Assembly: GCF_900465055.1 (NCBI RefSeq)
Contig: NZ_LS483250.1
Span: 1,178,001 to 1,242,000, forward strand
Reading direction: 5' to 3'
DNA: 64,000 nt
Source of the DNA: Moritella yayanosii
Lineage (GTDB): Bacteria > Pseudomonadota > Gammaproteobacteria > Enterobacterales > Moritellaceae
Under the pieces are notes generated by a model, which worked only from the letters and a program-made list of their open reading frames with translations, had not been told where the DNA came from and did no database searches. The translations under genes and the position numbers were made by a program. Positions 1 through 64,000 of this stretch are shown here, piece by piece (positions within the stretch are counted from its first letter, which is position 1; each line of letters starts with the position of its first letter).

Positions 1-1
1 T

Positions 2-289
2 TTACGCGAAGAGAATGAATATCATGTCGATGGGCATAAATACCTCAGCGCCAAGGAATTCCCGAAAGTGAATGACTTTAAAGAGTTTTATGTCTATGGC
101 GACGAGATCCACGCCAACTTAATTGGCCGTGCATTAGGTGCTTCACAAAATATCGTGTGGGGAACGGGTACGCACACTGCAACGCCAGTACCTGTCTATG
201 CATTTGGACCGAAGAACATCATCCAGCAGTTTTCAACTATGCAGCATCATGTCGAATTAAGCCAGAAAATGGCTGACGCGTTATTATAA
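2..289 (+). CDS. Alkaline phosphatase, C-terminal fragment (5' end outside window)
   Basis: The frame is open from base 2, without a start, to the TAA at 287-289, so this is the 3' end of a longer gene. The last ~95 residues include the segment HTATPVPVYAFGP, which resembles the late metal-ligand histidine region of alkaline phosphatases (His followed a few residues later by a hydrophobic strand and a GP turn). The family hydrolyses phosphate monoesters in the periplasm or outside the cell. Only the C-terminus is visible, so subfamily and signal peptide cannot be judged. A hairpin follows directly. Confidence 0.7.
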   Translation, partial: LREENEYHVDGHKYLSAKEFPKVNDFKEFYVYGDEIHANLIGRALGASQNIVWGTGTHTATPVPVYAFGPKNIIQQFSTMQHHVELSQKMADALL

Positions 290-316
290 ACAACAATACT
301 GTTAACACCTAAAATC

Positions 317-357
317 AACTCGTTTAAGGAAAGTCTTCATTAATCCTTAAACGAGTT
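317..357. terminator. Bidirectional hairpin terminator between phosphatase and diguanylate cyclase
   Basis: A perfect 14-bp inverted repeat lies at 317-330 and 344-357 with a 13-nt loop. It sits between convergent genes and overlaps the stop codon of the leftward cyclase gene. The rightward side continues into TTG, and the leftward side has a run of T after the stem. Confidence 0.75.
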
Positions 358-1384
358 TTGCTAATATTTGATTCTTGCCTGAACGTTTCACTTTATACAA
401 TAAATCATCAGCCATTTTATACAATTCGAGCATATCCTTATCGGTACGCTTGATCGTCACCATGCCCAATGAAATTGTCACGTACCGATAGCTGTCATTG
501 CCTTTGTGCGGAATAGCCAACTCTTGCACCGCAAGCCGGATATCAGTGACAAATTGTGATGCCATAATTTCATCATCAGCATAAAATAATAAGCCAAACT
601 CTTCACCGCCTAAACGGAATATATAATCATCTGTACGTAATAACTTACTCTGTAATAAATGAGAGATAATAACTAAGGCTTCATCGCCAGCTACATGACC
701 GTAGTTATCATTGTATTTTTTGAAGTTATCAATGTCGATAATGGCAAAATTCAATAACTGAGTGTGACATTTAGCTGCGCGTAAACTGTCTGGAAATACC
801 GCGTTGAACTTACGTCGATTGTAGAGACCTGTGAGTGGATCTGTCATTGAGTAGGTTTCTAAACGGCGATTCTTTTCTTTTAATTCTGCTTTTTGCTTTT
901 TAAGCTCAGTCACATCAAGCATAACGCCGACAACCCCAAGAATTTGGCCGTCATCATCAAGCACTGAGGCTTTATAAAACGCGAATATACGGATCGCACC
1001 GTCAGCACATTTGACTGACGTTTCATACACTTGTTTACCCGGATTTGTCATTAACAACACATCTTTAGCATGATAGATTTCAGCCAGTTCGTGCGGTATA
1101 TATTCACCTAAATCGAACAACGACTTGCCAATAATTTTGGTTTTATCTATGCCTAAAATAGTCTCAGCGAAAGCATTATTGCACTGCTGATAGACCCCGT
1201 CAGTGTTTTTATAAAACAGCGGACTGGGGATGGTATCAACTAAAGTTTGCAGTAATTGTGTTGTTTCTAGTGATGCACTTGCTATTTGGTTCGCTAACTC
1301 AAGCTGCTGCTGTAACAGAGCGGATTGTTCTTTAAGCTCTACAACTTGTGTTTCTAATTCTTGGTAGGTTAATTTTTTGTTCAT
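347..1384 (-). CDS. PAS-GGDEF diguanylate cyclase
   Basis: This 345-residue cytoplasmic protein has an N-terminal coiled coil (about 1-45), one PAS domain (about 45-160) and a GGDEF domain. The catalytic motif is GGEEF at residues 259-263. An intact inhibitory I-site RTDD lies five residues upstream (250-253), so product feedback is expected. The family makes cyclic di-GMP from two GTP. The open frame extends 15 nt upstream to a TTG, but the ATG at 1384, giving MNKKLTYQ, is the more likely start. No membrane segment is present, so the signal is probably sensed internally through PAS. Confidence 0.9.
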   Translation of the reverse strand: MNKKLTYQELETQVVELKEQSALLQQQLELANQIASASLETTQLLQTLVDTIPSPLFYKNTDGVYQQCNNAFAETILGIDKTKIIGKSLFDLGEYIPHELAEIYHAKDVLLMTNPGKQVYETSVKCADGAIRIFAFYKASVLDDDGQILGVVGVMLDVTELKKQKAELKEKNRRLETYSMTDPLTGLYNRRKFNAVFPDSLRAAKCHTQLLNFAIIDIDNFKKYNDNYGHVAGDEALVIISHLLQSKLLRTDDYIFRLGGEEFGLLFYADDEIMASQFVTDIRLAVQELAIPHKGNDSYRYVTISLGMVTIKRTDKDMLELYKMADDLLYKVKRSGKNQILAKLV

Positions 1385-1545
1385 CGTACACCAAATCAAA
1401 TGTAAAACTAAAACGACGCTAAACTGTCGTTAACTAAAATAGTCGCTCACTAGAATACCGAGCACCCCAATGCAGGTGGCAGTATTATACAAGATTATGC
1501 CTGCGTTTAACTAAGATTCAGCTACATTATGCCATCTCATCGGAT

Positions 1546-3636
1546 TTACTTCAGTTCAATAAACAAAGGTTCGTGATCTGAAGACGAAAATACCGACGCC
1601 ATATTGCGCATGGCACCGACAGCGTCGCCAACGCCAACGCCAACACGGCTATTATTTATCTCTTGATTGCGATTCGATTGCCTACTGTTATTAACAACAT
1701 AGCTTTCAGCTGCGTTAATGTGCCATATTTTTTGCGTCACTAAGCTCGATAATAGATCCGGACTTAATAAAATGTAATCTAAACGTCCCAATGCCTTAAA
1801 AGAATAAGTCCAGCCAGTTTCCGGTTGATTAACGAATGGATCGTGATAGCCAAATCCAATGTTAGTTTTGGCATTCAGCAAGGTTTTGCCCAAGTAATTA
1901 TAACCACTGTGGACTATTTTATAATAAGCATAACGCGCAAGATCATAGTCGGTTAATACTAACAGTGGATCTTCTTTCGGATAGCTATTTAAATCACCCA
2001 GGATAATCTTACTGCCCGACTCACTGGCTAACGCTTGTGCCAATACACTCGCCGCTGTCGTTCTAAACTGCGCACAATGGCCTTGTCTATCTTGAGCTAA
2101 CGTTCGCTTTGCCTGTTGCCATGCACGTAATGATTGCTGACTTTTATTGCGCTTGCGCTTTAGTTTTTTCAGCATGGCGGCACGCTGCTTATCTTCAGCA
2201 CATTTAGAACCTTTGGATTTAAAATGGTTCACGCTAATAGTCAGGCGTTTACTTTGGCGGTGATTATCGCTGACACGGATAAATGTCGGTGTTAGCGCAG
2301 GGCGGTGATAAGCATTGCCGAGCATGCTACGCTGTATCGGTAACTGAATGACGCGCGTATTAACCAGTTTGAGCTGAGTTGGCCGGTAAAAACCAGCCAC
2401 CGTGATAGCACCAGTGCCCAAATAACGTCCTTGATGTAAGTCTGATTTACGCGGTTTGACCATGACATAATGTTTACTGGGATCTTGTATCGCTTGATTC
2501 ACTAAGTCTAACAAACGCCTTATCGCAGAATTCTGACCAAAACCATTATTCTCCATTTCCATCAAACCAATAAAATCAGCATCCAATGCCACTATAGTGT
2601 CACGCAATTGAATTTCTTGGTTACGCAGTGCTGACAATGTCGTCGCGCCACGGTTCTGTCGTAATGGATTATTGTCGCCACCCGCTGCGCGATTAAAATA
2701 ATTGAGTAAATTGAAACTGGCAATACGAAGATGCGCACCGGTTCGTGGCGCTAAACTCTGCCTGTCACGGCGATGTTGAAATTGCGTTTGAGCTAAGGCA
2801 TTATCGGCCAGTAGTCTAAACTCACCATAACTAAAATCGAGCACTCCAACAATACCCGATACCCTGTCGTTCACCCGCATGTAGTCTAGGTCTGAAGTCA
2901 GTGAGCGCCCAGCTGCTAACTGTAAATACAATCGCCGCTGCTTGTTCTCTAACGCTTGCTGGTCGGCATGGATGCTACCAGGAAAGGCCATGGTGTTGGG
3001 GTGAATATTAATCTGTTGGTGGCTCAGGATCATAGTGTAATTTTGCCAGCGACGATCATAATACAAAGGTTTAGTCACGCGCATATCGGTGATGTTGACC
3101 AAACGTACTTGCATGCCTTCATAACGCTCTAAGGTGTCACTAAAGTTGGCATCCGCAGTTGCCACCATTATATTGGTTGGTTGTACCCTCACCGCGCTAT
3201 CAACAGTACTATCGAGAATAGTGATGTCGGCAGTTACTTGTAATCGCGTCATGCCATAATATTCTTCTACAAATCCAGTCACGCAGACGCTGCTATCACG
3301 TTTAATATTGGCAATTTCAGCCGTGCTCACAAAGATACCGGTTGAAGCTAGGCTTAGTGTCGTTGCAGTGGTCTGTTGCATAAAGAAGCCGGCATTTCGC
3401 CCCGATTTTAGCTTAGTAACCACGCCTTGCACCGTAAATACCTTATCACTGCGATAGGCGCGTTCGCTGCGTTTGTTAACAAAAGGCGAGCGCTTGCCCT
3501 GCCCCTGTAATTGACTAATTGAGCTATTCTCACCAACACATAAAACCGGCTTGTGCTTATGCAATAAGTCAGCAGCGAATGCGCTAGTCATCGCCAATAT
3601 AATGATGATCCCGCGGCGAAGTAAACTCCCTAGCAT
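1546..3636 (-). CDS. Secreted endonuclease/exonuclease (ExeM/NucH/Xds-like)
   Basis: This 696-residue protein starts with a signal peptide (LLRRGIIIILAMTSAFA, cleavage after about 21). Residues 60-280 look like the OB-fold region that precedes the catalytic domain in ExeM/NucH-type extracellular nucleases. The endonuclease/exonuclease/phosphatase domain runs from about 300 to the end: ASFNLLNYF (306-314), LMEMEN near 357, LGDLNSYPKEDP near 545, and the terminal SSDHEP whose Asp-His (687-688) forms the catalytic end. The family degrades extracellular DNA for phosphate scavenging or biofilm and NET escape. No lamin-tail domain or C-terminal sorting helix is visible, so release into the medium is uncertain. 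A phosphatase gene lies nearby, which fits phosphate scavenging (inference). Confidence 0.85.
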   Translation of the reverse strand: MLGSLLRRGIIIILAMTSAFAADLLHKHKPVLCVGENSSISQLQGQGKRSPFVNKRSERAYRSDKVFTVQGVVTKLKSGRNAGFFMQQTTATTLSLASTGIFVSTAEIANIKRDSSVCVTGFVEEYYGMTRLQVTADITILDSTVDSAVRVQPTNIMVATADANFSDTLERYEGMQVRLVNITDMRVTKPLYYDRRWQNYTMILSHQQINIHPNTMAFPGSIHADQQALENKQRRLYLQLAAGRSLTSDLDYMRVNDRVSGIVGVLDFSYGEFRLLADNALAQTQFQHRRDRQSLAPRTGAHLRIASFNLLNYFNRAAGGDNNPLRQNRGATTLSALRNQEIQLRDTIVALDADFIGLMEMENNGFGQNSAIRRLLDLVNQAIQDPSKHYVMVKPRKSDLHQGRYLGTGAITVAGFYRPTQLKLVNTRVIQLPIQRSMLGNAYHRPALTPTFIRVSDNHRQSKRLTISVNHFKSKGSKCAEDKQRAAMLKKLKRKRNKSQQSLRAWQQAKRTLAQDRQGHCAQFRTTAASVLAQALASESGSKIILGDLNSYPKEDPLLVLTDYDLARYAYYKIVHSGYNYLGKTLLNAKTNIGFGYHDPFVNQPETGWTYSFKALGRLDYILLSPDLLSSLVTQKIWHINAAESYVVNNSRQSNRNQEINNSRVGVGVGDAVGAMRNMASVFSSSDHEPLFIELK

Positions 3637-3702
3637 TCTCTACACTTCTGTTTTAGAATCATCACCATCAATCCTTTCATTAGACCCTGCGTCTCGTGCT
3701 GT

Positions 3703-4617
3703 ATGAGTGTAGTTACTATGGATATAAAATCGCTTACTTCTGAACAAAGAAATTCGGCAAGTGCTAACCTAGATCAACTTTCAACATTGGAACTTGTTAA
3801 GTTATTCAACAATGAAGATGACAAAGTCACACAAGCCATTAAGCTTGAACTGCCCCTCATTGCAGCGGCAATTGATATTATCACCCACGCCTTTCAGCAA
3901 GACGGACGGTTAATTTATATTGGTGCAGGCACGTCTGGCCGTTTAGGTGTGTTAGATGCTTCAGAATGTCCTCCAACCTTTGGGGTGGGCCACCAGCAGG
4001 TACAAGGTATTATCGCCGGTGGTAAGGCGGCTATGTTTAAAGCGCAAGAAGGCGCAGAAGATGATATAAACGCCGCGCAACGCGATTTAACGCAAATCCA
4101 ATTAACGCCGCAAGATGTTGTCGTAGGTATCGCCGCATCTGGCCGCACACCTTATGTCATAGGTGGTTTAACGTTTGCCAATAAACTCGGCTGTGACACC
4201 ATCGCGATCAGCTGTAATAACGATGCCCCTATCTCTAGCATTGCTAAAATTGCCATTACACCTGTTGTCGGCCCTGAAGTATTAACGGGCTCAAGCCGGA
4301 TGAAAGCCGGGACAGCACAGAAACTCGTGCTTAATATGCTCAGTACCGGGGCGATGGTCCGAACCGGTAAAGTCTATCAAAACTTGATGGTCGATGTGAA
4401 AACCTCGAATGAAAAACTCATCATCCGCAGTGAAAATATCATCATGGATGTGACAGGCGTCGCGCGTGAACGTGCACAAGCGCTATTAGTACAAGCTAAT
4501 CAACACGTAAAGTCTGCCATTTTAATGGAACTCAACGGCGTTGATTATGATACCGCAACCCAACAGTTAGCGGATAACCTAGGCTTCTTACGTCAGGCGT
4601 TAACGTCATCAACATAA
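3703..4617 (+). CDS. murQ: N-acetylmuramic acid 6-phosphate etherase
   Basis: The 304-residue protein is collinear with E. coli MurQ. It carries the SIS-domain segments GAGTSGRLGVLDASECPP (about residues 80-97), GIAASGRTPY and GSSRMKAGTAQK, which bind the sugar phosphate and hold the catalytic Glu. It cleaves the lactyl ether of MurNAc-6-P to GlcNAc-6-P and lactate during cell-wall recycling in the cytoplasm. A second in-frame ATG at 3718 is an equally plausible start. No anhMurNAc kinase or MurP transporter gene is adjacent here. Confidence 0.95.
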   Translation: MSVVTMDIKSLTSEQRNSASANLDQLSTLELVKLFNNEDDKVTQAIKLELPLIAAAIDIITHAFQQDGRLIYIGAGTSGRLGVLDASECPPTFGVGHQQVQGIIAGGKAAMFKAQEGAEDDINAAQRDLTQIQLTPQDVVVGIAASGRTPYVIGGLTFANKLGCDTIAISCNNDAPISSIAKIAITPVVGPEVLTGSSRMKAGTAQKLVLNMLSTGAMVRTGKVYQNLMVDVKTSNEKLIIRSENIIMDVTGVARERAQALLVQANQHVKSAILMELNGVDYDTATQQLADNLGFLRQALTSST

Positions 4618-4647
4618 TAAAGGACTGATGTTACTCAGTCCTTTATT
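4616..4647. terminator. Bidirectional terminator between murQ and hspQ
   Basis: A perfect 13-bp stem (4616-4628 with 4635-4647) and a 6-nt loop are followed by ATTTT on the plus strand and by a T-rich run on the minus strand. It separates two convergent genes. Confidence 0.85.
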
Positions 4648-4663
4648 ATTTTCAACAAGACCA

Positions 4664-4996
4664 TCAGTTGGCTTTGTTGGCATTCATATAGTGTCCATTT
4701 TGCAAATCAGTAAATAGTTTCTTGACCATAGGGTGATTTATTTTATTTCCACTCGGGTCAACTTCTAAGTTTTGCTCTGCCACATAAGTCAAACGTGTCG
4801 AATCATTGACGATAACATGATACCAAGGTTTATCTTTCGGCGGCCGACTGCGAGCAACAGCTTGATACCATTCTTCAGGTAATTGAAAATACGGATCTAT
4901 GTCAATAACGACCCCTCTATAATCAAATAATTTGTGATGTACTAAGTCACCGATGGAATACTTAGTCATAATGATTTTGCATTGAGAATCAGTCAT
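4664..4996 (-). CDS. hspQ: HspQ heat-shock / hemimethylated-DNA-binding family protein
   Basis: This 110-residue cytoplasmic protein has the family pattern KYSIGDLVHHKLFDYRGVVIDIDP near the N-terminus and WYHVIV in the middle. HspQ homologues are linked to proteolysis (Lon adaptor/specificity factor) and to hemimethylated oriC or DnaA levels. The start at 4996 is supported by an AGGTG ribosome-binding site about 8 nt upstream. The internal ATG at 4969, where homology begins, has no such site. Confidence 0.85.
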   Translation of the reverse strand: MTDSQCKIIMTKYSIGDLVHHKLFDYRGVVIDIDPYFQLPEEWYQAVARSRPPKDKPWYHVIVNDSTRLTYVAEQNLEVDPSGNKINHPMVKKLFTDLQNGHYMNANKAN

Positions 4997-5077
4997 TTTC
5001 TAGCACCTACAATAAACATGATCTTACCTATCAGTATTACAATTATAGCGCTTCTGTCTATCGCGAGATCGACGATA

Positions 5078-6235
5078 CTAGTCCTGCAATGGCCTCAATC
5101 GTAAAATAAGGCCACTGTCGGTAGAAAAATACAACCAACCTTCAGGGCTTTCTGCAAGCGCACGCACCCGTTCATTGAGGCCTTGCAACAAACGTTCTTC
5201 GCCTACGGCATGACCCTGACTATCCAAGCTAATGCGATTAATATGGGTAAGTTTTAACGCACCCGCCAGTAAATTGCCCTGCCACCGGGGAAACGCGTTA
5301 CCGGAATAGCGCAGTAAACTACCTGGGGCTATGGATGGCACATAATACTTAACCGGTTGCTCCATGCCCGCTTTATGCGTCCCTTCCCCCACCTTAAATG
5401 GCCCCCAATATTCCTTGCCATAAGAGATCACCGGCCAGCCATAATTTGCGCCCGCAACAATCAGATTGATCTCATCACCACCCCGAGGACCATGTTCAAT
5501 CATCCACAACCGGTTATTGTCGCGATCATAAAAAATGCCCTGCGGATTACGATGACCATAACTCCATATTTCTGGCAACCTCGCTTTAACGCCAACAAAA
5601 GGATTATCCGCCGGCACACTGCCATCTCGATTCAGCCTTAATACTGAACCAGCATGCGTCGACAAGTCTTGGCCATTACGGCGTACCCCTCGATCGCCCA
5701 CGGTAAAAAACAGGTGCCCTTGGTCATCAAAGGTAATACGACTACCAAAATGCCGGCTGGTATCGCTAGCCGAACGAGTCACTAACAATTCAGTCCATTG
5801 CAACAAACGCTGGCCGTTCCGCTTGGCCCTGGCCAAAGTAGTCACAGTACTAGCTTGATGACGTTTACTGTAAGTGAAATAAATCCAGTCTCCGGGTTTA
5901 AAGTCGTCAGGCACCGCGACGTCCAGCATGCCTCCTTGCCCTGTCGCGTTAACTATCGGCGATCCCTGCAGTTCGATTATGCTGGCCGTTGTTTGGGGCG
6001 TGATCGTTAGTATTTTTATCTTACCGCTGCGCTCAGTAAAAATGATTTGTGATGAATTTAAAAAGGCCATGCCCCAAGGCACACCCAGGCCTTGTGCCAC
6101 TTTTTCAACACGAAACTGCATGCCTTCACTTTCACCCGTCAATAAAGGCTCCGCGAATACTAAACGGCTGCAGAACCATGCCGCGCAACATAATATAATC
6201 AATAACAGTGGTTTTTTTAGCGTTAAAATCATCAT
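5078..6235 (-). CDS. Secreted PQQ-type aldose sugar dehydrogenase (YliI/Asd-like)
   Basis: The 385-residue protein has a clear signal peptide (about 1-28) and a six-bladed beta-propeller of the glucose/sorbosone dehydrogenase family: VPWGMAFL early, SRITFDDQGHLFFTVGDRG mid-protein, EIWSYGHRNPQGIFYD, and HGPRGGDEINLI. Members bind PQQ and Ca in the periplasm and oxidise aldoses. No PQQ synthesis genes are in the window, so the cofactor would have to come from elsewhere. It is followed leftward by a ~80-nt gap to hspQ. Confidence 0.88.
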   Translation of the reverse strand: MMILTLKKPLLLIILCCAAWFCSRLVFAEPLLTGESEGMQFRVEKVAQGLGVPWGMAFLNSSQIIFTERSGKIKILTITPQTTASIIELQGSPIVNATGQGGMLDVAVPDDFKPGDWIYFTYSKRHQASTVTTLARAKRNGQRLLQWTELLVTRSASDTSRHFGSRITFDDQGHLFFTVGDRGVRRNGQDLSTHAGSVLRLNRDGSVPADNPFVGVKARLPEIWSYGHRNPQGIFYDRDNNRLWMIEHGPRGGDEINLIVAGANYGWPVISYGKEYWGPFKVGEGTHKAGMEQPVKYYVPSIAPGSLLRYSGNAFPRWQGNLLAGALKLTHINRISLDSQGHAVGEERLLQGLNERVRALAESPEGWLYFSTDSGLILRLRPLQD

Positions 6236-6259
6236 CTACAATATGGGCTTAGTTACAAA

Positions 6260-6796
6260 TCATCCATTAAGTGTAGTGAATATATATTCCCTACGCTTGG
6301 TATATATTGGTGCTGGCTCGTGCTCTGCACAATACAAGACGAATCCAGTAACAGATAACTCAGTTGACACACTCTTTCCTTTTTCTAATAGCAAATCCAT
6401 CAAGGCATCACTCGGCCGACTAATGCGGGCGAGTGTAATATGTGGCACGTATGTACGCTCCTCACTTTTTATTCCGCGATGCAGTAGTACCCTAGAGATC
6501 AGTTGATGAAGATCAGTAAGCGCCCCAGTTGGTATGACACTGGTAACAAAAATGGATTTGGCTCCACGCGATTTGAAAAATTGACAACCAGTAAGCATCA
6601 AATTGAACGGCTTAACATTTACCGATATTAATTCTAGTTCAATAGCTGACGCTTCAGCTTCAGTGACGTTACCAATGAATCTCACTGTTATGTGTTTTAC
6701 CCCCTGAACCGGGATCTGCTCTGTCCTAGGAAAAAGCTTATTCAATTGATGACCGACATCATTAGCGACTTCTATCGCAGTAAATAGTCTTGGCAT
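6260..6796 (-). CDS. thpR: RNA 2',3'-cyclic phosphodiesterase (2H family)
   Basis: This protein of about 178 residues has the two HxTx motifs of the 2H phosphoesterase fold: HITVRF near residue 36 and HITLAR near residue 120. ThpR/LigT opens 2',3'-cyclic phosphates of RNA and can ligate tRNA halves in vitro. An in-frame GTG lies 18 nt upstream (6814). The ATG at 6796, right after a GGGGGG stretch and reading MPRLFTAIEV, fits the family start better. The sugar dehydrogenase gene lies 24 nt downstream on the same strand, so the two may be cotranscribed. Confidence 0.88.
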   Translation of the reverse strand: MPRLFTAIEVANDVGHQLNKLFPRTEQIPVQGVKHITVRFIGNVTEAEASAIELELISVNVKPFNLMLTGCQFFKSRGAKSIFVTSVIPTGALTDLHQLISRVLLHRGIKSEERTYVPHITLARISRPSDALMDLLLEKGKSVSTELSVTGFVLYCAEHEPAPIYTKRREYIFTTLNG

Positions 6797-7036
6797 ATTC
6801 CCCCCATTGAGCACATAGTTTTGTTATTGAGCACACAGCTTTATCATTCGGCTCGAGATTAACAAGGCTCTTGTCTACTAATTATAACTGACTGTTTGTT
6901 TTTCATCGTGAGGACTCATATTCTGGATACACTCAAAAGCAATTAATGCTAATATTCCCGCATTCCTGCAGCATCGATTCGAACATTAGTTCACGACTAA
7001 AAATGGACCTCAATGACCCTTAATGAGATTAACACT

Positions 7037-7375
7037 ATGACAGAACTACAAATAACAGACATCCACATTGGTGAAGGCAAAGAAGCCGTTAAGGGCGCTT
7101 TGATCACTACCCAGTACCGTGGATTTTTAAATGACGGCACCCAATTCGACTCGTCTTATGACAAAGGTAAACCGTTTCAGTGTGTGATAGGTACTGGCCG
7201 TGTGATTAAAGGTTGGGATCAAGGCATTATGGGCATGAAAGTGGGCGGTAAACGTAAGTTATTCGTGCCATCAGCATTGGCTTATGGCGAACGTAACATG
7301 GGTGCAATGATCCCTGCGCATTCAGACCTAAGTTTTGAAATTGAATTGTTAGAAGTACTGACTCGCGACGAATAA
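7037..7375 (+). CDS. FKBP-type peptidyl-prolyl cis-trans isomerase
   Basis: A 112-residue single-domain FKBP. The active-site strand set is intact: YRGFLNDGTQFDSSYDKGKPF, VIKGWDQGIMGMKVGGKRKLFVP and LAYGE, with a final FEIELLEV. It catalyses proline isomerisation in the cytoplasm, since no signal peptide is present. The frame extends to an upstream ATG at 7013. The internal ATG at 7037 (MTELQITDIHIGEG) aligns with Vibrio-type homologues and is preferred. Confidence 0.92.
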   Translation: MTELQITDIHIGEGKEAVKGALITTQYRGFLNDGTQFDSSYDKGKPFQCVIGTGRVIKGWDQGIMGMKVGGKRKLFVPSALAYGERNMGAMIPAHSDLSFEIELLEVLTRDE

Positions 7376-7403
7376 TCGCTTAGACATGTGCATTTAAAAA
7401 CAA

Positions 7404-7442
7404 TGACATTCATAACAACAATTATCCCCGTTATGAATGTCA
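7404..7442 (-). terminator. Hairpin downstream of the iron alcohol dehydrogenase
   Basis: A perfect 13-bp inverted repeat (7404-7416, 7430-7442) has a 13-nt loop. Read leftward it runs into TTGTTTTT, so it most likely ends the leftward dehydrogenase transcript. Read rightward there is no T tract, though it could still protect the FKBP mRNA 3' end. Confidence 0.65.
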
Positions 7443-7503
7443 CCTCTCCTAGCCGCTTGAATCACTTAGCGGCGGGTACTGAGAAAAGAATTAAAAAAAA
7501 GAA

Positions 7504-8694
7504 TTAAGCAGACACTAGTTTCTTCAACAAATCTTCACATTGTGTTCTGTTCATCAGTTTCGGCACAGGGTAATCACAATACGCTTCTCTCACTGCACGC
7601 TTCGCAAGTTCCGGTATGTCACTGGCTTTAAGCTCGGGGAAATCGGTTTGAATATTTAACGTTTGGTTCAACGCTTTCACCCCCGCAACAAACTTATGTG
7701 CCGCTGCAACTTGCGAATCGTCACTGGTCGCTACCCCTGCGGCAATCGCTAATTCAGCATAACGGCATAATGCATTCTCAAATGAGAAATCCAGGATATA
7801 CGGTAAGATCACCGCATTAGCAAGGCCGTGAGGAATATGATAATACCCCCCCATTTGATGGGCGATCGCATGTGCATAACCAATCGATGCCCGAGTAAAC
7901 GCCACGCCCGCATTAAAACTCGCAATCGACATTTGGCGGCGTGCTTCGATATTACTACCATCTGCATAAGCGGTCGGTAGATTAGCGAAAATACGTTTTA
8001 CCGCATCATAACCGTATGCTTTGGTTTGCTCGGTAGCATGAAAACCAATATACGATTCAACCGCATGGGTTAACGCATCGATACCGGTTTCAGCCGTAAT
8101 TTTAGCCGGAAGTCCAAGCATTAACAGTGGATCAAGGATCGCAACGGCTGGCACTAAACTAGGATCAACAAGAGTGAATTTTTTCTTTTTGTCTGGGTCA
8201 GTCACGACAGCAACAACGGTCGTTTCAGAACCGGTGCCCGCCGTCGTTGGAATAGCAATAAATGGCGGCAATGCTTTACGCACACGTAACATACCGACCA
8301 ATTTTCTAGCATCGACGTTTTTAACCGCCGACGCCGCAATCGCTTTGGCGCAATCCATCGGCGAACCGCCACCTAATGCAATCACACTGTCACAGCCATG
8401 TTGTTTGTACTGCTGCCAGCCATTACCGATAAGCGAAAAAGTTGGATCAGGTGTTACTTCGTCAAACAATGCATAGGCAATATTCTCAGCATCTAATGCA
8501 TCAGTTAACTGCTTGGCTATGCCTAACTTTACTAACATCGCATCAGTTACAATCAGCGGTTTAGTACCACCCAATGCTGTTAATACCTGTGCCGTTTGGG
8601 TAATAGCACCCTCGCCTTCAATCAGCTTAGGCAGTGGAATAGGGACCAGTTTATTTACTTTTCCGCGGATTTTTATAACAGTTTGATGCAACAT
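7504..8694 (-). CDS. Iron-containing alcohol dehydrogenase (group III)
   Basis: The 396-residue protein carries the NAD-binding GGGSPMDCAK (108-117) and the PTTAGTGSET segment (149-158). The metal ligands match the FucO spacing: Asp206, His210, His275 and His289. The family interconverts alcohols and aldehydes with NAD(H) in the cytoplasm. The exact substrate cannot be read from sequence. No cofactor-partner or aldehyde dehydrogenase gene is adjacent. Confidence 0.92.
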   Translation of the reverse strand: MLHQTVIKIRGKVNKLVPIPLPKLIEGEGAITQTAQVLTALGGTKPLIVTDAMLVKLGIAKQLTDALDAENIAYALFDEVTPDPTFSLIGNGWQQYKQHGCDSVIALGGGSPMDCAKAIAASAVKNVDARKLVGMLRVRKALPPFIAIPTTAGTGSETTVVAVVTDPDKKKKFTLVDPSLVPAVAILDPLLMLGLPAKITAETGIDALTHAVESYIGFHATEQTKAYGYDAVKRIFANLPTAYADGSNIEARRQMSIASFNAGVAFTRASIGYAHAIAHQMGGYYHIPHGLANAVILPYILDFSFENALCRYAELAIAAGVATSDDSQVAAAHKFVAGVKALNQTLNIQTDFPELKASDIPELAKRAVREAYCDYPVPKLMNRTQCEDLLKKLVSA

Positions 8695-8841
8695 AAATTT
8701 TCCATTTTAATTAATACGTCAAGAGCAGTAACCCTATGTTCGGCTTGATTTATCCAGTTGATTAAAGTAACTGCCTAATGCAACCTAGGATCCGAATATA
8801 ATTACTTCGCTTTAAACAGGACTAATTCACATTATATATAA

Positions 8842-10377
8842 TTACGGTTTGGCGTTGTTATCATTATCCGCCAATAGCAAGTTAGAGCCTTTACTGTCGT
8901 ACTCTTCGTTGTACATGCCAAACTGTGAACACTCAGAAGATAACGCGTTCACCGTAGATGTTGTTGCTATCTCCGGCATCTCAGCAATCCTGGTAATCTC
9001 TGTACCATTAGTAACCTCAGCCAGTTTATTGGCAAATTCTTTATCACGATCGGTTTCACATTCTTTTTGTTTGATTAACTTAAATGCCAGCATGATCGAA
9101 GCAATACCAAAGAACACAGACCCGACCGCCTGACCAATTAATATGCCCTTAACACCGGCAATTTCGGCACCGATCAATACAAATGGGATAGTTCCCAATG
9201 TGGCTTTGCCCATATTAAACCAAGTCGAATACTTGGGTTTCCCCAAGTTATTAAAACTGGCGTTGGCAATAAACATCATGCCATTAAAGATAAAGGTAAA
9301 TGCTAATAAACGGCAGAATAACGTCACCACTTCCCCCGCATCACCGGTAAGGTTAAAAGCACTGATCAGATAGTCTTCAATTAAAAACAACAGCAAAGAC
9401 ACCACGACCACATAACCACAGCAGAACCATAACGCGTCTTTGAGACTTTGACGTACCCGCGGGATTAATTTAGCGCCATAGTTTTGCCCTAAGATCGGCC
9501 CTATCGCACCCGACAACGCAAAGATCATCCCAAACGCCACCGGAAGAATACGGTTAATAGTGGCATAACCCGCCATAAAGCTATCACCAAATTCGGCAAT
9601 ACTACGGGTAACAAAAGCATTCCCAATCGGCGTGGCAATATTGGTTAACATCGCAGGCAAGGCAATCGCCATAATAAAGGGTAATTGCGCTTTAAAACTG
9701 TCAATATACCAATTACTTAACAGTTTATGTTTAGAATAAACCCCATAAAATGCCAACGCAAATACCGCACAACGCGACAAGACACTGGCAATCGCTGCGC
9801 CTTCAATGCCCATGTTTAAGGTAAAAATGAAAATGGGATCTAATATCGCATTAACGATGCCACCGCCAATGGTGGATAACATAGATAATTTACCATCCCC
9901 GACTGCGCGTAAGCTTGCCCCAAGCGCCATTGCAACCGACATCAGTGGCATCGACGGCACCAGAATTTGTAAATACACAGTACCCAAACGTAAGGTTTCG
10001 CCTTTGGCTCCCAATAACGCCAGCAGATATTCAATGTTCAACCAGGTCAGTAACATAATAATCAGCGATACAAAAATGGTCACGATACTGATGTTAGTTA
10101 CATAAGACCGCGCACTCTCCCGCTTACCCTGGCCTAAGGCTTTAGATACCAATGCGCCCATCGAAATAGACAAACCAATTGAGATTGAGGTGGTGAAAAA
10201 GGCCACTGTCCCCGCATAACCCACCGCCGCGGCTAAGTGTTGCTCACCTAATAAACTGAGATAAAAAAGGTCCAGTAAATCGACTAAAAATAGACAGGTT
10301 AAACCGATAGCGCCCGTCGAGCTCATATAAATAATATGCGACAAAGTAGAGCCTTGGGTGAACTTAGCAGTGGTCAT
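8842..10377 (-). CDS. MATE family multidrug/Na+ efflux transporter
   Basis: This 511-residue membrane protein has twelve predicted helices in two homologous halves. The first half includes LFLVDLLDLFYLSLLGEQHLAAAVGYAG and the second AITNRILP-like and GAIGPILGQNYGAK segments, which is a typical MATE layout. After the last helix (about residue 435) comes a hydrophilic tail of some 70 residues, longer than usual. MATE proteins export cationic compounds using Na+ or H+ gradients. The left direct repeat of the neighbouring island sits 67 nt upstream of its start, so the island may have altered this gene's promoter (inference). Confidence 0.9.
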   Translation of the reverse strand: MTTAKFTQGSTLSHIIYMSSTGAIGLTCLFLVDLLDLFYLSLLGEQHLAAAVGYAGTVAFFTTSISIGLSISMGALVSKALGQGKRESARSYVTNISIVTIFVSLIIMLLTWLNIEYLLALLGAKGETLRLGTVYLQILVPSMPLMSVAMALGASLRAVGDGKLSMLSTIGGGIVNAILDPIFIFTLNMGIEGAAIASVLSRCAVFALAFYGVYSKHKLLSNWYIDSFKAQLPFIMAIALPAMLTNIATPIGNAFVTRSIAEFGDSFMAGYATINRILPVAFGMIFALSGAIGPILGQNYGAKLIPRVRQSLKDALWFCCGYVVVVSLLLFLIEDYLISAFNLTGDAGEVVTLFCRLLAFTFIFNGMMFIANASFNNLGKPKYSTWFNMGKATLGTIPFVLIGAEIAGVKGILIGQAVGSVFFGIASIMLAFKLIKQKECETDRDKEFANKLAEVTNGTEITRIAEMPEIATTSTVNALSSECSQFGMYNEEYDSKGSNLLLADNDNNAKP

Positions 10378-10443
10378 AAGGAGTCTGAATAATTAATGGA
10401 GAATAGAGATACTATTTGTAACATTGTGCCGTGTGTATCGCAA

Positions 10444-10466
10444 TACAGAAAGCAAAAAGCCGGTAC
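10444..10466. repeat. Left 23-bp direct repeat, likely island attachment site
   Basis: This 23-base sequence is identical to 15975-15997. At the right copy it forms the T-rich arm of the tRNA-Ser terminator. Here it stands alone, without the partner arm. One mismatch later the identity ends. The two copies flank the regulator plus toxin-like genes, the usual picture of an insertion at a tRNA 3' flank. Confidence 0.75.
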
Positions 10467-10515
10467 GTGTAGAGCCAAATACACTCAGAAAGTGGTGCTA
10501 AATACTGTAACAATC

Positions 10516-11739
10516 CTAATACAGTGGATGTTCTTCAAATAACCACATCTTATTAGAAGAGACAGATACCCATAGCGATTGATTCCCCCATTCTTCAATC
10601 TTCCAAATGACACGTCGTTCTGTAATTTTTTTGCTACATTTTTCTTTCATAATACGATTAAAAGGGATGATGTCTATTGTTCTATTTTGCATAATTAACG
10701 CTGCTGTACCGACGTTGTGATCAAAACTGAAAGTAAAATCACCGCTACGACTAATAAAGGTATTTTTTGTATCTGATTTCTTTGAATATAATATAGAGCC
10801 TTTATACTTCCCTTCATATTTTTTATCTTTAATCTTGAATTTTTTAAATCCGCTTTCGACCTGATTGTTAAAATCGAATATAAAGCGCACTTTATCCGTT
10901 ATGGTGAGTTGTTCATCAACAAACATATAGTTAGTCGAGCTCATCATTAGTCCTGTAAATAACGGTAGTTCACTTTTAATTTTTTGCTGTAATGAGAACC
11001 ACTCTGTCACTTTATTAGCCGCTATGTTCTCTTCATTAGCAGGTAATTCTAATACTTTGCTTACAGTACTGTCACACGTAGTAGCATTATTACTTAATGG
11101 GCAAGCTAGAATATAGGTTTTATTATTGGTCATAAAAGAAAATACCTTACTTTTGGTCGGTATTTTGTCCGAGAACATTTCAATCATAACTTGTCTATCT
11201 TTGTTTATATCCTCATTTGAGATAAATGTAAGGTAGTTGCCATTATGTATATAGTTGGTATGAGGAGACAAGAACCCCAATTCTTCATTATTACTTTCCC
11301 TGTGTAGAAACTGTTCATAGAGTATGTAGGGTAATAGTAAAAAAATGCAAAATAGCAGTATATTTGTCGATTTTATCTTATAGACTTTTAACTTATAGAT
11401 AAAGTGCGGTCGTAAAGATAACGCATCTTCCGATAATACCGCCGCATTTTTAACGGTGTAACCCTGATTAAATACAGTCGCGATAACATCATCAGCGCCA
11501 CATAACGCTAATTTTTTTCTTAGCGAATAGACAGCTTGTGTTAAAGATTGATCGGTTACTTCCAACCCTGGCCAGCCTATAACCTTCAGCTCTTCTTTAG
11601 AAACGACAGCCCCATTTTTGCTGCATAACAAGTCAATAATTTCTTTTTCTGATGAACTTAATTTCTGCGTACTGTCTGGACTTTTAAGATTCGCTTTTAT
11701 TTTACAAAAAATGACATCATTTGAAATTTTGTATGTCAT
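10516..11739 (-). CDS. ToxR/CadC-like transmembrane winged-helix regulator
   Basis: This 407-residue protein has an N-terminal OmpR/PhoB-type winged helix (about 15-100), seen in LSSSEKEIIDLL, VVSKEELKVIGWPG, TDQSLTQAVYSLRKKL and the wing FNQGYTVKN. One membrane helix follows (about 127-145, ILLFCIFLLLPYILYEQF), then a ~260-residue periplasmic domain that I do not recognise, with four or more Cys. This is the ToxR/CadC one-component design, which binds DNA from the membrane. It diverges from the toxin-like genes across a 508-bp AT-rich spacer and is their most likely regulator (inference). The gene is clearly more AT-rich than its flanks. Confidence 0.8.
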   Translation of the reverse strand: MTYKISNDVIFCKIKANLKSPDSTQKLSSSEKEIIDLLCSKNGAVVSKEELKVIGWPGLEVTDQSLTQAVYSLRKKLALCGADDVIATVFNQGYTVKNAAVLSEDALSLRPHFIYKLKVYKIKSTNILLFCIFLLLPYILYEQFLHRESNNEELGFLSPHTNYIHNGNYLTFISNEDINKDRQVMIEMFSDKIPTKSKVFSFMTNNKTYILACPLSNNATTCDSTVSKVLELPANEENIAANKVTEWFSLQQKIKSELPLFTGLMMSSTNYMFVDEQLTITDKVRFIFDFNNQVESGFKKFKIKDKKYEGKYKGSILYSKKSDTKNTFISRSGDFTFSFDHNVGTAALIMQNRTIDIIPFNRIMKEKCSKKITERRVIWKIEEWGNQSLWVSVSSNKMWLFEEHPLY

Positions 11740-12247
11740 AAAAGGAACCCTCTATCAGGATAATAAAATAAGTTAACACTATAATAATTAGAATCTTAGA
11801 TGCTAATTATTATATAACCTAAAAGTATACATATAGCTATATCTTTATATTAAATACTTTATGGAATAACGAGTTCCATAATTTATATAATTCGAATTTA
11901 ATCTTTTCCTACATAGGATAGATCTGAAAATTTACCATGTTTAAATAAATTTAAAGTTATTTTTAATAACCAATCCTGTTTATGTATCTACACTGCGATA
12001 AATTGTACTCAACAATGAAAACAACTTCGCTTTACGCATAGTGAAAATAAAAAACCAAACCCTTATAAATCAATGGCTTTATATTTATAAACAGAAATAA
12101 ATTCAATAAAAAATCATTTATACACATCAAATTTAGACCTGTGTTCCAAAAACAATTATATCGCTCTGGCATATTCCTATCGCCGAAAAGGATTAATATT
12201 TCTTAAACCTTAAAAATAAAATGATATTTATCTAAGGGAACAGCCAA
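11740..12247. promoter_or_regulatory. AT-rich divergent intergenic region of the island
   Basis: These 508 bp between the divergent regulator and the first toxin-like gene hold no convincing ORF. The DNA is strikingly AT-rich, with many A/T runs, as expected for an H-NS-silenced, ToxR-type-activated promoter region. I could not assign individual binding sites or a -35/-10 pair with confidence. Confidence 0.4.
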
Positions 12248-13465
12248 ATGAAAATGAAAAAAAATAAACAATTCCGAGGTTTTAAAATCAGCTTACTTGC
12301 TTTATCTGTTGTTGGATCAACATTATTGCATGCACAAACCATCACTGAAATTCCGCCACTTGATTATGATACGATCCAAGGGGACATTGCAGGTGATTCA
12401 TTATTTATTGATACTGGATCAGATACATCCTTACTTTCAACCACTGAGTGGTATCAAATCCAAGCCTATGCAACGGCTGCCATCGCATTACCCAAAACAG
12501 AAGCGTCTTTACGCACATTAACAAAATTCCCTGCTAGTGATGCCTTTAGTTATGAATACCAGAATTTGTTAACTGAATTTACCAACATTAATCAGTCAGG
12601 CCATGATTGGAATTCAACAATTTATCCAGGTATTGTTGATTTAGCGTTACAGCTTGCAAACTACGGCGATATACACCCACAACTTATATTACCTCTGATG
12701 GATCAACTTACCCAACTGCAACAAAATGCAATAAGCTGGAACCTTTCGGCTGCGGCGACGAATCGTGACGCTGCGCTGGCTTTTTTAAATGTATTGAAGA
12801 ACTTTACAACTCTCCAACAGCAAGCAACAAGCAAGGCTGTTGAAGAGTTAAAACAGTTTGCAGCCGATGTTGAAGCACAAAAAGTACAACTTGATGTTAT
12901 TGAAAGCGATTTTTCTACATTATTGAGCAGCGCTGCAATTAGTACGTTGAGAGAAAATATCAGACTGTTAAACAGTGAAATAGCAGGTTACAGAAGCGAT
13001 CTGAGTGAAGCGAAACGTAATATTGGCCTCTGTGCAATAGGTGGTCCGCTTGTTTTAACTATTTGTGGCAGTATTGAAGGCGCTAGAAAAATCAGGTTAG
13101 ATAATTTGATTGAAGATGTAAACAATCAAATAAATGATGCGAATTCAAGTTTAGAACATGCGGTTAACCTTGCCGCTTCTTATGAAATCGCTCACTCAAA
13201 CATCAATGAAATGCTGACACATATTAAAAATGCATTACCTCAGCTTAAAAAAGTACAACTGCACTGGCAGGGCCTAGAAAGTGATTTCGACTCGCTCACC
13301 ACATCGTTAAATTCATTAGATAGTGAAGATGCCTTAAGAAATGCCAATTTACTGGTTGCTGGTATTGTGAGTAGCCCACTGGCTGGCGTGGTCGGTCCGA
13401 AATGGCTGGAGATAAGCACCAAGGCAAGAAGGTTTGCGCAGAATGCTTATGTGATCATGGATTAA
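12248..13465 (+). CDS. Putative secreted alpha-helical pore-forming toxin subunit (HBL/MakA-like)
   Basis: The 405-residue protein has a signal peptide (cleavage near LLHA-QT, about residue 30) and is then almost entirely helical. Two long coiled-coil stretches (about 185-260 and 290-350) flank a short hydrophobic hairpin (IGLCAIGGPLVLTICGSI, about 258-275). It ends with a helix containing a PKWLEISTKARRFAQNAY pattern. Long helices around a hydrophobic head and a terminal W-x-x-I-x-x-x-A helix are the architecture of HBL/NHE, MakA and related ClyA-class toxins. The family assignment rests on architecture, not on a match I can prove. The next gene, 134 nt downstream, encodes a second protein of the same style. 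Confidence 0.6.
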   Translation: MKMKKNKQFRGFKISLLALSVVGSTLLHAQTITEIPPLDYDTIQGDIAGDSLFIDTGSDTSLLSTTEWYQIQAYATAAIALPKTEASLRTLTKFPASDAFSYEYQNLLTEFTNINQSGHDWNSTIYPGIVDLALQLANYGDIHPQLILPLMDQLTQLQQNAISWNLSAAATNRDAALAFLNVLKNFTTLQQQATSKAVEELKQFAADVEAQKVQLDVIESDFSTLLSSAAISTLRENIRLLNSEIAGYRSDLSEAKRNIGLCAIGGPLVLTICGSIEGARKIRLDNLIEDVNNQINDANSSLEHAVNLAASYEIAHSNINEMLTHIKNALPQLKKVQLHWQGLESDFDSLTTSLNSLDSEDALRNANLLVAGIVSSPLAGVVGPKWLEISTKARRFAQNAYVIMD

Positions 13466-13483
13466 AGCGATCTATTAACACTG

Positions 13484-13513
13484 TTTATCTAACGCGATAT
13501 TGGGTTAGATAAA
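13484..13513. other. Intercistronic hairpin between the two toxin-like genes
   Basis: A perfect 10-bp inverted repeat (13484-13493, 13504-13513) with a 10-nt loop lies 18 nt after the first stop codon. It has no strong T tract, so it is more likely an attenuator or an mRNA-stabilising hairpin that sets unequal subunit amounts than a full terminator. Confidence 0.45.
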
Positions 13514-13599
13514 TAGCTGTAACGGCCTATATCGGCTCAATCAGTATTCAATGTTAATTTTCAATATTATTAACATTACTATGATTATAAGGATGTAAG

Positions 13600-15969
13600 A
13601 TGAAAGTTTTAAACGCTTTTATTATCACACTAAGTTTGTTATTTAGCTTTGCCGTTAACGCGACTGAATGGCTTAATTATTATAAGCTGCCACAACCTAA
13701 AAATTTACCAGATAGCGTTACTGAAAAAACGATAGTCAATGATGGTCAGTCTTATTTAGTCTCAGGTATGCAGTTAGATTTAAGTACTATTTTAAATGAT
13801 TATTCATTAATGAGTGGTACTAATAAACCGAATGTAATCGTTATTGTAGCGGATACACTTGTTGTAACTGAAAGTGTTATAACAAACTTGACCAATCAAC
13901 GGTTATTTATATTTGCTCGGAATATTACCGGCGATAGTGCCATCACATTAAATATAGATGCAAGGTCCTCGAATTCAGTGAGCCTGGGTATATTTGCAAA
14001 AAACATCAATGATAATATCAACGTGATCACCCTACTTCCTTCAGGTTATGAGTTTGATATTGTGGTGCCGGTAACGGATGGTTTTGGTGAAATTTATACT
14101 ATCTCAGAAACGGTATATAATAAGAGCGTAATAAAGAGTGAAATAGACGGCTTGATCGCCATTGATAGTGCCCCATACTTAGCTGTTTTTAATCATTCTT
14201 TTGATATGGCAGCATCTATTTTTGATAACGCACCAGAACTTAGCATAACGATGCTTGACTGGGTTGAAAACGTATTGAGGTTCATGCCTGTCACGATTGC
14301 TCAAAACGTAGAATTAAAGTCGCTCTACTTACAAGTATCAAACTTAAAGCAATTCATCCAACTTTCTTACAATAACCCTCATTATGTTCCGGGCTTAAGC
14401 CATGATATGTATGAATATACATATGCGAGTTATTTAGATGCGATGGGAGCCTATGAAGATAAATATCAGCACTATATTGATAGAAATATCGTGCTTGCAG
14501 ATCGTAAACAACTTGCCGTGCTTATGCTTGAAGACTTGCAGGGTGTCAGTAATGCAGAGTTTGCGATTATTGACAGGTCGGTTAGCCAAGTTAATCAATT
14601 AAGAGCATCCCTTATTCAGCAAACAGCTAACTATGAAGGCCAAGAGACTAATATACTTAAAGCTCAAATTACTTTTAGGCAGGGTTTAGAGACGTTTGCA
14701 GACCGAGCGACCATTCAAACGGTGTTTGATGTAGTCAGTGCAATCGCCAATGCAGGCACCGCTATTGCTGGTTCTGCTGGAGGAGATCCCAGTGGTTTAA
14801 TCAAATTTATAGCCACTCTACCTGATTTAGGTACAAAAATAATATTATTAAAGAAAAGGTTAGACGTCATTGCGAAAAGACAGCGTGAGATTAAAGAATC
14901 GCTGGCAGCAATCGATACTTTTTCTAACGATGTAAAGTATCAAGTTGTGGTCAATGATATTGCAAAATTCTATAATACTATTCAACACACGGTACCAACA
15001 GTGGAAGCATCAAACCTAGTGTGGGATGAGTTTCTCATTGATGCTCGAGCTGACTTTGCGAGTGTGATTAGTGCTGGTGTTGGTGGCGCTACTCATTACC
15101 TTGCAGAGTTGGAAAGACTGGCTGCTCAGGCAAAAGCGATTTCAGCAACAGCGATTAATTTGGCACAAGCGTTATCTCGACAGATTGATTTAAGAATTGC
15201 GAGTCAAGTTAATGCGGCGAATATCAACCGAGTATCAGCGCTTATTTCGTCAATTGATGACGATGCCAGTGCCGTGTACGCATTAGAAGGCGCATTTTTC
15301 AGAACCTTGAGTAACCTTAAACGCCCTATGTTTATCGCGCTTGCCAATTATCAATCTGCTTTTGCTTACTGGTCTTTAGAAGAGAGTGTTGTCACTGCCT
15401 CTTTAAACAAGTCATTTGCTGCTTATACACAAGATCTTGCTTTTATGCGTGAGCAGGAAGCGGCTAGTTTGGATCGGTTTTACCCACGTCCACAAGACTT
15501 TACGTCGATTGTGCATAACATTAATGGCACCGAAAAATTAGAAGAATTTAAAAATACGGGTATTTTACATTTCACGTTACCATTAAATAGCACCATATTT
15601 TCAGATTTCGACAGGGTTAGGCTGGATGAAGTCAGTATTCTTATCGAGGGCACTGGACTACCAACAGGTTTGTATAATATTGACTTACTATCGAGTGGTA
15701 CTTATCAAGATAGAAGGTATCAAAATAATTACACTTTTACAGCCAGGCCATTATTTAGACGAATCATTTACAATTTGGTAAATAGTCAAACACAAGAAGT
15801 GAATATCCTGACAAGTGGAGCGATAGCATCTGATTATGCGCTAAACTATTTTATGCCAACTCCTTTTACAACTTGGACCATAAAATTAAATAACTGGGAA
15901 GATATCGATCTGAGTACGATGAATAATATTAAAGTTAGCTTTTCTGGAAATGGAATTCCAACTTTCTAG
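13600..15969 (+). CDS. Large secreted helical protein, putative second pore-forming toxin component
   Basis: The 789-residue protein starts behind an AAGGA site and has a signal peptide (about 1-21, FAVNA-TE). Residues 40-160 look beta-rich. Residues ~235-610 are helical, with long coiled coils around a hydrophobic, glycine-rich stretch near 380-420 (VSAIANAGTAIAGSAGG, then IKFIATLPDLGTKIILL), reminiscent of an alpha-pore-forming head. Residues ~625-789 are beta-rich again, with LDEVSILIEG, a GTYQDRRY turn and a final TTWTIKL strand, and may be a receptor- or partner-binding domain. I do not recognise the full protein. Pairing, secretion and shared style with the upstream gene suggest a bipartite toxin. 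Confidence 0.55.
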   Translation: MKVLNAFIITLSLLFSFAVNATEWLNYYKLPQPKNLPDSVTEKTIVNDGQSYLVSGMQLDLSTILNDYSLMSGTNKPNVIVIVADTLVVTESVITNLTNQRLFIFARNITGDSAITLNIDARSSNSVSLGIFAKNINDNINVITLLPSGYEFDIVVPVTDGFGEIYTISETVYNKSVIKSEIDGLIAIDSAPYLAVFNHSFDMAASIFDNAPELSITMLDWVENVLRFMPVTIAQNVELKSLYLQVSNLKQFIQLSYNNPHYVPGLSHDMYEYTYASYLDAMGAYEDKYQHYIDRNIVLADRKQLAVLMLEDLQGVSNAEFAIIDRSVSQVNQLRASLIQQTANYEGQETNILKAQITFRQGLETFADRATIQTVFDVVSAIANAGTAIAGSAGGDPSGLIKFIATLPDLGTKIILLKKRLDVIAKRQREIKESLAAIDTFSNDVKYQVVVNDIAKFYNTIQHTVPTVEASNLVWDEFLIDARADFASVISAGVGGATHYLAELERLAAQAKAISATAINLAQALSRQIDLRIASQVNAANINRVSALISSIDDDASAVYALEGAFFRTLSNLKRPMFIALANYQSAFAYWSLEESVVTASLNKSFAAYTQDLAFMREQEAASLDRFYPRPQDFTSIVHNINGTEKLEEFKNTGILHFTLPLNSTIFSDFDRVRLDEVSILIEGTGLPTGLYNIDLLSSGTYQDRRYQNNYTFTARPLFRRIIYNLVNSQTQEVNILTSGAIASDYALNYFMPTPFTTWTIKLNNWEDIDLSTMNNIKVSFSGNGIPTF

Positions 15970-15974
15970 GTCAG

Positions 15975-15997
15975 TACAGAAAGCAAAAAGCCGGTAC
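15975..15997. repeat. Right 23-bp direct repeat, inside the tRNA-Ser terminator
   Basis: This is a perfect copy of 10444-10466. It covers the T-rich descending arm (on the minus strand) of the terminator that follows tRNA-Ser and begins 6 nt after the stop codon of the large toxin-like gene. Confidence 0.75.
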
Positions 15998-16021
15998 TTA
16001 ACTGAATAAGTACCGGCTTTT
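15986..16021 (-). terminator. tRNA-Ser terminator (also ends the toxin operon)
   Basis: A perfect 15-bp stem (15986-16000 with 16007-16021) has a 6-nt loop. Read leftward it is followed by TTTTTGC, a strong intrinsic terminator for the tRNA. Read rightward it lies just after the last toxin-like gene and can end that transcript too. Confidence 0.85.
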
Positions 16022-16030
16022 CTATATAGA

Positions 16031-16121
16031 TGGCGGAGGAGGAGAGATTTGAACTCTCGAGGAGCTATTAACCCCTGCTGGTTTTCAAGACCAGTGCATT
16101 CGGCCACTCTGCCACCCCTCC
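16031..16121 (-). tRNA. tRNA-Ser (anticodon UGA)
   Basis: A 91-nt tRNA with an encoded CCA end lies on the minus strand. The acceptor 5' GGAGGGG pairs with CTCCTCC, and discriminator G precedes CCA. The anticodon arm has the loop CTTGAAA, whose anticodon UGA is at 16085-16087. A long variable arm (about CAGGGGTTAATAGCTCCTCG) is present as expected for serine, and the T-arm contains GTTCAAATC. It reads UCN serine codons. Confidence 0.96.
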
Positions 16122-16140
16122 GCAGCAATGGAGTGATAAT

Positions 16141-16170
16141 ATATAAGCTTGGAGTCATTGTAAATATCAA
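16141..16170 (-). promoter_or_regulatory. Likely sigma-70 promoter of tRNA-Ser
   Basis: On the minus strand a TTGATA -35 (16165-16170) and a TTATAT -10 (16141-16146) are separated by 18 nt. The -10 lies 19 nt before the mature tRNA 5' end. Confidence 0.5.
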
Positions 16171-16418
16171 CAGCCTAATTAACTCAAACAGTTCGATTCA
16201 CGTCGTCATTTGACCTAAGCACGTTGTAAATTAACGCAAAGTGTTGATTAATTAAACTCACAATATCTGCAACAGCATGGTTATATACTCGCTTCAACTT
16301 ACGGATCTTTATGCGGCAGTATATTTGCTGACTATTTGCGATGTTATCCGTATAATGCCCGCATTGCGCTTAATTCCAATACTATTAATTACAATTATTT
16401 TAATACAAAGAGAACCCC

Positions 16419-16778
16419 ATGACAGAAACAAATCCAATACTGACTAAATTCTTTGCAGACGTAAAACCTAGCCAACAAGTTTGGGGCTTACAAGATAGTA
16501 CCGGTGAAGAATGGGTTATATGTGATTCGGTTAATTTCGAAGACACAGATGCAATGCCACTTTGGTCTACAGAAGCACTTGCTAGAATACATTGCTGTGA
16601 TGAATGGAACGCGTATAAACCAGCGGCTATCTCTGTATCTGACTTACTTGAATTCTGGATTGAAGATCTGAATGAAGACAATGTGATCATTGGTCTTAAC
16701 TGGGAATCTGAAGGCGAATGTGCCGAACTTGAACTCGCTGAATTTACCCAATCAGTTGTAGATATCGAAGCGCTTTAA
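16419..16778 (+). CDS. DUF2750 domain protein
   Basis: This 119-residue acidic cytoplasmic protein has no signal or membrane segment. The spaced pattern VWGLQDSTGEEWVICDS, FEDTDAMPLWS, HCCDEWNAYKP and VIIGLNWE is that of DUF2750, small conserved proteins of unknown role. An AGAGAA ribosome-binding site precedes the ATG. A TATAAT hexamer lies at 16351-16356, about 60 nt upstream, without a well-spaced -35. The gene stands alone. Confidence 0.75.
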   Translation: MTETNPILTKFFADVKPSQQVWGLQDSTGEEWVICDSVNFEDTDAMPLWSTEALARIHCCDEWNAYKPAAISVSDLLEFWIEDLNEDNVIIGLNWESEGECAELELAEFTQSVVDIEAL

Positions 16779-17002
16779 TTTTTGGCGCTCATCAATACAA
16801 TAAAGTGCTTAGCTTAATCCGTTAAGCATTTATCCCCTCCTACTGTAACCCTCAACCACACCCCATAAAATATTACATCATACTTTATAAAATAGTTGTT
16901 TACGCATAATTAAATACCATAATCCTGGCGTTTATATAATCGACAAAATCACTTATCCTGTCATTGAAAATACCGTCTGTTGTACTTACTATGTGCTCTC
17001 AC

Positions 17003-17701
17003 CTATACTAAACTAAACATCGACCAATCACACAGCATATCAAGCGTAGTCTCGATTTCAGGTGTTGTCGTCCACAGCACGCCAACGGCTATCAGCATGG
17101 CTAACAGCAACAACTTATTGTCCAAATCGACTAGTTTCAATGCGGTCCCAAATGACCGTTTTATCCTAATATTACGTAAGTCGACACTGTATATTTCATC
17201 TAACAGCAAGTGTATCAAGCCACCCAAAAATACAAACCCGCCAGACAACCAGGCAAGACTATCCGCCTTATTTGAATTAATACCATCCACATTAGCAATG
17301 ATTTGAGTCGTCAGCAGCCCGCACAAGGCGAGGAACAATAAAGAATGACAACTGCCTCGGTGCACCGTTAAACGCTCAAAAATAGTCCTTAATCCATACT
17401 TCATCACCCCATAAGTCACGACAGGTATGGCGATAACCTTTAGAAAGCTCAAATCCACCATATCCTCATCAATAATATAACGCATGACGATCAAAATGAT
17501 GGCAAAAGCAAAAAGGTTAAAGATAGTATCGAGTGATGTCGAGTTATCAGAATCAATATCCGGTAATAAACCACCCATAGTGCCTAAGAACCACAGCCAA
17601 ATAGCGGTATTAAGTTCAATATGCCCCGCAGCGACTAAACTTGCAGAAGATAACCCTGTTAATAGTGCTGCTACATTCAAATGTGTATTAAAATTTGCCA
17701 T
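17003..17701 (-). CDS. YdjM-like membrane metal-dependent hydrolase
   Basis: The 232-residue inner-membrane protein has five or six helices. It starts MANFNTHLNVAA, and the His near residue 7 together with LLPDIDSD (about 45-52), HRGSCHS (about 115-121) and HLLLDEIY forms the His/Asp metal-site pattern of the YdjM/DUF457 family. The E. coli relative is SOS-regulated. I see no clear LexA box here. The biochemical substrate of the family is not established. Confidence 0.78.
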   Translation of the reverse strand: MANFNTHLNVAALLTGLSSASLVAAGHIELNTAIWLWFLGTMGGLLPDIDSDNSTSLDTIFNLFAFAIILIVMRYIIDEDMVDLSFLKVIAIPVVTYGVMKYGLRTIFERLTVHRGSCHSLLFLALCGLLTTQIIANVDGINSNKADSLAWLSGGFVFLGGLIHLLLDEIYSVDLRNIRIKRSFGTALKLVDLDNKLLLLAMLIAVGVLWTTTPEIETTLDMLCDWSMFSLV

Positions 17702-17734
17702 TACGGCCTTACATTATAGAGTTTAATGCAGCAT

Positions 17735-17782
17735 TATACCCAAGTCACTTCAAGATGCTATATCAGAAGTAGCTTGGGTATA
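17735..17782. repeat. Intergenic inverted repeat with ACTTCAAGATGC core
   Basis: A 10-bp inverted repeat (17735-17744, 17773-17782) encloses the word ACTTCAAGATGC (17747-17758), which recurs at 20149-20160. It lies just after the HAD phosphatase gene on the minus strand. Short dispersed elements with this core look like a REP-type intergenic family. Confidence 0.5.
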
Positions 17783-17791
17783 TAAGTAGAG

Positions 17792-18601
17792 CTACTTATT
17801 TAACACAAATTCTTCAATAACCAGTGCGACACCATCGTCATTATGACTGGCGGTAATATGATTAGCGATAGCTTTAATGTCATCAGTAGCATTAGCCATG
17901 GCTACGCCCAAACCAGCATATTCTAGCATTTGCTTATCGTTACCGGCGTCACCCATGCAAATCACTTCATCAGCGTTAATGCCAAACTGTTGCGCAATGG
18001 CTTTAACACCGATGCCTTTGTGGCTGTCGGTATGAAGAAACTCTAAAAAGAACGGCGCACTTTGCAAAATGTTATATTGCTCGTAGAGTGATGCTGGTAA
18101 TTGCGCAATCGCGGCAGATAGTTTTTCTGGCTCGTCAATCATCATCACTTTTAGCATTTCTTCATCATCACTTAGGGTACTAAAGTCCACTTCAGTGATA
18201 GACAGACCATTAATTTTAGCTTCATGGTCGGTATAGTAATTATGTTTAGGGGTGATCAGTCCCGCTTTGACTGAAAATGCATGCACGTGCACACCGAGCT
18301 TGTTGGCTAATTCGGCAAGTTTTTTGGCATCTGCACCCGTCACTGTTTGGCTACGCAACAACCGCTTGTCCGCAACTTGATAAACTAAGCTGCCATTGTA
18401 ACAAGCAACATAATCATCTTTACCTGTCATACCCAATTCTTCTAACGCCCAATTCATGCCTTCCAGTGGTCGTCCTGAAGCAAGCACGACACGCGTACCC
18501 TGCGCTATTGCAGCAAGGATCGCTTGCTTATTACGCGGTGAAATAGCACCGTGAGAATTAAGTAAAGTACCATCCATATCTAACGCGATTAATTTATACA
18601 T
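17792..18601 (-). CDS. Cof-type HAD-IIB sugar phosphatase (YidA-like)
   Basis: A 269-residue HAD-superfamily phosphatase. Motif I is LDMDGTLL (8-15), motif II is ASGRP (about 41-45), motif III is the Lys in SHKGIG, and motif IV is GDAGND (about 217-222) followed by ML. A C2B cap occupies about 85-190. These enzymes dephosphorylate sugar phosphates in the cytoplasm. The substrate is not predictable. Confidence 0.9.
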   Translation of the reverse strand: MYKLIALDMDGTLLNSHGAISPRNKQAILAAIAQGTRVVLASGRPLEGMNWALEELGMTGKDDYVACYNGSLVYQVADKRLLRSQTVTGADAKKLAELANKLGVHVHAFSVKAGLITPKHNYYTDHEAKINGLSITEVDFSTLSDDEEMLKVMMIDEPEKLSAAIAQLPASLYEQYNILQSAPFFLEFLHTDSHKGIGVKAIAQQFGINADEVICMGDAGNDKQMLEYAGLGVAMANATDDIKAIANHITASHNDDGVALVIEEFVLNK

Positions 18602-18726
18602 ACAACCTCAGGAAATTACGTTCAACAATATTGTGGTTATATTACAACAAAGAGGTAGGCGATTCAGCAATAAATACACAATACCCCAAACACGTCACAC
18701 TTTAATGTAATAAACACACATAAAAA

Positions 18727-18762
18727 AAGCGGTGGCATTGAATTAACTCAATACCACCGCTT
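18727..18762 (-). terminator. Intrinsic terminator of the cold-shock/membrane fusion gene
   Basis: A 15-bp stem (18727-18741 with 18748-18762, one wobble) has a 6-nt loop. Read leftward it is followed by seven T. It lies 54 nt after the stop of the gene ending at 18816. Confidence 0.85.
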
Positions 18763-18815
18763 CATATTTTATATCATGTCAAAAGACAGTCTTGGCTCGA
18801 TTACATCGAGCTATT

Positions 18816-19499
18816 TCAATGTGCCGTATTAACAAACCACATAGAAATTGCGAAAACAGCACCTAGAATAACAACCGCGCCTACTAATAGCAGTGGGTTA
18901 AATTTACGTAATTGCTTTGCTTTCGCTTTCATTTCAGAATTACTTACACGCTGAAACTGCCCTGCTACGGCTATAACATTGGCGTCAATGATTGCTACAG
19001 ATTCTGCACATTCCACGTCGTTATTACACGGAACATCTTCTGTAACTAATGCAAAGTCACCACTAAATGAATGCATAGTGAAATTTTCACCACCTTCAGA
19101 GAAGGTCTTCTTTTCCACATTTGTATTTAAAATAGCATTACAACCGATGTCTGCCGCCAATTGCTTAATATGGCTACGACCTTCGTTTTGATCTTTAAAG
19201 AAACGTGTGCTTAGTGTATATCTTGCAACAACATGCCCGTATCTTGGTTGATTGCTTTTCGCTGTGAAAAAAGCCACCAACTGTTTTTTAAAGTTAACAT
19301 CCGGTACGTGTACTTGTTTTGCGGCAAGGCCTTTTGGTGTTGTTGTTGGTTCGAATTCAACAACAACATCCTTCACCAATTTAGATTCATTGGCTTTATC
19401 GAGCAAGCTCGACACATGTAAGAAATAACTCTCGCCATCATCGCCACAAATAAAACCAAACTTCTTTGCAGAAATGTACGATATAATTTTTCCTTTCAC
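18816..19499 (-). CDS. Cold-shock-domain protein with C-terminal membrane anchor
   Basis: This 227-residue protein joins three parts. Residues 1-65 are a cold-shock domain ([16 protein letters not shown] as RNP1-like, YFLHVSSL as RNP2-like). Residues ~82-170 are a domain with [10 protein letters not shown] and [13 protein letters not shown], recalling the YbjQ/YdgH style GANA fold, a loose resemblance only. Residues ~203-224 are a single hydrophobic helix near the C-terminus ([20 protein letters not shown]). No signal peptide is present, so the nucleic-acid-binding end should face the cytoplasm. I know no described function for this arrangement. It lies 31 nt downstream of def on the same strand. 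Confidence 0.7.
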
Positions 19500-19530
19500 T
19501 TAACTAGCTCCTTCAGCATTGCTCTAGACC

Positions 19531-20037
19531 TTATTCGGCCATCTCTTTAATTGTTTTTTTAACTTTTTTAAGTGCCATTTTCTTTTTCAATGGCGACAGG
19601 TAATCAATAAAAAGCGTACCTTTAAGATGATCAATCTCGTGTTGCATTGCAATCGCTAAAAAGTCATCGTCATTGATTTCAATTGCGTTGCCTTCACGAT
19701 CCAATGCCGTTACTTTCACTTTCGTAAAACGTTCAACGTCTGCATAGTAGCCAGGAATAGATAAACACCCTTCTTGGCCACTTTCTTTGTTTTCACCTTC
19801 AACAACAACAGGGTTGATTAATACCATAGGTTCATTACGATCCTCTGAAATATCAATAACAACAACGGCTTCTTTACGACCAACTTGCGTTGAAGCAAGA
19901 CCAATACCGTCGTCTGTTTTGTACATAGTCTCAAGCATGTCATCGATCAATGTTTGAACTGTACTTACATCTGCTACTGTTTCAGCGGGTATCTCTAATT
20001 TTTTGTTTGGTGCCGTAAGAATAGTTAATACTGCCAT
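19531..20037 (-). CDS. def: Peptide deformylase (second-copy type)
   Basis: The 168-residue enzyme has all three family motifs: GIGLASTQVG (44-53, with Ser in place of the second Ala of GxGLAAxQ), EGCLS (89-93, metal Cys) and HEIDH (133-137, metal His and catalytic Glu). It removes formyl groups from nascent proteins. The usual partner fmt is not adjacent, and the sequence differs from the classical def-fmt copy, so this is probably a paralogue. Confidence 0.92.
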   Translation of the reverse strand: MAVLTILTAPNKKLEIPAETVADVSTVQTLIDDMLETMYKTDDGIGLASTQVGRKEAVVVIDISEDRNEPMVLINPVVVEGENKESGQEGCLSIPGYYADVERFTKVKVTALDREGNAIEINDDDFLAIAMQHEIDHLKGTLFIDYLSPLKKKMALKKVKKTIKEMAE

Positions 20038-20148
20038 ATGTCTTTGAATCCTGGTTTTGTTAATATATTACAAACGTGCGTATTTTAAGCGTGCGTATTC
20101 TACACCTGCATATTACAAGCGCCGTAGTATAGCTTATATACTCAAACG

Positions 20149-20160
20149 ACTTCAAGATGC
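20149..20160. repeat. Second copy of the ACTTCAAGATGC intergenic word
   Basis: The 12-base word is identical to 17747-17758 and lies in the 220-bp gap between def and the TPR gene. The preceding TATACTCAA resembles the context of the first copy. No gene is evident in this gap. Confidence 0.4.
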
Positions 20161-20260
20161 GAATTAAAAGACGATCGAGATCGGATAATCTGGCTATCCG
20201 TCCTAATAAAAATACAGTTAAACACAGACAAAGAGCTAAAAACGAAGACAATAGGTATTA

Positions 20261-21466
20261 TTAGCTTAATAAATAATCAATCTGTGCTAACCAATCTTGT
20301 GCTGTTTTCATATATTGTGATTGTTTAATAAGCCTAAACTGCTTACGAGCATGTATATAATCTTTATTTTCAAAATAACTCACCGCCAATAATAATCGCC
20401 AATAATCATTACGAGGTTGTTGCTTAATCTGTCGTTGCAACAATTCAATAGCCAAATGCCAGCGTGCTTGACTATATGCCAATTGACTACTAATCATCAG
20501 TTGCTCATTGGTTTTATCGACCTTTTTTTCAAGCAATGCTAGCGCTTCTGATTTACGCTCGGCCATTAGATAAGCTTGGATAAGTAACTGCCGATACTTT
20601 GAGGCATCACACTCTGAGCAATATTTAACAGCTTGCGGAGTAAACTTATCGGCTTCTTTTTCCAGTATCTGAACCGCTCGATTTGGTGCTTGCTGCTGAA
20701 TTAATAACTGACTATAAAATAATAGACTACGCAAAGGTAATAACCTTGACTTATAGGCACTGCCAAATACGTTTAGCGCTTGCTCTGGCTTATCAAGTTC
20801 ATACCAGCTATAAGCTAACCGCTCCCAATAGAGTGGATTATTAATGTATTTTTCTGTCAGTAATTGCAACAACGTATTTTCAGCCGTTAATTGCTTGGTC
20901 TGTTGTAATAACGCTAACAAAAAACGATAGCGTGATTCATCAACCTCTAAGACTAAGGCCTGTTCAATACTTTGCTGTGCCGATACCAACGTCTGTAACT
21001 GATAAAAACTTTTCGCTTGTAATGTAAATATCATCGCACGATCAGATAAACTCGTTTGTGACGGCATCGACAGCCAATGCTCACTTTGCCTAATAACATC
21101 AGAGTAACGCTGTAAACGATAATATAATTGTACCGTTAATTTCATCAACGCCGGCTTGGATTCCTCTTGTCCTGGTAGGTCAAGCAATAATTCAGCCTGA
21201 TGAACAGTACAAATATCTCGCTCTAATGCAGTACATGCTTGTAGATGTAAATAAGCGGCCATTTGTTTAGCTTTAGTACCCGCATTAGCAACTTGTAACT
21301 GAAATTGTTCAATTTGTGGCAAAATAAGATGAGGATCTTGTTCAAGCTGATATGTTAATTGTTGATACCGCCGATAATATGATGTATCAGCGGCATGTGC
21401 ATTTACGACTACAAGCGCCAGCATACCAACACAAGATAACAGAACCTGCCTTTTAACCTTGTCCAT
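20261..21466 (-). CDS. TPR-repeat protein of the TonB2 cluster
   Basis: A 401-residue periplasmic protein with a signal peptide (VKRQVLLSCVGMLALVVVNAHA, about 1-25) and about eight degenerate tetratricopeptide-like helix pairs, such as NPLYWERLAYSWYELDKPEQAL and PRNDYWRLLLAVSYFENKDYIHA. It is the last gene of the leftward operon, 7 nt after tonB. In Vibrio the same slot after tonB2 is filled by a TPR protein. Its role there is not settled, but a periplasmic adaptor for energy transduction is plausible. Confidence 0.85.
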   Translation of the reverse strand: MDKVKRQVLLSCVGMLALVVVNAHAADTSYYRRYQQLTYQLEQDPHLILPQIEQFQLQVANAGTKAKQMAAYLHLQACTALERDICTVHQAELLLDLPGQEESKPALMKLTVQLYYRLQRYSDVIRQSEHWLSMPSQTSLSDRAMIFTLQAKSFYQLQTLVSAQQSIEQALVLEVDESRYRFLLALLQQTKQLTAENTLLQLLTEKYINNPLYWERLAYSWYELDKPEQALNVFGSAYKSRLLPLRSLLFYSQLLIQQQAPNRAVQILEKEADKFTPQAVKYCSECDASKYRQLLIQAYLMAERKSEALALLEKKVDKTNEQLMISSQLAYSQARWHLAIELLQRQIKQQPRNDYWRLLLAVSYFENKDYIHARKQFRLIKQSQYMKTAQDWLAQIDYLLS

Positions 21467-21473
21467 ATTTATA

Positions 21474-22145
21474 TTATGACTCCAGTTGATAGCGAATAAT
21501 TATACGTTGCCACTCTGTTTGTGCAGGTGGATCAAAACGCCAACGCATGACAGCTCTTGTGGCGGAACGGACAAATATATCAGCGGGATGCTGCTGAACA
21601 ACTTTGACCTGCTGCACTCTACCTTTAACTGTAATCTTAAGTTCAAGAACAACAAAACCCTCGATAGCTCGCTGTTTCGCCACTGGCGGATACTGAGGTG
21701 GTAATTGAAATACTGGTTTAGCAAACCTTATATTTGTCATCATTTGACTACCTAACTGCTTGCCATTTGGTGAGAATTGCAACGTTATTGGTTGTAGCTT
21801 AGTTTCAGACATAGGTATATCTGTTAATACCTTAGGTATTTTTACCAGACTATTCATTGCTAACAGCGACAAATTAACCGACATTGGCGGTGGCGTACTT
21901 AATTGCGGAGCCGATGTAAGTTTAGTGATTAACTCAGGTTCAATCTCTTCTATCTGTCTATCAGCAACAAAATATACTTTGGCTAATGAAACTGGCGTAT
22001 ATGTATTAACGATAGCCTCTCCCATCGTGAGTTGATAAATCAAGGCGACTAATCCTAAGTTAATAACGACAGCAAATAGCCCTATTATCAAACAGCTTTT
22101 ATTAGATCTTGTCGGTAGCAACAGCAACATTGGCAACTCCGGCAA
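21474..22145 (-). CDS. tonB2: TonB2-type energy transducer
   Basis: This 223-residue protein has an N-terminal membrane anchor (about 16-40, SCLIIGLFAVVINLGLVALIYQ) and a short linker that lacks the long Pro-Glu/Pro-Lys run of TonB1. The C-terminal TonB domain includes PPQYPPVAKQRAIEGFVVLELKI, GRVQQVKVVQ and MRWRFDPP. It couples the ExbBD proton motor to outer-membrane receptors. The gene overlaps exbD by 44 nt, although a second ATG at 22130 would shorten the overlap. The short form is typical of Vibrio TonB2. Confidence 0.92.
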   Translation of the reverse strand: MPELPMLLLLPTRSNKSCLIIGLFAVVINLGLVALIYQLTMGEAIVNTYTPVSLAKVYFVADRQIEEIEPELITKLTSAPQLSTPPPMSVNLSLLAMNSLVKIPKVLTDIPMSETKLQPITLQFSPNGKQLGSQMMTNIRFAKPVFQLPPQYPPVAKQRAIEGFVVLELKITVKGRVQQVKVVQQHPADIFVRSATRAVMRWRFDPPAQTEWQRIIIRYQLES

Positions 22146-22506
22146 TCCTAATTTTATCGATAACAGTAATTAACCGACCACTTGTCACATCTTTATCTAC
22201 CTGAATCACAGCAGAAGAACTCCCTGTCGAACTTACTTTAGCTTTAACGTAGGCACTCAAATCAGTCAATTTAATCGGGCCTTGGTCTAAGCTGATTTCC
22301 CCCTCTTTATCAATAGTAACCATCAATTTGACCACGTCACTACTATCATTTGTTGTACTTTGTGGACGATCGATGTTAATCGTGTTTTGTTGTTGAAACG
22401 ACGCCGTTAAAATAAAGAATATCAATAAAATAAATACTATATCAATCAAAGGGGTCATATCGATAATGGCATTATCATCTTGTTCTTGAGTATGTTGAAA
22501 ACGCAT
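22102..22506 (-). CDS. exbD2: ExbD2 biopolymer transport protein
   Basis: The 134-residue protein has one membrane helix (about 17-40) with the proton-path aspartate in MTPLIDIVFILLIFFILT, followed by a periplasmic domain. It is the ExbD subunit of the TonB motor. It starts 3 nt after exbB2 and overlaps tonB2 at its 3' end, so translation is tightly coupled. Confidence 0.93.
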   Translation of the reverse strand: MRFQHTQEQDDNAIIDMTPLIDIVFILLIFFILTASFQQQNTINIDRPQSTTNDSSDVVKLMVTIDKEGEISLDQGPIKLTDLSAYVKAKVSSTGSSSAVIQVDKDVTSGRLITVIDKIRIAGVANVAVATDKI

Positions 22507-22509
22507 AAA

Positions 22510-23019
22510 TTAACCTTTAATAAAACAATAACGAAATTGATCAATAATAATTTGATTACGACGATTAAGATTATGAGCCAGATACAGGCCAGAAAGTGAT
22601 GTAACTAAACCAGCTAATGTCGTCAACAATGCCTGGCTAATTCCACCAGCAAGCTGTTGTTGTACATTCATTTTATCCAACTGAGTAAAACTAACTATCA
22701 TGCCGTCGACAGTACCTAACAAACCCAAAAATGGTAAAATCTGAATACAAATACGGATCCAAGGCATACCGCAATCAAGCATTAATGTCGCTTGACTGAG
22801 CCAGGCCTTGAGTAACTGTTGTTGATGCCAGAATGGTAGATTAAGCTGATGCAAAGAAATAGCTTGCAGAGAAGTCTGCAATTGCGGTTGGATATAGCGC
22901 TGGCGCCAATATACCGTTAAGATCAATCCCCACATCACCACGGATAATAAAATGATCATCCAAACAAGCATCCCTGCCTGATAAAAAAACTGAAGCAACA
23001 TAGCCATTACTGCTGCCAC
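22510..23019 (-). CDS. exbB2: ExbB2 proton-channel protein
   Basis: A 169-residue MotA/TolQ/ExbB-family protein with three membrane helices. The family core GLLGTVDGMIVSFTQL and the last-helix pattern GGISQALLTTLAGLVTSLSGL are intact. It forms the pentameric channel with ExbD2. Its start overlaps ttpC by 13 nt. It is the short ExbB that pairs with the long TtpC paralogue upstream. Confidence 0.93.
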   Translation of the reverse strand: MAAVMAMLLQFFYQAGMLVWMIILLSVVMWGLILTVYWRQRYIQPQLQTSLQAISLHQLNLPFWHQQQLLKAWLSQATLMLDCGMPWIRICIQILPFLGLLGTVDGMIVSFTQLDKMNVQQQLAGGISQALLTTLAGLVTSLSGLYLAHNLNRRNQIIIDQFRYCFIKG

Positions 23020-24326
23020 CCACTATGGCGAGCAACAACCAATCCGGCAGCTTGCTGTTCCAACAGCACAATTAATCGATTAGCCTGATTTTTTACCCCA
23101 CAATGGATAAGTAATAAAGGTACCGCGACAATCAATCCAAGTTCCGTCGTCAATAAGGCTTGGGCAATCCCCCCTGATAATAATTGACTATTGGCACTGC
23201 CCTGCTCGGTAATCACTCTAAAGGTTTCAATCATACCTGCCACTGTACCTAACAGCCCCAGTAAAGGTGGGATCCCTGTCAATACAGCGAGTGATGCTAA
23301 ACCCTTGCGTAATACTGGCACCTCTTTTAATACGGCAGCATCAATGACAGCCTCCAACAGCGTAATATCACCGTCTTTAGCTTGCTCCAATTCGGCAATT
23401 TCAACCGCGTTAAGAATACGCCCTAAACTACTTCTATCATTGACTTCACTATGCATTATTTGCCATTGCACCGCTTGCTGTTCACGACATAATGAATAAC
23501 AGCGAACCGCTGCAATAAATACGGCAATAGCACCAATAATAGCGATTAAAACACCAATGATGCCAGCCGGACGTAAACGTTCAAAAAGGGTCGGTTCCTG
23601 CGCTTTTTTCTGTAATAATTTACCCAAGCTAGGATCAATTCTCATCCCACCGATCACGGGTTTAATATCCGGTTGAGGACTAAATACCTGCCACACTTTG
23701 TGCTCGGGTAAATAACTTAACCAACCAAACTGACTGTGACTCGTAAATGGACCCCATTGCGTTATTAGGCTCGTTTTACGCACTCCGTCTGGCATAATAA
23801 TTGACGTATCATATTGATGTACTTCACTGGTATATAACAATTGTTCGACGAGTGCCTGCCACAATTGATATATTTGTTTTATATCCACATCCTGAGATAA
23901 ACCCGTTTGAAAACCACTCGTATCTAAGCCCCACAGACCGGAAGGTTTGACTCGTTCAAGTAATAAATTGCCATGCTCAACAATCGTCATAGACAAGGTT
24001 TTCAATGCCTGCTGTTCTTTTTGCCACAGTTGCTGCTTCTGACGTAATTGCTGTTGCAATAACAATAGCTGCTCTTCCGCTTCTTGATTATACCGTTGAC
24101 GGTTGAGCAAATTATCCTTCGCCGTTTGCAATTTCTTACGCTGTTCAGTCAACTCGCCCTTAAAATTAATAACTAATTCTTCTGCCGCTTTAATTTCATG
24201 GTTAGTCGCTTGCTTTACTTGTTGTAAAATATTGCCTAATGAGACCTTTGGCATTGAAAACTCCATCGAGTTTACGAAAAACGACGTGCTCATCAATATA
24301 ATGCCGGAAAATAATAAGTGTCTCAT
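23007..24326 (-). CDS. ttpC: TtpC, long ExbB-like protein of the TonB2 system
   Basis: This 439-residue protein has a signal-like N-terminus, a long periplasmic coiled coil (about 30-125) rich in Gln/Lys, a periplasmic domain, and then a MotA/TolQ/ExbB domain (about 255-430) with GLLGTVAGMIETFRVI and GGIAQALLTTELGLIVAVPLLL. This is the TtpC architecture, which Vibrio TonB2 systems need in addition to ExbB2/ExbD2. The gene overlaps the upstream DUF3450 gene by 4 nt. Confidence 0.92.
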   Translation of the reverse strand: MRHLLFSGIILMSTSFFVNSMEFSMPKVSLGNILQQVKQATNHEIKAAEELVINFKGELTEQRKKLQTAKDNLLNRQRYNQEAEEQLLLLQQQLRQKQQLWQKEQQALKTLSMTIVEHGNLLLERVKPSGLWGLDTSGFQTGLSQDVDIKQIYQLWQALVEQLLYTSEVHQYDTSIIMPDGVRKTSLITQWGPFTSHSQFGWLSYLPEHKVWQVFSPQPDIKPVIGGMRIDPSLGKLLQKKAQEPTLFERLRPAGIIGVLIAIIGAIAVFIAAVRCYSLCREQQAVQWQIMHSEVNDRSSLGRILNAVEIAELEQAKDGDITLLEAVIDAAVLKEVPVLRKGLASLAVLTGIPPLLGLLGTVAGMIETFRVITEQGSANSQLLSGGIAQALLTTELGLIVAVPLLLIHCGVKNQANRLIVLLEQQAAGLVVARHSGWQQ

Positions 24327-25159
24327 GATAGTCCCTCAACAGAAGCTGGGTTCGGTCGTGGTAGTGTCATAATATCTGGCGCTATATTGCCAGCTGCTAC
24401 AGCGATCGCCTGACGCAAAGGCTGAAACCATTTATCCTCAAGCTGTACCCATCCTTCTCCTTGCTTCCAAATAGCAGCCTGCTGACCATCAATACTTAGC
24501 CAGTAATAACCTAAACGGCCCACGCGTAAAAAGTTAACCATACGCTCACTATCTAAAGTACCTAACCAAGTTTCAGCTGCGTAACCATAACTTAACTCCA
24601 CCTGATAGGCATCTAACACTTGTGCCATTTTATCCCCTAATATAATACGAGGATCGGCCAAATTCTGAATCAAAATTTGCAAACGCAGCTTCCTCTCGAC
24701 CTGTAAAAACGGTATATCACTCTCAACCACTTGCTGCAAAGTACTCAACATATCCTGCATCAACGGACTCACTGCAATTTGAGTTTTTCTAACCTGCTCT
24801 CGTTGTCGCTCTAATTCATCATTTGCGTTGTGTAATGCATTAATTTGGCTATCAAGTTGTAGCTGATATTTATCAGCTACGCGCTGTTGCCATAGAACCT
24901 CTCGATACTGTTGTTGCAGTATCTGCTGTTCATCAGATAACTGGCTGACAGCTACTTGAGCTTGCTGACTAGCACGTAAGCCTTGGTTATCAACAGCGAT
25001 GACTTGCTGAAGGTCAGTTGCTTGAGCATGTATATTTAATACCCCAAAAAATAAGCTAGAAATAGCTAATTTAATAACACCTACACTAATGCACTTTTGA
25101 TGACGCCCAGAAAAGCAGCGTAAGGAATCTAATAACCGATGTTCTTTATTGTCATTCAT
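24323..25159 (-). CDS. DUF3450 periplasmic protein, first gene of TonB2 operon
   Basis: The 278-residue protein has an N-terminal hydrophobic export segment (about 26-46, ending HAQA), a long coiled coil (about 50-130), and a C-terminal region with GRLGYYWLSIDGQQAAIW that marks DUF3450. Members always lead TonB2/TtpC operons in Vibrio-like bacteria. The function is unproven, but a periplasmic partner of TtpC is likely. It diverges from the receptor gene across 168 bp that hold a Fur-like box. Confidence 0.88.
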   Translation of the reverse strand: MNDNKEHRLLDSLRCFSGRHQKCISVGVIKLAISSLFFGVLNIHAQATDLQQVIAVDNQGLRASQQAQVAVSQLSDEQQILQQQYREVLWQQRVADKYQLQLDSQINALHNANDELERQREQVRKTQIAVSPLMQDMLSTLQQVVESDIPFLQVERKLRLQILIQNLADPRIILGDKMAQVLDAYQVELSYGYAAETWLGTLDSERMVNFLRVGRLGYYWLSIDGQQAAIWKQGEGWVQLEDKWFQPLRQAIAVAAGNIAPDIMTLPRPNPASVEGLS

Positions 25160-25207
25160 TATTTTTAGTTGTTTATTAAAGATATTTGAATAATAACTCT
25201 AATTGCA

Positions 25208-25226
25208 AATGAAAACAATTATCATT
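25208..25226. promoter_or_regulatory. Fur-box-like operator between TonB2 operon and receptor operon
   Basis: The core 25210-25224 (TGAAAACAATTATCA) matches 12 of 14 defined positions of the 7-1-7 Fur motif TGATAAT-N-ATTATCA. It lies in the 168-bp divergent spacer, about 100 nt before the receptor start and 50 nt before the DUF3450 start, so iron-loaded Fur could repress both directions. Confidence 0.7.
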
Positions 25227-25327
25227 TAGATTAAATCTGTGTTATTTTCCCCACCCTTACTTATATCTGAGTATTAAAACCACATTTTTAAGCATGAAAA
25301 CTTACAAAAAGTCATCAAGGTAGCAGA

Positions 25328-27832
25328 ATGAAAACAAAAATTGCGCTTGCGGTTAGTCTGGCACTAACTTCTCAATCAACACTGTCAAGTACACTAAGTG
25401 CAGAGCAAGCACCTGATAAAATAGGCATGGAAATTGTCGTTAAAGATAAAATAGATCCTGCGTTAACATCGCAGCAATCTTTGTCCGCAGCAGAAATTAA
25501 ACAACGACCAACCGGTAATGGTAATCTCACTGATTTATTAAAATCAAATCCTGCAATTCGCTTTTCAAATTCAGGTAATAACAGCATGAATCAAGGTGAG
25601 ATAAAACCAGAAGATATCTCGATTCACGGCTCAACCGCTTATCAAAATACTTTTAATCTTGATGGGATGACGATCAATAATGATTTAGACCCAGCAAATA
25701 ATAAGTTAGGTGTAACAAACAGTAATTTAAGCAGTGATGAACAAGGCTTCTACCTAGACAGCCGTTTAATCGACAGTATAACTGTATATGATGCCAATAT
25801 TCCTGCCGAATTTGGCGGATTTACTGGTGGCGTTATCGACGTTAACAGCCGCAGTTGGCAAGGTGAAAATCATGCCAGTGTCTTTTATCGTATGACAGAT
25901 TCAAGCTGGAATGAAAATCACGTTGATGAACAACTTAATTTCAGCAGCGGCAATAATGATGCCAGTAACCCTAGCCGCTTCCAGCCCAAGTACAGTAAAC
26001 AAAGTCTAGGAGCCTGGTTTGAAGCTGGAATCACTGATGACTTAGGGCTGGTATTTTCACTTTCACGCCGAAACTCATCGATACCTATGACTAATGTCGG
26101 TAAAAAAGCCGTGACATTAGATAAAGATAATAAATTGATTGGCTTTGCTACTGAAAGCAATATTAAAAAGCAAACTCGCGTTTCAGATAACCTATTCACT
26201 AAATTAACCTGGTATGCCACACCACGCACAACCGCGAACTGGTCAATGACTTATTCGGGTTACAACAGTGAAATGTTCATGAATGGCACTGCAAACTCTG
26301 ATTACTCAGAATCGCATAACGGCCTAGCTAGCAGTTTGAATATTGAACATGCCTTTGATTTTGGCATGTTAGATATGGGTATTAGTATCCAGAATATGCA
26401 AGACATCCGTGATGGTGAGCAAAATTATTATGTTTCTCTTAAAGATTACACCGACTGGCAAAATCCGACCGAGTTTAGTTCTGGCGGACCCGGCGATCTC
26501 ACCACTGAACAACAAAATGTCACCGCAAATGCCAAAATGACATTAGATCCACTCCAATTCGGCAATAGCCAGCATACTTTTACATTCGGTACCGAAATAA
26601 CTCAAACTAATGCTAAGTTTATACGCGATGAAACCTACTACAGAAATAGCTATCAAGGTATGTGGGATTCTATGGAATGGTTATCCTCTGCCAGTCAAGT
26701 AGATGCATTTTTTGCAGGTACTTACCGCACAGACTATCGTAACTATTCTCTGTTTTTCGATGATACTATTAGCATAGGTAATGTAAATATTCGCCCTGGA
26801 TTACGTATTGATCGTGACAGTTTCGTTAAAAATACGAATATAGCACCAAGATTAAGTACCAGTTGGAATGTTTTTGGCGACGGCAGCACTATGCTGACGG
26901 CGGGTCTAAACCGTTATTATGGTCGTTCTATGCTCACTTACGCATTGTACGAAGGTCAAAATGGAGGTCTTAAACACTGTTATATGATGTGTGAACCAAA
27001 CAGTGAAACATCGAGTAATGACTGGGTTGAGACCAATGATTTTGAAGGTATGAGCGATCTTGATACTCCATACAATGATGAGCTTGCCATGAGCCTACAG
27101 CAACGCTGGAATAACAGTATGATAAAACTGGCTTATGTACACAGAAATGGTTATGACGAAGTGCGCAGCCGTCCTAAATATCCCGGCACCAAGAATCCAA
27201 CACAGGCCAGAATTCGTACCTTTGATAATAACGGCAAGACCCAACACGATAATGTGATCTTAAGTGCACGAAATACACAACCATTACGTTGGCTCGCTAC
27301 CGATAACAATCTAACTGCATCGGTAAGCTGGCAACAAACAAGCAGTAATACGCCGATGGATCAAGGATATGCATTTTATGATCCGAGCATTAATCTAGAC
27401 CAAGACAACGTTTGGTACGATGGCAAGATCATCGCCGCCGAAGATCTGCCATCAACAGATTTCAACGCACCTTTATTAGTCAACCTTGAATGGACAACCA
27501 AAATAAACCAATACGGCCTAACTTGGTATAACCTAGCAAATTGGCAAAGTAGTCGCGAGCAGGCAACCCGCCATGAAAACGCCTACGCAATTGACCCGAG
27601 TACAAATAAGCAGGTACTAAAGTATGAATCTGTTAAATTTGCCAGCACCTTCCGCTGGAATACTAAATTGATGTGGCAACCTAAATTTGCCAAAGGTGCA
27701 GCACTATCAATTGAAGTCAATAATGTACTCAATAACAAAAATGCCACAGATTCATTTGTATATAACGACAAAGTTTATCGTACTTATGAAGCAGGTCGCC
27801 AGTTCTGGCTGCAAGCTAGTTACGACATTTAA
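25328..27832 (+). CDS. TonB-dependent outer-membrane receptor (FusA/YddB-like context)
   Basis: The 834-residue protein has a signal peptide (about 1-20), a TonB-box-like EIVV near residue 36, a plug domain (about 50-170, with NLTDLLKSNPAIRFS and PEDISIHGSTAYQNTFNLDGM) and a 22-strand barrel. It ends in ...QFWLQASYDI with a terminal aromatic-containing beta signal. It sits in one rightward operon with an SbmA/YddA-like ABC transporter and an M16 protease, the set found around FusA and YddB receptors. Substrate import of an iron protein or peptide is inferred from context. A Fur-like box lies upstream. Confidence 0.88.
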   Translation: MKTKIALAVSLALTSQSTLSSTLSAEQAPDKIGMEIVVKDKIDPALTSQQSLSAAEIKQRPTGNGNLTDLLKSNPAIRFSNSGNNSMNQGEIKPEDISIHGSTAYQNTFNLDGMTINNDLDPANNKLGVTNSNLSSDEQGFYLDSRLIDSITVYDANIPAEFGGFTGGVIDVNSRSWQGENHASVFYRMTDSSWNENHVDEQLNFSSGNNDASNPSRFQPKYSKQSLGAWFEAGITDDLGLVFSLSRRNSSIPMTNVGKKAVTLDKDNKLIGFATESNIKKQTRVSDNLFTKLTWYATPRTTANWSMTYSGYNSEMFMNGTANSDYSESHNGLASSLNIEHAFDFGMLDMGISIQNMQDIRDGEQNYYVSLKDYTDWQNPTEFSSGGPGDLTTEQQNVTANAKMTLDPLQFGNSQHTFTFGTEITQTNAKFIRDETYYRNSYQGMWDSMEWLSSASQVDAFFAGTYRTDYRNYSLFFDDTISIGNVNIRPGLRIDRDSFVKNTNIAPRLSTSWNVFGDGSTMLTAGLNRYYGRSMLTYALYEGQNGGLKHCYMMCEPNSETSSNDWVETNDFEGMSDLDTPYNDELAMSLQQRWNNSMIKLAYVHRNGYDEVRSRPKYPGTKNPTQARIRTFDNNGKTQHDNVILSARNTQPLRWLATDNNLTASVSWQQTSSNTPMDQGYAFYDPSINLDQDNVWYDGKIIAAEDLPSTDFNAPLLVNLEWTTKINQYGLTWYNLANWQSSREQATRHENAYAIDPSTNKQVLKYESVKFASTFRWNTKLMWQPKFAKGAALSIEVNNVLNNKNATDSFVYNDKVYRTYEAGRQFWLQASYDI

Positions 27833-27851
27833 GTAATTCGTACGCATGTTC

Positions 27852-27876
27852 AGGCGTGGGGACAACTCTCACGCCT
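27852..27876 (+). terminator. Weak hairpin after the receptor gene
   Basis: A 7-bp inverted repeat (27852-27858, 27870-27876) with an 11-nt loop follows the receptor stop codon, then a pyrimidine-rich run without a solid T tract. It is probably an attenuator that lowers downstream expression or protects the receptor mRNA, since the ABC gene starts 43 nt later. Confidence 0.4.
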
Positions 27877-27918
27877 TCTCTACATTTTAATTTATCTCTA
27901 ACTAACGATATTTAAACA

Positions 27919-29643
27919 ATGCAAAAACTCACTTTATTTTGGCAATTAATCAAACCTTTTTGGTTTGCTAAAGAACGTAATTCAGCATTACTTCTACTTA
28001 CGATAGTAATCATATTAAGCTTATCTTCGGTTTGGTTTAGTGTGCAAATAAACCAATGGAATGGTGATTTTTTTAATGCTTTACAACAACTCGATGGCCC
28101 TGTTCTCTATGAATTATTGCAATTCTTTGCAGGTCTAATTGCAGCCTTTATTCTGGTCATGGTGTACACAGATTATTTAAAGAAAAAGCTCATTATTAAC
28201 TTCCGTAGCTGGATGACTACGTATTTATGTGAGAAATGGTTATCCAAATACAGCGATCATTATAGACTAAGGTTGCAAAAATCCGAGCCCGATAATCCTG
28301 ACCAGCGTATTGCCGAAGACGTTGACATATTTATTCAAATCTCCTTAGATTTACTGTTATCTTTTTTACGTTCGGTGGTAACTCTGGGATCCTTTCTCAC
28401 CATTCTCTGGCAACTATCAGGTACGCTTTCTTTCACACTATTCGGTCGTGAACTCAATATTCCCGGTTATATGGTTTGGGCCTGTGTTGGTTACACTCTC
28501 ATTGGTACAGTGATCACACACCTGATTGGTAAGCCACTACAAGCACTTAATTTTAATCAACAAAAACGTGAAGCTGATTTTCGTCGTGCATTGATCTCAC
28601 GCCGAGAGCACAGCGCAGCAATCGCAGGGCAAGGAGGAGAACAACAAGAACAACAGAGTCTTAAAGTATACTTCTCGGCGGTGATTACGAACTGGTATCA
28701 ATTGATGCACTGTGAACGTAATTTAGGCTTCTTTACCGTTGGCTACGCACAAGTGTCCATGTTGGCACCAATTTTCTTCGCATTACCGAAGTTTCTTTCT
28801 GGAGCACTAAAACTAGGCGGATTAATGCAAATAAAGATGGCCTTTATGCAAGTGTCCAGTGCGCTTAGCTGGATTATCTATGCTTATCAGGACATCGCTA
28901 AATGGGGTGCGACTGTCGAGCGTTTAGCCGCATTTATAAATGCACTGGATGAACTTGAGGAGCCGGAACCTACACCGACACCAAACAGTAAAACGATTGC
29001 ATTAAAGAGTAATATTAAACTGTATCTCACCGATGGTAGTCCCTTGTTAACTGCGCAATCAATGACACTAAAGCTGGGCGAATTAACCATGATACAAGGT
29101 CGTTCTGGCATAGGTAAATCTACACTATTCAAAGCCTTGGCAGGTTACTGGCCCCACTTCACTGGTCAAATCCAACGTATTGAATCTATATATTGGATCC
29201 CCCATAGTTTATATTTGCCCGATGTCGATCTTGCTAGACAACTCTGCTACCCGAAAAACAGTACTGATTTCAGTGATACTGAACTGCAGGACACATTGCA
29301 TAAAATAGGATTACCACACCTATGCGAACAACTATATAGCCAAGTTAATTGGAAACAACAGCTATCCGCAGGTGAACAACAACGCCTTATGTTCGCACGT
29401 CTGTTACTCAATCGACCTAAATTAATTTTTATTGATGAAACCACGAGTTCACTTGATATTGATGCAGCCAGTAACTTAATCACATTATTAAAAGCAGAAC
29501 TACCGCAGAGTGCCATTGCATTCATTTCACATCAAGTCGCGCTAACCCAATATGCCGACCAGGTGATCTATATTGAGGACGACAAGATCAATGATAAAAC
29601 CGGTCATGATCTGAATTTAGTTAACACAATTAATATCGCGTAG
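27919..29643 (+). CDS. SbmA/YddA-like ABC transporter (membrane and ATPase fused)
   Basis: This 574-residue protein has an N-terminal membrane domain with about six helices (1-330), of the kind found in SbmA/BacA and YddA (WFSVQINQWNGDFFNALQ, then FRSWMTTYLCEKWL). A fused ATPase follows: Walker A GRSGIGKST (394-402), signature LSAGEQ (482-487) and Walker B LIFIDE (502-507). In Fus-type systems the FusD homologue takes up products of the protease. Direction of transport cannot be read from sequence. It lies between receptor and protease, cotranscribed with both (gaps 86 and 46 nt). Confidence 0.87.
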   Translation: MQKLTLFWQLIKPFWFAKERNSALLLLTIVIILSLSSVWFSVQINQWNGDFFNALQQLDGPVLYELLQFFAGLIAAFILVMVYTDYLKKKLIINFRSWMTTYLCEKWLSKYSDHYRLRLQKSEPDNPDQRIAEDVDIFIQISLDLLLSFLRSVVTLGSFLTILWQLSGTLSFTLFGRELNIPGYMVWACVGYTLIGTVITHLIGKPLQALNFNQQKREADFRRALISRREHSAAIAGQGGEQQEQQSLKVYFSAVITNWYQLMHCERNLGFFTVGYAQVSMLAPIFFALPKFLSGALKLGGLMQIKMAFMQVSSALSWIIYAYQDIAKWGATVERLAAFINALDELEEPEPTPTPNSKTIALKSNIKLYLTDGSPLLTAQSMTLKLGELTMIQGRSGIGKSTLFKALAGYWPHFTGQIQRIESIYWIPHSLYLPDVDLARQLCYPKNSTDFSDTELQDTLHKIGLPHLCEQLYSQVNWKQQLSAGEQQRLMFARLLLNRPKLIFIDETTSSLDIDAASNLITLLKAELPQSAIAFISHQVALTQYADQVIYIEDDKINDKTGHDLNLVNTINIA

Positions 29644-29689
29644 TTTATCAAAAAATCGAATCATAAAATTAAATTTCATGGAGTTATAA

Positions 29690-32623
29690 ATGTTATTTAG
29701 AGCTATACCAATCACAACACTTGCAGTAATAATCAGCCTACTCAGTGCCTGTGGTAGTTACCAAAACAACGACCTAAACACCCATAAGAAAGAAACAGAA
29801 AAAGTAGTAACAACTCAAACTTACCAATCTCAAGATCAGTTACCAATGCGTCCCGATTTGATTACCTATCAATTAGATAATGGACTCGATATTCTATTGT
29901 TACCAAGAAGCAAGTCAGGTGTCGAGCTTAGGTTATTGGTAAACTCAGGTTCATTACATGAAACAGATCAACAACTGGGACTCGCTCATTTTGTTGAACA
30001 TATGGCATTTAAAGGGACACGTAATTTTCCTGACAAACAGAGCTTTTTGGCACTAGAATCTCAAGGCTTAATGCTGGGCAGCCATATTAATGCCGCGACC
30101 AGTTTTAATACCACCGTTTATCGCCTGTCATTACCGGATAACAACAATACTGAATTAGCCCTAAATGTCTTATCAGACTGGGCAAGTGAAATTAGTTTTG
30201 ATAACGACGCATTTAATGCAGAACGCGAAGTTATTGTCGAAGAATGGCGGTTACACCAAGGCAGCGCTTACCGAATTAACAACCAGTTAGAAACTTTGCG
30301 CTACCAGGGTAGCCGTTTTGCTCACCGTAATACTATCGGTGACATTAACATAATCCGTCATGCGCCAGTCAGCCAGGCTAAAGCTTATTATAAACGTTGG
30401 TACCAGCCCCAACGCATGACACTTGTTGTAACCGGGAGCTTTGATCAAACCGATATAAAAAAACAAATTAATGATTATTTTGCAAATAAACCCGCGGGTA
30501 ACACACCTGCCGAACCTAGCAGTTGGCATCAATTTAAGCATAATTCACAACTTGAAAGTAAGTTAATTTTCGACCCGGAACGCGCGGGTAGAATGCTACA
30601 ACTGACCTTACAAAATGACCTACCATCAGCACTTAATACCACGAATGGCCAGTGGCGAGATCTCATTGAGTCAACCTGGATTGCAGTGCTTAATCAGCGT
30701 CTTGATATTCTCACTGACCACGATAAAATTAAATTTGCTCGAATGAATAGTAAAAGTAGTTTATTGAATGCTAACCGAGTTCAAGCATTACTCATCGCGA
30801 AACCTAAAGGTGATGATTACGCCGACACCTTTGCGATTTTAACGCGAGAACTGCAACGTCTAGCAACAGAACCGGTTACACAAGCCGAACTCGATAACGT
30901 GGCTGATATATACATAGCAAAACTATCCCGCCAAGCCGCCAATGAACAAGCATATGAAAATAGTTACCTTGCTGATCGTCTTGTAAATTCAGTATCTAAT
31001 CATATGCCGATGCTCAACAAGCAACAAGAACTGGCGATGGCAATCCAGTGGTTAGAAGCGCTAACACCCGAGCATTTACAAGCATCTGTCATTGAAACAT
31101 TAACGAATAGTGCACCCAAAATCGCTATTATCGGGCCTGATATCGACAAAGGCAAAATAACGGCATCTGAATTAACCCATATCTGGCAACAAGCTCGCCA
31201 ATCGGTACCTGGACCTTTTACTTTAGAAGCCAAGACACAAGATCTGCTCATTACAGCCCCTGATGCCATAAAAACAACCCAAGCACTCAACACGAAAACC
31301 ATTTTGTTGAACCAAACTGGAAAAAATAAAGCATTAACTGAACAATTAACCTTAGAAAACAACATGACGGTTGTCATTCATTCAGACTCGAATTTGCAAG
31401 GTGATGTACAATTCGATCTTAAAATAAAAGGCGGTAATTCGTTAGCAAGTAACAAACAACTGGGCTCAGTTAATTGGGCATTAAACCTAGCTGAACGCTG
31501 TGGTTACGGTGGTTATAGTGCACGTCAACTCGCGAAGTTTTCTCGTAAGGAAGACCTCTTAGTTAACGCATACAGCCAGCAGCTATATCATGGATTTCGC
31601 GGTAAGGCACCTGCCGATAATATGAATAAGTTACTTAGTTTAATCTACTTAAAACTAAGCAGTCCAAACAGCTGCACTGATAAATTGGCTAACATGCAAG
31701 AAAGCTATTATTTAGGTCAAACCAAGTTACCGGCAGAACGTAAATTCTATAATGCACTGACCACAGCCAGCTTTAATCAAAGTCAGCGTTTAGTGTCTTC
31801 AGCATCCGGTCCTTGGAACAAATTTACAAGTCAGCAACTGCACACATTATATCAACAACTATTTTCTCATCCCGAACAGATGCAACTGACTATTTCTGGA
31901 CCCGTTGATATTGAGCGACTAAAACCATTATTATCTCAATGGCTAGGTAACATAGTTACGATACCAGAGACGACAGATCACGCCATAAATATAAGTGAAA
32001 AACAAGAACAACAAGGCTGGCTAGACCACAACATTAAGCCGCTTAATCAAGCTATGCAGCAAACGTTTGCGATTGGCAGCAGTCCAAAAGCGATGGTGCA
32101 AATACATTACAGTGCTGACACACAATGGACATTACAACGTCAACTCGGATTACAGTTGATTGATGAAATGACTAACTTAAGATTGCGTAATAAAATTCGC
32201 GGTGAGGCATCCGGTGTTTATGTTATCAACATGTCTCAGTTATTAGCCAAATACCCTAGTGCCTATTATTTTGCACGTCTAAACTTCACTAGCGCACCCG
32301 AACGGGCAGGAGAATTAGCTCAATTAGCAAATAAAGAAATACAAAAGATCGCACGTAAGGGTTTCTCTTTTGCCGAGCTTAAGCAAGCAAAAAAAACCTG
32401 GCTACTGGCTCAACATCAGCGTGAGAAATATAGCAGTTACTGGCTACAAGCATTAAGTCAACGAACCATCGAAGACGGGATCACCAATCTCAATGAACTA
32501 ACTCAATTGAATACGATTGTATCCGAAATGAGTATCGAAACTATTAATCAAATAGCAAATGAACTTATGGGGCATGCACAAAAAACGTTTATTTTAATGC
32601 CTAAACCTCTTCCTATGGTGTAA
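29690..32623 (+). CDS. PqqL/FusC-like M16 zinc protease, lipoprotein
   Basis: A 977-residue protease with a lipoprotein signal (LLSAC, lipidated Cys21). Its two M16 halves are joined as in PqqL. The active N-terminal half has the inverted zinc motif HFVEH (100-104) and downstream glutamates in NAEREVIVEEW (176-186). The C-terminal half (about 560-970) lacks the zinc motif, as expected. Lipidation places it in the periplasm on a membrane. FusC, the closest functional model, cleaves imported plant ferredoxin to free its iron. Here the substrate is unknown. Confidence 0.9.
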   Translation: MLFRAIPITTLAVIISLLSACGSYQNNDLNTHKKETEKVVTTQTYQSQDQLPMRPDLITYQLDNGLDILLLPRSKSGVELRLLVNSGSLHETDQQLGLAHFVEHMAFKGTRNFPDKQSFLALESQGLMLGSHINAATSFNTTVYRLSLPDNNNTELALNVLSDWASEISFDNDAFNAEREVIVEEWRLHQGSAYRINNQLETLRYQGSRFAHRNTIGDINIIRHAPVSQAKAYYKRWYQPQRMTLVVTGSFDQTDIKKQINDYFANKPAGNTPAEPSSWHQFKHNSQLESKLIFDPERAGRMLQLTLQNDLPSALNTTNGQWRDLIESTWIAVLNQRLDILTDHDKIKFARMNSKSSLLNANRVQALLIAKPKGDDYADTFAILTRELQRLATEPVTQAELDNVADIYIAKLSRQAANEQAYENSYLADRLVNSVSNHMPMLNKQQELAMAIQWLEALTPEHLQASVIETLTNSAPKIAIIGPDIDKGKITASELTHIWQQARQSVPGPFTLEAKTQDLLITAPDAIKTTQALNTKTILLNQTGKNKALTEQLTLENNMTVVIHSDSNLQGDVQFDLKIKGGNSLASNKQLGSVNWALNLAERCGYGGYSARQLAKFSRKEDLLVNAYSQQLYHGFRGKAPADNMNKLLSLIYLKLSSPNSCTDKLANMQESYYLGQTKLPAERKFYNALTTASFNQSQRLVSSASGPWNKFTSQQLHTLYQQLFSHPEQMQLTISGPVDIERLKPLLSQWLGNIVTIPETTDHAINISEKQEQQGWLDHNIKPLNQAMQQTFAIGSSPKAMVQIHYSADTQWTLQRQLGLQLIDEMTNLRLRNKIRGEASGVYVINMSQLLAKYPSAYYFARLNFTSAPERAGELAQLANKEIQKIARKGFSFAELKQAKKTWLLAQHQREKYSSYWLQALSQRTIEDGITNLNELTQLNTIVSEMSIETINQIANELMGHAQKTFILMPKPLPMV

Positions 32624-32673
32624 GAAGGATCATTGTTACTACACTTACTATATTGAAATGAAATCGAGAATTA

Positions 32674-33153
32674 ATGATGAGACTCCATATTTCAACATTA
32701 GTAGTAATATTACTTATAACAGGGATCGAAACAGGCTGCGTAGGTAACCCTTATGGTGATACCTACGCTGTCAGCGATACTCGGCAAATACAGCATGTTT
32801 CTTACGGTGTAATCATTCGCGCAGCACCAGTCAACATTGAGGGCGATAAAGGCAGTAGTACCGTTGGCACCATTGCAGGTGGCGCGGTGGGTGGTATATT
32901 AGGGTCTAAAATCGGTGGTGGTTCTGGCTCAGATATTGCGGCAATAGGCGGGGCTATTTTGGGAGGAGTTGCAGGTAATAAAGCAGCTCAAGGGCTCACG
33001 AAACGTCACGGCGTTAATTTAACCATCAAACTGGATTCCGGTAAAACGATTGCTGTGGTACAAGAAATAAACCCAAATATGTTATTTAGAACAGGTCAGC
33101 GGGTACAAATAAACCAGCAAGGTGGCACAGCGCGGGTTGTTCCGCTTAATTAA
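32674..33153 (+). CDS. Glycine-zipper outer-membrane lipoprotein (SlyB/Pcp-like)
   Basis: The 159-residue protein has a lipobox ending TGC (Cys21), then a glycine-zipper segment (about 65-105, VGTIAGGAVGGILGSKIGGG and GGAILGGVAGNKAA) and a C-terminal beta domain with RTGQRVQINQ. This is the SlyB/Pcp 17-kDa antigen layout. Such proteins stabilise outer-membrane barrels under stress. It starts 50 nt after the protease gene and is probably the last gene of the operon, so it may guard the envelope during receptor expression. Confidence 0.82.
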   Translation: MMRLHISTLVVILLITGIETGCVGNPYGDTYAVSDTRQIQHVSYGVIIRAAPVNIEGDKGSSTVGTIAGGAVGGILGSKIGGGSGSDIAAIGGAILGGVAGNKAAQGLTKRHGVNLTIKLDSGKTIAVVQEINPNMLFRTGQRVQINQQGGTARVVPLN

Positions 33154-33174
33154 TCACGCAGTACCACGCTCGAT

Positions 33175-33471
33175 TTATTTAAGACTCGCGTAATAAGCAG
33201 CTACATTAACAATATCAGCATCCGATAATGCCATGACCATGCCTTTCATGGTTGGATCTGGGCGCTTACCAGATTTAAAATCTTTCAGCTGTTTCACCAG
33301 ATACATAGCTTTTTGTCCGGCTAGGTTCGGGTACATAGGGATCGATGAGATCCCCGCGACACCATGACAGGCCATGCACATACCGGTTTTAGCCTTACCA
33401 GCCTCGATATCAGCAGCTATCGCTGGTATTGTAACCAGTCCGGCTAAGATTAATAATGCTATTTTTTTCAT
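33175..33471 (-). CDS. Small periplasmic cytochrome c (class I, c553-like)
   Basis: This 98-residue protein has a signal peptide (about 1-20, LVTIPAIAA) and one haem motif CMACH (about 32-36). The methionine ligand is likely in MKGMVMAL (about 75-82), and the C-terminal helix reads [12 protein letters not shown] strong AAGGAGGT site precedes the ATG. It is the last gene of the leftward Idr-like operon, 54 nt after the molybdoenzyme gene. It is the natural electron shuttle between the respiratory chain and the Rieske subunit. Confidence 0.9.
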
Positions 33472-33525
33472 GTCTTACCTCCTTAATTCAGGCCTTAAAA
33501 GAGGGCTGTTGCCAGCCCGTTTTAT

Positions 33526-36222
33526 TTAAATGATATTTCGCGGTGCAAAAGAGAAAGCGCGGAATTCATGTTTATATTTAGACTCACCAATTTTCCTGAT
33601 CTTCGATACACCCATTTTAAAATTGTAGTTACCACTGATCTGGTCAACAACTCGCGTAGTGAGTGAATTTGACGGCTGGCGCATATCGATCATGTTGGCA
33701 TACAACGCCCCCTGCTTGGTTGCAGACGTCACAATAGCCACCGCAGTCACCGCGGCTTTATCAAGCTGGATATGACCGTTCTTCAGCAAGCTGCTAAATT
33801 GGAAATCATCGCCTTTTACACCTAGGATCGTGTCTTTAAAATTAGCCACTCGATCAGAATACATCATCACTTGGTCGCCCGATTCAATGCCACGTTTCTT
33901 CGCATCTTCAGGATGGATCTCAACCCAGTTTTCCGGCCAACGTTGTTGCACATATGCACGACGTTCAACATCATCAAAACCAGACTGCCAAATTTCGTTA
34001 ACACGCCCATTAGAGAACCACAGCTCATCTTCTCTTGGTTGCAACCAAGCATAAAAATCACTGAACAGATCCCAAGGGTGTTTCTGCAGATTGATCTTAC
34101 CTGTTTGGCTATTAAAAGCCGTTAACTGTTTCTTCAATACGTTTTGACCTTGTGGCCCATTCGTTAAACCTTTTTCAGCTAATGTTTCAGCGGTCATTTC
34201 AGTATCATGTAAACGTTTAGTACCCACTAACTTTTTAGTATCGTAATTATAGAACACCGGTCCTTGAATACCTTCAGTGCCATATTCTCTGAGTTTTTGA
34301 TGTAAGGTTTTACCTTCGATATGAGCAGCCACTTTTATCATATGGAAATCTTTACGACTACCCCGGCTAAAGCGGGATGCTTCTTCCGCTACATCGTTAG
34401 ACGTTTCCCAATCAAAACCGTCAAAGCCCATGCGTTTCGCCAATTGACCAACAATCCACCAATCAGGTTGTGCTTGCCCTGGCGCATCATTGAATTTTTG
34501 ATAAAGGCGCAGACGTCGCTCGCCATTGGCACGCATAAAGTCTACCTCACCCCAAGTGGCGGCAGGGAAAACGATATCTGCAAACTTAGCACCAATTGGA
34601 TCACGTAAATAAATATCTTGGTTGATCACCACCATACCGCCAGAGTCCGCACGTTTTTTCAAAGTATCGATGATCTCTTGCTTATCATAGCTATAGACTT
34701 GATGTGGGTTCGAGGTGACTAATTCCCAGAATTTCTTCTGTAGGCCTTGGCTACCGCACATAGACTGGATCCACGTGGTACCAATAACATGCGCAAAACG
34801 GGTATGACCTGAATATAAATAACGGTCAGTATCCAATGCTCTACGACGACGCCCAGGGAGTTTTTCAGGTGATTTATTGCGGGGTAATTTACCGCCTGAT
34901 TGACCACCACGTTGGTGACCACCAAAACGACCCACAACGCGCCCTTCACGACCACCAGCACCGACAACTGTTGCTAACGTTGCAATAGCATTGGTATTGG
35001 CCGTATTGTTTGACCAGTAAAAGCCTTTCTCAATACCAATCGATGTTTTTGGACGCACGCCATTCACCGGTTTCGCCATCATTTCAGCAGCTTTATAGAT
35101 CTTAGCCACATCAATACCGGCCATTTTCGCTGCGTATTTCGGATCAAATTCGTCTTGTGCTTGGTTCCATTTTTTATAATCTTCAAAACCGTCAGTTTGG
35201 AATTTGCCCCAAGTGGTACGCCACTGCCAAGGCGTATTACGGGTACCCTGACCAAAACCAGAGTTAGATTCCCATTTGTTATTTACCCATTTATCAATCC
35301 ATTCATCATCTTGCCAACCATTGTCCATAATCACGCGTAATATCGCACCAATAACGAGGTTGTCAGAACCTGGGTTAAGATCGATATGTAAACCGCCATG
35401 TTTTTTCATGTAAACAATACCGGCGGTTTCTCTTGGATTTAAGATCACGGTTTTCATACCGCGCTGAATAGCCGGCATCATGAACTGGGTAAACAAGATG
35501 GTCTTAGTTTCATACGGGTCGGTACCGCACACCATTAACGTATCGGCGGCGCCCCAATCGTCATAACTTGGGCCAAAATTATCAAAACCCGCATCACGGA
35601 AACCCGGTGTAGAGGTTACGTCCGACGGCGTATCATGGAAACTAAAGTTAGCCGTATTAATATGACGTAATGCATATTTGGTGATCGCATAGGTATTCTC
35701 AATATATTGATAAGAGTAGGTTTTCACGCAATAGGCATTGGCACCATGTTTATCAATAACATAACTACCCACCTCAGCAGCAATATCCAAGGCAAAATCC
35801 CAAGGCACAGGTTGTAAACTACCACCGATCCGCACTAACGGTTGGGTTAAACGGTCACGCGTGCCCGTTGCTGGGTTATACACCTTCTGCGCTAATAAGC
35901 CACCGCGCATGGAAGAGTCACCCATCTTATTAACCACAGTGCTGTCTTTGTCTGGCACGATGATAATATGATGCGGCTTGCCAAGGTGCATGACGACATT
36001 ATGTTGTGATGGCGCAACCCAGGCTTGCAGTGGCGCACTGGGAAAATCGATACCAAAGGCATTTTCGCTGGCTTTTTGGCCGCCACTGGCTTTTTCAATT
36101 GGCCAACGATACACTTTGTAACCACAAGCCACGATACAATAATCGCATGCTGTGGTGATCACTTCTGCATACGTTGGTGGCAACGGCGCATGGTCTTCTG
36201 GAATATAAAAATTAGTAGTCAT
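33526..36222 (-). CDS. idrA: AioA-family molybdopterin oxidoreductase, probable iodate reductase IdrA
   Basis: This 898-residue protein belongs to the DMSO-reductase superfamily. It has an N-terminal Cys26-x2-Cys29-x3-Cys33 cluster site, and Ser (103/104 in GDSSMRGG) stands at the position of the fourth Cys, as in the [3Fe-4S] site of arsenite oxidase. The segment GRFGGHQ (431-437) matches the AioA substrate loop, but the next residue is Arg instead of Glu. There is no signal peptide, so export would be by hitch-hiking with the Tat-bearing Rieske partner. The two cytochrome peroxidase genes beside it are the hallmark of Idr (iodate) and are not found with Aio. Iodate is therefore the likeliest acceptor substrate, with arsenite the main alternative. 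Confidence 0.8.
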   Translation of the reverse strand: MTTNFYIPEDHAPLPPTYAEVITTACDYCIVACGYKVYRWPIEKASGGQKASENAFGIDFPSAPLQAWVAPSQHNVVMHLGKPHHIIIVPDKDSTVVNKMGDSSMRGGLLAQKVYNPATGTRDRLTQPLVRIGGSLQPVPWDFALDIAAEVGSYVIDKHGANAYCVKTYSYQYIENTYAITKYALRHINTANFSFHDTPSDVTSTPGFRDAGFDNFGPSYDDWGAADTLMVCGTDPYETKTILFTQFMMPAIQRGMKTVILNPRETAGIVYMKKHGGLHIDLNPGSDNLVIGAILRVIMDNGWQDDEWIDKWVNNKWESNSGFGQGTRNTPWQWRTTWGKFQTDGFEDYKKWNQAQDEFDPKYAAKMAGIDVAKIYKAAEMMAKPVNGVRPKTSIGIEKGFYWSNNTANTNAIATLATVVGAGGREGRVVGRFGGHQRGGQSGGKLPRNKSPEKLPGRRRRALDTDRYLYSGHTRFAHVIGTTWIQSMCGSQGLQKKFWELVTSNPHQVYSYDKQEIIDTLKKRADSGGMVVINQDIYLRDPIGAKFADIVFPAATWGEVDFMRANGERRLRLYQKFNDAPGQAQPDWWIVGQLAKRMGFDGFDWETSNDVAEEASRFSRGSRKDFHMIKVAAHIEGKTLHQKLREYGTEGIQGPVFYNYDTKKLVGTKRLHDTEMTAETLAEKGLTNGPQGQNVLKKQLTAFNSQTGKINLQKHPWDLFSDFYAWLQPREDELWFSNGRVNEIWQSGFDDVERRAYVQQRWPENWVEIHPEDAKKRGIESGDQVMMYSDRVANFKDTILGVKGDDFQFSSLLKNGHIQLDKAAVTAVAIVTSATKQGALYANMIDMRQPSNSLTTRVVDQISGNYNFKMGVSKIRKIGESKYKHEFRAFSFAPRNII

Positions 36223-36224
36223 AA

Positions 36225-36845
36225 TTAAGCCCCCTGCCTGGCAATAATATTATCTGTGCGACCGAATAACAGGCCCATAATGCCCACGGCATAAATGTCA
36301 TCACCATCTTGTTCAAGCAATACTTGCGGTAGACTTTCATACGCTTGACCCGACACAATAATACCGTGACGGCGTAGATCAAATGTCGATAAATGGAATG
36401 GACATTGCCCTAATACGCGATGCTCACCAACCACTTTGTATTGACCATCAAGTGGCCCACCTTGATGAGTACACATTAATGAGAAGGCGACAATATCTTG
36501 CTTAACACCAAGGCCCCCCCCTGCTTTAACGCCCATTCTGGTCACGATTGCGCGTGAGTTAGGACCATTATCCGGATAATTAAAGTTAATTGGCTCATTG
36601 AGTTTCATTTCGCTAATTTTGGCAATTAGCTGTCGAGGATAACCCACGATTCGCGCTCGCACACTTTGTGCCTGAGCCGTACCTGGGAACATGGACAGTG
36701 ACACCACACTCGCGGTACTTGCCAGCGCACCGCTATACATTAAAAAGTCACGACGTGAGACCATGCATTTTTGATGCTCTTCTGCACTTTCTGATTTCAT
36801 TTTCTCTTTACGCTCTGCATTGCGTTTTTTTCTGTCAAAGATCAT
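36225..36845 (-). CDS. idrB: Tat-exported Rieske 2Fe-2S subunit, probable IdrB
   Basis: The 206-residue protein has a twin-arginine signal (SRRDFL, 30-35, followed by a hydrophobic stretch to about AQA 59). The Rieske domain has Cys125-x-His127 (CTHQGG) and Cys148-x2-His151 (CPFH). It would pass electrons to the molybdenum subunit in the periplasm. The Arg-Arg pair is preceded by an unusually long 29-residue polar leader. An internal ATG giving MVSRRDFL is possible but would lose the overlap with the upstream gene (4 nt). It ends 2 nt before the large subunit. Confidence 0.85.
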   Translation of the reverse strand: MIFDRKKRNAERKEKMKSESAEEHQKCMVSRRDFLMYSGALASTASVVSLSMFPGTAQAQSVRARIVGYPRQLIAKISEMKLNEPINFNYPDNGPNSRAIVTRMGVKAGGGLGVKQDIVAFSLMCTHQGGPLDGQYKVVGEHRVLGQCPFHLSTFDLRRHGIIVSGQAYESLPQVLLEQDGDDIYAVGIMGLLFGRTDNIIARQGA

Positions 36846-38092
36846 TTTGTCGCCTCCGCAAGTTGTTGTTCGGTAAATAGACGCTGATAAGGAGGTAGCT
36901 CTGGATAATCCATGGTGATACGCTCACCAGAAAAAGCACCTAAGAATGCCAACAAGTCTGATTTTTCATTCGCAGTTAAACCCAGTGGTTTGATTAGCTC
37001 ACTTTTAGTCGCTGGATAACCGGTCGAGCGGCCATCAGCAGCGATCCCTCCACGGTCATAAAAATCAACCACATCGGCCAAAGTTGCTAACGTACCATTA
37101 TGCATATAAGGGGCGGTATATTGGGTATAACGTAAGCTCGGGGTACGGAATTTACCCTTCATGTCTTTGCGTTTGCCGCGGAAATAAACCCCAGGATCGG
37201 CTTTGGTTGTTCGGTACATTTTCTCGTTAGAGCCTTTCGCATACAGTTCATAGCGGAAAGTGATCTGCGCAAGCGCTTCTGAATCCCAACGTAAGTTAGT
37301 CGGTACACCAACGTTGTAGTATTTCTGATCACTGGCTAATGCACTATTATGGCAAGCAATACATTGTGCTTTACCTTCAAATAAGGTTTTACCCTTGAGT
37401 TGCTGTGCCGATAATGCCGTTTCATCGCCCATCAAGTAGTTATCTAACGGCGTATCAGTTTGTATTAGCGTACGTTCAAATGCCGCCATGGCTTTCCAAA
37501 CATTACTGACCTTCGGATAGTTATCACCAAATACTTGATTAAAACTCGTCACATATTCAGGAATAAGCGCTAAACGAGCTTCCATAATGTCATCTTCACC
37601 ATTGCCAGCAACCGCACCTTTCGCCGCGCTCTTCGCCTGACTTTCTAGGGATTTACTTGAGCCGGCCCAGAATAATTTGCCATAATAAGCAGCGTTAATG
37701 ATGGTTTGACTGTTACGCCAATGCACAGTACCCGGATAACCAATAGAAAGATCGGTCGGTACATCCCAACCTAAATCTGGCAGGTGACAAGCGACGCAAG
37801 GTGTTGAACCATCACCACCAATGCGGCCATCAAAGAACAGCTTTTTACCTAACGCAATTTTTTCATCTGTCATGGGGTTATCAGCTGGAACCGGTACGGC
37901 ACCAAGTGGCGCTAATGCGGGTAATATCATGCCATTTAGCGTGATAGGTTTTAATGATGCGGCGACCATCTCTGCCGTGATCACATTTTTATCTGCCTTA
38001 ATGTTCTTATCGTCTTGCTGCGCGCATGCTGGAACTGTGGTAATTGTCAGCAATAACGCAGCCATAGTAGACAAGTTGATTTTAATGCTCAT
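36842..38092 (-). CDS. idrP: Di-haem cytochrome c peroxidase-like protein, probable IdrP
   Basis: This 416-residue protein has an export signal ending near TTVPACAQ, possibly lipidated at Cys23, and two haem motifs, CVACH (99-103) and CIACH (244-248). It has the MauG/CcpA fold pattern (LGKKLFFDGRIGGDGSTPC, then FRTPSLRYTQYTAPYMHNGTLATLADV). The frame extends 48 nt upstream, but an AAGGAGG site six nt before the ATG at 38092 fixes the start. In Idr systems two such peroxidases are thought to remove H2O2 or reactive iodine intermediates in the periplasm. Which is P1 or P2 I cannot tell. Confidence 0.82.
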   Translation of the reverse strand: MSIKINLSTMAALLLTITTVPACAQQDDKNIKADKNVITAEMVAASLKPITLNGMILPALAPLGAVPVPADNPMTDEKIALGKKLFFDGRIGGDGSTPCVACHLPDLGWDVPTDLSIGYPGTVHWRNSQTIINAAYYGKLFWAGSSKSLESQAKSAAKGAVAGNGEDDIMEARLALIPEYVTSFNQVFGDNYPKVSNVWKAMAAFERTLIQTDTPLDNYLMGDETALSAQQLKGKTLFEGKAQCIACHNSALASDQKYYNVGVPTNLRWDSEALAQITFRYELYAKGSNEKMYRTTKADPGVYFRGKRKDMKGKFRTPSLRYTQYTAPYMHNGTLATLADVVDFYDRGGIAADGRSTGYPATKSELIKPLGLTANEKSDLLAFLGAFSGERITMDYPELPPYQRLFTEQQLAEATK

Positions 38093-38102
38093 CTCGTCCT
38101 CC

Positions 38103-39194
38103 TTAGTTTTTAGCATTTTGCCAATCGGCAATGGGTGCATAGTTATAATCAGACTGAGTCCAAACGTGCTTTTCAGTCGTTAATGGTTCACTTGACAGCG
38201 ACTTCAAAAATGCAACCAAGGCTTTTTGTTCTTGCCACGTCAAATTCAACGGTTTTAAACGGCTGTCTTTGTTGCTGTCCTCACCACCACCGGTATTATA
38301 AAACGCCACCACATCTTGCAGGGTTTCCATCATGCCGTTGTGCATATAAGGTGCTGTTTGCTGTAATTCACGCAATGTTGGGGTCATAAATTTACCCATA
38401 TCAGAACCATCGGCTTTATGGGTTTGCACATGCGCACCCACATCACGTTTCAAGTTCATGTAATTTTCATTACCCATGAACATGTTAAAGGCGATAAAGG
38501 TGTGATGACGTAGAGGGTCACGGAAAATATCGAGGTTTTCTTCAACACCGGTATTGTGAGGTTTGCCATCACTTAATAAAGGTCCATTGTGGCATCGCAC
38601 ACAACCCGCTTTACCGGTAAATACAGCTTGACCTTTAAGGGCGAGTTCTGACATCTCACCTTGATCAAATGGCGTGGTATTGGAGGTTAATGTTTTGAGA
38701 AACTCAGGAATCGCTTTACGAATAGAACCATTAGAAGGCTCACCATAACCCGCGGCTTTAAACATGCTCACATACACAGGATCTTGCTTAACACGCTCTT
38801 GCATCAAACGCATATCCATGTTCATTAACCAATCTTCAGTTAACATTTCACGCGTTACATCGTTTAAATTAGTACCGATACGACCGTCATGAAACCATAT
38901 TTGTTTATAAGCGGTATTAATCAATGTCGGAACATTACGAAAACCTTTACTGCCGGGATAAGCAGGCGCTAACGCATCAGGGTGAGAGAAACCACTGTCA
39001 GGTTGATGGCATGATGCGCAAGATAGCGCCCCGTCACCGGACAAACGTGGATCATAAAATAGACGTTTACCTAGTTCTGCTTTTACGGCATTCACTTTCA
39101 ATGTTGGTAGCGCACCAAACTCGCTGGTATGAGTCGCGGCCCAGCTAGAAAATGATAACGAAATAGCAGCAGTAAGGATCAGCGTTTTTTTCAT
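38103..39194 (-). CDS. idrP: Di-haem cytochrome c peroxidase-like protein, first gene of Idr-like operon
   Basis: The 363-residue protein has a signal peptide (about 1-20, SFSSWAA) and two haem motifs, CASCH (59-63) and CVRCH (198-202). The C-terminal half carries FMTPTLRELQQTAPYMHNGMMETLQDVVAFYN. The start at 39194 is set by an AAGGAG site; an ATG 45 nt upstream lacks one. It is similar in design to the next gene but shorter, so the pair arose by an old duplication. It opens the leftward operon. A ~290-bp gap upstream should hold the promoter. Confidence 0.82.
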   Translation of the reverse strand: MKKTLILTAAISLSFSSWAATHTSEFGALPTLKVNAVKAELGKRLFYDPRLSGDGALSCASCHQPDSGFSHPDALAPAYPGSKGFRNVPTLINTAYKQIWFHDGRIGTNLNDVTREMLTEDWLMNMDMRLMQERVKQDPVYVSMFKAAGYGEPSNGSIRKAIPEFLKTLTSNTTPFDQGEMSELALKGQAVFTGKAGCVRCHNGPLLSDGKPHNTGVEENLDIFRDPLRHHTFIAFNMFMGNENYMNLKRDVGAHVQTHKADGSDMGKFMTPTLRELQQTAPYMHNGMMETLQDVVAFYNTGGGEDSNKDSRLKPLNLTWQEQKALVAFLKSLSSEPLTTEKHVWTQSDYNYAPIADWQNAKN

Positions 39195-39530
39195 TATAAA
39201 GCTCCTTTGCTTCCTATCAATTGGAATAACATTAATCACAATGGGGTATTAGCATAAACTAGGCCAAAACAACGAAATTAAATAAAATCATATATAACAG
39301 CAGGTTAAACTAAAACGTGAGTGAGTTAACATCGTTGGATCTGTAACGTTTTATTAAATAATAAAATGTATAGTTGAATGAATCGTTAAATTATCCGGTA
39401 TGTAATAAAACAGACAGAACAAGGATTTACCTCCCAAGCCACGCAATCACTGGTGATTCAACAAATAATCTATTTCGGCATGTTTTATGCTATACACCTG
39501 ATATAGATAAATGCAGAGAGAGTGAATCGA
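39195..39530. promoter_or_regulatory. Divergent spacer between Idr-like operon and HEAT gene
   Basis: About 335 bp with no convincing ORF. It must hold the promoters for both directions. I looked for a sigma-54 -24/-12 pair (GG-N10-GC) and for FNR-type TTGAT-N4-ATCAA sites and found none that I would defend. Confidence 0.35.
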
Positions 39531-41873
39531 ATGAATTCCAACATGACACAGACAAATGCAGCTATTAATGAATTAAGTAAATTACTGGAAACTGGTGACG
39601 AAGCGCAGCGTTGCTATTCAGCCCGGGCGATAAGTGCAGCTAAAATAACCACGGTTACCCCAGCGCTTAACGCGTGTTTATATCATCAAGACCCTGATGT
39701 GGTAATTGATGCAGCAACTGCTCTTGCCACAGTTTGTGCTGGTGATTTAGATAGCTTACAAGATGTGGCGATTAACCATCCGGATAGCGACGCACGATTA
39801 GCAGCATTATCGGCTATCACAAAACAATATAACAACGAACCACAACGGGTTGTCGACACGCTGACCCGTTTTGCAACAGGTCGCACCGAGAAAGATGATT
39901 TGGGACTCAGCGGTGACTGGGATGATTGGTGGGATCTGCAATTAACCGCGGTACAATTACTCAGTTCAATTCAAACTACACAGAACAGCGATTTGTTCGG
40001 TAGTTTGTTTATTGAGTTATTAACCCAAGATCCAGAACCCGAGCTTGAATTGGCGCTTTATCGTGCGTTAGTCGATTTCCAACCTCAGATTTTATTACAG
40101 CACTGGACCACAGCACGAAAAATGAAGCAACGCCGACTTGCCCGTGCCTTTGCCAGCAGCGCAACCACCGCAGCACTCGATCATATGGCAGCTTGTTTAA
40201 AGTGCGACGATAGTGAGATAAAAAAAATAGCGCTCAAAGCCCTTGCTACCCATGGCCAGGGTCAAAATGTACAAGCCTATTTAGCTGACATCATTGCGTG
40301 CTTGAGCGACAGCGAACCCAGTGTCCAAGAGGCTGCAACATCCACACTCAATCAACTAAATCAATTAGCCACGTTACAACCAACGAGGTTAATGCCATTC
40401 ATCAAACAAGCACCTGATTCAAGTTTACCGAGTTTAATCAATTTACTTTCCCGCCAAAATGATAAATTAACCACAGCAGACATTGACTGGCTGCAACCAT
40501 TACTCACACACAGTGATAACAACATCAAAATTGCCATCATCAACTGCTTTTCAACACTGACTGAAGCACAAATAATAGATTATTCGGATGTCTATTTAAC
40601 GGCATTAAATAGCTGTTTAACGGCAATACAAGATCGTTATTTACCTCTGTATCAGCGCGCACAATTACTCCGACAGTTAAGCCAATTTAAACAACATGCA
40701 GACCTGTCATTCCCGGTATTGAAAGCACTGCTGGAGAACGATGAAACCGATGTAGCCCTACGCCAATCGGCATTAGAAGCCATCACCAGCGAAACCAATG
40801 ACGACAGCCTAAAATGGCTAAAACAACTGTTACTTGGCCTTGCCTCACAAGAGGATACCATCGCCATTACCCAAGTTGATGACGTTGATGTTAGTGCTGA
40901 GAACAGTGATAACAAACCTGAAAAAACAGCAGGTCGCATTAAGCTAGAAGCACTATTAGCTAAACATGGCGATAAATTTCCCGAAGACCAAGGATTTGAT
41001 AATGCCCCAGTATCAACACTGGCGGCAATTCAGCAATCTAACATTGAGGCAACCCTCATATCGGCAGATGACAAACCCGATGATCAGACCTTGCTGGAAA
41101 TGATTGACGGCCTCGATGATGAATTTACCGACTACAGTAACATTGTGCGCGACCATCTCGATACCGGTGAAAATCTGGCATTAAATCGTAAAAAAATTGC
41201 CCGTTTACCACAAACCGACAGTAAACTATTAGCGATCAGAGCGCTCGGCCACAGTAAAACTGAATCTGCTGCAGGCTTGCTGATTGAAGCAATGCTCGGC
41301 GCGACGCCGAAAGAACAGCATGAGTTATTTCAAGCGTTAACCAATATCGCCAAGCATCACGACTATAAAGTATTGAGAAATGGGATTGGTGCCGCAGGTT
41401 ATACCCTGCATTATGGTGATCCATTATGTAAGCAATCTGCTGCGCAGTTTTTAACTCACATGCCGCTAAACAAAGCCCTGCCAATATTACTGGTTGGTGC
41501 CGATGACGAAAATGAACACGTTCGAGTCTGCTGCTTAACAGCACTCAAGGACCAATTAGAAAGCAAACGCTTATTACAGCGCCACCAGCAGCAAACTGGT
41601 GACATTATCGCCAAGAAAATACACGATCCAGCTGGCGGAGTACGTAAGTTAGCCCTGCAAATTTTAGCTAAAATCGACTTATCAAAATACCTCCCCGTAT
41701 TAATTGAATTAGCGGTTAGCGATCAAGAAAGTAATGTAATCGCAGCGCCCTTGTTCTTTGCCAAACAACAACAAGCACTGGCAATTTTAACCGACAATAT
41801 TGCTACATATAGCGACCATCGACAACCATTATCGATTCAACTTGCAGGCCATTTACTTGCATTTACTGCATAA
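39531..41873 (+). CDS. HEAT-repeat protein
   Basis: A ~780-residue soluble protein without signal or membrane segments, built of helical repeats throughout. Units such as DPDVVIDAATALATV, DSEIKKIALKALATHG and NEHVRVCCLTALKDQL are typical HEAT/PBS-lyase-like repeats. An acidic, less ordered insert lies around 440-560. The frame begins at a GTG (39522); the ATG at 39531 after GAGAGAG is preferred. HEAT scaffolds mediate protein-protein contacts. Its position beside a molybdoenzyme operon could mean a maturation or assembly role, but nothing in the sequence proves this. Confidence 0.75.
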   Translation: MNSNMTQTNAAINELSKLLETGDEAQRCYSARAISAAKITTVTPALNACLYHQDPDVVIDAATALATVCAGDLDSLQDVAINHPDSDARLAALSAITKQYNNEPQRVVDTLTRFATGRTEKDDLGLSGDWDDWWDLQLTAVQLLSSIQTTQNSDLFGSLFIELLTQDPEPELELALYRALVDFQPQILLQHWTTARKMKQRRLARAFASSATTAALDHMAACLKCDDSEIKKIALKALATHGQGQNVQAYLADIIACLSDSEPSVQEAATSTLNQLNQLATLQPTRLMPFIKQAPDSSLPSLINLLSRQNDKLTTADIDWLQPLLTHSDNNIKIAIINCFSTLTEAQIIDYSDVYLTALNSCLTAIQDRYLPLYQRAQLLRQLSQFKQHADLSFPVLKALLENDETDVALRQSALEAITSETNDDSLKWLKQLLLGLASQEDTIAITQVDDVDVSAENSDNKPEKTAGRIKLEALLAKHGDKFPEDQGFDNAPVSTLAAIQQSNIEATLISADDKPDDQTLLEMIDGLDDEFTDYSNIVRDHLDTGENLALNRKKIARLPQTDSKLLAIRALGHSKTESAAGLLIEAMLGATPKEQHELFQALTNIAKHHDYKVLRNGIGAAGYTLHYGDPLCKQSAAQFLTHMPLNKALPILLVGADDENEHVRVCCLTALKDQLESKRLLQRHQQQTGDIIAKKIHDPAGGVRKLALQILAKIDLSKYLPVLIELAVSDQESNVIAAPLFFAKQQQALAILTDNIATYSDHRQPLSIQLAGHLLAFTA

Positions 41874-41918
41874 CGTGATATAACGCAATTCATTAATTTA
41901 TTTAGTGTAAGTATTATC

Positions 41919-41948
41919 AATGGCACCGGGATTAGGTGCCATTTTTTA
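41919..41948 (+). terminator. Terminator after the HEAT gene
   Basis: A 9-bp stem (41919-41927 with 41935-41943) with a 7-nt loop is followed by TTTTTA. It covers the first ATG of the next open frame, which argues that the kinase starts further downstream. Confidence 0.8.
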
Positions 41949-42000
41949 TCACACTCATTTAGTCAAGAAACTGGCTGTAATTGCTTTAAATGGATCTTTT

Positions 42001-44565
42001 ATGCGCTCTGAATACTCGGGTAATAATATGGACATAACCACTAACCACAAAAAATTTTCTAAAGACTTAGCCTATTGGTTATTACCTTGTTGGTTAGTTA
42101 TTTTTATTATCATGATGATCCACTACTCGCTAAACATTGCAAAGGACAAGCAATACTCATTACACAATGAACAAGTGATTGTTGAGTTAATCGAAAAACT
42201 ACTGAATGATAGCCTAAATAGCATGACATCCGATGCCCTCATGCTGTCTTATATTGCGAAACAGATATCAATAGATGACAGTAATACGGCACCGTTAACC
42301 AATTATTTTATTGAATTAAGTAAAAATGATGATAATTACGAGCAAATCCGTTTTATAGACATACAAGGTTACGAACGTATTCGTGTTAATAATATCTCAA
42401 ATAAAATTTACACGGTTGATAGCCAAGATCTACAAAATAAATCAAAACGTTATTACTTTCAAAAGACCATGCAACTGAGTCAAGGCAATGTCTATATCTC
42501 GCCGATGGATCTGAATATCGAAGCAGGTCAAATCCAACAGCCACTTAATCCCACTATCCGGATTGGCGTGCCGGTTTTTAATATCCAAGATGAAAAAATA
42601 GGCGCGATAATTTTAAATTACAAAGGCCGTAAACTGATTAATCGCTTATTACATATCTCGCCCAATTTTATTGAGCATTTATACATACTCAATGCGGAAG
42701 GCGTCGCGATTATTCAACCGGTTACATCAGCGCTATCTACGCTTACATCGAAACATAAGTCACCCGATACACCACCGCCATTTCAATTCAATACCAGCAA
42801 GCAACTGAGTGACGAGTTACTCGAGCTTATGAGCCAGAAACATCAAGGACAGATATTACTTCAAGACAGCTACATCACCTTCACGCAAACGTTTTCTAAT
42901 CGCAGTGGCCGTTGGACGATTGCCTCAGTATTTCCCAAGCAACGCTTTAATTTAGCCCGTATCGCCTTTGCCGATAATTACATGCTGCTCTATATTACCT
43001 TAACGATGGTCCTCAGTTCTTTGATTTTTCTGTTCCGCTATCACTACCAACAAACCAACAACCTACGTGAGCAACAGGCATATGATAAACAATTCAGATT
43101 AACGTTAGAGAACATCCAGTTTATTGCGGTATCCATTAACAGTGATGGCATCATTACTTTTTGTAATGACTTTTTCTTAAACTTGGTTGGTTATCAAAAA
43201 CATCAAGTCATTGGCAAATGCTGGGTTGATACTTTCATTCCGCAAAAGCTACAACAGCAAGCAGCAGAGGCGTTGAAGCAAGCACTAGTACAAGAGTTAA
43301 ATCAAACCAAAGTCGAAACTGTAGTACAAACAAATTGCGGTGAAGTGGTCTTGGTTTCATGGAGCAGTACCTATTCTAAAGCCCACGGTAATAATCTCGC
43401 CACAGCCACCTTTATTGGTGAAGATGTCACAGAACATAAAATGGAACAGGACCAACTGCAGCGCTTAAGTCACGCCGTAGAGCAAAGCCATAACTCGGTC
43501 ATGATCACCGAGATCACAGGTGAAATCATCTATGTAAACCCGGTATTTTGCGAACTCACCGGTTATAAAAAACATGAAGTACTGGGTATCACGCCTAAGT
43601 TTCTACAATCCGGCGAAATGCCAGAAGTCGGTTATGACAGCCTTCGACAAACTATTCAACGTGGTGACGAATGGCGTGGTGAATTCCATAATAAGAAAAA
43701 GAACGGCGACTTATTTTGGGAACGAGCGCGTATATCGCCAGTCAAAGACAGTGCTGGCAATGCCCTGTATTTTGTTGCGGTAAAACAAGATATTACCAAA
43801 GAGAAACAGCTTGCTCATGAAATGCAGGAACAAGAAGCATTACATGCAAAACAAGACAAACTGGCGGCAGTAGGTAAAGTCGTCAACATGATCGCCCATG
43901 ATTTAAGAAACCCGCTGAGTTCGATCAAAATGGTACTGCAGATTTATGCGCGTAAAGAACAAGATGAGTTGTTTGATATCTCACTTGAGCAAGTGCGTTA
44001 CATGGAAGCTATTTTGGAAGACTTACTGTCCTACTCTAGACCTGAACAATTTAAACCCGAATGGCTTGATTTAAATAAACTGGTTGAATTTGCCGTTAAT
44101 AGTCAACGCCGTCTGGCGAAAGAAAAAGACGTGGCGATCGAATTTAGCTACCCGCACAACTTGCCGACTGTGTATGCCGACCCGATCAAATTACGCCAAG
44201 CACTGCAGAATTTGCTCGTTAATGCGATTCAGGCGGCAGAAACCAGCGAGCAAGCTTGCCCTTTAGTCACGGTCACGACTAACATCTTACTCACTGATTC
44301 CAACTCGATGATCTTAATTGATATTAGCAATAATGGAACATCCATCGACCCTTGTATGGTCAGTAAAGTATTTGAACCTTTTTATACTACCAAGGCAAAA
44401 GGCACAGGGTTAGGCTTGGCTATCGTGCAAAAGATCATTGAAAGCCACAAAGGCAGTGTACGTTTAAAACCCATCAATCCGATTGGTACTTTAGCGCAGA
44501 TACAATTACCGTTATCTAACCACATAAGTGAGCCAATTTCACCGATTAAGGACGTAATTAACTAA
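42001..44565 (+). CDS. Membrane sensor histidine kinase with Cache-like sensor and two PAS domains
   Basis: About 854 residues. The order is a membrane helix (about 22-45), a periplasmic dCache-like sensor (about 50-320) with IRFIDIQGYERIRVN, a second helix (about 326-345), two PAS domains, HisKA with MIAHDLRNPLSS, and an HATPase with NLLVNAIQAAE and GTGLGLAIVQKI. The open frame reaches back to 41920, but that ATG is inside a terminator; the ATG at 42001 has GGA six nt upstream. It is followed one nt later by its sigma-54 response regulator. The extracellular ligand is unknown; PAS may add redox sensing. Confidence 0.9.
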   Translation: MRSEYSGNNMDITTNHKKFSKDLAYWLLPCWLVIFIIMMIHYSLNIAKDKQYSLHNEQVIVELIEKLLNDSLNSMTSDALMLSYIAKQISIDDSNTAPLTNYFIELSKNDDNYEQIRFIDIQGYERIRVNNISNKIYTVDSQDLQNKSKRYYFQKTMQLSQGNVYISPMDLNIEAGQIQQPLNPTIRIGVPVFNIQDEKIGAIILNYKGRKLINRLLHISPNFIEHLYILNAEGVAIIQPVTSALSTLTSKHKSPDTPPPFQFNTSKQLSDELLELMSQKHQGQILLQDSYITFTQTFSNRSGRWTIASVFPKQRFNLARIAFADNYMLLYITLTMVLSSLIFLFRYHYQQTNNLREQQAYDKQFRLTLENIQFIAVSINSDGIITFCNDFFLNLVGYQKHQVIGKCWVDTFIPQKLQQQAAEALKQALVQELNQTKVETVVQTNCGEVVLVSWSSTYSKAHGNNLATATFIGEDVTEHKMEQDQLQRLSHAVEQSHNSVMITEITGEIIYVNPVFCELTGYKKHEVLGITPKFLQSGEMPEVGYDSLRQTIQRGDEWRGEFHNKKKNGDLFWERARISPVKDSAGNALYFVAVKQDITKEKQLAHEMQEQEALHAKQDKLAAVGKVVNMIAHDLRNPLSSIKMVLQIYARKEQDELFDISLEQVRYMEAILEDLLSYSRPEQFKPEWLDLNKLVEFAVNSQRRLAKEKDVAIEFSYPHNLPTVYADPIKLRQALQNLLVNAIQAAETSEQACPLVTVTTNILLTDSNSMILIDISNNGTSIDPCMVSKVFEPFYTTKAKGTGLGLAIVQKIIESHKGSVRLKPINPIGTLAQIQLPLSNHISEPISPIKDVIN

Positions 44566-44566
44566 T

Positions 44567-45925
44567 ATGTGTAAATTGCTTATCGTCGACGATGACAAAG
44601 GTATCCGTCGTACGCTTGAATTACATTTTAATACGCAACAACATGATGTTAAAACAGCGAATAGTGTCGATGATGGCCTTGCTATCGCGCAAATATTTTC
44701 TCCCAATATCATTATTCTCGATATTCGGATGGAAGGTAAATCAGGTTTAGAAGGCATCAGTGAATTCAAACAGCTCTGCCCGAATGCCCGTATTATTATG
44801 ATCACCGCGTTTCATGATATGCAAAGTACCATTGAAGCGATGCAAAATGGCGCGGATGAATACATTCATAAACCGTTAGATCTTGATGAAATTGATGCCG
44901 CGGTTGGCTCTGCGTTACAGTTGCAAAATAACAGTAATCTTGATGCCATCAATATTCCGGACAGCAGTGGTAACTCGATTGTTGGTTGCTCTAAAGCCAT
45001 GAAAGAGATATTCAAAAACATTGGTCGAGTGGCGATGACCAAGGCATCCGTCATGATCACCGGTGAATCTGGTACCGGTAAAGAAATGGTGGCCAAAGCT
45101 ATTCATAATGCTGGTAATAAAACAGCGCAACCTTTTGTCGCAATCAACTGTGCGGCGTTGGTCGAAACCTTGCTGGAATCAGAAATGTTCGGTCATAAGA
45201 AAGGCTCGTTCACAGGTGCGGTTAGCGACCACATGGGGAAGTTTGAACAGGCTCAAGATGGTACCTTGTTTTTGGATGAAGTGGGTGAATTAGCGGGATC
45301 TATTCAGGCTAAATTACTGCGCGTACTACAAGAAAAAGAATTTACGCCAGTAGGTGGTAAGCTGTCACTAACCACCAATGCGCGCATCATCTGTGCCACT
45401 AATATCAATTTCCAACAGGCTATTAAAGATAAAACCTTCCGTGAGGATCTGTTTTATCGCTTACAAGTAGTACGTATTCACATTCCGCCACTACGAGAAC
45501 GTAAAGAAGATTTACCACTCCTGATCCCGGCCCTATTGGCGCGGATTAACCGTGACTTGGATACCCAAATTAATCAGGTAGCCCGCGATGCGATGGAAGC
45601 GCTTTGTGCCTACGATTGGCCGGGTAATGTGCGCGAATTGGAAAACTTGCTAACCAAAGCGATAGCGTTATGCCCTGGGAAAATACTCACCCTAGATCTA
45701 TTTGAAAGCATTAGTCCACAACCAGTAGACGTTTATAGCGGTAACACGACTTTTTCAGGCCAGTCTCCACAGCAGGATATCGCCGAGTTAAGCTTGCATG
45801 ATCTTGAGTTGCAGTACACAGTCGAAGTACTCGAACGCGTTGCAGGCCATAAAGGTAAAGCGTGTGACATTTTAAAAATCAGTCGCCCTAAACTGCAACG
45901 TATTCTTGATCGTATTGAAGCTTAA
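44567..45925 (+). CDS. NtrC-family sigma-54-dependent response regulator
   Basis: The 452-residue protein has a receiver domain (1-120; phospho-acceptor Asp in IIILDIRMEG, Lys in HKPLDLDE), an AAA+ domain (about 138-370; Walker A GESGTGKE, sigma-54 loop GSFTGA, Walker B GTLFLDEVGEL) and a Fis-type helix-turn-helix (about 415-450, GKACDILKISRPKLQRIL). It activates RNA polymerase sigma-54 at -24/-12 promoters. It partners the kinase immediately upstream. Targets are not visible here. Confidence 0.93.
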   Translation: MCKLLIVDDDKGIRRTLELHFNTQQHDVKTANSVDDGLAIAQIFSPNIIILDIRMEGKSGLEGISEFKQLCPNARIIMITAFHDMQSTIEAMQNGADEYIHKPLDLDEIDAAVGSALQLQNNSNLDAINIPDSSGNSIVGCSKAMKEIFKNIGRVAMTKASVMITGESGTGKEMVAKAIHNAGNKTAQPFVAINCAALVETLLESEMFGHKKGSFTGAVSDHMGKFEQAQDGTLFLDEVGELAGSIQAKLLRVLQEKEFTPVGGKLSLTTNARIICATNINFQQAIKDKTFREDLFYRLQVVRIHIPPLRERKEDLPLLIPALLARINRDLDTQINQVARDAMEALCAYDWPGNVRELENLLTKAIALCPGKILTLDLFESISPQPVDVYSGNTTFSGQSPQQDIAELSLHDLELQYTVEVLERVAGHKGKACDILKISRPKLQRILDRIEA

Positions 45926-45959
45926 GCTTGTTTCGTAGACTACTACATCTAGCCAATAA

Positions 45960-45993
45960 AAAAGGATTAATCCCATTGGTGATTAATCCTTTT
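45960..45993. terminator. Bidirectional terminator between response regulator and cold-shock gene
   Basis: A perfect 13-bp stem (45960-45972 with 45981-45993) with an 8-nt loop. The stem itself ends in TTTT rightward and leftward, so it can end both convergent transcripts. Confidence 0.85.
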
Positions 45994-46006
45994 ACTAATC
46001 GTAAAC

Positions 46007-46210
46007 TTAAATTGCAGTTACATTAGTAGCGCAAGGCCCTTTTTGCCCGCTACCCACTTCAAACTCCACTTTCTGGCCATCTTCTAATGTTGCATAACCA
46101 GATGTTTGAATTTCGGAATGATGCACAAACAAATCATTACCGCCTTCGTCAGGGGTGATAAATCCAAAACCTTTGTCTGCATTAAACCACTTAACTGTAC
46201 CTCGACTCAT
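46007..46210 (-). CDS. CspA-family cold-shock protein
   Basis: A 67-residue single cold-shock domain with RNP1 KGFGFITP (about 13-20) and RNP2 LFVHHSEI (about 27-34). It binds single-stranded RNA and DNA and melts secondary structure. A long, AT-rich leader of more than 100 nt upstream without another gene fits a regulated 5' untranslated region. Which of the csp paralogues it corresponds to cannot be decided. Confidence 0.93.
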
Positions 46211-46443
46211 AACGCTTTTTTCCTCAACTGACTTTGTGTCTGAATTAAGCTTAGTTGAGGCGGACTTTTTGTCCAGTTTAGAATACGTCCTTGTGTGTTC
46301 CGATGTCGTAAAGTGTGTTAGATTTGTTATTCATAATATGCACAAATCGAGACGTCCTGCTTCACAAAGATTATGAATTAAGAATTAATAATCTTCAAAT
46401 TAATTGTAGATGCACAGGTTTACTCGGAAATAGGGGGATTGAA

Positions 46444-46722
46444 ATGATAAGGCTGTTAATTATTTTTATTGTGTTCCTAATTGCATGGCTACTATTTGGA
46501 GTGTGGGGCAGCAAGGCAACACTAGAGGAAGCAAGAACAATAGGCCTTCAAGAGGCAAGCTCCCACATTGATAACCCTATCTTATTAGAAGATTACACCT
46601 TAGCTAAAGGCATCCCTAAAGAGGCGCTAGATTTTTTAATAGAGGAAGGTAAGATCCCTTTCTATCATTGGCGGCAGTACACATACATTGAAAACCGTGA
46701 ACTGGTGGTTGTTAAAAAATAG
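46444..46722 (+). CDS. Small single-helix membrane protein of unknown function
   Basis: A 92-residue protein starting at the ATG at 46444, with GGGGGA seven nt upstream; the frame is open 129 nt further 5' but that part lacks a ribosome-binding site. Residues 2-20 form a membrane helix (IRLLIIFIVFLIAWLLFGVW). The rest is a soluble cytoplasmic or periplasmic domain with ALDFLIEEGKIPFYHWRQYTYIENRELVVVKK. I do not recognise the family. Confidence 0.6.
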   Translation: MIRLLIIFIVFLIAWLLFGVWGSKATLEEARTIGLQEASSHIDNPILLEDYTLAKGIPKEALDFLIEEGKIPFYHWRQYTYIENRELVVVKK

Positions 46723-46834
46723 ACTTAACGACGCCAAATAAAGTGCTCACCAATGTCTAGAGTTGGTGTTGATTTGGCACTGAGCCGTGCGATATGGGTT
46801 TTACGCTCATTCACTTTAAGTTTCAGTGTTATTT
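46723..46834. other. Non-coding stretch before the intron remnant
   Basis: Between the small membrane protein and the reverse transcriptase remnant the minus strand reads a short open piece ending EHFIWRR-stop, which may be more debris of the same element. I see no intact gene. Confidence 0.3.
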
Positions 46835-47157
46835 CTAAAATATGGCGATCATTATATTCGCTAAACATTGTTGAACAATTCGGTCTCGAACTGTGGGGAT
46901 CCCCAGTAACCTTATGCCGCCATCGTCTTTAGCGATCTCAACACGTCTTACGAGGCTCGCTTGATAGCGTTTTTCTTACAGTTCGAGTAATAATCTGTTG
47001 AGCTCTGCTGCTGATTTTGTTTATATTGGTTAGGTTTATTTCGTTGTCGCACTAAGTTTTCTAGCAAGGGTGACCCTTTATGCGCAGTCGGCTTTACGCA
47101 ATTTTGGACGCTTACCCACCCATTCCGCCGAAACAGGTTACGGTTAGTTGTGTACAT
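46835..47157 (-). pseudogene. Degraded group II intron reverse transcriptase fragment
   Basis: On the minus strand the frame from about 47010 to 46835 reads AELNRLLLEL, stop (46976-46978), EKRYQASLVRRVEIAKDDGG and IRLLGIPTVRDRIVQQCLAN, and ends at a TAG. The RRVEI-x-K-x-x-GG-x-R-x-LGIPTV-x-DR-x-xQQ pattern is the RT-1/RT-2 region of LtrA-like group II intron proteins. The part further 5' (MYTTNRNLFRRNG onward) is in another frame. Only the first third is left, with a frameshift and at least one stop. It lies 130 nt beyond the gyrA terminator, a favoured site of class C introns. Confidence 0.75.
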
Positions 47158-47287
47158 CTAACTTCCAATAGCTTCCTTCAGACCCCTCCGTTGACCAGTG
47201 ACGCCCTTGCCATTCAGATTATCTTCCCTTAGTCAGGGTGACTTCACTTTCTTGCAAGTAAACGGGTTTGCTAGCTTTACTGGGCAA
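47158..47287. other. Possible remnant of group II intron RNA sequence
   Basis: The 130 nt between the RT remnant and the gyrA terminator hold no ORF. On the minus strand they contain purine-rich pieces such as GGAGGGGTCTGAAGGAAGC, which look like structured intron RNA leading to the ORF. I cannot fold or align it, so the assignment is tentative. Confidence 0.35.
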
Positions 47288-47324
47288 ACAAAAAAGGCCT
47301 GTTACTCTAGGAGTAACAGGCCTT
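47288..47324 (-). terminator. gyrA terminator
   Basis: A perfect 14-bp stem (47294-47307 with 47311-47324) has a 3-nt loop and is followed on the minus strand by TTTTTTG. It is the strongest hairpin in this part of the window. Confidence 0.9.
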
Positions 47325-47362
47325 ATAGATCTAGGTTAAGTACATCACTGCACCACCCTTAA

Positions 47363-50233
47363 TTACTCTTCAGTAGCTTCTTCTGCGCTGTCTGTTGCAT
47401 CTGTAACATCAGTTGCAGTCGCATCCGTTGGAGTAGCTGGAGCTTCGGTTGCTGCTTCTGCATTTTCTGCATCAACAACAACTGCGTTCTCATCTTCTTC
47501 AACTTCATCGATACGTTGTAAACCAACAACAAGCTCACCGTCACTAGTACGGATCAAACGAACACCTTGGGTATTACGACCAACCATAGATACTTCAGAA
47601 GCACGTGTTCTTACTAGCGTACCGCCATTCGTAATAAGCATCAACTCATCACCTTCAAGCACTTGCGTGGCGCCAACAACTTTACCGTTACGTTCACTTA
47701 CTTTAATTGATACAACACCCTTAGTACCGCGACTCTTTGCAGGGTATTCTCCAAGTGCAGTTCGTTTACCGAAACCGTTTTCTGTTGCTGTTAAGATTGC
47801 ACCATCGTTCTTCGGTACGATCAACGAAACAACTTTTTGGCCTTCTTCAAGTTTGATACCACGAACACCAGTCGCTGTACGACCCATAGGACGTACACCT
47901 TTAAACTTGATTTTTGGTTTAGCTTCTTCTAAAACAGGCTTACCGTCTTCATCAAGAACAGGGTTACCTTCCTCGTCAAGAACAGGTTTAGCTTCTTCTA
48001 AAACAGGGTTACCCTCTTCGTCAAGAACCGGGTTACCTTCCTCGTCAAGAACAGGTTTAGCTTCTTCTAAAACAGGGTTACCGTCTTCATCAAGTACAGG
48101 TATTTCTTCAAACTCGCAGAAACGTACTACTTTACCTTCATCAGAGAACAACATAATGTCGTTAGTACCGTCAGTGATATCAACACCAATCAGTTCATCC
48201 TCATCATTCAGGTTAACAGCGATGATACCGCCAGCACGAGGCTTGCTGTATGAACTTAATGCTGTTTTCTTCACTGTACCGTTAGCCGTAGCCATGAAGA
48301 CAAACTTGTCATCTTCAAATTCGGCCACTGGTAAGATCGCAGTAATACGCTCACCATCTTGCAGTGGTAGTAAATTAACAATTGGTTTACCACGGGCTTG
48401 ACGACTGGCTAATGGTAATTGATATACCTTCATCCAGTATAAGCGACCACGGCTTGAGAAACACAGAATATGATCATGCGTATTAGCAACCAACAGACGT
48501 TCAATGAAATCTTCTTCTTTCATCTTCGTTGCTGATTTACCTTTACCACCACGACGCTGCGCTTCGTAATCGGTAATAGGCTGATACTTAACATAACCTT
48601 CATGAGACAGTGTTACAACAACTTCTTCACGTTCAATTAAGTCTTCTAAATTAATGTCTGCGCTGCTTGCCGAGATCTCGGTACGACGTTCATCACCAAA
48701 GTTATCTTTTATTTCTTGTAGCTCTTCAGTGATCACTTCAAGTAAACGCGAAGGCGTATTAAGGATATGCAATAACTCAGCAATAGCATCGAGCAATTCT
48801 TTATATTCATTAAGGATCTTCTCGTGCTCTAGACCTGTCAGCTTGTGTAAACGTAAGTCTAGGATCGCTTGTGCTTGTATTTCAGTTAAGAAATACGAAC
48901 CTTCTCGAATACCGTATTCAGGCTCTAACCATTCAGGACGTGCTGCATCATCGCCTGCACGCTCTAACATTGTAGCCACGTCACCTAATTGCCAACCACG
49001 GCTGGTCAAGGCTTTTTTCGCTTCTGCAGATGTTGCCGATTGCTTGATTAAAGTAATAATGTCATCAATATTTGCCAATGCAATCGCTAACGACTCAAGA
49101 ATATGAGCACGCTCACGCGCTTTACGCAGTTCAAACACAGTACGACGTGTAACAACTTCACGACGGTGACGTAAGAACGCATCTAGCATTTCTTTTAACG
49201 TGAATATTTTTGGTTGCTTGTCGATCAAAGCAACCATATTGATACCAAATACAACCTGCATTTGCGTTTGCGCATAAAGATTATTTAGTACCACTTCACC
49301 AACGGCATCACGCTTAACTTCAACAACCATACGCATACCATCTTTATCAGATTCGTCGCGTAGTGCACTGATGCCTTCGATTTTTTTATCTTTCACAAAC
49401 TCAGCAATACGTTCAATCAAACGTGCTTTGTTTACTTGATACGGTAGTTGGTAAACAACAATCGTTTCTCTGCCACGATCATTGGTTTCAATTTTAGCGC
49501 GAGCACGAATATGAATTTTACCACGACCAGTACGGTAAGCCTGCTCGATGCCTGCTTTACCATTAATGATACCGTGTGTTGGGAAATCTGGACCAGGGAT
49601 ATATTCCATTATTTCTTCAAGACTTAGGTCTGGATTTTGAATTAATGCTAAACAAGCATTAATCACCTCGTTCAAATTATGAGGTGGAATATTGGTTGCC
49701 ATACCTACTGCAATACCCGATGAACCGTTAACCAATAGGTTAGGAACACGCGTTGGCATAACTTCCGGAATGAATTCTGTACCATCATAGTTAGGTACGA
49801 AATCGACTGTTTCCTTGTCTAAATCTGCAAGTAATTCATGCGCAATTTTTGACATTCTGATTTCGGTATAACGCATTGCGGCTGCAGAATCGCCGTCAAC
49901 AGAACCGAAGTTACCTTGACCATCAATCAGCATGTAGCGCAAAGAGAAAGGCTGCGCCATACGTACAATAGTGTCATAAACAGCTGTATCACCGTGTGGG
50001 TGATATTTACCGATTACGTCACCAACAACACGTGCTGATTTTTTATATGGTTTGTTCCAATCATTCTTTAGTTCGTTCATCGCAAATAAAACACGGCGAT
50101 GAACTGGCTTTAAACCATCACGAACATCAGGAAGAGCACGACCAACAATAACGCTCATTGCGTAATCTAAATAGGAATTTTTTAATTCGTCTTCAATATT
50201 GATGGGTGTGATTGATGTGGCTAAATTACTCAT
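47363..50233 (-). CDS. gyrA: DNA gyrase subunit A with repeat-expanded C-terminal domain
   Basis: This 956-residue subunit is about 80 longer than E. coli GyrA. The N-terminal breakage-reunion domain is collinear with E. coli (catalytic Tyr122 in AMRYTEIR). Position 83 is Thr and 87 is Asp. The C-terminal beta-pinwheel includes the GyrA box QRRGGKG. Between VVRF and [14 protein letters not shown] it carries about 73 extra residues, mostly an acidic tandem repeat (see the repeat entry). The protein ends in a long acidic Ala/Thr/Glu/Asp tail. It introduces negative supercoils together with GyrB. Confidence 0.97.
47915..48097 (-). repeat. Tandem coding repeat inside gyrA (61 residues)
   Basis: The 183 bp encode five units of VLDE(D/E)G(N/K)P and three units of VLEEAKP with no gaps. 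A higher-order unit of 23 residues (two of the first type and one of the second, 69 nt) is present twice and preceded by a 15-residue partial copy. Codons are nearly identical between units, which points to recent expansion. Confidence 0.9.
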
Positions 50234-50473
50234 ATAAGCCTTTACCCCTAAGTTTTAAAGTGCTTTCTATTATATTTTTTAGAGATTCATTCTAGCATAA
50301 TATTTACCAGCAAATACAATATATAAGAAAATTAACTCTCTTGATTACAATTTTATTCACTCCCCCATAAATAATACTTCTGAAATCGTTTTATCGTTAT
50401 ATACTGTGCCCATATTTATTATTTTTCACCTCTATTTCTTTTTCACCTTATTAACGTATCAAGAAGACTTTGT

Positions 50474-51172
50474 ATGAATGTAGATAAACAGGAAATCGCT
50501 AAATTTGAAGCCATGGCCAGTCGTTGGTGGGATCCAGCAGGTGACTTCAAGCCATTACATCAAATCAATCCATTACGCTTAGACTACATAGATGAGCGCT
50601 GTGGAGGCCTATTTGGAAAAAAAGTTCTTGATGTAGGCTGTGGTGGCGGTATCTTAACAGAAAGCATGGCTCGCCGCGGTGCACAAGCACTTGGAGTTGA
50701 TATGGGTAAAGAGCCCCTCAACGTAGCTAAATTGCACGCACTTGAATCCGGTACTAAAGTTGAATACCGTCAAGTATTAATCGAAGATTTAGCAGAAGAA
50801 CAACCAAATAGCTTTGATGTTATTACCTGCATGGAAATGCTAGAGCATGTGCCCGATCCCGGGTCTGTAGTGAACGCTTGCATGCGTCTGGTAAAACCGG
50901 GTGGTCATGTATTTTTCTCGACAATTAACCGTAATTTAAAATCATACTTGTTCATGATTGTTGGTGCCGAGAAAATCCTAAAAATGATACCAAACGGTAC
51001 CCATGACCATAAGAAATTTATCCGACCTTCTGAACTATTACACTGGGTTGATCAATCGGGTCTATATTGCCACCACATGACAGGCCTGCATTACATTCCA
51101 TTAGTTGATCAGTTCAAGCTAGGCGAGAATGTTGACGTTAACTATATGCTACATACGCAGCTTATCGATTAA
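50474..51172 (+). CDS. ubiG: Ubiquinone biosynthesis O-methyltransferase
   Basis: A 232-residue SAM-dependent methyltransferase. The start region [33 protein letters not shown] is diagnostic of UbiG. The SAM motif is [13 protein letters not shown] (51-63), and [14 protein letters not shown] follows as motif II. It performs both O-methylations in ubiquinone synthesis. Placement next to gyrA and nrdA, in opposite direction to gyrA, is the classical gammaproteobacterial order. Confidence 0.96.
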
Positions 51173-51443
51173 TACCACAATTGATGTCGTTATCCTTTCA
51201 CCTAACAGCACCCTCGCAGTTAGGTGAGTACGCCACCCTCAGTCTAAATAATTCAACTTAAGTCCTTATCCGCATTCTCAAACAAAGTTAGCTACTTTAT
51301 GGGTAATATGAAATTTACTGTGTACAAAATGACGGTATTGTTTGTAATAACAACCACCACTCAAATTCGAATATAATACTTGCGTGATAGTTTTCTAAAC
51401 GAATCAGCTGTAAATATAATCAAATTATTTGAGGATCCTCACA

Positions 51444-51478
51444 CAAGTGTGGCAACACTTTTTTTTCTTTTTTTTTCA
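51444..51478 (+). terminator. Short hairpin with T run, probable ubiG terminator
   Basis: A 6-bp stem, AAGTGT...ACACTT with a 4-nt loop, is followed by about 15 nt that are almost all T. The stem is short, but the T tract is strong. Confidence 0.6.
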
Positions 51479-51598
51479 CTTTAACTGTTGATTTTTGCTA
51501 ACCGTAATTGATTACTGAGGCCAGAATGTAAGTCGCCACTAACTCACAAAATTATCCGCATGTTGTTCTGTTTAGTGCTACTTGCCAAACACCGATTA

Positions 51599-51646
51599 TC
51601 CCTCTATCTTGTATGCATGAATACAGGACAACACTACATCTTGTGT
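51599..51646 (+). promoter_or_regulatory. Tandem NrdR-like boxes upstream of nrdA
   Basis: The box at 51631-51646 (ACACTACATCTTGTGT) closely fits the NrdR consensus ACACWATATATWGTGT. A weaker one at 51599-51614 shares 11 of 16 bases with it. Their centres are 32 bp apart, three helical turns, as in known nrd promoters. They lie 70-117 nt before nrdA. NrdR with dATP would repress here. Confidence 0.7.
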
Positions 51647-51715
51647 ATTAACAAGAATATCAATGCTAGTGTTGGTGGCAACATTCTTAACATTGTTTTA
51701 AGGTCAGTCAGCTAA

Positions 51716-53989
51716 ATGAATAAGAATTTACTAGTTACAAAACGCAGCGGTAAGCAAGAAACGATCGATCTTGAAAAGATCCACCGCGTGATCAAATGGG
51801 CAGCCAAAGGATTGGATCATGTATCAGTATCACTGGTCGAGTTAAAATCTCACATCCAATTTTATGACGGTATTCGCACTGAAGATATACATGAAACCAT
51901 GATCAAGGCTGCGGCGGATTTAATTAGTGAAGAAGCGCCAGATTACCAATATCTGTCGGCGCGTTTAGCCGTATTCCACCTACGTAAGAAAGCATACGGT
52001 AAATTTGAACCACCTGCGCTTTATGACCATGTGAAATTCAATGTTGATGCGCTACGTTATGATGCACATCTACTTGCTGATTATACTGCTGAAGAATTCG
52101 CCGAAATGGATGAGTTCGTTGATCACTGGCGTGACATGAACTTCTCTTACGCTGCGATTAAACAGTTAGAAGGTAAATACCTACTACAAAACCGTGTTAC
52201 TGGTGCCATCTTCGAAAGCCCACAATTTCTATATATCTTAGTAGCGGCGAGCTTATTTGCCACTTACGACAAATCTGTGCGTATGGACTATGTTCGCCGT
52301 TTCTACGAAGCAACATCAACCTTTAAGATCTCATTACCAACGCCAATTATGGCGGGTGTGCGTACTCCTACGCGTCAATTCAGCTCGTGTGTACTGATTG
52401 AGTGTGACGATAGTCTTGATTCTATCAATGCAGTATCTAACTCTATTGTTAAATATGTGTCGCAACGTGCGGGTATCGGTATCAATGCAGGTCGTATTCG
52501 TGCACTAGGTAGCTCAATCCGTGGTGGCGAAGCATTCCATACTGGTTGTATCCCATTCTACAAACACTTCCAGACAGCCGTTAAATCTTGCTCTCAAGGT
52601 GGCGTTCGTGGTGGTGCAGCAACATTATTCTACCCATTATGGCACTTAGAAGTTGAATCACTGCTTGTACTTAAGAATAACCGGGGTGTTGAAGAAAACC
52701 GCGTACGTCATCTTGACTACGGCGTGCAACTTAACCGTTTAATGTACCAACGTTTAATTGATAACAAAAACATTACCTTATTTAGCCCATCTGATGTTGA
52801 TGGTTTATATGATGCATTCTTCCAAGATCAGGATGAATTCGAGCGTCTATACACGCTTTACGAACAAGACCCATCAATTCGCAAGCAAACGATTAAAGCC
52901 AGCGAACTGTTTGCTTTACTCATGCAAGAACGTGCAAGTACCGGTCGTATCTACATTCAGAATGTGGATCACTGCAATACCCACAGCCCATTTGACCCAG
53001 CTGTAGCTCCGATAAGACAAAGTAACTTATGTCTAGAAATTGCTCTGCCAACGAAACCAATGCAACACCCTGGTGATGAAGATGGTGAAATTGCGCTATG
53101 TACATTATCAGCGTTCAACCTTGGTGCAATTAAAGACCTAAGTGAATTAGAAAATCTTGCAGACCTTGCAGTTCGCGCACTCGATAGCTTACTTGATTAC
53201 CAAGACTACCCAATGCCAGCGGCTGAAAAGTCGACAATGGCGCGTCGTTCATTAGGTATAGGCGTGATTAACTTCGCATACTACCTTGCAAAAAATGGGG
53301 TTAAATACTCAGACGGAAGTGCCAACAACTTAACGCATAGAACATTTGAAGCAATTCAATTCTATCTATTAAAAGCGTCAATGAACCTATCGAAAGAACG
53401 TGGTCCATGTTTAGCATTTCATGAAACAACTTACGCTCAAGGTATTTTACCAATTGATACCTATAAATCATCGTTAGATGAGATCTGTGATGAAGCATTA
53501 CACCTAGACTGGGAAACATTACGTAGCGAAATTAAAGAACACGGCTTACGTAACTCAACGCTAACCGCATTGATGCCATCAGAAACATCAAGCCAGATTT
53601 CAAATGCGACAAACGGTATTGAGCCACCTCGTGGTTTAATCAGTATTAAAGCAAGTAAAGACGGTATCTTGAAACAAGTGGTACCTGATTACGAAAATCT
53701 ACGTGATAGCTACGAGTTACTTTGGGACATTCCAAGTAATACCGGTTATTTACAACTGGTTGGTTTGATGCAGAAATTCGTTGACCAAGCGATTTCAGCT
53801 AACACTAACTATGATCCACAACGTTTCCCAGGGCAAAAAGTACCAATGACAACGTTGTTAACCGACCTGATGTTAGCGTATAAGTACGGCCTAAAAACGC
53901 TTTACTACCATAACACCCGTGACGGTGCATCCGACGTAGATGTCGTTAAAGAAGACGAGGACTGTGAAGGCGGCGCATGTAAGATCTAA
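51716..53989 (+). CDS. nrdA: Ribonucleoside-diphosphate reductase class Ia, alpha subunit
   Basis: The 757-residue protein matches E. coli NrdA in numbering. The ATP-cone occupies about 1-95, Cys225 lies in QFSSCVLIECDD, the other active-site Cys are in SNLCLEI and EIALCTLSAFN, and the redox tail has Cys750 and Cys755 (CEGGACKI). It reduces NDPs to dNDPs with NrdB. It leads the nrdAB-yfaE operon. Confidence 0.97.
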   Translation: MNKNLLVTKRSGKQETIDLEKIHRVIKWAAKGLDHVSVSLVELKSHIQFYDGIRTEDIHETMIKAAADLISEEAPDYQYLSARLAVFHLRKKAYGKFEPPALYDHVKFNVDALRYDAHLLADYTAEEFAEMDEFVDHWRDMNFSYAAIKQLEGKYLLQNRVTGAIFESPQFLYILVAASLFATYDKSVRMDYVRRFYEATSTFKISLPTPIMAGVRTPTRQFSSCVLIECDDSLDSINAVSNSIVKYVSQRAGIGINAGRIRALGSSIRGGEAFHTGCIPFYKHFQTAVKSCSQGGVRGGAATLFYPLWHLEVESLLVLKNNRGVEENRVRHLDYGVQLNRLMYQRLIDNKNITLFSPSDVDGLYDAFFQDQDEFERLYTLYEQDPSIRKQTIKASELFALLMQERASTGRIYIQNVDHCNTHSPFDPAVAPIRQSNLCLEIALPTKPMQHPGDEDGEIALCTLSAFNLGAIKDLSELENLADLAVRALDSLLDYQDYPMPAAEKSTMARRSLGIGVINFAYYLAKNGVKYSDGSANNLTHRTFEAIQFYLLKASMNLSKERGPCLAFHETTYAQGILPIDTYKSSLDEICDEALHLDWETLRSEIKEHGLRNSTLTALMPSETSSQISNATNGIEPPRGLISIKASKDGILKQVVPDYENLRDSYELLWDIPSNTGYLQLVGLMQKFVDQAISANTNYDPQRFPGQKVPMTTLLTDLMLAYKYGLKTLYYHNTRDGASDVDVVKEDEDCEGGACKI

Positions 53990-54069
53990 ACAATCATATT
54001 ACATATAACCTACACCCTTTCATTTGGCAGCTTAGGCTGCCAATTTAATGTATAAAATAGAGATGACCA

Positions 54070-55200
54070 ATGAGTTACACTACTTTTTGCCAAACCCCAA
54101 ATGATCAATTAAAAGAACCCATGTTTTTCGGCCAACATGTTAACGTTTCCCGCTTTGACCAACAAAAATATGAAATTTTTGAAAAGTTAATTGAACGTCA
54201 GTTATCATTTTTTTGGCGACCAGAAGAAGTTGATGTAAGTAAAGACCGTATTGATTATCAACAATTACCTGATCACGAAAAACACATTTTTATCAGTAAC
54301 CTGAAATACCAAACATTATTAGACAGTATTCAAGGCCGCTCTCCTAACGTTGCATTTTTACCACTAGTGTCACTACCAGAACTAGAAACTTGGATCGAAA
54401 CCTGGTCATTCAGTGAAACTATTCACTCACGCTCGTACACCCATATTATTCGTAATATTATTAACGACCCATCAGAAGTATTCGATGATATCGTTGCCAA
54501 TGAAGAGATCCTAAAACGCGCCAAAGACATTGCCGGTTATTACGATGACTTAATCAATGCGACTCAACAACTACACCAACTTGGTGAAGGCTCACATGTC
54601 ATAAACGGTGAAACCATTGTCGTTAGCCAGCGTGCTGTGAAGAAGAAGCTATACCTAGCAATGGTATCGGTAAACGTACTTGAAGCGGTCCGTTTCTATG
54701 TCAGTTTTGCTTGTTCTTTCGCTTTTGCAGAACGTGAATTAATGGAAGGTAACGCTAAAATCATCAAGCTTATTGCCCGTGATGAAGCCCTGCATTTAAC
54801 CGGTACCCAGCACATTCTAAACTTAATGGCGGACGGTAAAGACGACCCTGAGATGCAAGAGATCTCGATTGAGTGCTTCCAAGAAACACAAAAAATCTTT
54901 ACCGATGCAGCGCAGCAAGAAAAAGAATGGGCAGAATATCTGTTCAAAGATGGGTCTATGATAGGCTTGAATAAAGATATTCTTTCTGATTATATTGAAT
55001 ACATTACCAATATCCGTATGGCGGCCGTTGGTCTACCTGTGGCGTTTGAAGTGAAAAGCAACCCACTACCGTGGATCAATGCTTGGTTAATCTCTGATAA
55101 CGTACAAGTTGCACCACAAGAGTCAGAAATCAGCTCATACCTAGTTGGTCAAATTAACGCTGAAATCAACCACGCAGATATTGGTTCATTCGTTTTATAA
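54070..55200 (+). CDS. nrdB: Ribonucleoside-diphosphate reductase class Ia, beta subunit
   Basis: A 376-residue di-iron subunit. The radical tyrosine is Tyr123 in RSYTHIIRN, with iron ligands Asp85, Glu116 and His119 and further ones in the second helix pair ([12 protein letters not shown]). The C-terminal tail ends ADIGSFVL and binds NrdA. It lies 80 nt after nrdA and overlaps yfaE by one base (TAATG), so the last two proteins are translationally coupled. Confidence 0.97.
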
Positions 55201-55463
55201 TGCCGATTACGCTGACAACTGATTCAGGGAGCTTTCAGGTTTCAAGCCAAGATAGCTCTCTGCTCGATACACTTGAGCGCACTGGACATCAAATTGAATA
55301 CCAGTGCCGCCAGGGTTATTGTGGCGCTTGCCGCACGATACTCACTTCCGGCACAGTGACTTATACAACTGATCCGTTAGCCACCGTGGCACCCGGTTCG
55401 ATATTACCTTGTTGCTGCAAAGCAGATAGTGATATTAAACTTACCGTGACAGCGGTTATATAA
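55200..55463 (+). CDS. yfaE: 2Fe-2S ferredoxin for NrdB cluster maintenance
   Basis: An 87-residue plant-type ferredoxin with cluster ligands Cys36, Cys41 and Cys44 (CRQGYCGAC) and one of the Cys in ILPCCCKAD (71-73), as in YfaE. YfaE reduces the NrdB di-iron centre and helps regenerate its tyrosyl radical. It shares the A of its ATG with the nrdB stop. Confidence 0.95.
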   Translation: MPITLTTDSGSFQVSSQDSSLLDTLERTGHQIEYQCRQGYCGACRTILTSGTVTYTTDPLATVAPGSILPCCCKADSDIKLTVTAVI

Positions 55464-55619
55464 CGGTTGCAGCATAATATACTCGACACTTATACAATAC
55501 AACTCTCAATACCTTACAAGATTGAGTGTGATTTACTTTGCAAAACCACAAAACCTTACCCATACTCCTTTCAATAACGCACAGAACTTCAAAGGCGTAT
55601 TTAAACATAGGACAACTTT

Positions 55620-56462
55620 ATGCTAGATGATTTAGTTGGGATCGGAATGCGTCCAGCGCATTATGAGCAACTCACCAATAGCCAAGTGGATATAGGCTGG
55701 CTAGAAGTTCACAGTGAAAATCACTTTGAGACTAATTCAGAGGCGACTTATTACTTAGATAAAGCCAGTGACCGCTACCCTATCAGTTTACACGGTGTCG
55801 GCTTAGCACTCTCTTCTCAAGAGCTGCTTGATACCATCCATATTCATAACATTAAAAAATTGGTTGACCGTTATCAGCCATTTTGTATATCAGAGCATTT
55901 AGGTTGGAGTTCAATTGCTGGCCAGCATTATAGCGATGCGTCGCCAGTATCCTATACAGAAGAGAACTTAAAGCATGTTATTGGGCGTATAGCGCAAATT
56001 CAACAAATTTTAGGCCAAGCAATTGCAATCGAAAATCCCGCCTGTTATAGCAAAAATAAAAACAACACCCTAACCGAAGCCGCCTTTTTAACCGAGTTAC
56101 AAGCCGCCACAAACTGTACAATATTACTCGATATTAACAATGTTCATATCAGTAGTCACCAGCTTGAATTCAACCCTTATGATTACTTAGCATCGATACC
56201 AAGCCATATCGTCAGCGAGATCCACCTCTCTGGTAGCAATAAACTATTAAAAAATAACCGCATCACCTTCGACCAAGAACATAGCCAGAAAGTAACACCC
56301 GAAGTATGGCAGCTATTTGAATATTACTTACAGCATTGCAACACAATCCCGACCTTGATTGAATGGGATGCTAATATCCCCCGGCTCGGCGAATTACTAC
56401 ATGAAGCATCTACGGCGCAAAGAATGATACTTAAATCGCAACACTTTAAAAACGCATGTTAA
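55620..56462 (+). CDS. MNIO (DUF692) family multinuclear iron oxidase, no partner nearby
   Basis: This 280-residue TIM-barrel protein has the family residues in order: GIGMRP at the start, WLEVHSENHF, the metal His in SLHGVGL and SEHLGW, Glu in IAIENP, DINNVHIS, EIHLSG and LIEWD near the end. Characterised members (MbnB, TglH, ApyH-type and bufferin enzymes) oxidise cysteines of ribosomal peptides with a multi-iron centre. Here neither a Cys-rich precursor nor a DUF2063/HvfC partner is adjacent. The 156-nt gap upstream and the 140-nt gap downstream hold no likely small ORF. Confidence 0.85.
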   Translation: MLDDLVGIGMRPAHYEQLTNSQVDIGWLEVHSENHFETNSEATYYLDKASDRYPISLHGVGLALSSQELLDTIHIHNIKKLVDRYQPFCISEHLGWSSIAGQHYSDASPVSYTEENLKHVIGRIAQIQQILGQAIAIENPACYSKNKNNTLTEAAFLTELQAATNCTILLDINNVHISSHQLEFNPYDYLASIPSHIVSEIHLSGSNKLLKNNRITFDQEHSQKVTPEVWQLFEYYLQHCNTIPTLIEWDANIPRLGELLHEASTAQRMILKSQHFKNAC

Positions 56463-56602
56463 TCCGACATCAATTTACCAGCCATTAACTCGCCTGCTTA
56501 AGTGAGTGCGGTGTTCATCAAATTTGCCTTTTAGCGTGATTTTTTAAGGTATTAAAACCAACTATACGCTTTGATTTACTTTCGCGAATCAAAATAAAAC
56601 CG

Positions 56603-56809
56603 TTAAACCTTGTCGCGAGGTGCACCTTCATCGCATTTTTTACAGTTAAGTTCATACCCTAACATAGATTCACGTCCATCGACGGTAACAACCCACGGGC
56701 GACAAAACCAAGGTGGGTTGTGGCGAACATGCTGAAAATGATCACATGCTAGTTCAGCTACCCAATCATCCTCTTCATCTTTGTGATAACCAACAATAGG
56801 TTGTTTCAT
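56603..56809 (-). CDS. DUF3565 small zinc-ribbon-like protein
   Basis: A 68-residue protein with the family pattern MKQPIVGYHKDEEDDWVAELACDHFQHVRHNPPW and a C-terminal Cys-x2-Cys (CKKC). Paired with the earlier His/Cys residues, this could bind a metal. A GGAGAG site sets the ATG at 56809; a TTG codon 12 nt upstream is unlikely. No function is known to me. Confidence 0.8.
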   Translation of the reverse strand: MKQPIVGYHKDEEDDWVAELACDHFQHVRHNPPWFCRPWVVTVDGRESMLGYELNCKKCDEGAPRDKV

Positions 56810-57012
56810 TTTACTCTCCAATCAAATCATTTCCTAATTTACACTAAATAACGCGTTAAAGGATATAGATTAATTGAGTAATGCTTGTATTCTCAGTACA
56901 ATAAAAACCACTTTCGAAAATGTTAAGTAATTACGCAGAACAATGCATTCATACCAACTTTGATGAGTAAATACCGCGAGTTCGTATTAATTACCACGAT
57001 TAGGAATACATC

Positions 57013-57765
57013 ATGCTCGTCGAAACTTTACTGCCCTTCATGGCCATAATAGCTGTCGCAACCTACGTACAAAGTGTCGCAGGCTTTGCTTTAGGCATGA
57101 TAGTCATGGGGACAGTGACTACGTTTAATTTAGTTCCCATTGCATTTACTTCAGTTGTAATTAGTTTTGTTACCTTAATTAATAGTATCTTTATACTGAA
57201 AGGCTCTATTCAACAACTCAATAAACGATTGATATTATTAACCGTTGCGGGGATGCTGCCAGGTTTAATTATTGGTTTAACATTACTTGAATTCTTAAGC
57301 AGTGAATACAACCAAATGTTACAAAATATCCTTGGTGTCGCCATTATTGGAGCCGGTATTAGCATGATTGTACAATCACCACATAAAGATCGCCAACAAT
57401 CTCGTGAAGGTATGTTCTTTGGTGCTGGCACTGCGTCGGGTATTTTGACTGGTATGTTTAGTATGGGTGGTCCGCCACTGGTTTATATCTTCTATCGTCA
57501 ACCTTTTACACTCAACCTCATTCGTTTATATCTATTAAGCATTTTCTTTGTTAGCTCTATCAGCCGAATTACGATGGTCGGTATTCAAGGCGGACTGACC
57601 ATCGACATGCTGTTATTCGCAATAATTTGTATACCGGTTGTACTTGGAGTCAGCTGGATTGCTAGACGTTATCCACCGCCGATCAGCTTAGATACCATGC
57701 GTAAAATTGCGTTCTGCATGTTAATGGTTATTGGCGTGAGCTTACTTATTAATTCAAATCATTAA
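57013..57765 (+). CDS. TauE/SafE (TSUP) family sulfite/anion permease
   Basis: A 250-residue membrane protein with seven or eight helices in two repeats, with YVQSVAGFALGMIVMG in the first half and SGILTGMFSMGGPPLVYIF in the second, the characteristic TSUP turns. Members move sulfite, sulfonates or related anions across the inner membrane. The gene is alone here, so the substrate is open. Confidence 0.88.
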   Translation: MLVETLLPFMAIIAVATYVQSVAGFALGMIVMGTVTTFNLVPIAFTSVVISFVTLINSIFILKGSIQQLNKRLILLTVAGMLPGLIIGLTLLEFLSSEYNQMLQNILGVAIIGAGISMIVQSPHKDRQQSREGMFFGAGTASGILTGMFSMGGPPLVYIFYRQPFTLNLIRLYLLSIFFVSSISRITMVGIQGGLTIDMLLFAIICIPVVLGVSWIARRYPPPISLDTMRKIAFCMLMVIGVSLLINSNH

Positions 57766-57922
57766 TACCAAGTCCTGACTTTACTGTCTTGATGACCGAT
57801 AGGCCGGCCAAACTAACCTCAGTATTAAGCTCGATCCCGTTAGGGTATTTAGCGATGTTTTTAATCACGGTATTACTGTTTAACGCTATGCGTCTACCGC
57901 TGATCATGGCGGCTATTACCCA

Positions 57923-58351
57923 CTACTTAACAATAACCGTTATTTTTTTCGACATTAGCGGCTGGTCATGGGGTACATGTGCATAATTCCCCAACAGTAA
58001 CTGCAAAGTATGCTTACCCGGTTTTAGTGTTAGTTGGGTTTCCGTTTGACCACCACCAAAATGGCGTACTTTATCTGTCGCTTGTAACGGTTTAGTCAAA
58101 TTTGGCAACACCTTAGTATCAATAAGCAAGTGGTGATGCGCCGTTTTAACGCGATCGATTCCCGCAGGTGCAATACCCATTCCACGTAAACCAAACCTAA
58201 CCGTAAATGTTGGTGACACAATGTCTCCGTCTACCGGATTAATAATGTATACACTGGCGCCTGACGGGGTTGTATTTCCTGACTCCTGTTGCAATGCAAA
58301 CACATTAAAACTCACCATAAACAATACCAATAATAATGATTTTCTTAACAT
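57923..58351 (-). CDS. DUF4399 secreted protein
   Basis: A ~142-residue periplasmic protein with a signal peptide (LLLVLFMVSFNVFA). It has the motif order INPVDGDIVSPTFTVRFGLRGMGIAPAG, then TAHHHLLID and RHFGGGQTETQLTLKPGKHTLQLLLGNYAHVPH, which marks DUF4399. Clustered His residues suggest metal binding. The ATG at 58351 follows GGGG and gives a normal signal peptide; the ATG at 58384 is possible but worse. The function is unknown. Confidence 0.82.
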   Translation of the reverse strand: MLRKSLLLVLFMVSFNVFALQQESGNTTPSGASVYIINPVDGDIVSPTFTVRFGLRGMGIAPAGIDRVKTAHHHLLIDTKVLPNLTKPLQATDKVRHFGGGQTETQLTLKPGKHTLQLLLGNYAHVPHDQPLMSKKITVIVK

Positions 58352-58445
58352 ACTTAGCGCCCCATTAATGAATGTTTTCACCATCTTGCATTAATTGTAG
58401 ACCACGCCAAAAATTATAAACAATAATCTCCAATTGCAGGTAATC

Positions 58446-58497
58446 AAAAACCGCTGATAAGTTACTATTCTAAGTAACCTAGCTCAGCGGTTTTTTG
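58446..58497 (-). terminator. Long hairpin terminator of trhO
   Basis: A 12-bp outer stem (58446-58457 with TCAGCGG and T-run arm ending 58497) encloses a second small hairpin (AGTTACT/AAGTAAC). It gives a T run on either side and lies 27 nt after the trhO stop on the minus strand. Confidence 0.75.
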
Positions 58498-58523
58498 TTT
58501 AAAGCATGTCTAAACTTAACGTA

Positions 58524-59528
58524 TTACTTCGCGTTTTGCTCTGCTTTCTTCTTGGCTTTTTCTGCACGACGTTCATCGATAATGTGTTTAATTCCACCAC
58601 CGATATGTGACTCACCACGTTGCTCAGCTAATTCCATTTGACGTTCACGTTCTGCAAAACGGCTACGCTGTGTATCAGATACTTGATCGTGGCAACGGTG
58701 ACAACTAAGGCCTTTCACGTAATGTTCACTTTGCATTTCGTCTTGCGTTAACGGATAACGACAAGCGAAACATTGGTCACATTCGCCTTGTTCTAGATCG
58801 TGATTTACGGAAACACGCGCATCGAATACAAAGCACTCACCTTCCCACATTGTTTCTTCTTTTGGCACTTCTTCAAGATACTTAAGAATACCGCCTTCTA
58901 AATGATAAACTTCGTCAAAACCTTGCTCTTTTAAATACGCAGTAGATTTTTCACAACGAATACCACCGGTACAATACATAGCTACTTTCTTGTGCTTATT
59001 TTTATCTAAGTTGTTTTTAACATACTCAGGGAATTCACGGAAAGTGGTAGTATTTGGATTTACTGCGTTTTGGAATGTACCGATCTCAATTTCATAATCG
59101 TTACGCGTATCAATCAAAATCACGTCAGGATCAGAAATAAGTGCATTCCAATCTTTCGGTTTTACATACGTGCCAACCACTTGGTTCGGATCAATACCTT
59201 CAACACCCATAGTTACGATCTCTTTTTTCAACTTAACCTTAGTACGTAAGAACGGATTCTCATCGTTATAAGATTCTTTGAAAGAGATTTCGCCCAGACT
59301 TGGGTCTTGAGATAAAAAGCTTAATACAGCATCAATACCTGCTTGTGGCCCTGCAATTGTACCGTTAATACCCTCAGCCGCTAATAACAGCGTACCGCGA
59401 ACATCTTGGCTTTCCATTTTTGCTAATAAAGGCGCGCGTAACACTTCGAAATTTTCTAAACGTACGAATTTATATAATGCACAAACGGTAATCTGAGCAG
59501 TATTATTGGTAGTGATTGGTGCTGACAT
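58524..59528 (-). CDS. trhO: tRNA uridine(34) hydroxylase (rhodanese family)
   Basis: A ~334-residue protein. It has an N-terminal acylphosphatase-like part, a rhodanese domain (about 125-220) with the catalytic Cys in [11 protein letters not shown], and a C-terminal Cys-rich zinc-like part ([17 protein letters not shown]). It hydroxylates U34 of tRNAs for ho5U and its derivatives. The ATG at 59528 has GGGGA at proper distance; an upstream ATG (59543) overlaps that site. Confidence 0.94.
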
Positions 59529-59831
59529 TTGGTTATTCCCCATTGAGCTAACTGGAACGTAAATCCAGAGCTGTAGATTAAGGCGCGATGGTAACAGAAA
59601 GGCGATATAGCGACCAGTAAAACTGATTTAGATCAATGTAATTAATCATTACCGGGCCAAATACTATATGGCGCCCTCCTTTATCTGGCATGCCAATGCA
59701 ACTTAGCTAGGGTATTCTTAACAAAGTACACAGACCCTATTTTGGTAATCGAAACGAAATGAAACGCAAAGTTATATTGAACTATACTCTGGTATAACAT
59801 TCCTAAACTTGATCAATAAAAGGATAGTGTA

Positions 59832-60371
59832 ATGAGCGTTACATCCTATATTTTAGGTTCCATATTACTTTGCAGTAGTTTTACAACTACAGCATATGAC
59901 GACAGTAAATCCCAAAAGTTACTCAAAGATGCCTTGAGTGCTGCGCCTATCACCTTGCGAAGTAAAGTAACCGTACTGGATTGGGACCACAAGGTATTAA
60001 AACAAGGCTCGAATAACTACACCTGTTTTCCTACGCCGCCTCACCTAAAAGGTAAAGCCCCGATGTGTTTAGATGGTCCTTGGCGGGCATGGGCTGACGC
60101 ATGGATGAACAAAAAACCATTCCAAGCTAAAGCCATGGGTATCTCGTATATGCTCGCTGGTGACGAAGGGGCAAGTAATATCGACCCTTACGCTAAAGGA
60201 AAAAAAAGTGACAATCAATGGATCAAAGAAGGCCCGCATTTAATGATCATAACCCCCGATAAAACCCTACTCGATTCACTACCGACAGATCCACGTAATG
60301 GGGGACCCTATGTGATGTGGAAAGGAACACCCTATATTCATATCATGATCCCTGTTGCTACAAAGAAATAA
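59832..60371 (+). CDS. Secreted protein of unknown function
   Basis: A 179-residue protein with a signal peptide (about 1-21, SSFTTTAYD). The mature part has a Cys pair (CFPTPP and MCLDGP, likely disulfide) and repeated short glycine/proline motifs (KGKAPMCLDGPWRAWADAWM, DPRNGGPYVMWKGTPYIHIMIP). It looks conserved and folded, but I do not know the family. AAAGGA lies eight nt before the ATG. It stands alone between promoter-sized gaps. Confidence 0.65.
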   Translation: MSVTSYILGSILLCSSFTTTAYDDSKSQKLLKDALSAAPITLRSKVTVLDWDHKVLKQGSNNYTCFPTPPHLKGKAPMCLDGPWRAWADAWMNKKPFQAKAMGISYMLAGDEGASNIDPYAKGKKSDNQWIKEGPHLMIITPDKTLLDSLPTDPRNGGPYVMWKGTPYIHIMIPVATKK

Positions 60372-60482
60372 GACTGATTGAAGTCGTACAATACAGAGTT
60401 AAATCAAGAATTAAATACTAGGGTTATCTTAAAATGATGCCACACTTGCATCATACGAACAAATTAGCCACGGTCAGTCAGT

Positions 60483-60830
60483 ATGATATTAAATAATCTA
60501 AAAGTTATATTCATTTTTGTTACTTGTTTAACACTTTCGGCTTGTAGCCTATTCGATATCCAGCAGCTCGACGATAAAACAAAAATCGTTAAAATTTACG
60601 ATGCATTCGAGCATATTGAACAATGCCAATTCATCAATGAACTCGTTGGCTCTGAAGGCACTTGGTACAGCTATTTATTTGTTTCCAACAAAGACCTCAC
60701 ACTTGGCAGTATTAATGATTTAAAAAACCAAGCGAATGCAATGGGCGCTAACGCGGTCCACATTCAATATAGCTTGGATTTTAATACATCGGTGACCTTT
60801 TTTGCCCAAGCATATGACTGTGCGCAATAA
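60483..60830 (+). CDS. DUF4156-like lipoprotein
   Basis: A 115-residue lipoprotein with lipobox LSAC (Cys21). The mature part has the family-like run LKNQANAMGANAVHIQY near residues 82-98 and two further Cys that may pair. Such small lipoproteins have no assigned role. It is separated from the neighbouring secreted protein by about 110 nt. Confidence 0.75.
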   Translation: MILNNLKVIFIFVTCLTLSACSLFDIQQLDDKTKIVKIYDAFEHIEQCQFINELVGSEGTWYSYLFVSNKDLTLGSINDLKNQANAMGANAVHIQYSLDFNTSVTFFAQAYDCAQ

Positions 60831-60842
60831 CTCACGTGATAA

Positions 60843-61763
60843 TTAACGGCCGTAATAACTAATTAAGCGAAAGACACCGCCAACTTCTGTTCTGAAGTTA
60901 TTGGCTTGATTAAATTCAACAAATGGTTCTACCTCACAGTACATCCATGACTTATAGATGAGATTCCGATAACGAATTGAAATGAAGTAATTTTCATTCG
61001 AAATATCTTCTGAATTATTACTTCTATTGTATTGAACGCCGCTGACGAGCAGTTGATTTTTTCCCGTCGATTTGATGTGATAAAAACCAATTTTTCGCCG
61101 TGTATTTGATTCTGTCTGAATTTTCTGCCAACTTGCGGATAAAGACAGATAGCTTTTTTCAAGCTGGTAGGCTGCAACCGTTTTTATACTTGGCTCCCAA
61201 CCGTCTTGTAAAAAATAGTCCAAGCGAGGTTGCAAACTTAAATCAACCTGTTGAACTCGCCAGTTAAACTGTACTTCACTGCGAAGATAGACCTGACTAC
61301 GACTGAATCCGACTCTATTTTTAACCTGCCATTTTTGATTAAACTGCTTGATGTATTGAAAAGCAACATTGACACCGTCTTGATTGTCTTGGATATGATT
61401 AGATTCATAATCTAACAAGTGTTCATCTTCATCGTCGTCATTATCAATCACCAAAGCAAACCTTTCATTCCATTGGGGTAAATGCAAAGAAACTTTAAAA
61501 TTGACATCAACATCATCTAAATCTGCGGTGCGAGGTAACCAAGATAATTGTAAATAACCCTTAGCAGAAGCCCTGTCATTGCTATTATCATCACTGTCAT
61601 TACTACCAATAGCATCTAACCAAGAAGCCGTGCCTTGCATCATAGTATTGACCTGATTTTGTAGAACGTCAGCCCTTGGTAACTCACTTTTCACTGACGG
61701 TACCTCTTCAGACAACGCCATAAAAGAGATAATTAAACAACTACAGGCGACAATTAACTTCAT
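60843..61763 (-). CDS. Probable outer-membrane beta-barrel protein, unknown function
   Basis: A ~306-residue protein with a signal peptide (LIVACSCLIISFMALS). Alternating hydrophobic and polar strands run from about residue 70 to the end (GYLQLSWLP, VNFKVSLHLP, YLRSEVQFNWRV, LYVSGVQYNR-like), with acidic loops (DNDDDEDE) and a last strand GGVFRLISYYGR. This fits a small barrel of about 10-12 strands. An in-frame GTG lies 12 nt upstream. I do not recognise it. Confidence 0.55.
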   Translation of the reverse strand: MKLIVACSCLIISFMALSEEVPSVKSELPRADVLQNQVNTMMQGTASWLDAIGSNDSDDNSNDRASAKGYLQLSWLPRTADLDDVDVNFKVSLHLPQWNERFALVIDNDDDEDEHLLDYESNHIQDNQDGVNVAFQYIKQFNQKWQVKNRVGFSRSQVYLRSEVQFNWRVQQVDLSLQPRLDYFLQDGWEPSIKTVAAYQLEKSYLSLSASWQKIQTESNTRRKIGFYHIKSTGKNQLLVSGVQYNRSNNSEDISNENYFISIRYRNLIYKSWMYCEVEPFVEFNQANNFRTEVGGVFRLISYYGR

Positions 61764-62055
61764 GCGCGATAACACTCTATAGGCTAGACATTGTGATGAT
61801 ACGGTAAGTAAAGTGTATTAACATTTATGTAATTAAGCCATTCGATCAGTGAGTCACGACGATGCAAACGTTTGGCGGTCAAATATCCCGGCAAACAGTG
61901 ACAACCGATACTAAAAATAACGCGAGTTCGCAAACCAAAGAACAGCGCAAAGCAAAGTTAAACCTTTATTTAAATTTCGAATTGCGATGGTAGTATTAGT
62001 GTCATATTTCGTTTCTATAATCACATCTATTATCTCGCTACCATGTAGTTTCAAA

Positions 62056-62802
62056 ATGTTAACAACAAAAAGATTGATTGCTCATCGTGGGATGTCATCC
62101 CTAGCGCCAGAAAATACATTAGCCGCATTCTCTTTATGTAAAGCACATAATATTCAGTGGTTCGAGTGTGACATTGATATTTTAAGAGACGGTACGATCA
62201 TTGTTTCCCATGACGATACCTTAGATCGTTGTACCGACAAGAGTGGTCAGTTATATAACATCAGCCACGACGATATCGCTAATATCGATGCCGGCAGCTG
62301 GTTTGCAGACCAATTCATTGGTGAAAAACTACCCACTCTTGAACAGTTAATTACCTTAGCAAATCGGCTTGAGCTAAACATGAATATCGAAATAAAATCA
62401 TGTGCAGCCAGCCCAGAGTTAACTTATACCCTTATTGATAACTTAATCGTTGGGCTGAAAAACCTAGACCCTGAGCGTGAATTAATCGTCTCAAGTTTCA
62501 ACCACCTTGCACTAACCGAATTCAAACGTCGTAGCCCTGAAACTCAAGTCGCTTGTTTATTTGAAAGCCACCACTTATGGAATGATTGGAACTCAATTCT
62601 AGATTCGTGTAACGCTGACTACATCCACCCGGAAGACAAAGGTTTAACACAAGAAATGGTTCATAAATTTAAAACTGCCGGTTTTAAAGTTAACGTGTGG
62701 ACAGTCAACGATCACGCGCGTGCGAATCAGTTATTCAACTGGGGCGTTGACGGTATTTGTACCGATATCGCTCATGAATTCGCAATACAAAGTATTAGCT
62801 AA
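62056..62802 (+). CDS. Glycerophosphodiester phosphodiesterase (UgpQ-like)
   Basis: A ~248-residue TIM-barrel enzyme. The catalytic set is RLIAHRGMSSLAPENT (His and Arg), ECDIDILRDGTIIVSHDDTLDRCT (Glu, Asp, His) and MNIEIKS (Glu), ending with VNVWTVND. It releases glycerol-3-phosphate from glycerophosphodiesters. The frame is open to an ATG at 61987, and the added residues are hydrophobic, so a signal-anchor form is possible. The cytoplasmic UgpQ form starting at 62056 is preferred by homology. Confidence 0.88.
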   Translation: MLTTKRLIAHRGMSSLAPENTLAAFSLCKAHNIQWFECDIDILRDGTIIVSHDDTLDRCTDKSGQLYNISHDDIANIDAGSWFADQFIGEKLPTLEQLITLANRLELNMNIEIKSCAASPELTYTLIDNLIVGLKNLDPERELIVSSFNHLALTEFKRRSPETQVACLFESHHLWNDWNSILDSCNADYIHPEDKGLTQEMVHKFKTAGFKVNVWTVNDHARANQLFNWGVDGICTDIAHEFAIQSIS

Positions 62803-62873
62803 CCAATAATGATCTTCCGATGGATGTATCTAAACACCACATACACAACGATTAGGTAATAGAAAGTAAAAAA

Positions 62874-62891
62874 CCCCAGTAGATACTGAGG
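62874..62891 (-). terminator. grcA terminator
   Basis: A tight 8-bp inverted repeat (CCCCAGTA, 62874-62881, with TACTGAGG, 62884-62891, one wobble). Read leftward it is followed by TTTTTT. It lies 38 nt after the grcA stop. Confidence 0.7.
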
Positions 62892-62929
62892 CTTGAATAA
62901 ATCAGTCAATAAAGACTTAAGAGGCTAGC

Positions 62930-63316
62930 TTACATTGTTTTAGCGAATGTACGCGTGATAACGTCTTGTTGCTGTTCTGATGTTAATGAGTTAAAACGCA
63001 CAGCGTAACCCGATACTCGAATTGTTAGCTGTGGGTAAGCACTCGGATTTTTAATCGCATCTTCTAGCGTTTCACGTGTTAATACGTTCACGTTTAGATG
63101 TTGACCACCTTCTATTTTAGTAGGCTCTTCAATAGCAACGTCACGTGACTCAAAGTTACCTAGCTCAGCTAAACTAACAACTGCATCTTGCGCGATGAAA
63201 TCATCCACAGTACCAATACATCTTGCTTTTTCTGCACTTTCATCAATGAGCCAAATTGAATTATTTAAACGCTGATCGTCAGCTTTAGTGATTTGAATAC
63301 CTTTTAATTTACTCAT
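62930..63316 (-). CDS. grcA: Autonomous glycyl radical cofactor
   Basis: The 128-residue protein is like E. coli YfiD. It has the glycyl radical site Gly103 in RVSGYAVRF and [14 protein letters not shown] as C-terminal loop, preceded by a PFL-like [13 protein letters not shown] segment. It replaces the damaged C-terminal part of pyruvate formate-lyase after oxygen exposure. The frame is open 75 nt further upstream, but the ATG at 63316 after GAAGGTAAAG matches the family. It suggests fermentative growth. Confidence 0.95.
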
Positions 63317-63508
63317 TGCTTTACCTTCTTGTTGTATGTTTAAGCTAACCATACAACAAGAAACCTTAATAACACAAGAGTTACAACACAAATTATTAAT
63401 ACTTTATGGGTAGTTTACATTTATGTAGAATCGATGTTAAAACAAGGTTAAAGCGATGAGTAAAATAAACATAAAAATCAATATTTAACTCGAGTTTGTG
63501 CAGATAGG

Positions 63509-64000
63509 TCAACTCCCTTTAGCATCATCATAATACTGCCGTATTTGTTTGAAGTCTTCAAACAAGAGTTTCGATGATAATGTTACTTCACCAAAATGAT
63601 TGGTTTCAGGTTTGAGTATGGCTTGTAATTGCCCTTTCGGGTTAATCACCATAAAAGCGACACTGTGGCTAACGCTATAATTATCATTAGTAGCTGCATA
63701 CTCATAAATAGCAATAATGTTTAAGCTATTTACAAAACCTAAATAAGTAAGCCCCTCAATTTGCCTTAGCCCTATTATCTCGGGGGCAAAAAATGCCAGA
63801 TAGTCAGTCAAGACTTGAGTTGTATCCCGCCGAGGATCAACGGTATAAAAAATAATATCGACATCATTCTCAAATTCGCTTTGTGCTAGATAACGCTGAA
63901 ATTGACTCAGTGCTAATAACGTCATGGGACAAATGTCGGCGCAGTGCGTATAACCCGCAGCGACGATATGCCACTTCCCTAACAAGTCAGCTTGAGTAAA
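63509..64000 (-). CDS. SCO1/SenC family protein (5' part outside window)
   Basis: The frame is open to base 64000, so the N-terminus is missing. The visible part has the copper-binding CADICP (Cys-x3-Cys) near its start, VDPRRDT and the distal His in SVSHSVAF. These proteins deliver copper to cytochrome c oxidase or act as thiol reductants in the periplasm. The apparent TTG start at 63985 is not the true start. Confidence 0.88.
   Translation of the reverse strand, partial: FTQADLLGKWHIVAAGYTHCADICPMTLLALSQFQRYLAQSEFENDVDIIFYTVDPRRDTTQVLTDYLAFFAPEIIGLRQIEGLTYLGFVNSLNIIAIYEYAATNDNYSVSHSVAFMVINPKGQLQAILKPETNHFGEVTLSSKLLFEDFKQIRQYYDDAKGS

Follow-up and report, generated by a model that had tools for sequence, protein, structure and literature searches.

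Does the leftward five-gene operon of Moritella yayanosii, with genes for two di-haem proteins, a Rieske subunit, an AioA-family molybdoenzyme and a small cytochrome c, encode an iodate reductase (Idr), an arsenite oxidase (Aio) or an enzyme acting on some other oxyanion? We analysed the operon and its surroundings within a 64,000-nucleotide stretch of contig NZ_LS483250.1 (positions 1,178,001 to 1,242,000; hereafter the window, in which all positions below are counted). The reading that we consider probable is a periplasmic type-1 iodate reductase locus, idrP2-idrP1-idrB-idrA-cyt c, accompanied on the opposite strand by its regulator and by a HEAT-repeat partner. The sequences themselves show the genes and their order, the clade, the promoter motif, the HEAT association and the pattern of haem ligands; we infer iodate as the substrate, as we do the regulation, the electron path and the function of the HEAT protein. 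The features are:

38103-39194, minus strand: idrP2, opening gene of the operon, di-haem CCP/MauG-family protein, ATG at 39194, two CxxCH motifs (PF03150, 124.4 bits)
36842-38092, minus strand: idrP1, di-haem CCP/MauG-family protein, two CxxCH motifs (PF03150, 138.5 bits); counted from the second ATG, with an alternative ORF start at 38140
36225-36845, minus strand: idrB, Rieske [2Fe-2S] subunit carrying a Tat signal, SRRDFL (TIGR02694, 119 bits)
33526-36222, minus strand: idrA, AioA-family molybdoenzyme, predicted catalytic molybdenum subunit (TIGR02693, 409 bits)
33175-33471, minus strand: small cytochrome c, one haem, accessory (PF00034, 36.5 bits)
39251-39266, minus strand: predicted sigma-54 (-24/-12) promoter, TGGCCTAGTTTATGCT, 56 nt 5' of the idrP2 ATG
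39522-41873, plus strand: HEAT-repeat protein of 783 aa, divergent from the operon (PF13646, 89 bits)
41920-44565, plus strand: sensor histidine kinase with a PF21623 sensor domain and PAS domains (Pfam)
44567-45925, plus strand: NtrC-type response regulator, sigma-54 activator (PF00158, 230 bits; GSFTGA loop)

Transcription on the minus strand runs idrP2, idrP1, idrB, idrA, cyt c, and the intergenic gaps calculated from the coordinates are 10, -4, 2 and 54 nt. IdrA displays a [3Fe-4S] motif of the form CX2CX3CX70S, with CDYCIVAC at residue 26 and the Ser 70 residues past the third Cys, while the Rieske motif of IdrB reads CTH-x20-CPFH (CxH-x20-CxxH). The five leftward genes of the initial annotation, together with its haem, Rieske and Cys-Ser motifs and its gaps, are therefore borne out by coordinates and family models. 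Judged by eye, the small cytochrome c, IdrP1 and IdrP2 carry Sec-like signals, and no signal peptide was seen on IdrA. The small cytochrome is likely the electron donor to IdrAB; a one-haem ORF starting less than 150 nt after idrA was found in 5/80 loci (three Moritella, Vibrio sinaloensis and Alginatibacterium), and one lies within 150 nt 3' of idrA in the type-2 loci L095 and L096 as well.

Of 80 related loci, 70 preserve the core order peroxidase-peroxidase-Rieske-IdrA with all four genes on one strand; in the remaining 10, a contig edge interrupts the four core genes or lies next to them. Because the four genes keep their order and strand so widely, the operon is not a chance arrangement. 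The same result overturns the earlier description of the gene order as inverted, since this order is canonical both in these loci and in print, where that of the reference strains is given as idrP2,P1,B,A (PMC10989891). The acronym idrABP1P2 is not the transcription order, and the M. yayanosii operon is an ordinary Idr cluster in the usual arrangement. Moritella had been named before as an idr carrier (PMC8692401).

Phylogeny places the large subunit inside an Idr clade (33 rows, support 100/99) and outside the AioA clade (10 rows, 100/97). The rows of this tree do not include ArxA or the IdrA of Pseudomonas SCT, Azoarcus DN11, Denitromonas IR-12, Aromatoleum TC-10 or Roseovarius azorensis, so that the identity of the Idr clade rests on its peroxidase-bearing operons. 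The window protein falls in type 1, beside Moritella PE36, and the split between types 1 and 2 is well supported (99/99 and 100/100); the type-1 lineage IdrA is 48% identical to that of Azonexus, the sole named complete type-2 operon compared. That an arsenite oxidase has here merely gained peroxidase genes is highly improbable, even though both subunits exceed the NCBIfam arsenite_ox_L/S models (cut-offs of 359 bits for TIGR02693 and 95.65 bits for TIGR02694), AioA chains are the best solved relatives by sequence (E 6.7e-83), the arsenite-pocket His, Arg and His are aligned in the window protein, and a kinase and NtrC-type regulator likewise lie beside aioBA in NT-26 and M14. Besides the tree, the pocket itself argues against this: the position of the arsenite-pocket Glu, which we take to be Glu203 in A. 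faecalis numbering, is Ser in the window (Ser in 81/82 and Ala in 1/82 type-1 rows), Asp in 2/2 type-2 rows and Glu in 5/5 AioA rows. Moreover, no AioX-like or glp gene occurs among the Pfam-scanned neighbours, whereas both adjoin aioBA in NT-26 and M14. The ArrA model NF041714 gives the large subunit 26.4 bits, far under its cut-off of 1600. Assignment to Idr rather than Aio, as first proposed from the two peroxidase genes, is thus upheld; a large subunit within the arsenite oxidase clade, the outcome that the initial annotation had set against itself, is not what the tree returns.

Placement in type 1 bears on the substrate too. These enzymes might instead act on another oxyanion (bromate or chlorate, for instance) or accept more than one substrate, which we judge quite unlikely. 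The type 1/type 2 split is consistent with such a difference, as are the motifs at the aligned arsenite-pocket stretch, HDTPSDVTSTPGFRD in type 1 versus HDKCSATNDATGLDD in type 2, and we found no iodate-assayed Idr member, nor any other assayed enzyme, that could be placed in type 1; but type 2 has an identically ordered four-gene operon, and the sea, the habitat of many hosts, contains iodate. Iodate reduction remains our preferred reading. Moritella species are facultative anaerobes, which counts against a role as mere electron sink or detoxification at low oxygen in place of growth-supporting respiration. This sink or detoxification role is possible but doubtful: three marine aerobic alphaproteobacteria with idr achieve near-complete iodate reduction only when static and do not grow anaerobically on iodate, as reported in PMC11445184, yet iodate is reported to support growth of Denitromonas IR-12 and Azoarcus DN11. 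PMC11445184 also states that an idrA knockout of IR-12 does not grow with iodate, and PMC10149662 that iodate upregulates the idr genes of DN11. The dissimilatory iodate respiration originally predicted for this locus is plausible, with the behaviour of those marine aerobes as a reason for caution.

How the operon might be switched on is suggested by its upstream region. A GG-N10-GC site is present in 31/46 non-alphaproteobacterial loci, compared with 1-5 at wrong spacings, and is retained across six aligned Moritella sequences; alphaproteobacteria, by contrast, lack the site (1/24 loci). In longer upstream stretches, with alpha and non-alpha loci taken together, sigma-54 scores either fell below those of within-idrA controls or exceeded them only slightly. 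The putative sigma-54 promoter ahead of idrP2 would be a new element, and it fits the nearby NtrC-type regulator. In loci of Vibrionaceae and Marinomonas, the sensor kinase gene stands next to idr and the HEAT gene.

The HEAT-repeat gene tracks type-1 idrA, an association that is new; we found no description of the gene as an Idr component in the literature. The two genes co-occur in the same 6/11 Moritella genomes, and in Rhodobacteraceae the HEAT gene is present in 13/14 type-1 genomes, always directly 3' of idrA, and in 0/281 others. It is not universal, being absent from 11/27 gammaproteobacterial loci with full flanks. The modelled protein is all-helical (mean pLDDT 82), and no signal peptide was seen by eye.

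Among solved structures, BthA (6e1c) matches both IdrP1 (E 9.9e-44) and the IdrP2 profile best, and as in the bis-Fe(IV) di-haem enzymes MauG and BthA, Tyr replaces the CcpA Met at the position of the 6c-haem axial ligand (75/75 IdrP1 and 72/72 IdrP2 rows of the alignment), which points to Tyr-His ligation of this haem in both proteins. Unlike in MauG and BthA, the distal Gln/Pro/Glu pattern is disrupted: IdrP1 keeps Gln in 74/75 rows but has Ala for Pro in 75/75 and replaces Glu in 74/75 (A68/S6/E1), and IdrP2 has lost all three residues in 72/72. An acid four residues beyond the distal Glu position is kept in all rows and may replace the Glu; BthA carries an insertion at this stretch. The predicted Tyr ligand and the departure from the Gln/Pro/Glu pattern in both Idr "peroxidases" are new.

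The locus most likely works as follows. Low oxygen and iodate would cause the PAS kinase to phosphorylate the NtrC-type regulator, which would then drive operon transcription from the sigma-54 promoter (39266-39251). The HEAT protein might aid IdrA maturation in the cytoplasm, after which IdrA and IdrB would leave together via the Tat route. Quinol-derived electrons would pass through the small cytochrome c, the IdrB Rieske centre and the IdrA [3Fe-4S] cluster to molybdenum, where iodate would be reduced to hypoiodous acid, and IdrP1 and IdrP2 would remove reactive products (H2O2, perhaps hypoiodous acid). The handling of hypoiodous acid and peroxide is disputed, between a Cld-like enzyme and abiotic disproportionation with the peroxidases detoxifying (PMC8692401). 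A bolder version, which we rate as unlikely in its entirety, holds that a dedicated cytoplasmic HEAT protein (co-inherited, and 3' of idrA in alphaproteobacteria) is required for IdrA maturation or hand-over before Tat export, and that IdrP1 and IdrP2, as opposed to classical H2O2 peroxidases, are MauG-type Tyr-His di-haem enzymes whose rebuilt distal pockets reduce HIO, the contested second step in iodate reduction. If true, type-1 iodate reduction would be a bigger system than idrABP1P2. Iodate reduction is a source of iodide in the sea, and the HEAT protein is a candidate for a missing component when the marine Idr type is expressed in other hosts; in Rhodobacteraceae its gene also marks type-1 apart from type-2 Idr. 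The pattern of haem ligands and distal-pocket residues makes the HIO/peroxide step testable by mutation of named residues. The HEAT link and the haem pockets, and not the ordinary operon, are the parts that deserve tests.

Compared with AioBA (NT-26, Sinorhizobium M14 and Thermus HB8), the locus shares a Rieske small subunit preceding the molybdenum large subunit and a [3Fe-4S]-type Cys motif. It differs in that AioA forms a separate clade at about 29% identity with its pocket Glu in place, and in that the Aio loci have no annotated peroxidase genes alongside and lack the HEAT gene (5/5 Aio plasmid loci). The IdrABP1P2 systems of Pseudomonas SCT, Denitromonas IR-12, Azoarcus DN11 and Aromatoleum TC-10 differ from the window in that the latter is type-1, has the adjoining HEAT gene and shows no moaA among the scanned neighbours of its operon. 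The Rieske spacing of DN11 IdrB is printed as x18, against x20 here; the printed DN11 IdrA motif, CX2CX3CX70S, is matched, and DN11 likewise has a sigma-54 regulator and sensor kinase nearby. All four references share with the window the same four genes in the order idrP2-P1-B-A and an optional cytochrome c, and, by published SignalP results, a Tat signal on B, none seen on A and Sec-like signals on the P proteins.

The window's genome is a single contig of 4.43 Mb, and the closest named IdrA to its own is that of Moritella sp. PE36 (99%). Gene calls, family models and a motif check bore out the five genes, motifs and gaps of the initial annotation, the 10-nt gap being as described when idrP1 starts at its second ATG (38092). 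By the published naming the first gene is idrP2 and the second idrP1, so that the operon reads:

38103-39194 (-), idrP2, di-haem CCP/MauG family
36842-38092 (-), idrP1, di-haem CCP/MauG family
36225-36845 (-), idrB, Tat-Rieske subunit
33526-36222 (-), idrA, molybdenum subunit
33175-33471 (-), cytochrome c

The gene order had been thought inverted because the acronym idrABP1P2 was read as the order of transcription. Among 80 related loci drawn from named genome records, peroxidase-peroxidase-Rieske-IdrA on one strand is the usual arrangement (70 loci), and the remaining 10 are cut by contig edges. Moritella species are already among the carriers named in PMC8692401, which also describes some vertical inheritance. 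The window operon is an ordinary Idr operon, already recognised and with its genes in the usual order.

A large-subunit phylogeny (46 chosen rows) places the window IdrA inside a single Idr clade (33 rows, 100/99), apart from a single clade of the arsenite oxidase subunit AioA (10 rows, 100/97), although the root is unsure because the outgroup branches are long. Two types make up the Idr clade: type 1 (27 rows, 99/99), to which the window belongs, and type 2 (6 rows, 100/100). Type 2 would be the lineage of SCT and DN11, since the Azonexus operon has a sigma-54 regulator, a cytochrome c and moaA as neighbours. The His, Arg and His of the arsenite pocket are aligned in the IdrA comparison; the position of the pocket Glu is Ser in 81/82 type-1 rows (Ala in the other), Asp in 2/2 type-2 rows and Glu in 5/5 AioA rows. 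Separately, locus L183 (genome G047) pairs a Rieske subunit with a protein resembling IdrA (about 50%), and peroxidase genes were not found beside it in the fetched 16 kb; it is possibly a link between Aio and Idr.

Five further Moritella genomes are collinear with window positions 32744-46279 apart from small losses and one insert; for G006 this holds up to 45522, the end of the fetched stretch. The left edge of this block lies within about 330 nt of DNA ending at window position 20091 in four of these genomes (G001, G003, G005 and G010), and because the two nearly adjoin there, the window has an additional 12.6 kb, of which G006 has at least 25246-32830.

20092-32743, 12.6-kb segment beside idr, present in the window and partly in G006, lacking in G001, G003, G005 and G010
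16031-16121, tRNA-Ser (anticodon tga), the sole tRNA found in the window

The segment carries genes for DUF3450, two ExbB-like proteins, ExbD, TonB, TPR, a TonB-receptor plug protein, an SbmA/BacA-type ABC transporter and an M16 peptidase, and looks like a TonB-dependent uptake module. At the G010 locus (L176), about 1.03 kb (about 14143-15175) breaks idrA near codon 50 and encodes a 318-aa transposase-like ORF, presumably IS1595-like; both flanks of this insert match window 36072-36078, the pattern that a short target repeat would leave, and the idr operon of G010 is probably inactive. GyrA (47363-50233) matches in one piece in the window's genome and G003; in the nine other Moritella genomes the match is broken between about residues 724 and 750-769, a short segment close to the C-terminal part being variable across the genus.

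Three genes lie divergent from the operon:

39522-41873 (+), HEAT-repeat protein, 783 aa, no visible signal peptide
41920-44565 (+), PAS kinase (Pfam)
44567-45925 (+), NtrC-type activator (Pfam)

The HEAT family is the commonest around idr besides the four idr genes (43/81 loci), lying upstream on the other strand in 14 and downstream of idrA in 29. A profile built partly from these same proteins (E 1e-8) detected it at 28/28 alphaproteobacterial loci, 17/48 gammaproteobacterial loci including the window (16/27 where flanks were full) and 1/6 unassigned loci, and at 0/2 SAR324 and 0/5 Aio plasmid loci. Whole genomes were searched with single-protein queries, and Fisher values on the co-occurrence ignore relatedness. 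Within Moritella, idrA and HEAT occur in the identical 6/11 genomes. Among 394 genomes of the order, IdrA matches (E 1e-100) occur in 11 and HEAT (E 1e-15) in 7, all within those 11 and six of them Moritella. By profile, a divergent HEAT gene adjoins idr in a further IdrA-bearing genome, G032, a weak one is present in G286, and none was found in G296; the fourth IdrA-bearing genome outside the HEAT matches is G047, the genome of locus L183. The Ruegeria haliotis family (295 genomes) gave IdrA matches (E 1e-60) in 34: 14 type 1 (at least 71% identity), 3 type 2 (46-51%) and 17 AioA-like only (30-34%). HEAT (E 1e-10) occurs in 13, all type 1 and all with the gene directly 3' of idrA on the same strand, and in 0 of the 281 genomes outside type 1; in G760, the only type-1 genome lacking it, the match to idrA breaks off at residue 628, and the contig ends 136 bases away. 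The HEAT protein is a companion common to many type-1 relatives of the window operon.

Its predicted structure is an alpha-solenoid (mean pLDDT 82) with generic fold matches. We infer a role in IdrA maturation or hand-over, since the protein seems to have no signal, its gene is closely tied to idrA, and IdrA has to be loaded prior to Tat export. The protein may act with the kinase in gammaproteobacteria, but the alphaproteobacterial gene follows idrA. The literature searched (the SCT original paper and supplements lay outside it) yielded no link between a HEAT gene and idr and no joint mention of HEAT repeats and a molybdoenzyme; papers naming both iodate and HEAT repeats concerned retina or eye disease, and "heat" in PMC8692401 refers to heat-killed controls, not HEAT repeats.

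A two-component system close to idr is already known from published work, and the passage joining iodate, idrA and sigma-54 names the regulator gene only. A candidate site for such a regulator precedes idrP2:

39266-39251, -24/-12 element TGGCCTAGTTTATGCT, upstream of idrP2

Scored with assumed weights, GG-N10-GC reached at least 11 upstream of idrP2 at 31/46 non-alpha loci. Control spacings N7, N8, N9, N11, N12 and N13 gave 3, 5, 1, 4, 2 and 2 at the same loci, 100 single-base shuffles gave a mean of 1.8 (maximum 5), and alpha loci gave 1/24. GG-N10-GC is retained in all six aligned Moritella sequences. A pooled scan of longer stretches counts against a promoter, the upstream mean (10.98) not being clear of within-idrA controls (10.51 to 11.16). 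A sigma-54 promoter ahead of idrP2 nevertheless appears probable.

The haem pockets of both peroxidases appear unusual in alignment. The position of the CcpA 6c-haem Met ligand is Tyr, the MauG-type ligand, in both proteins, in 44/44 Idr rows of a first alignment and, in a larger one with truncated ORFs left out, in 75/75 IdrP1 and 72/72 IdrP2 rows. IdrP1 retains the distal Gln in 74/75 rows, has Ala for the distal Pro in 75/75, and at the distal Glu position has Ala (68), Ser (6) or Glu (1); in IdrP2 the Gln, Pro and Glu are each substituted in 72/72. Another di-haem protein of the window's genome, L190, served as a control: it carries the Tyr while its Gln, Pro and Glu are all intact. The literature searched held no joint mention of iodate reductase and MauG, nor a MauG-type ligand linked to idr. 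Four residues past the Glu position lies an acid (Glu in 74 and Asp in 1 IdrP1 row; Asp in 72/72 IdrP2 rows) that could substitute for the distal Glu. Because of this acid, and because BthA has an insertion in the same distal Glu region, peroxide chemistry may be kept in IdrP1 and IdrP2.
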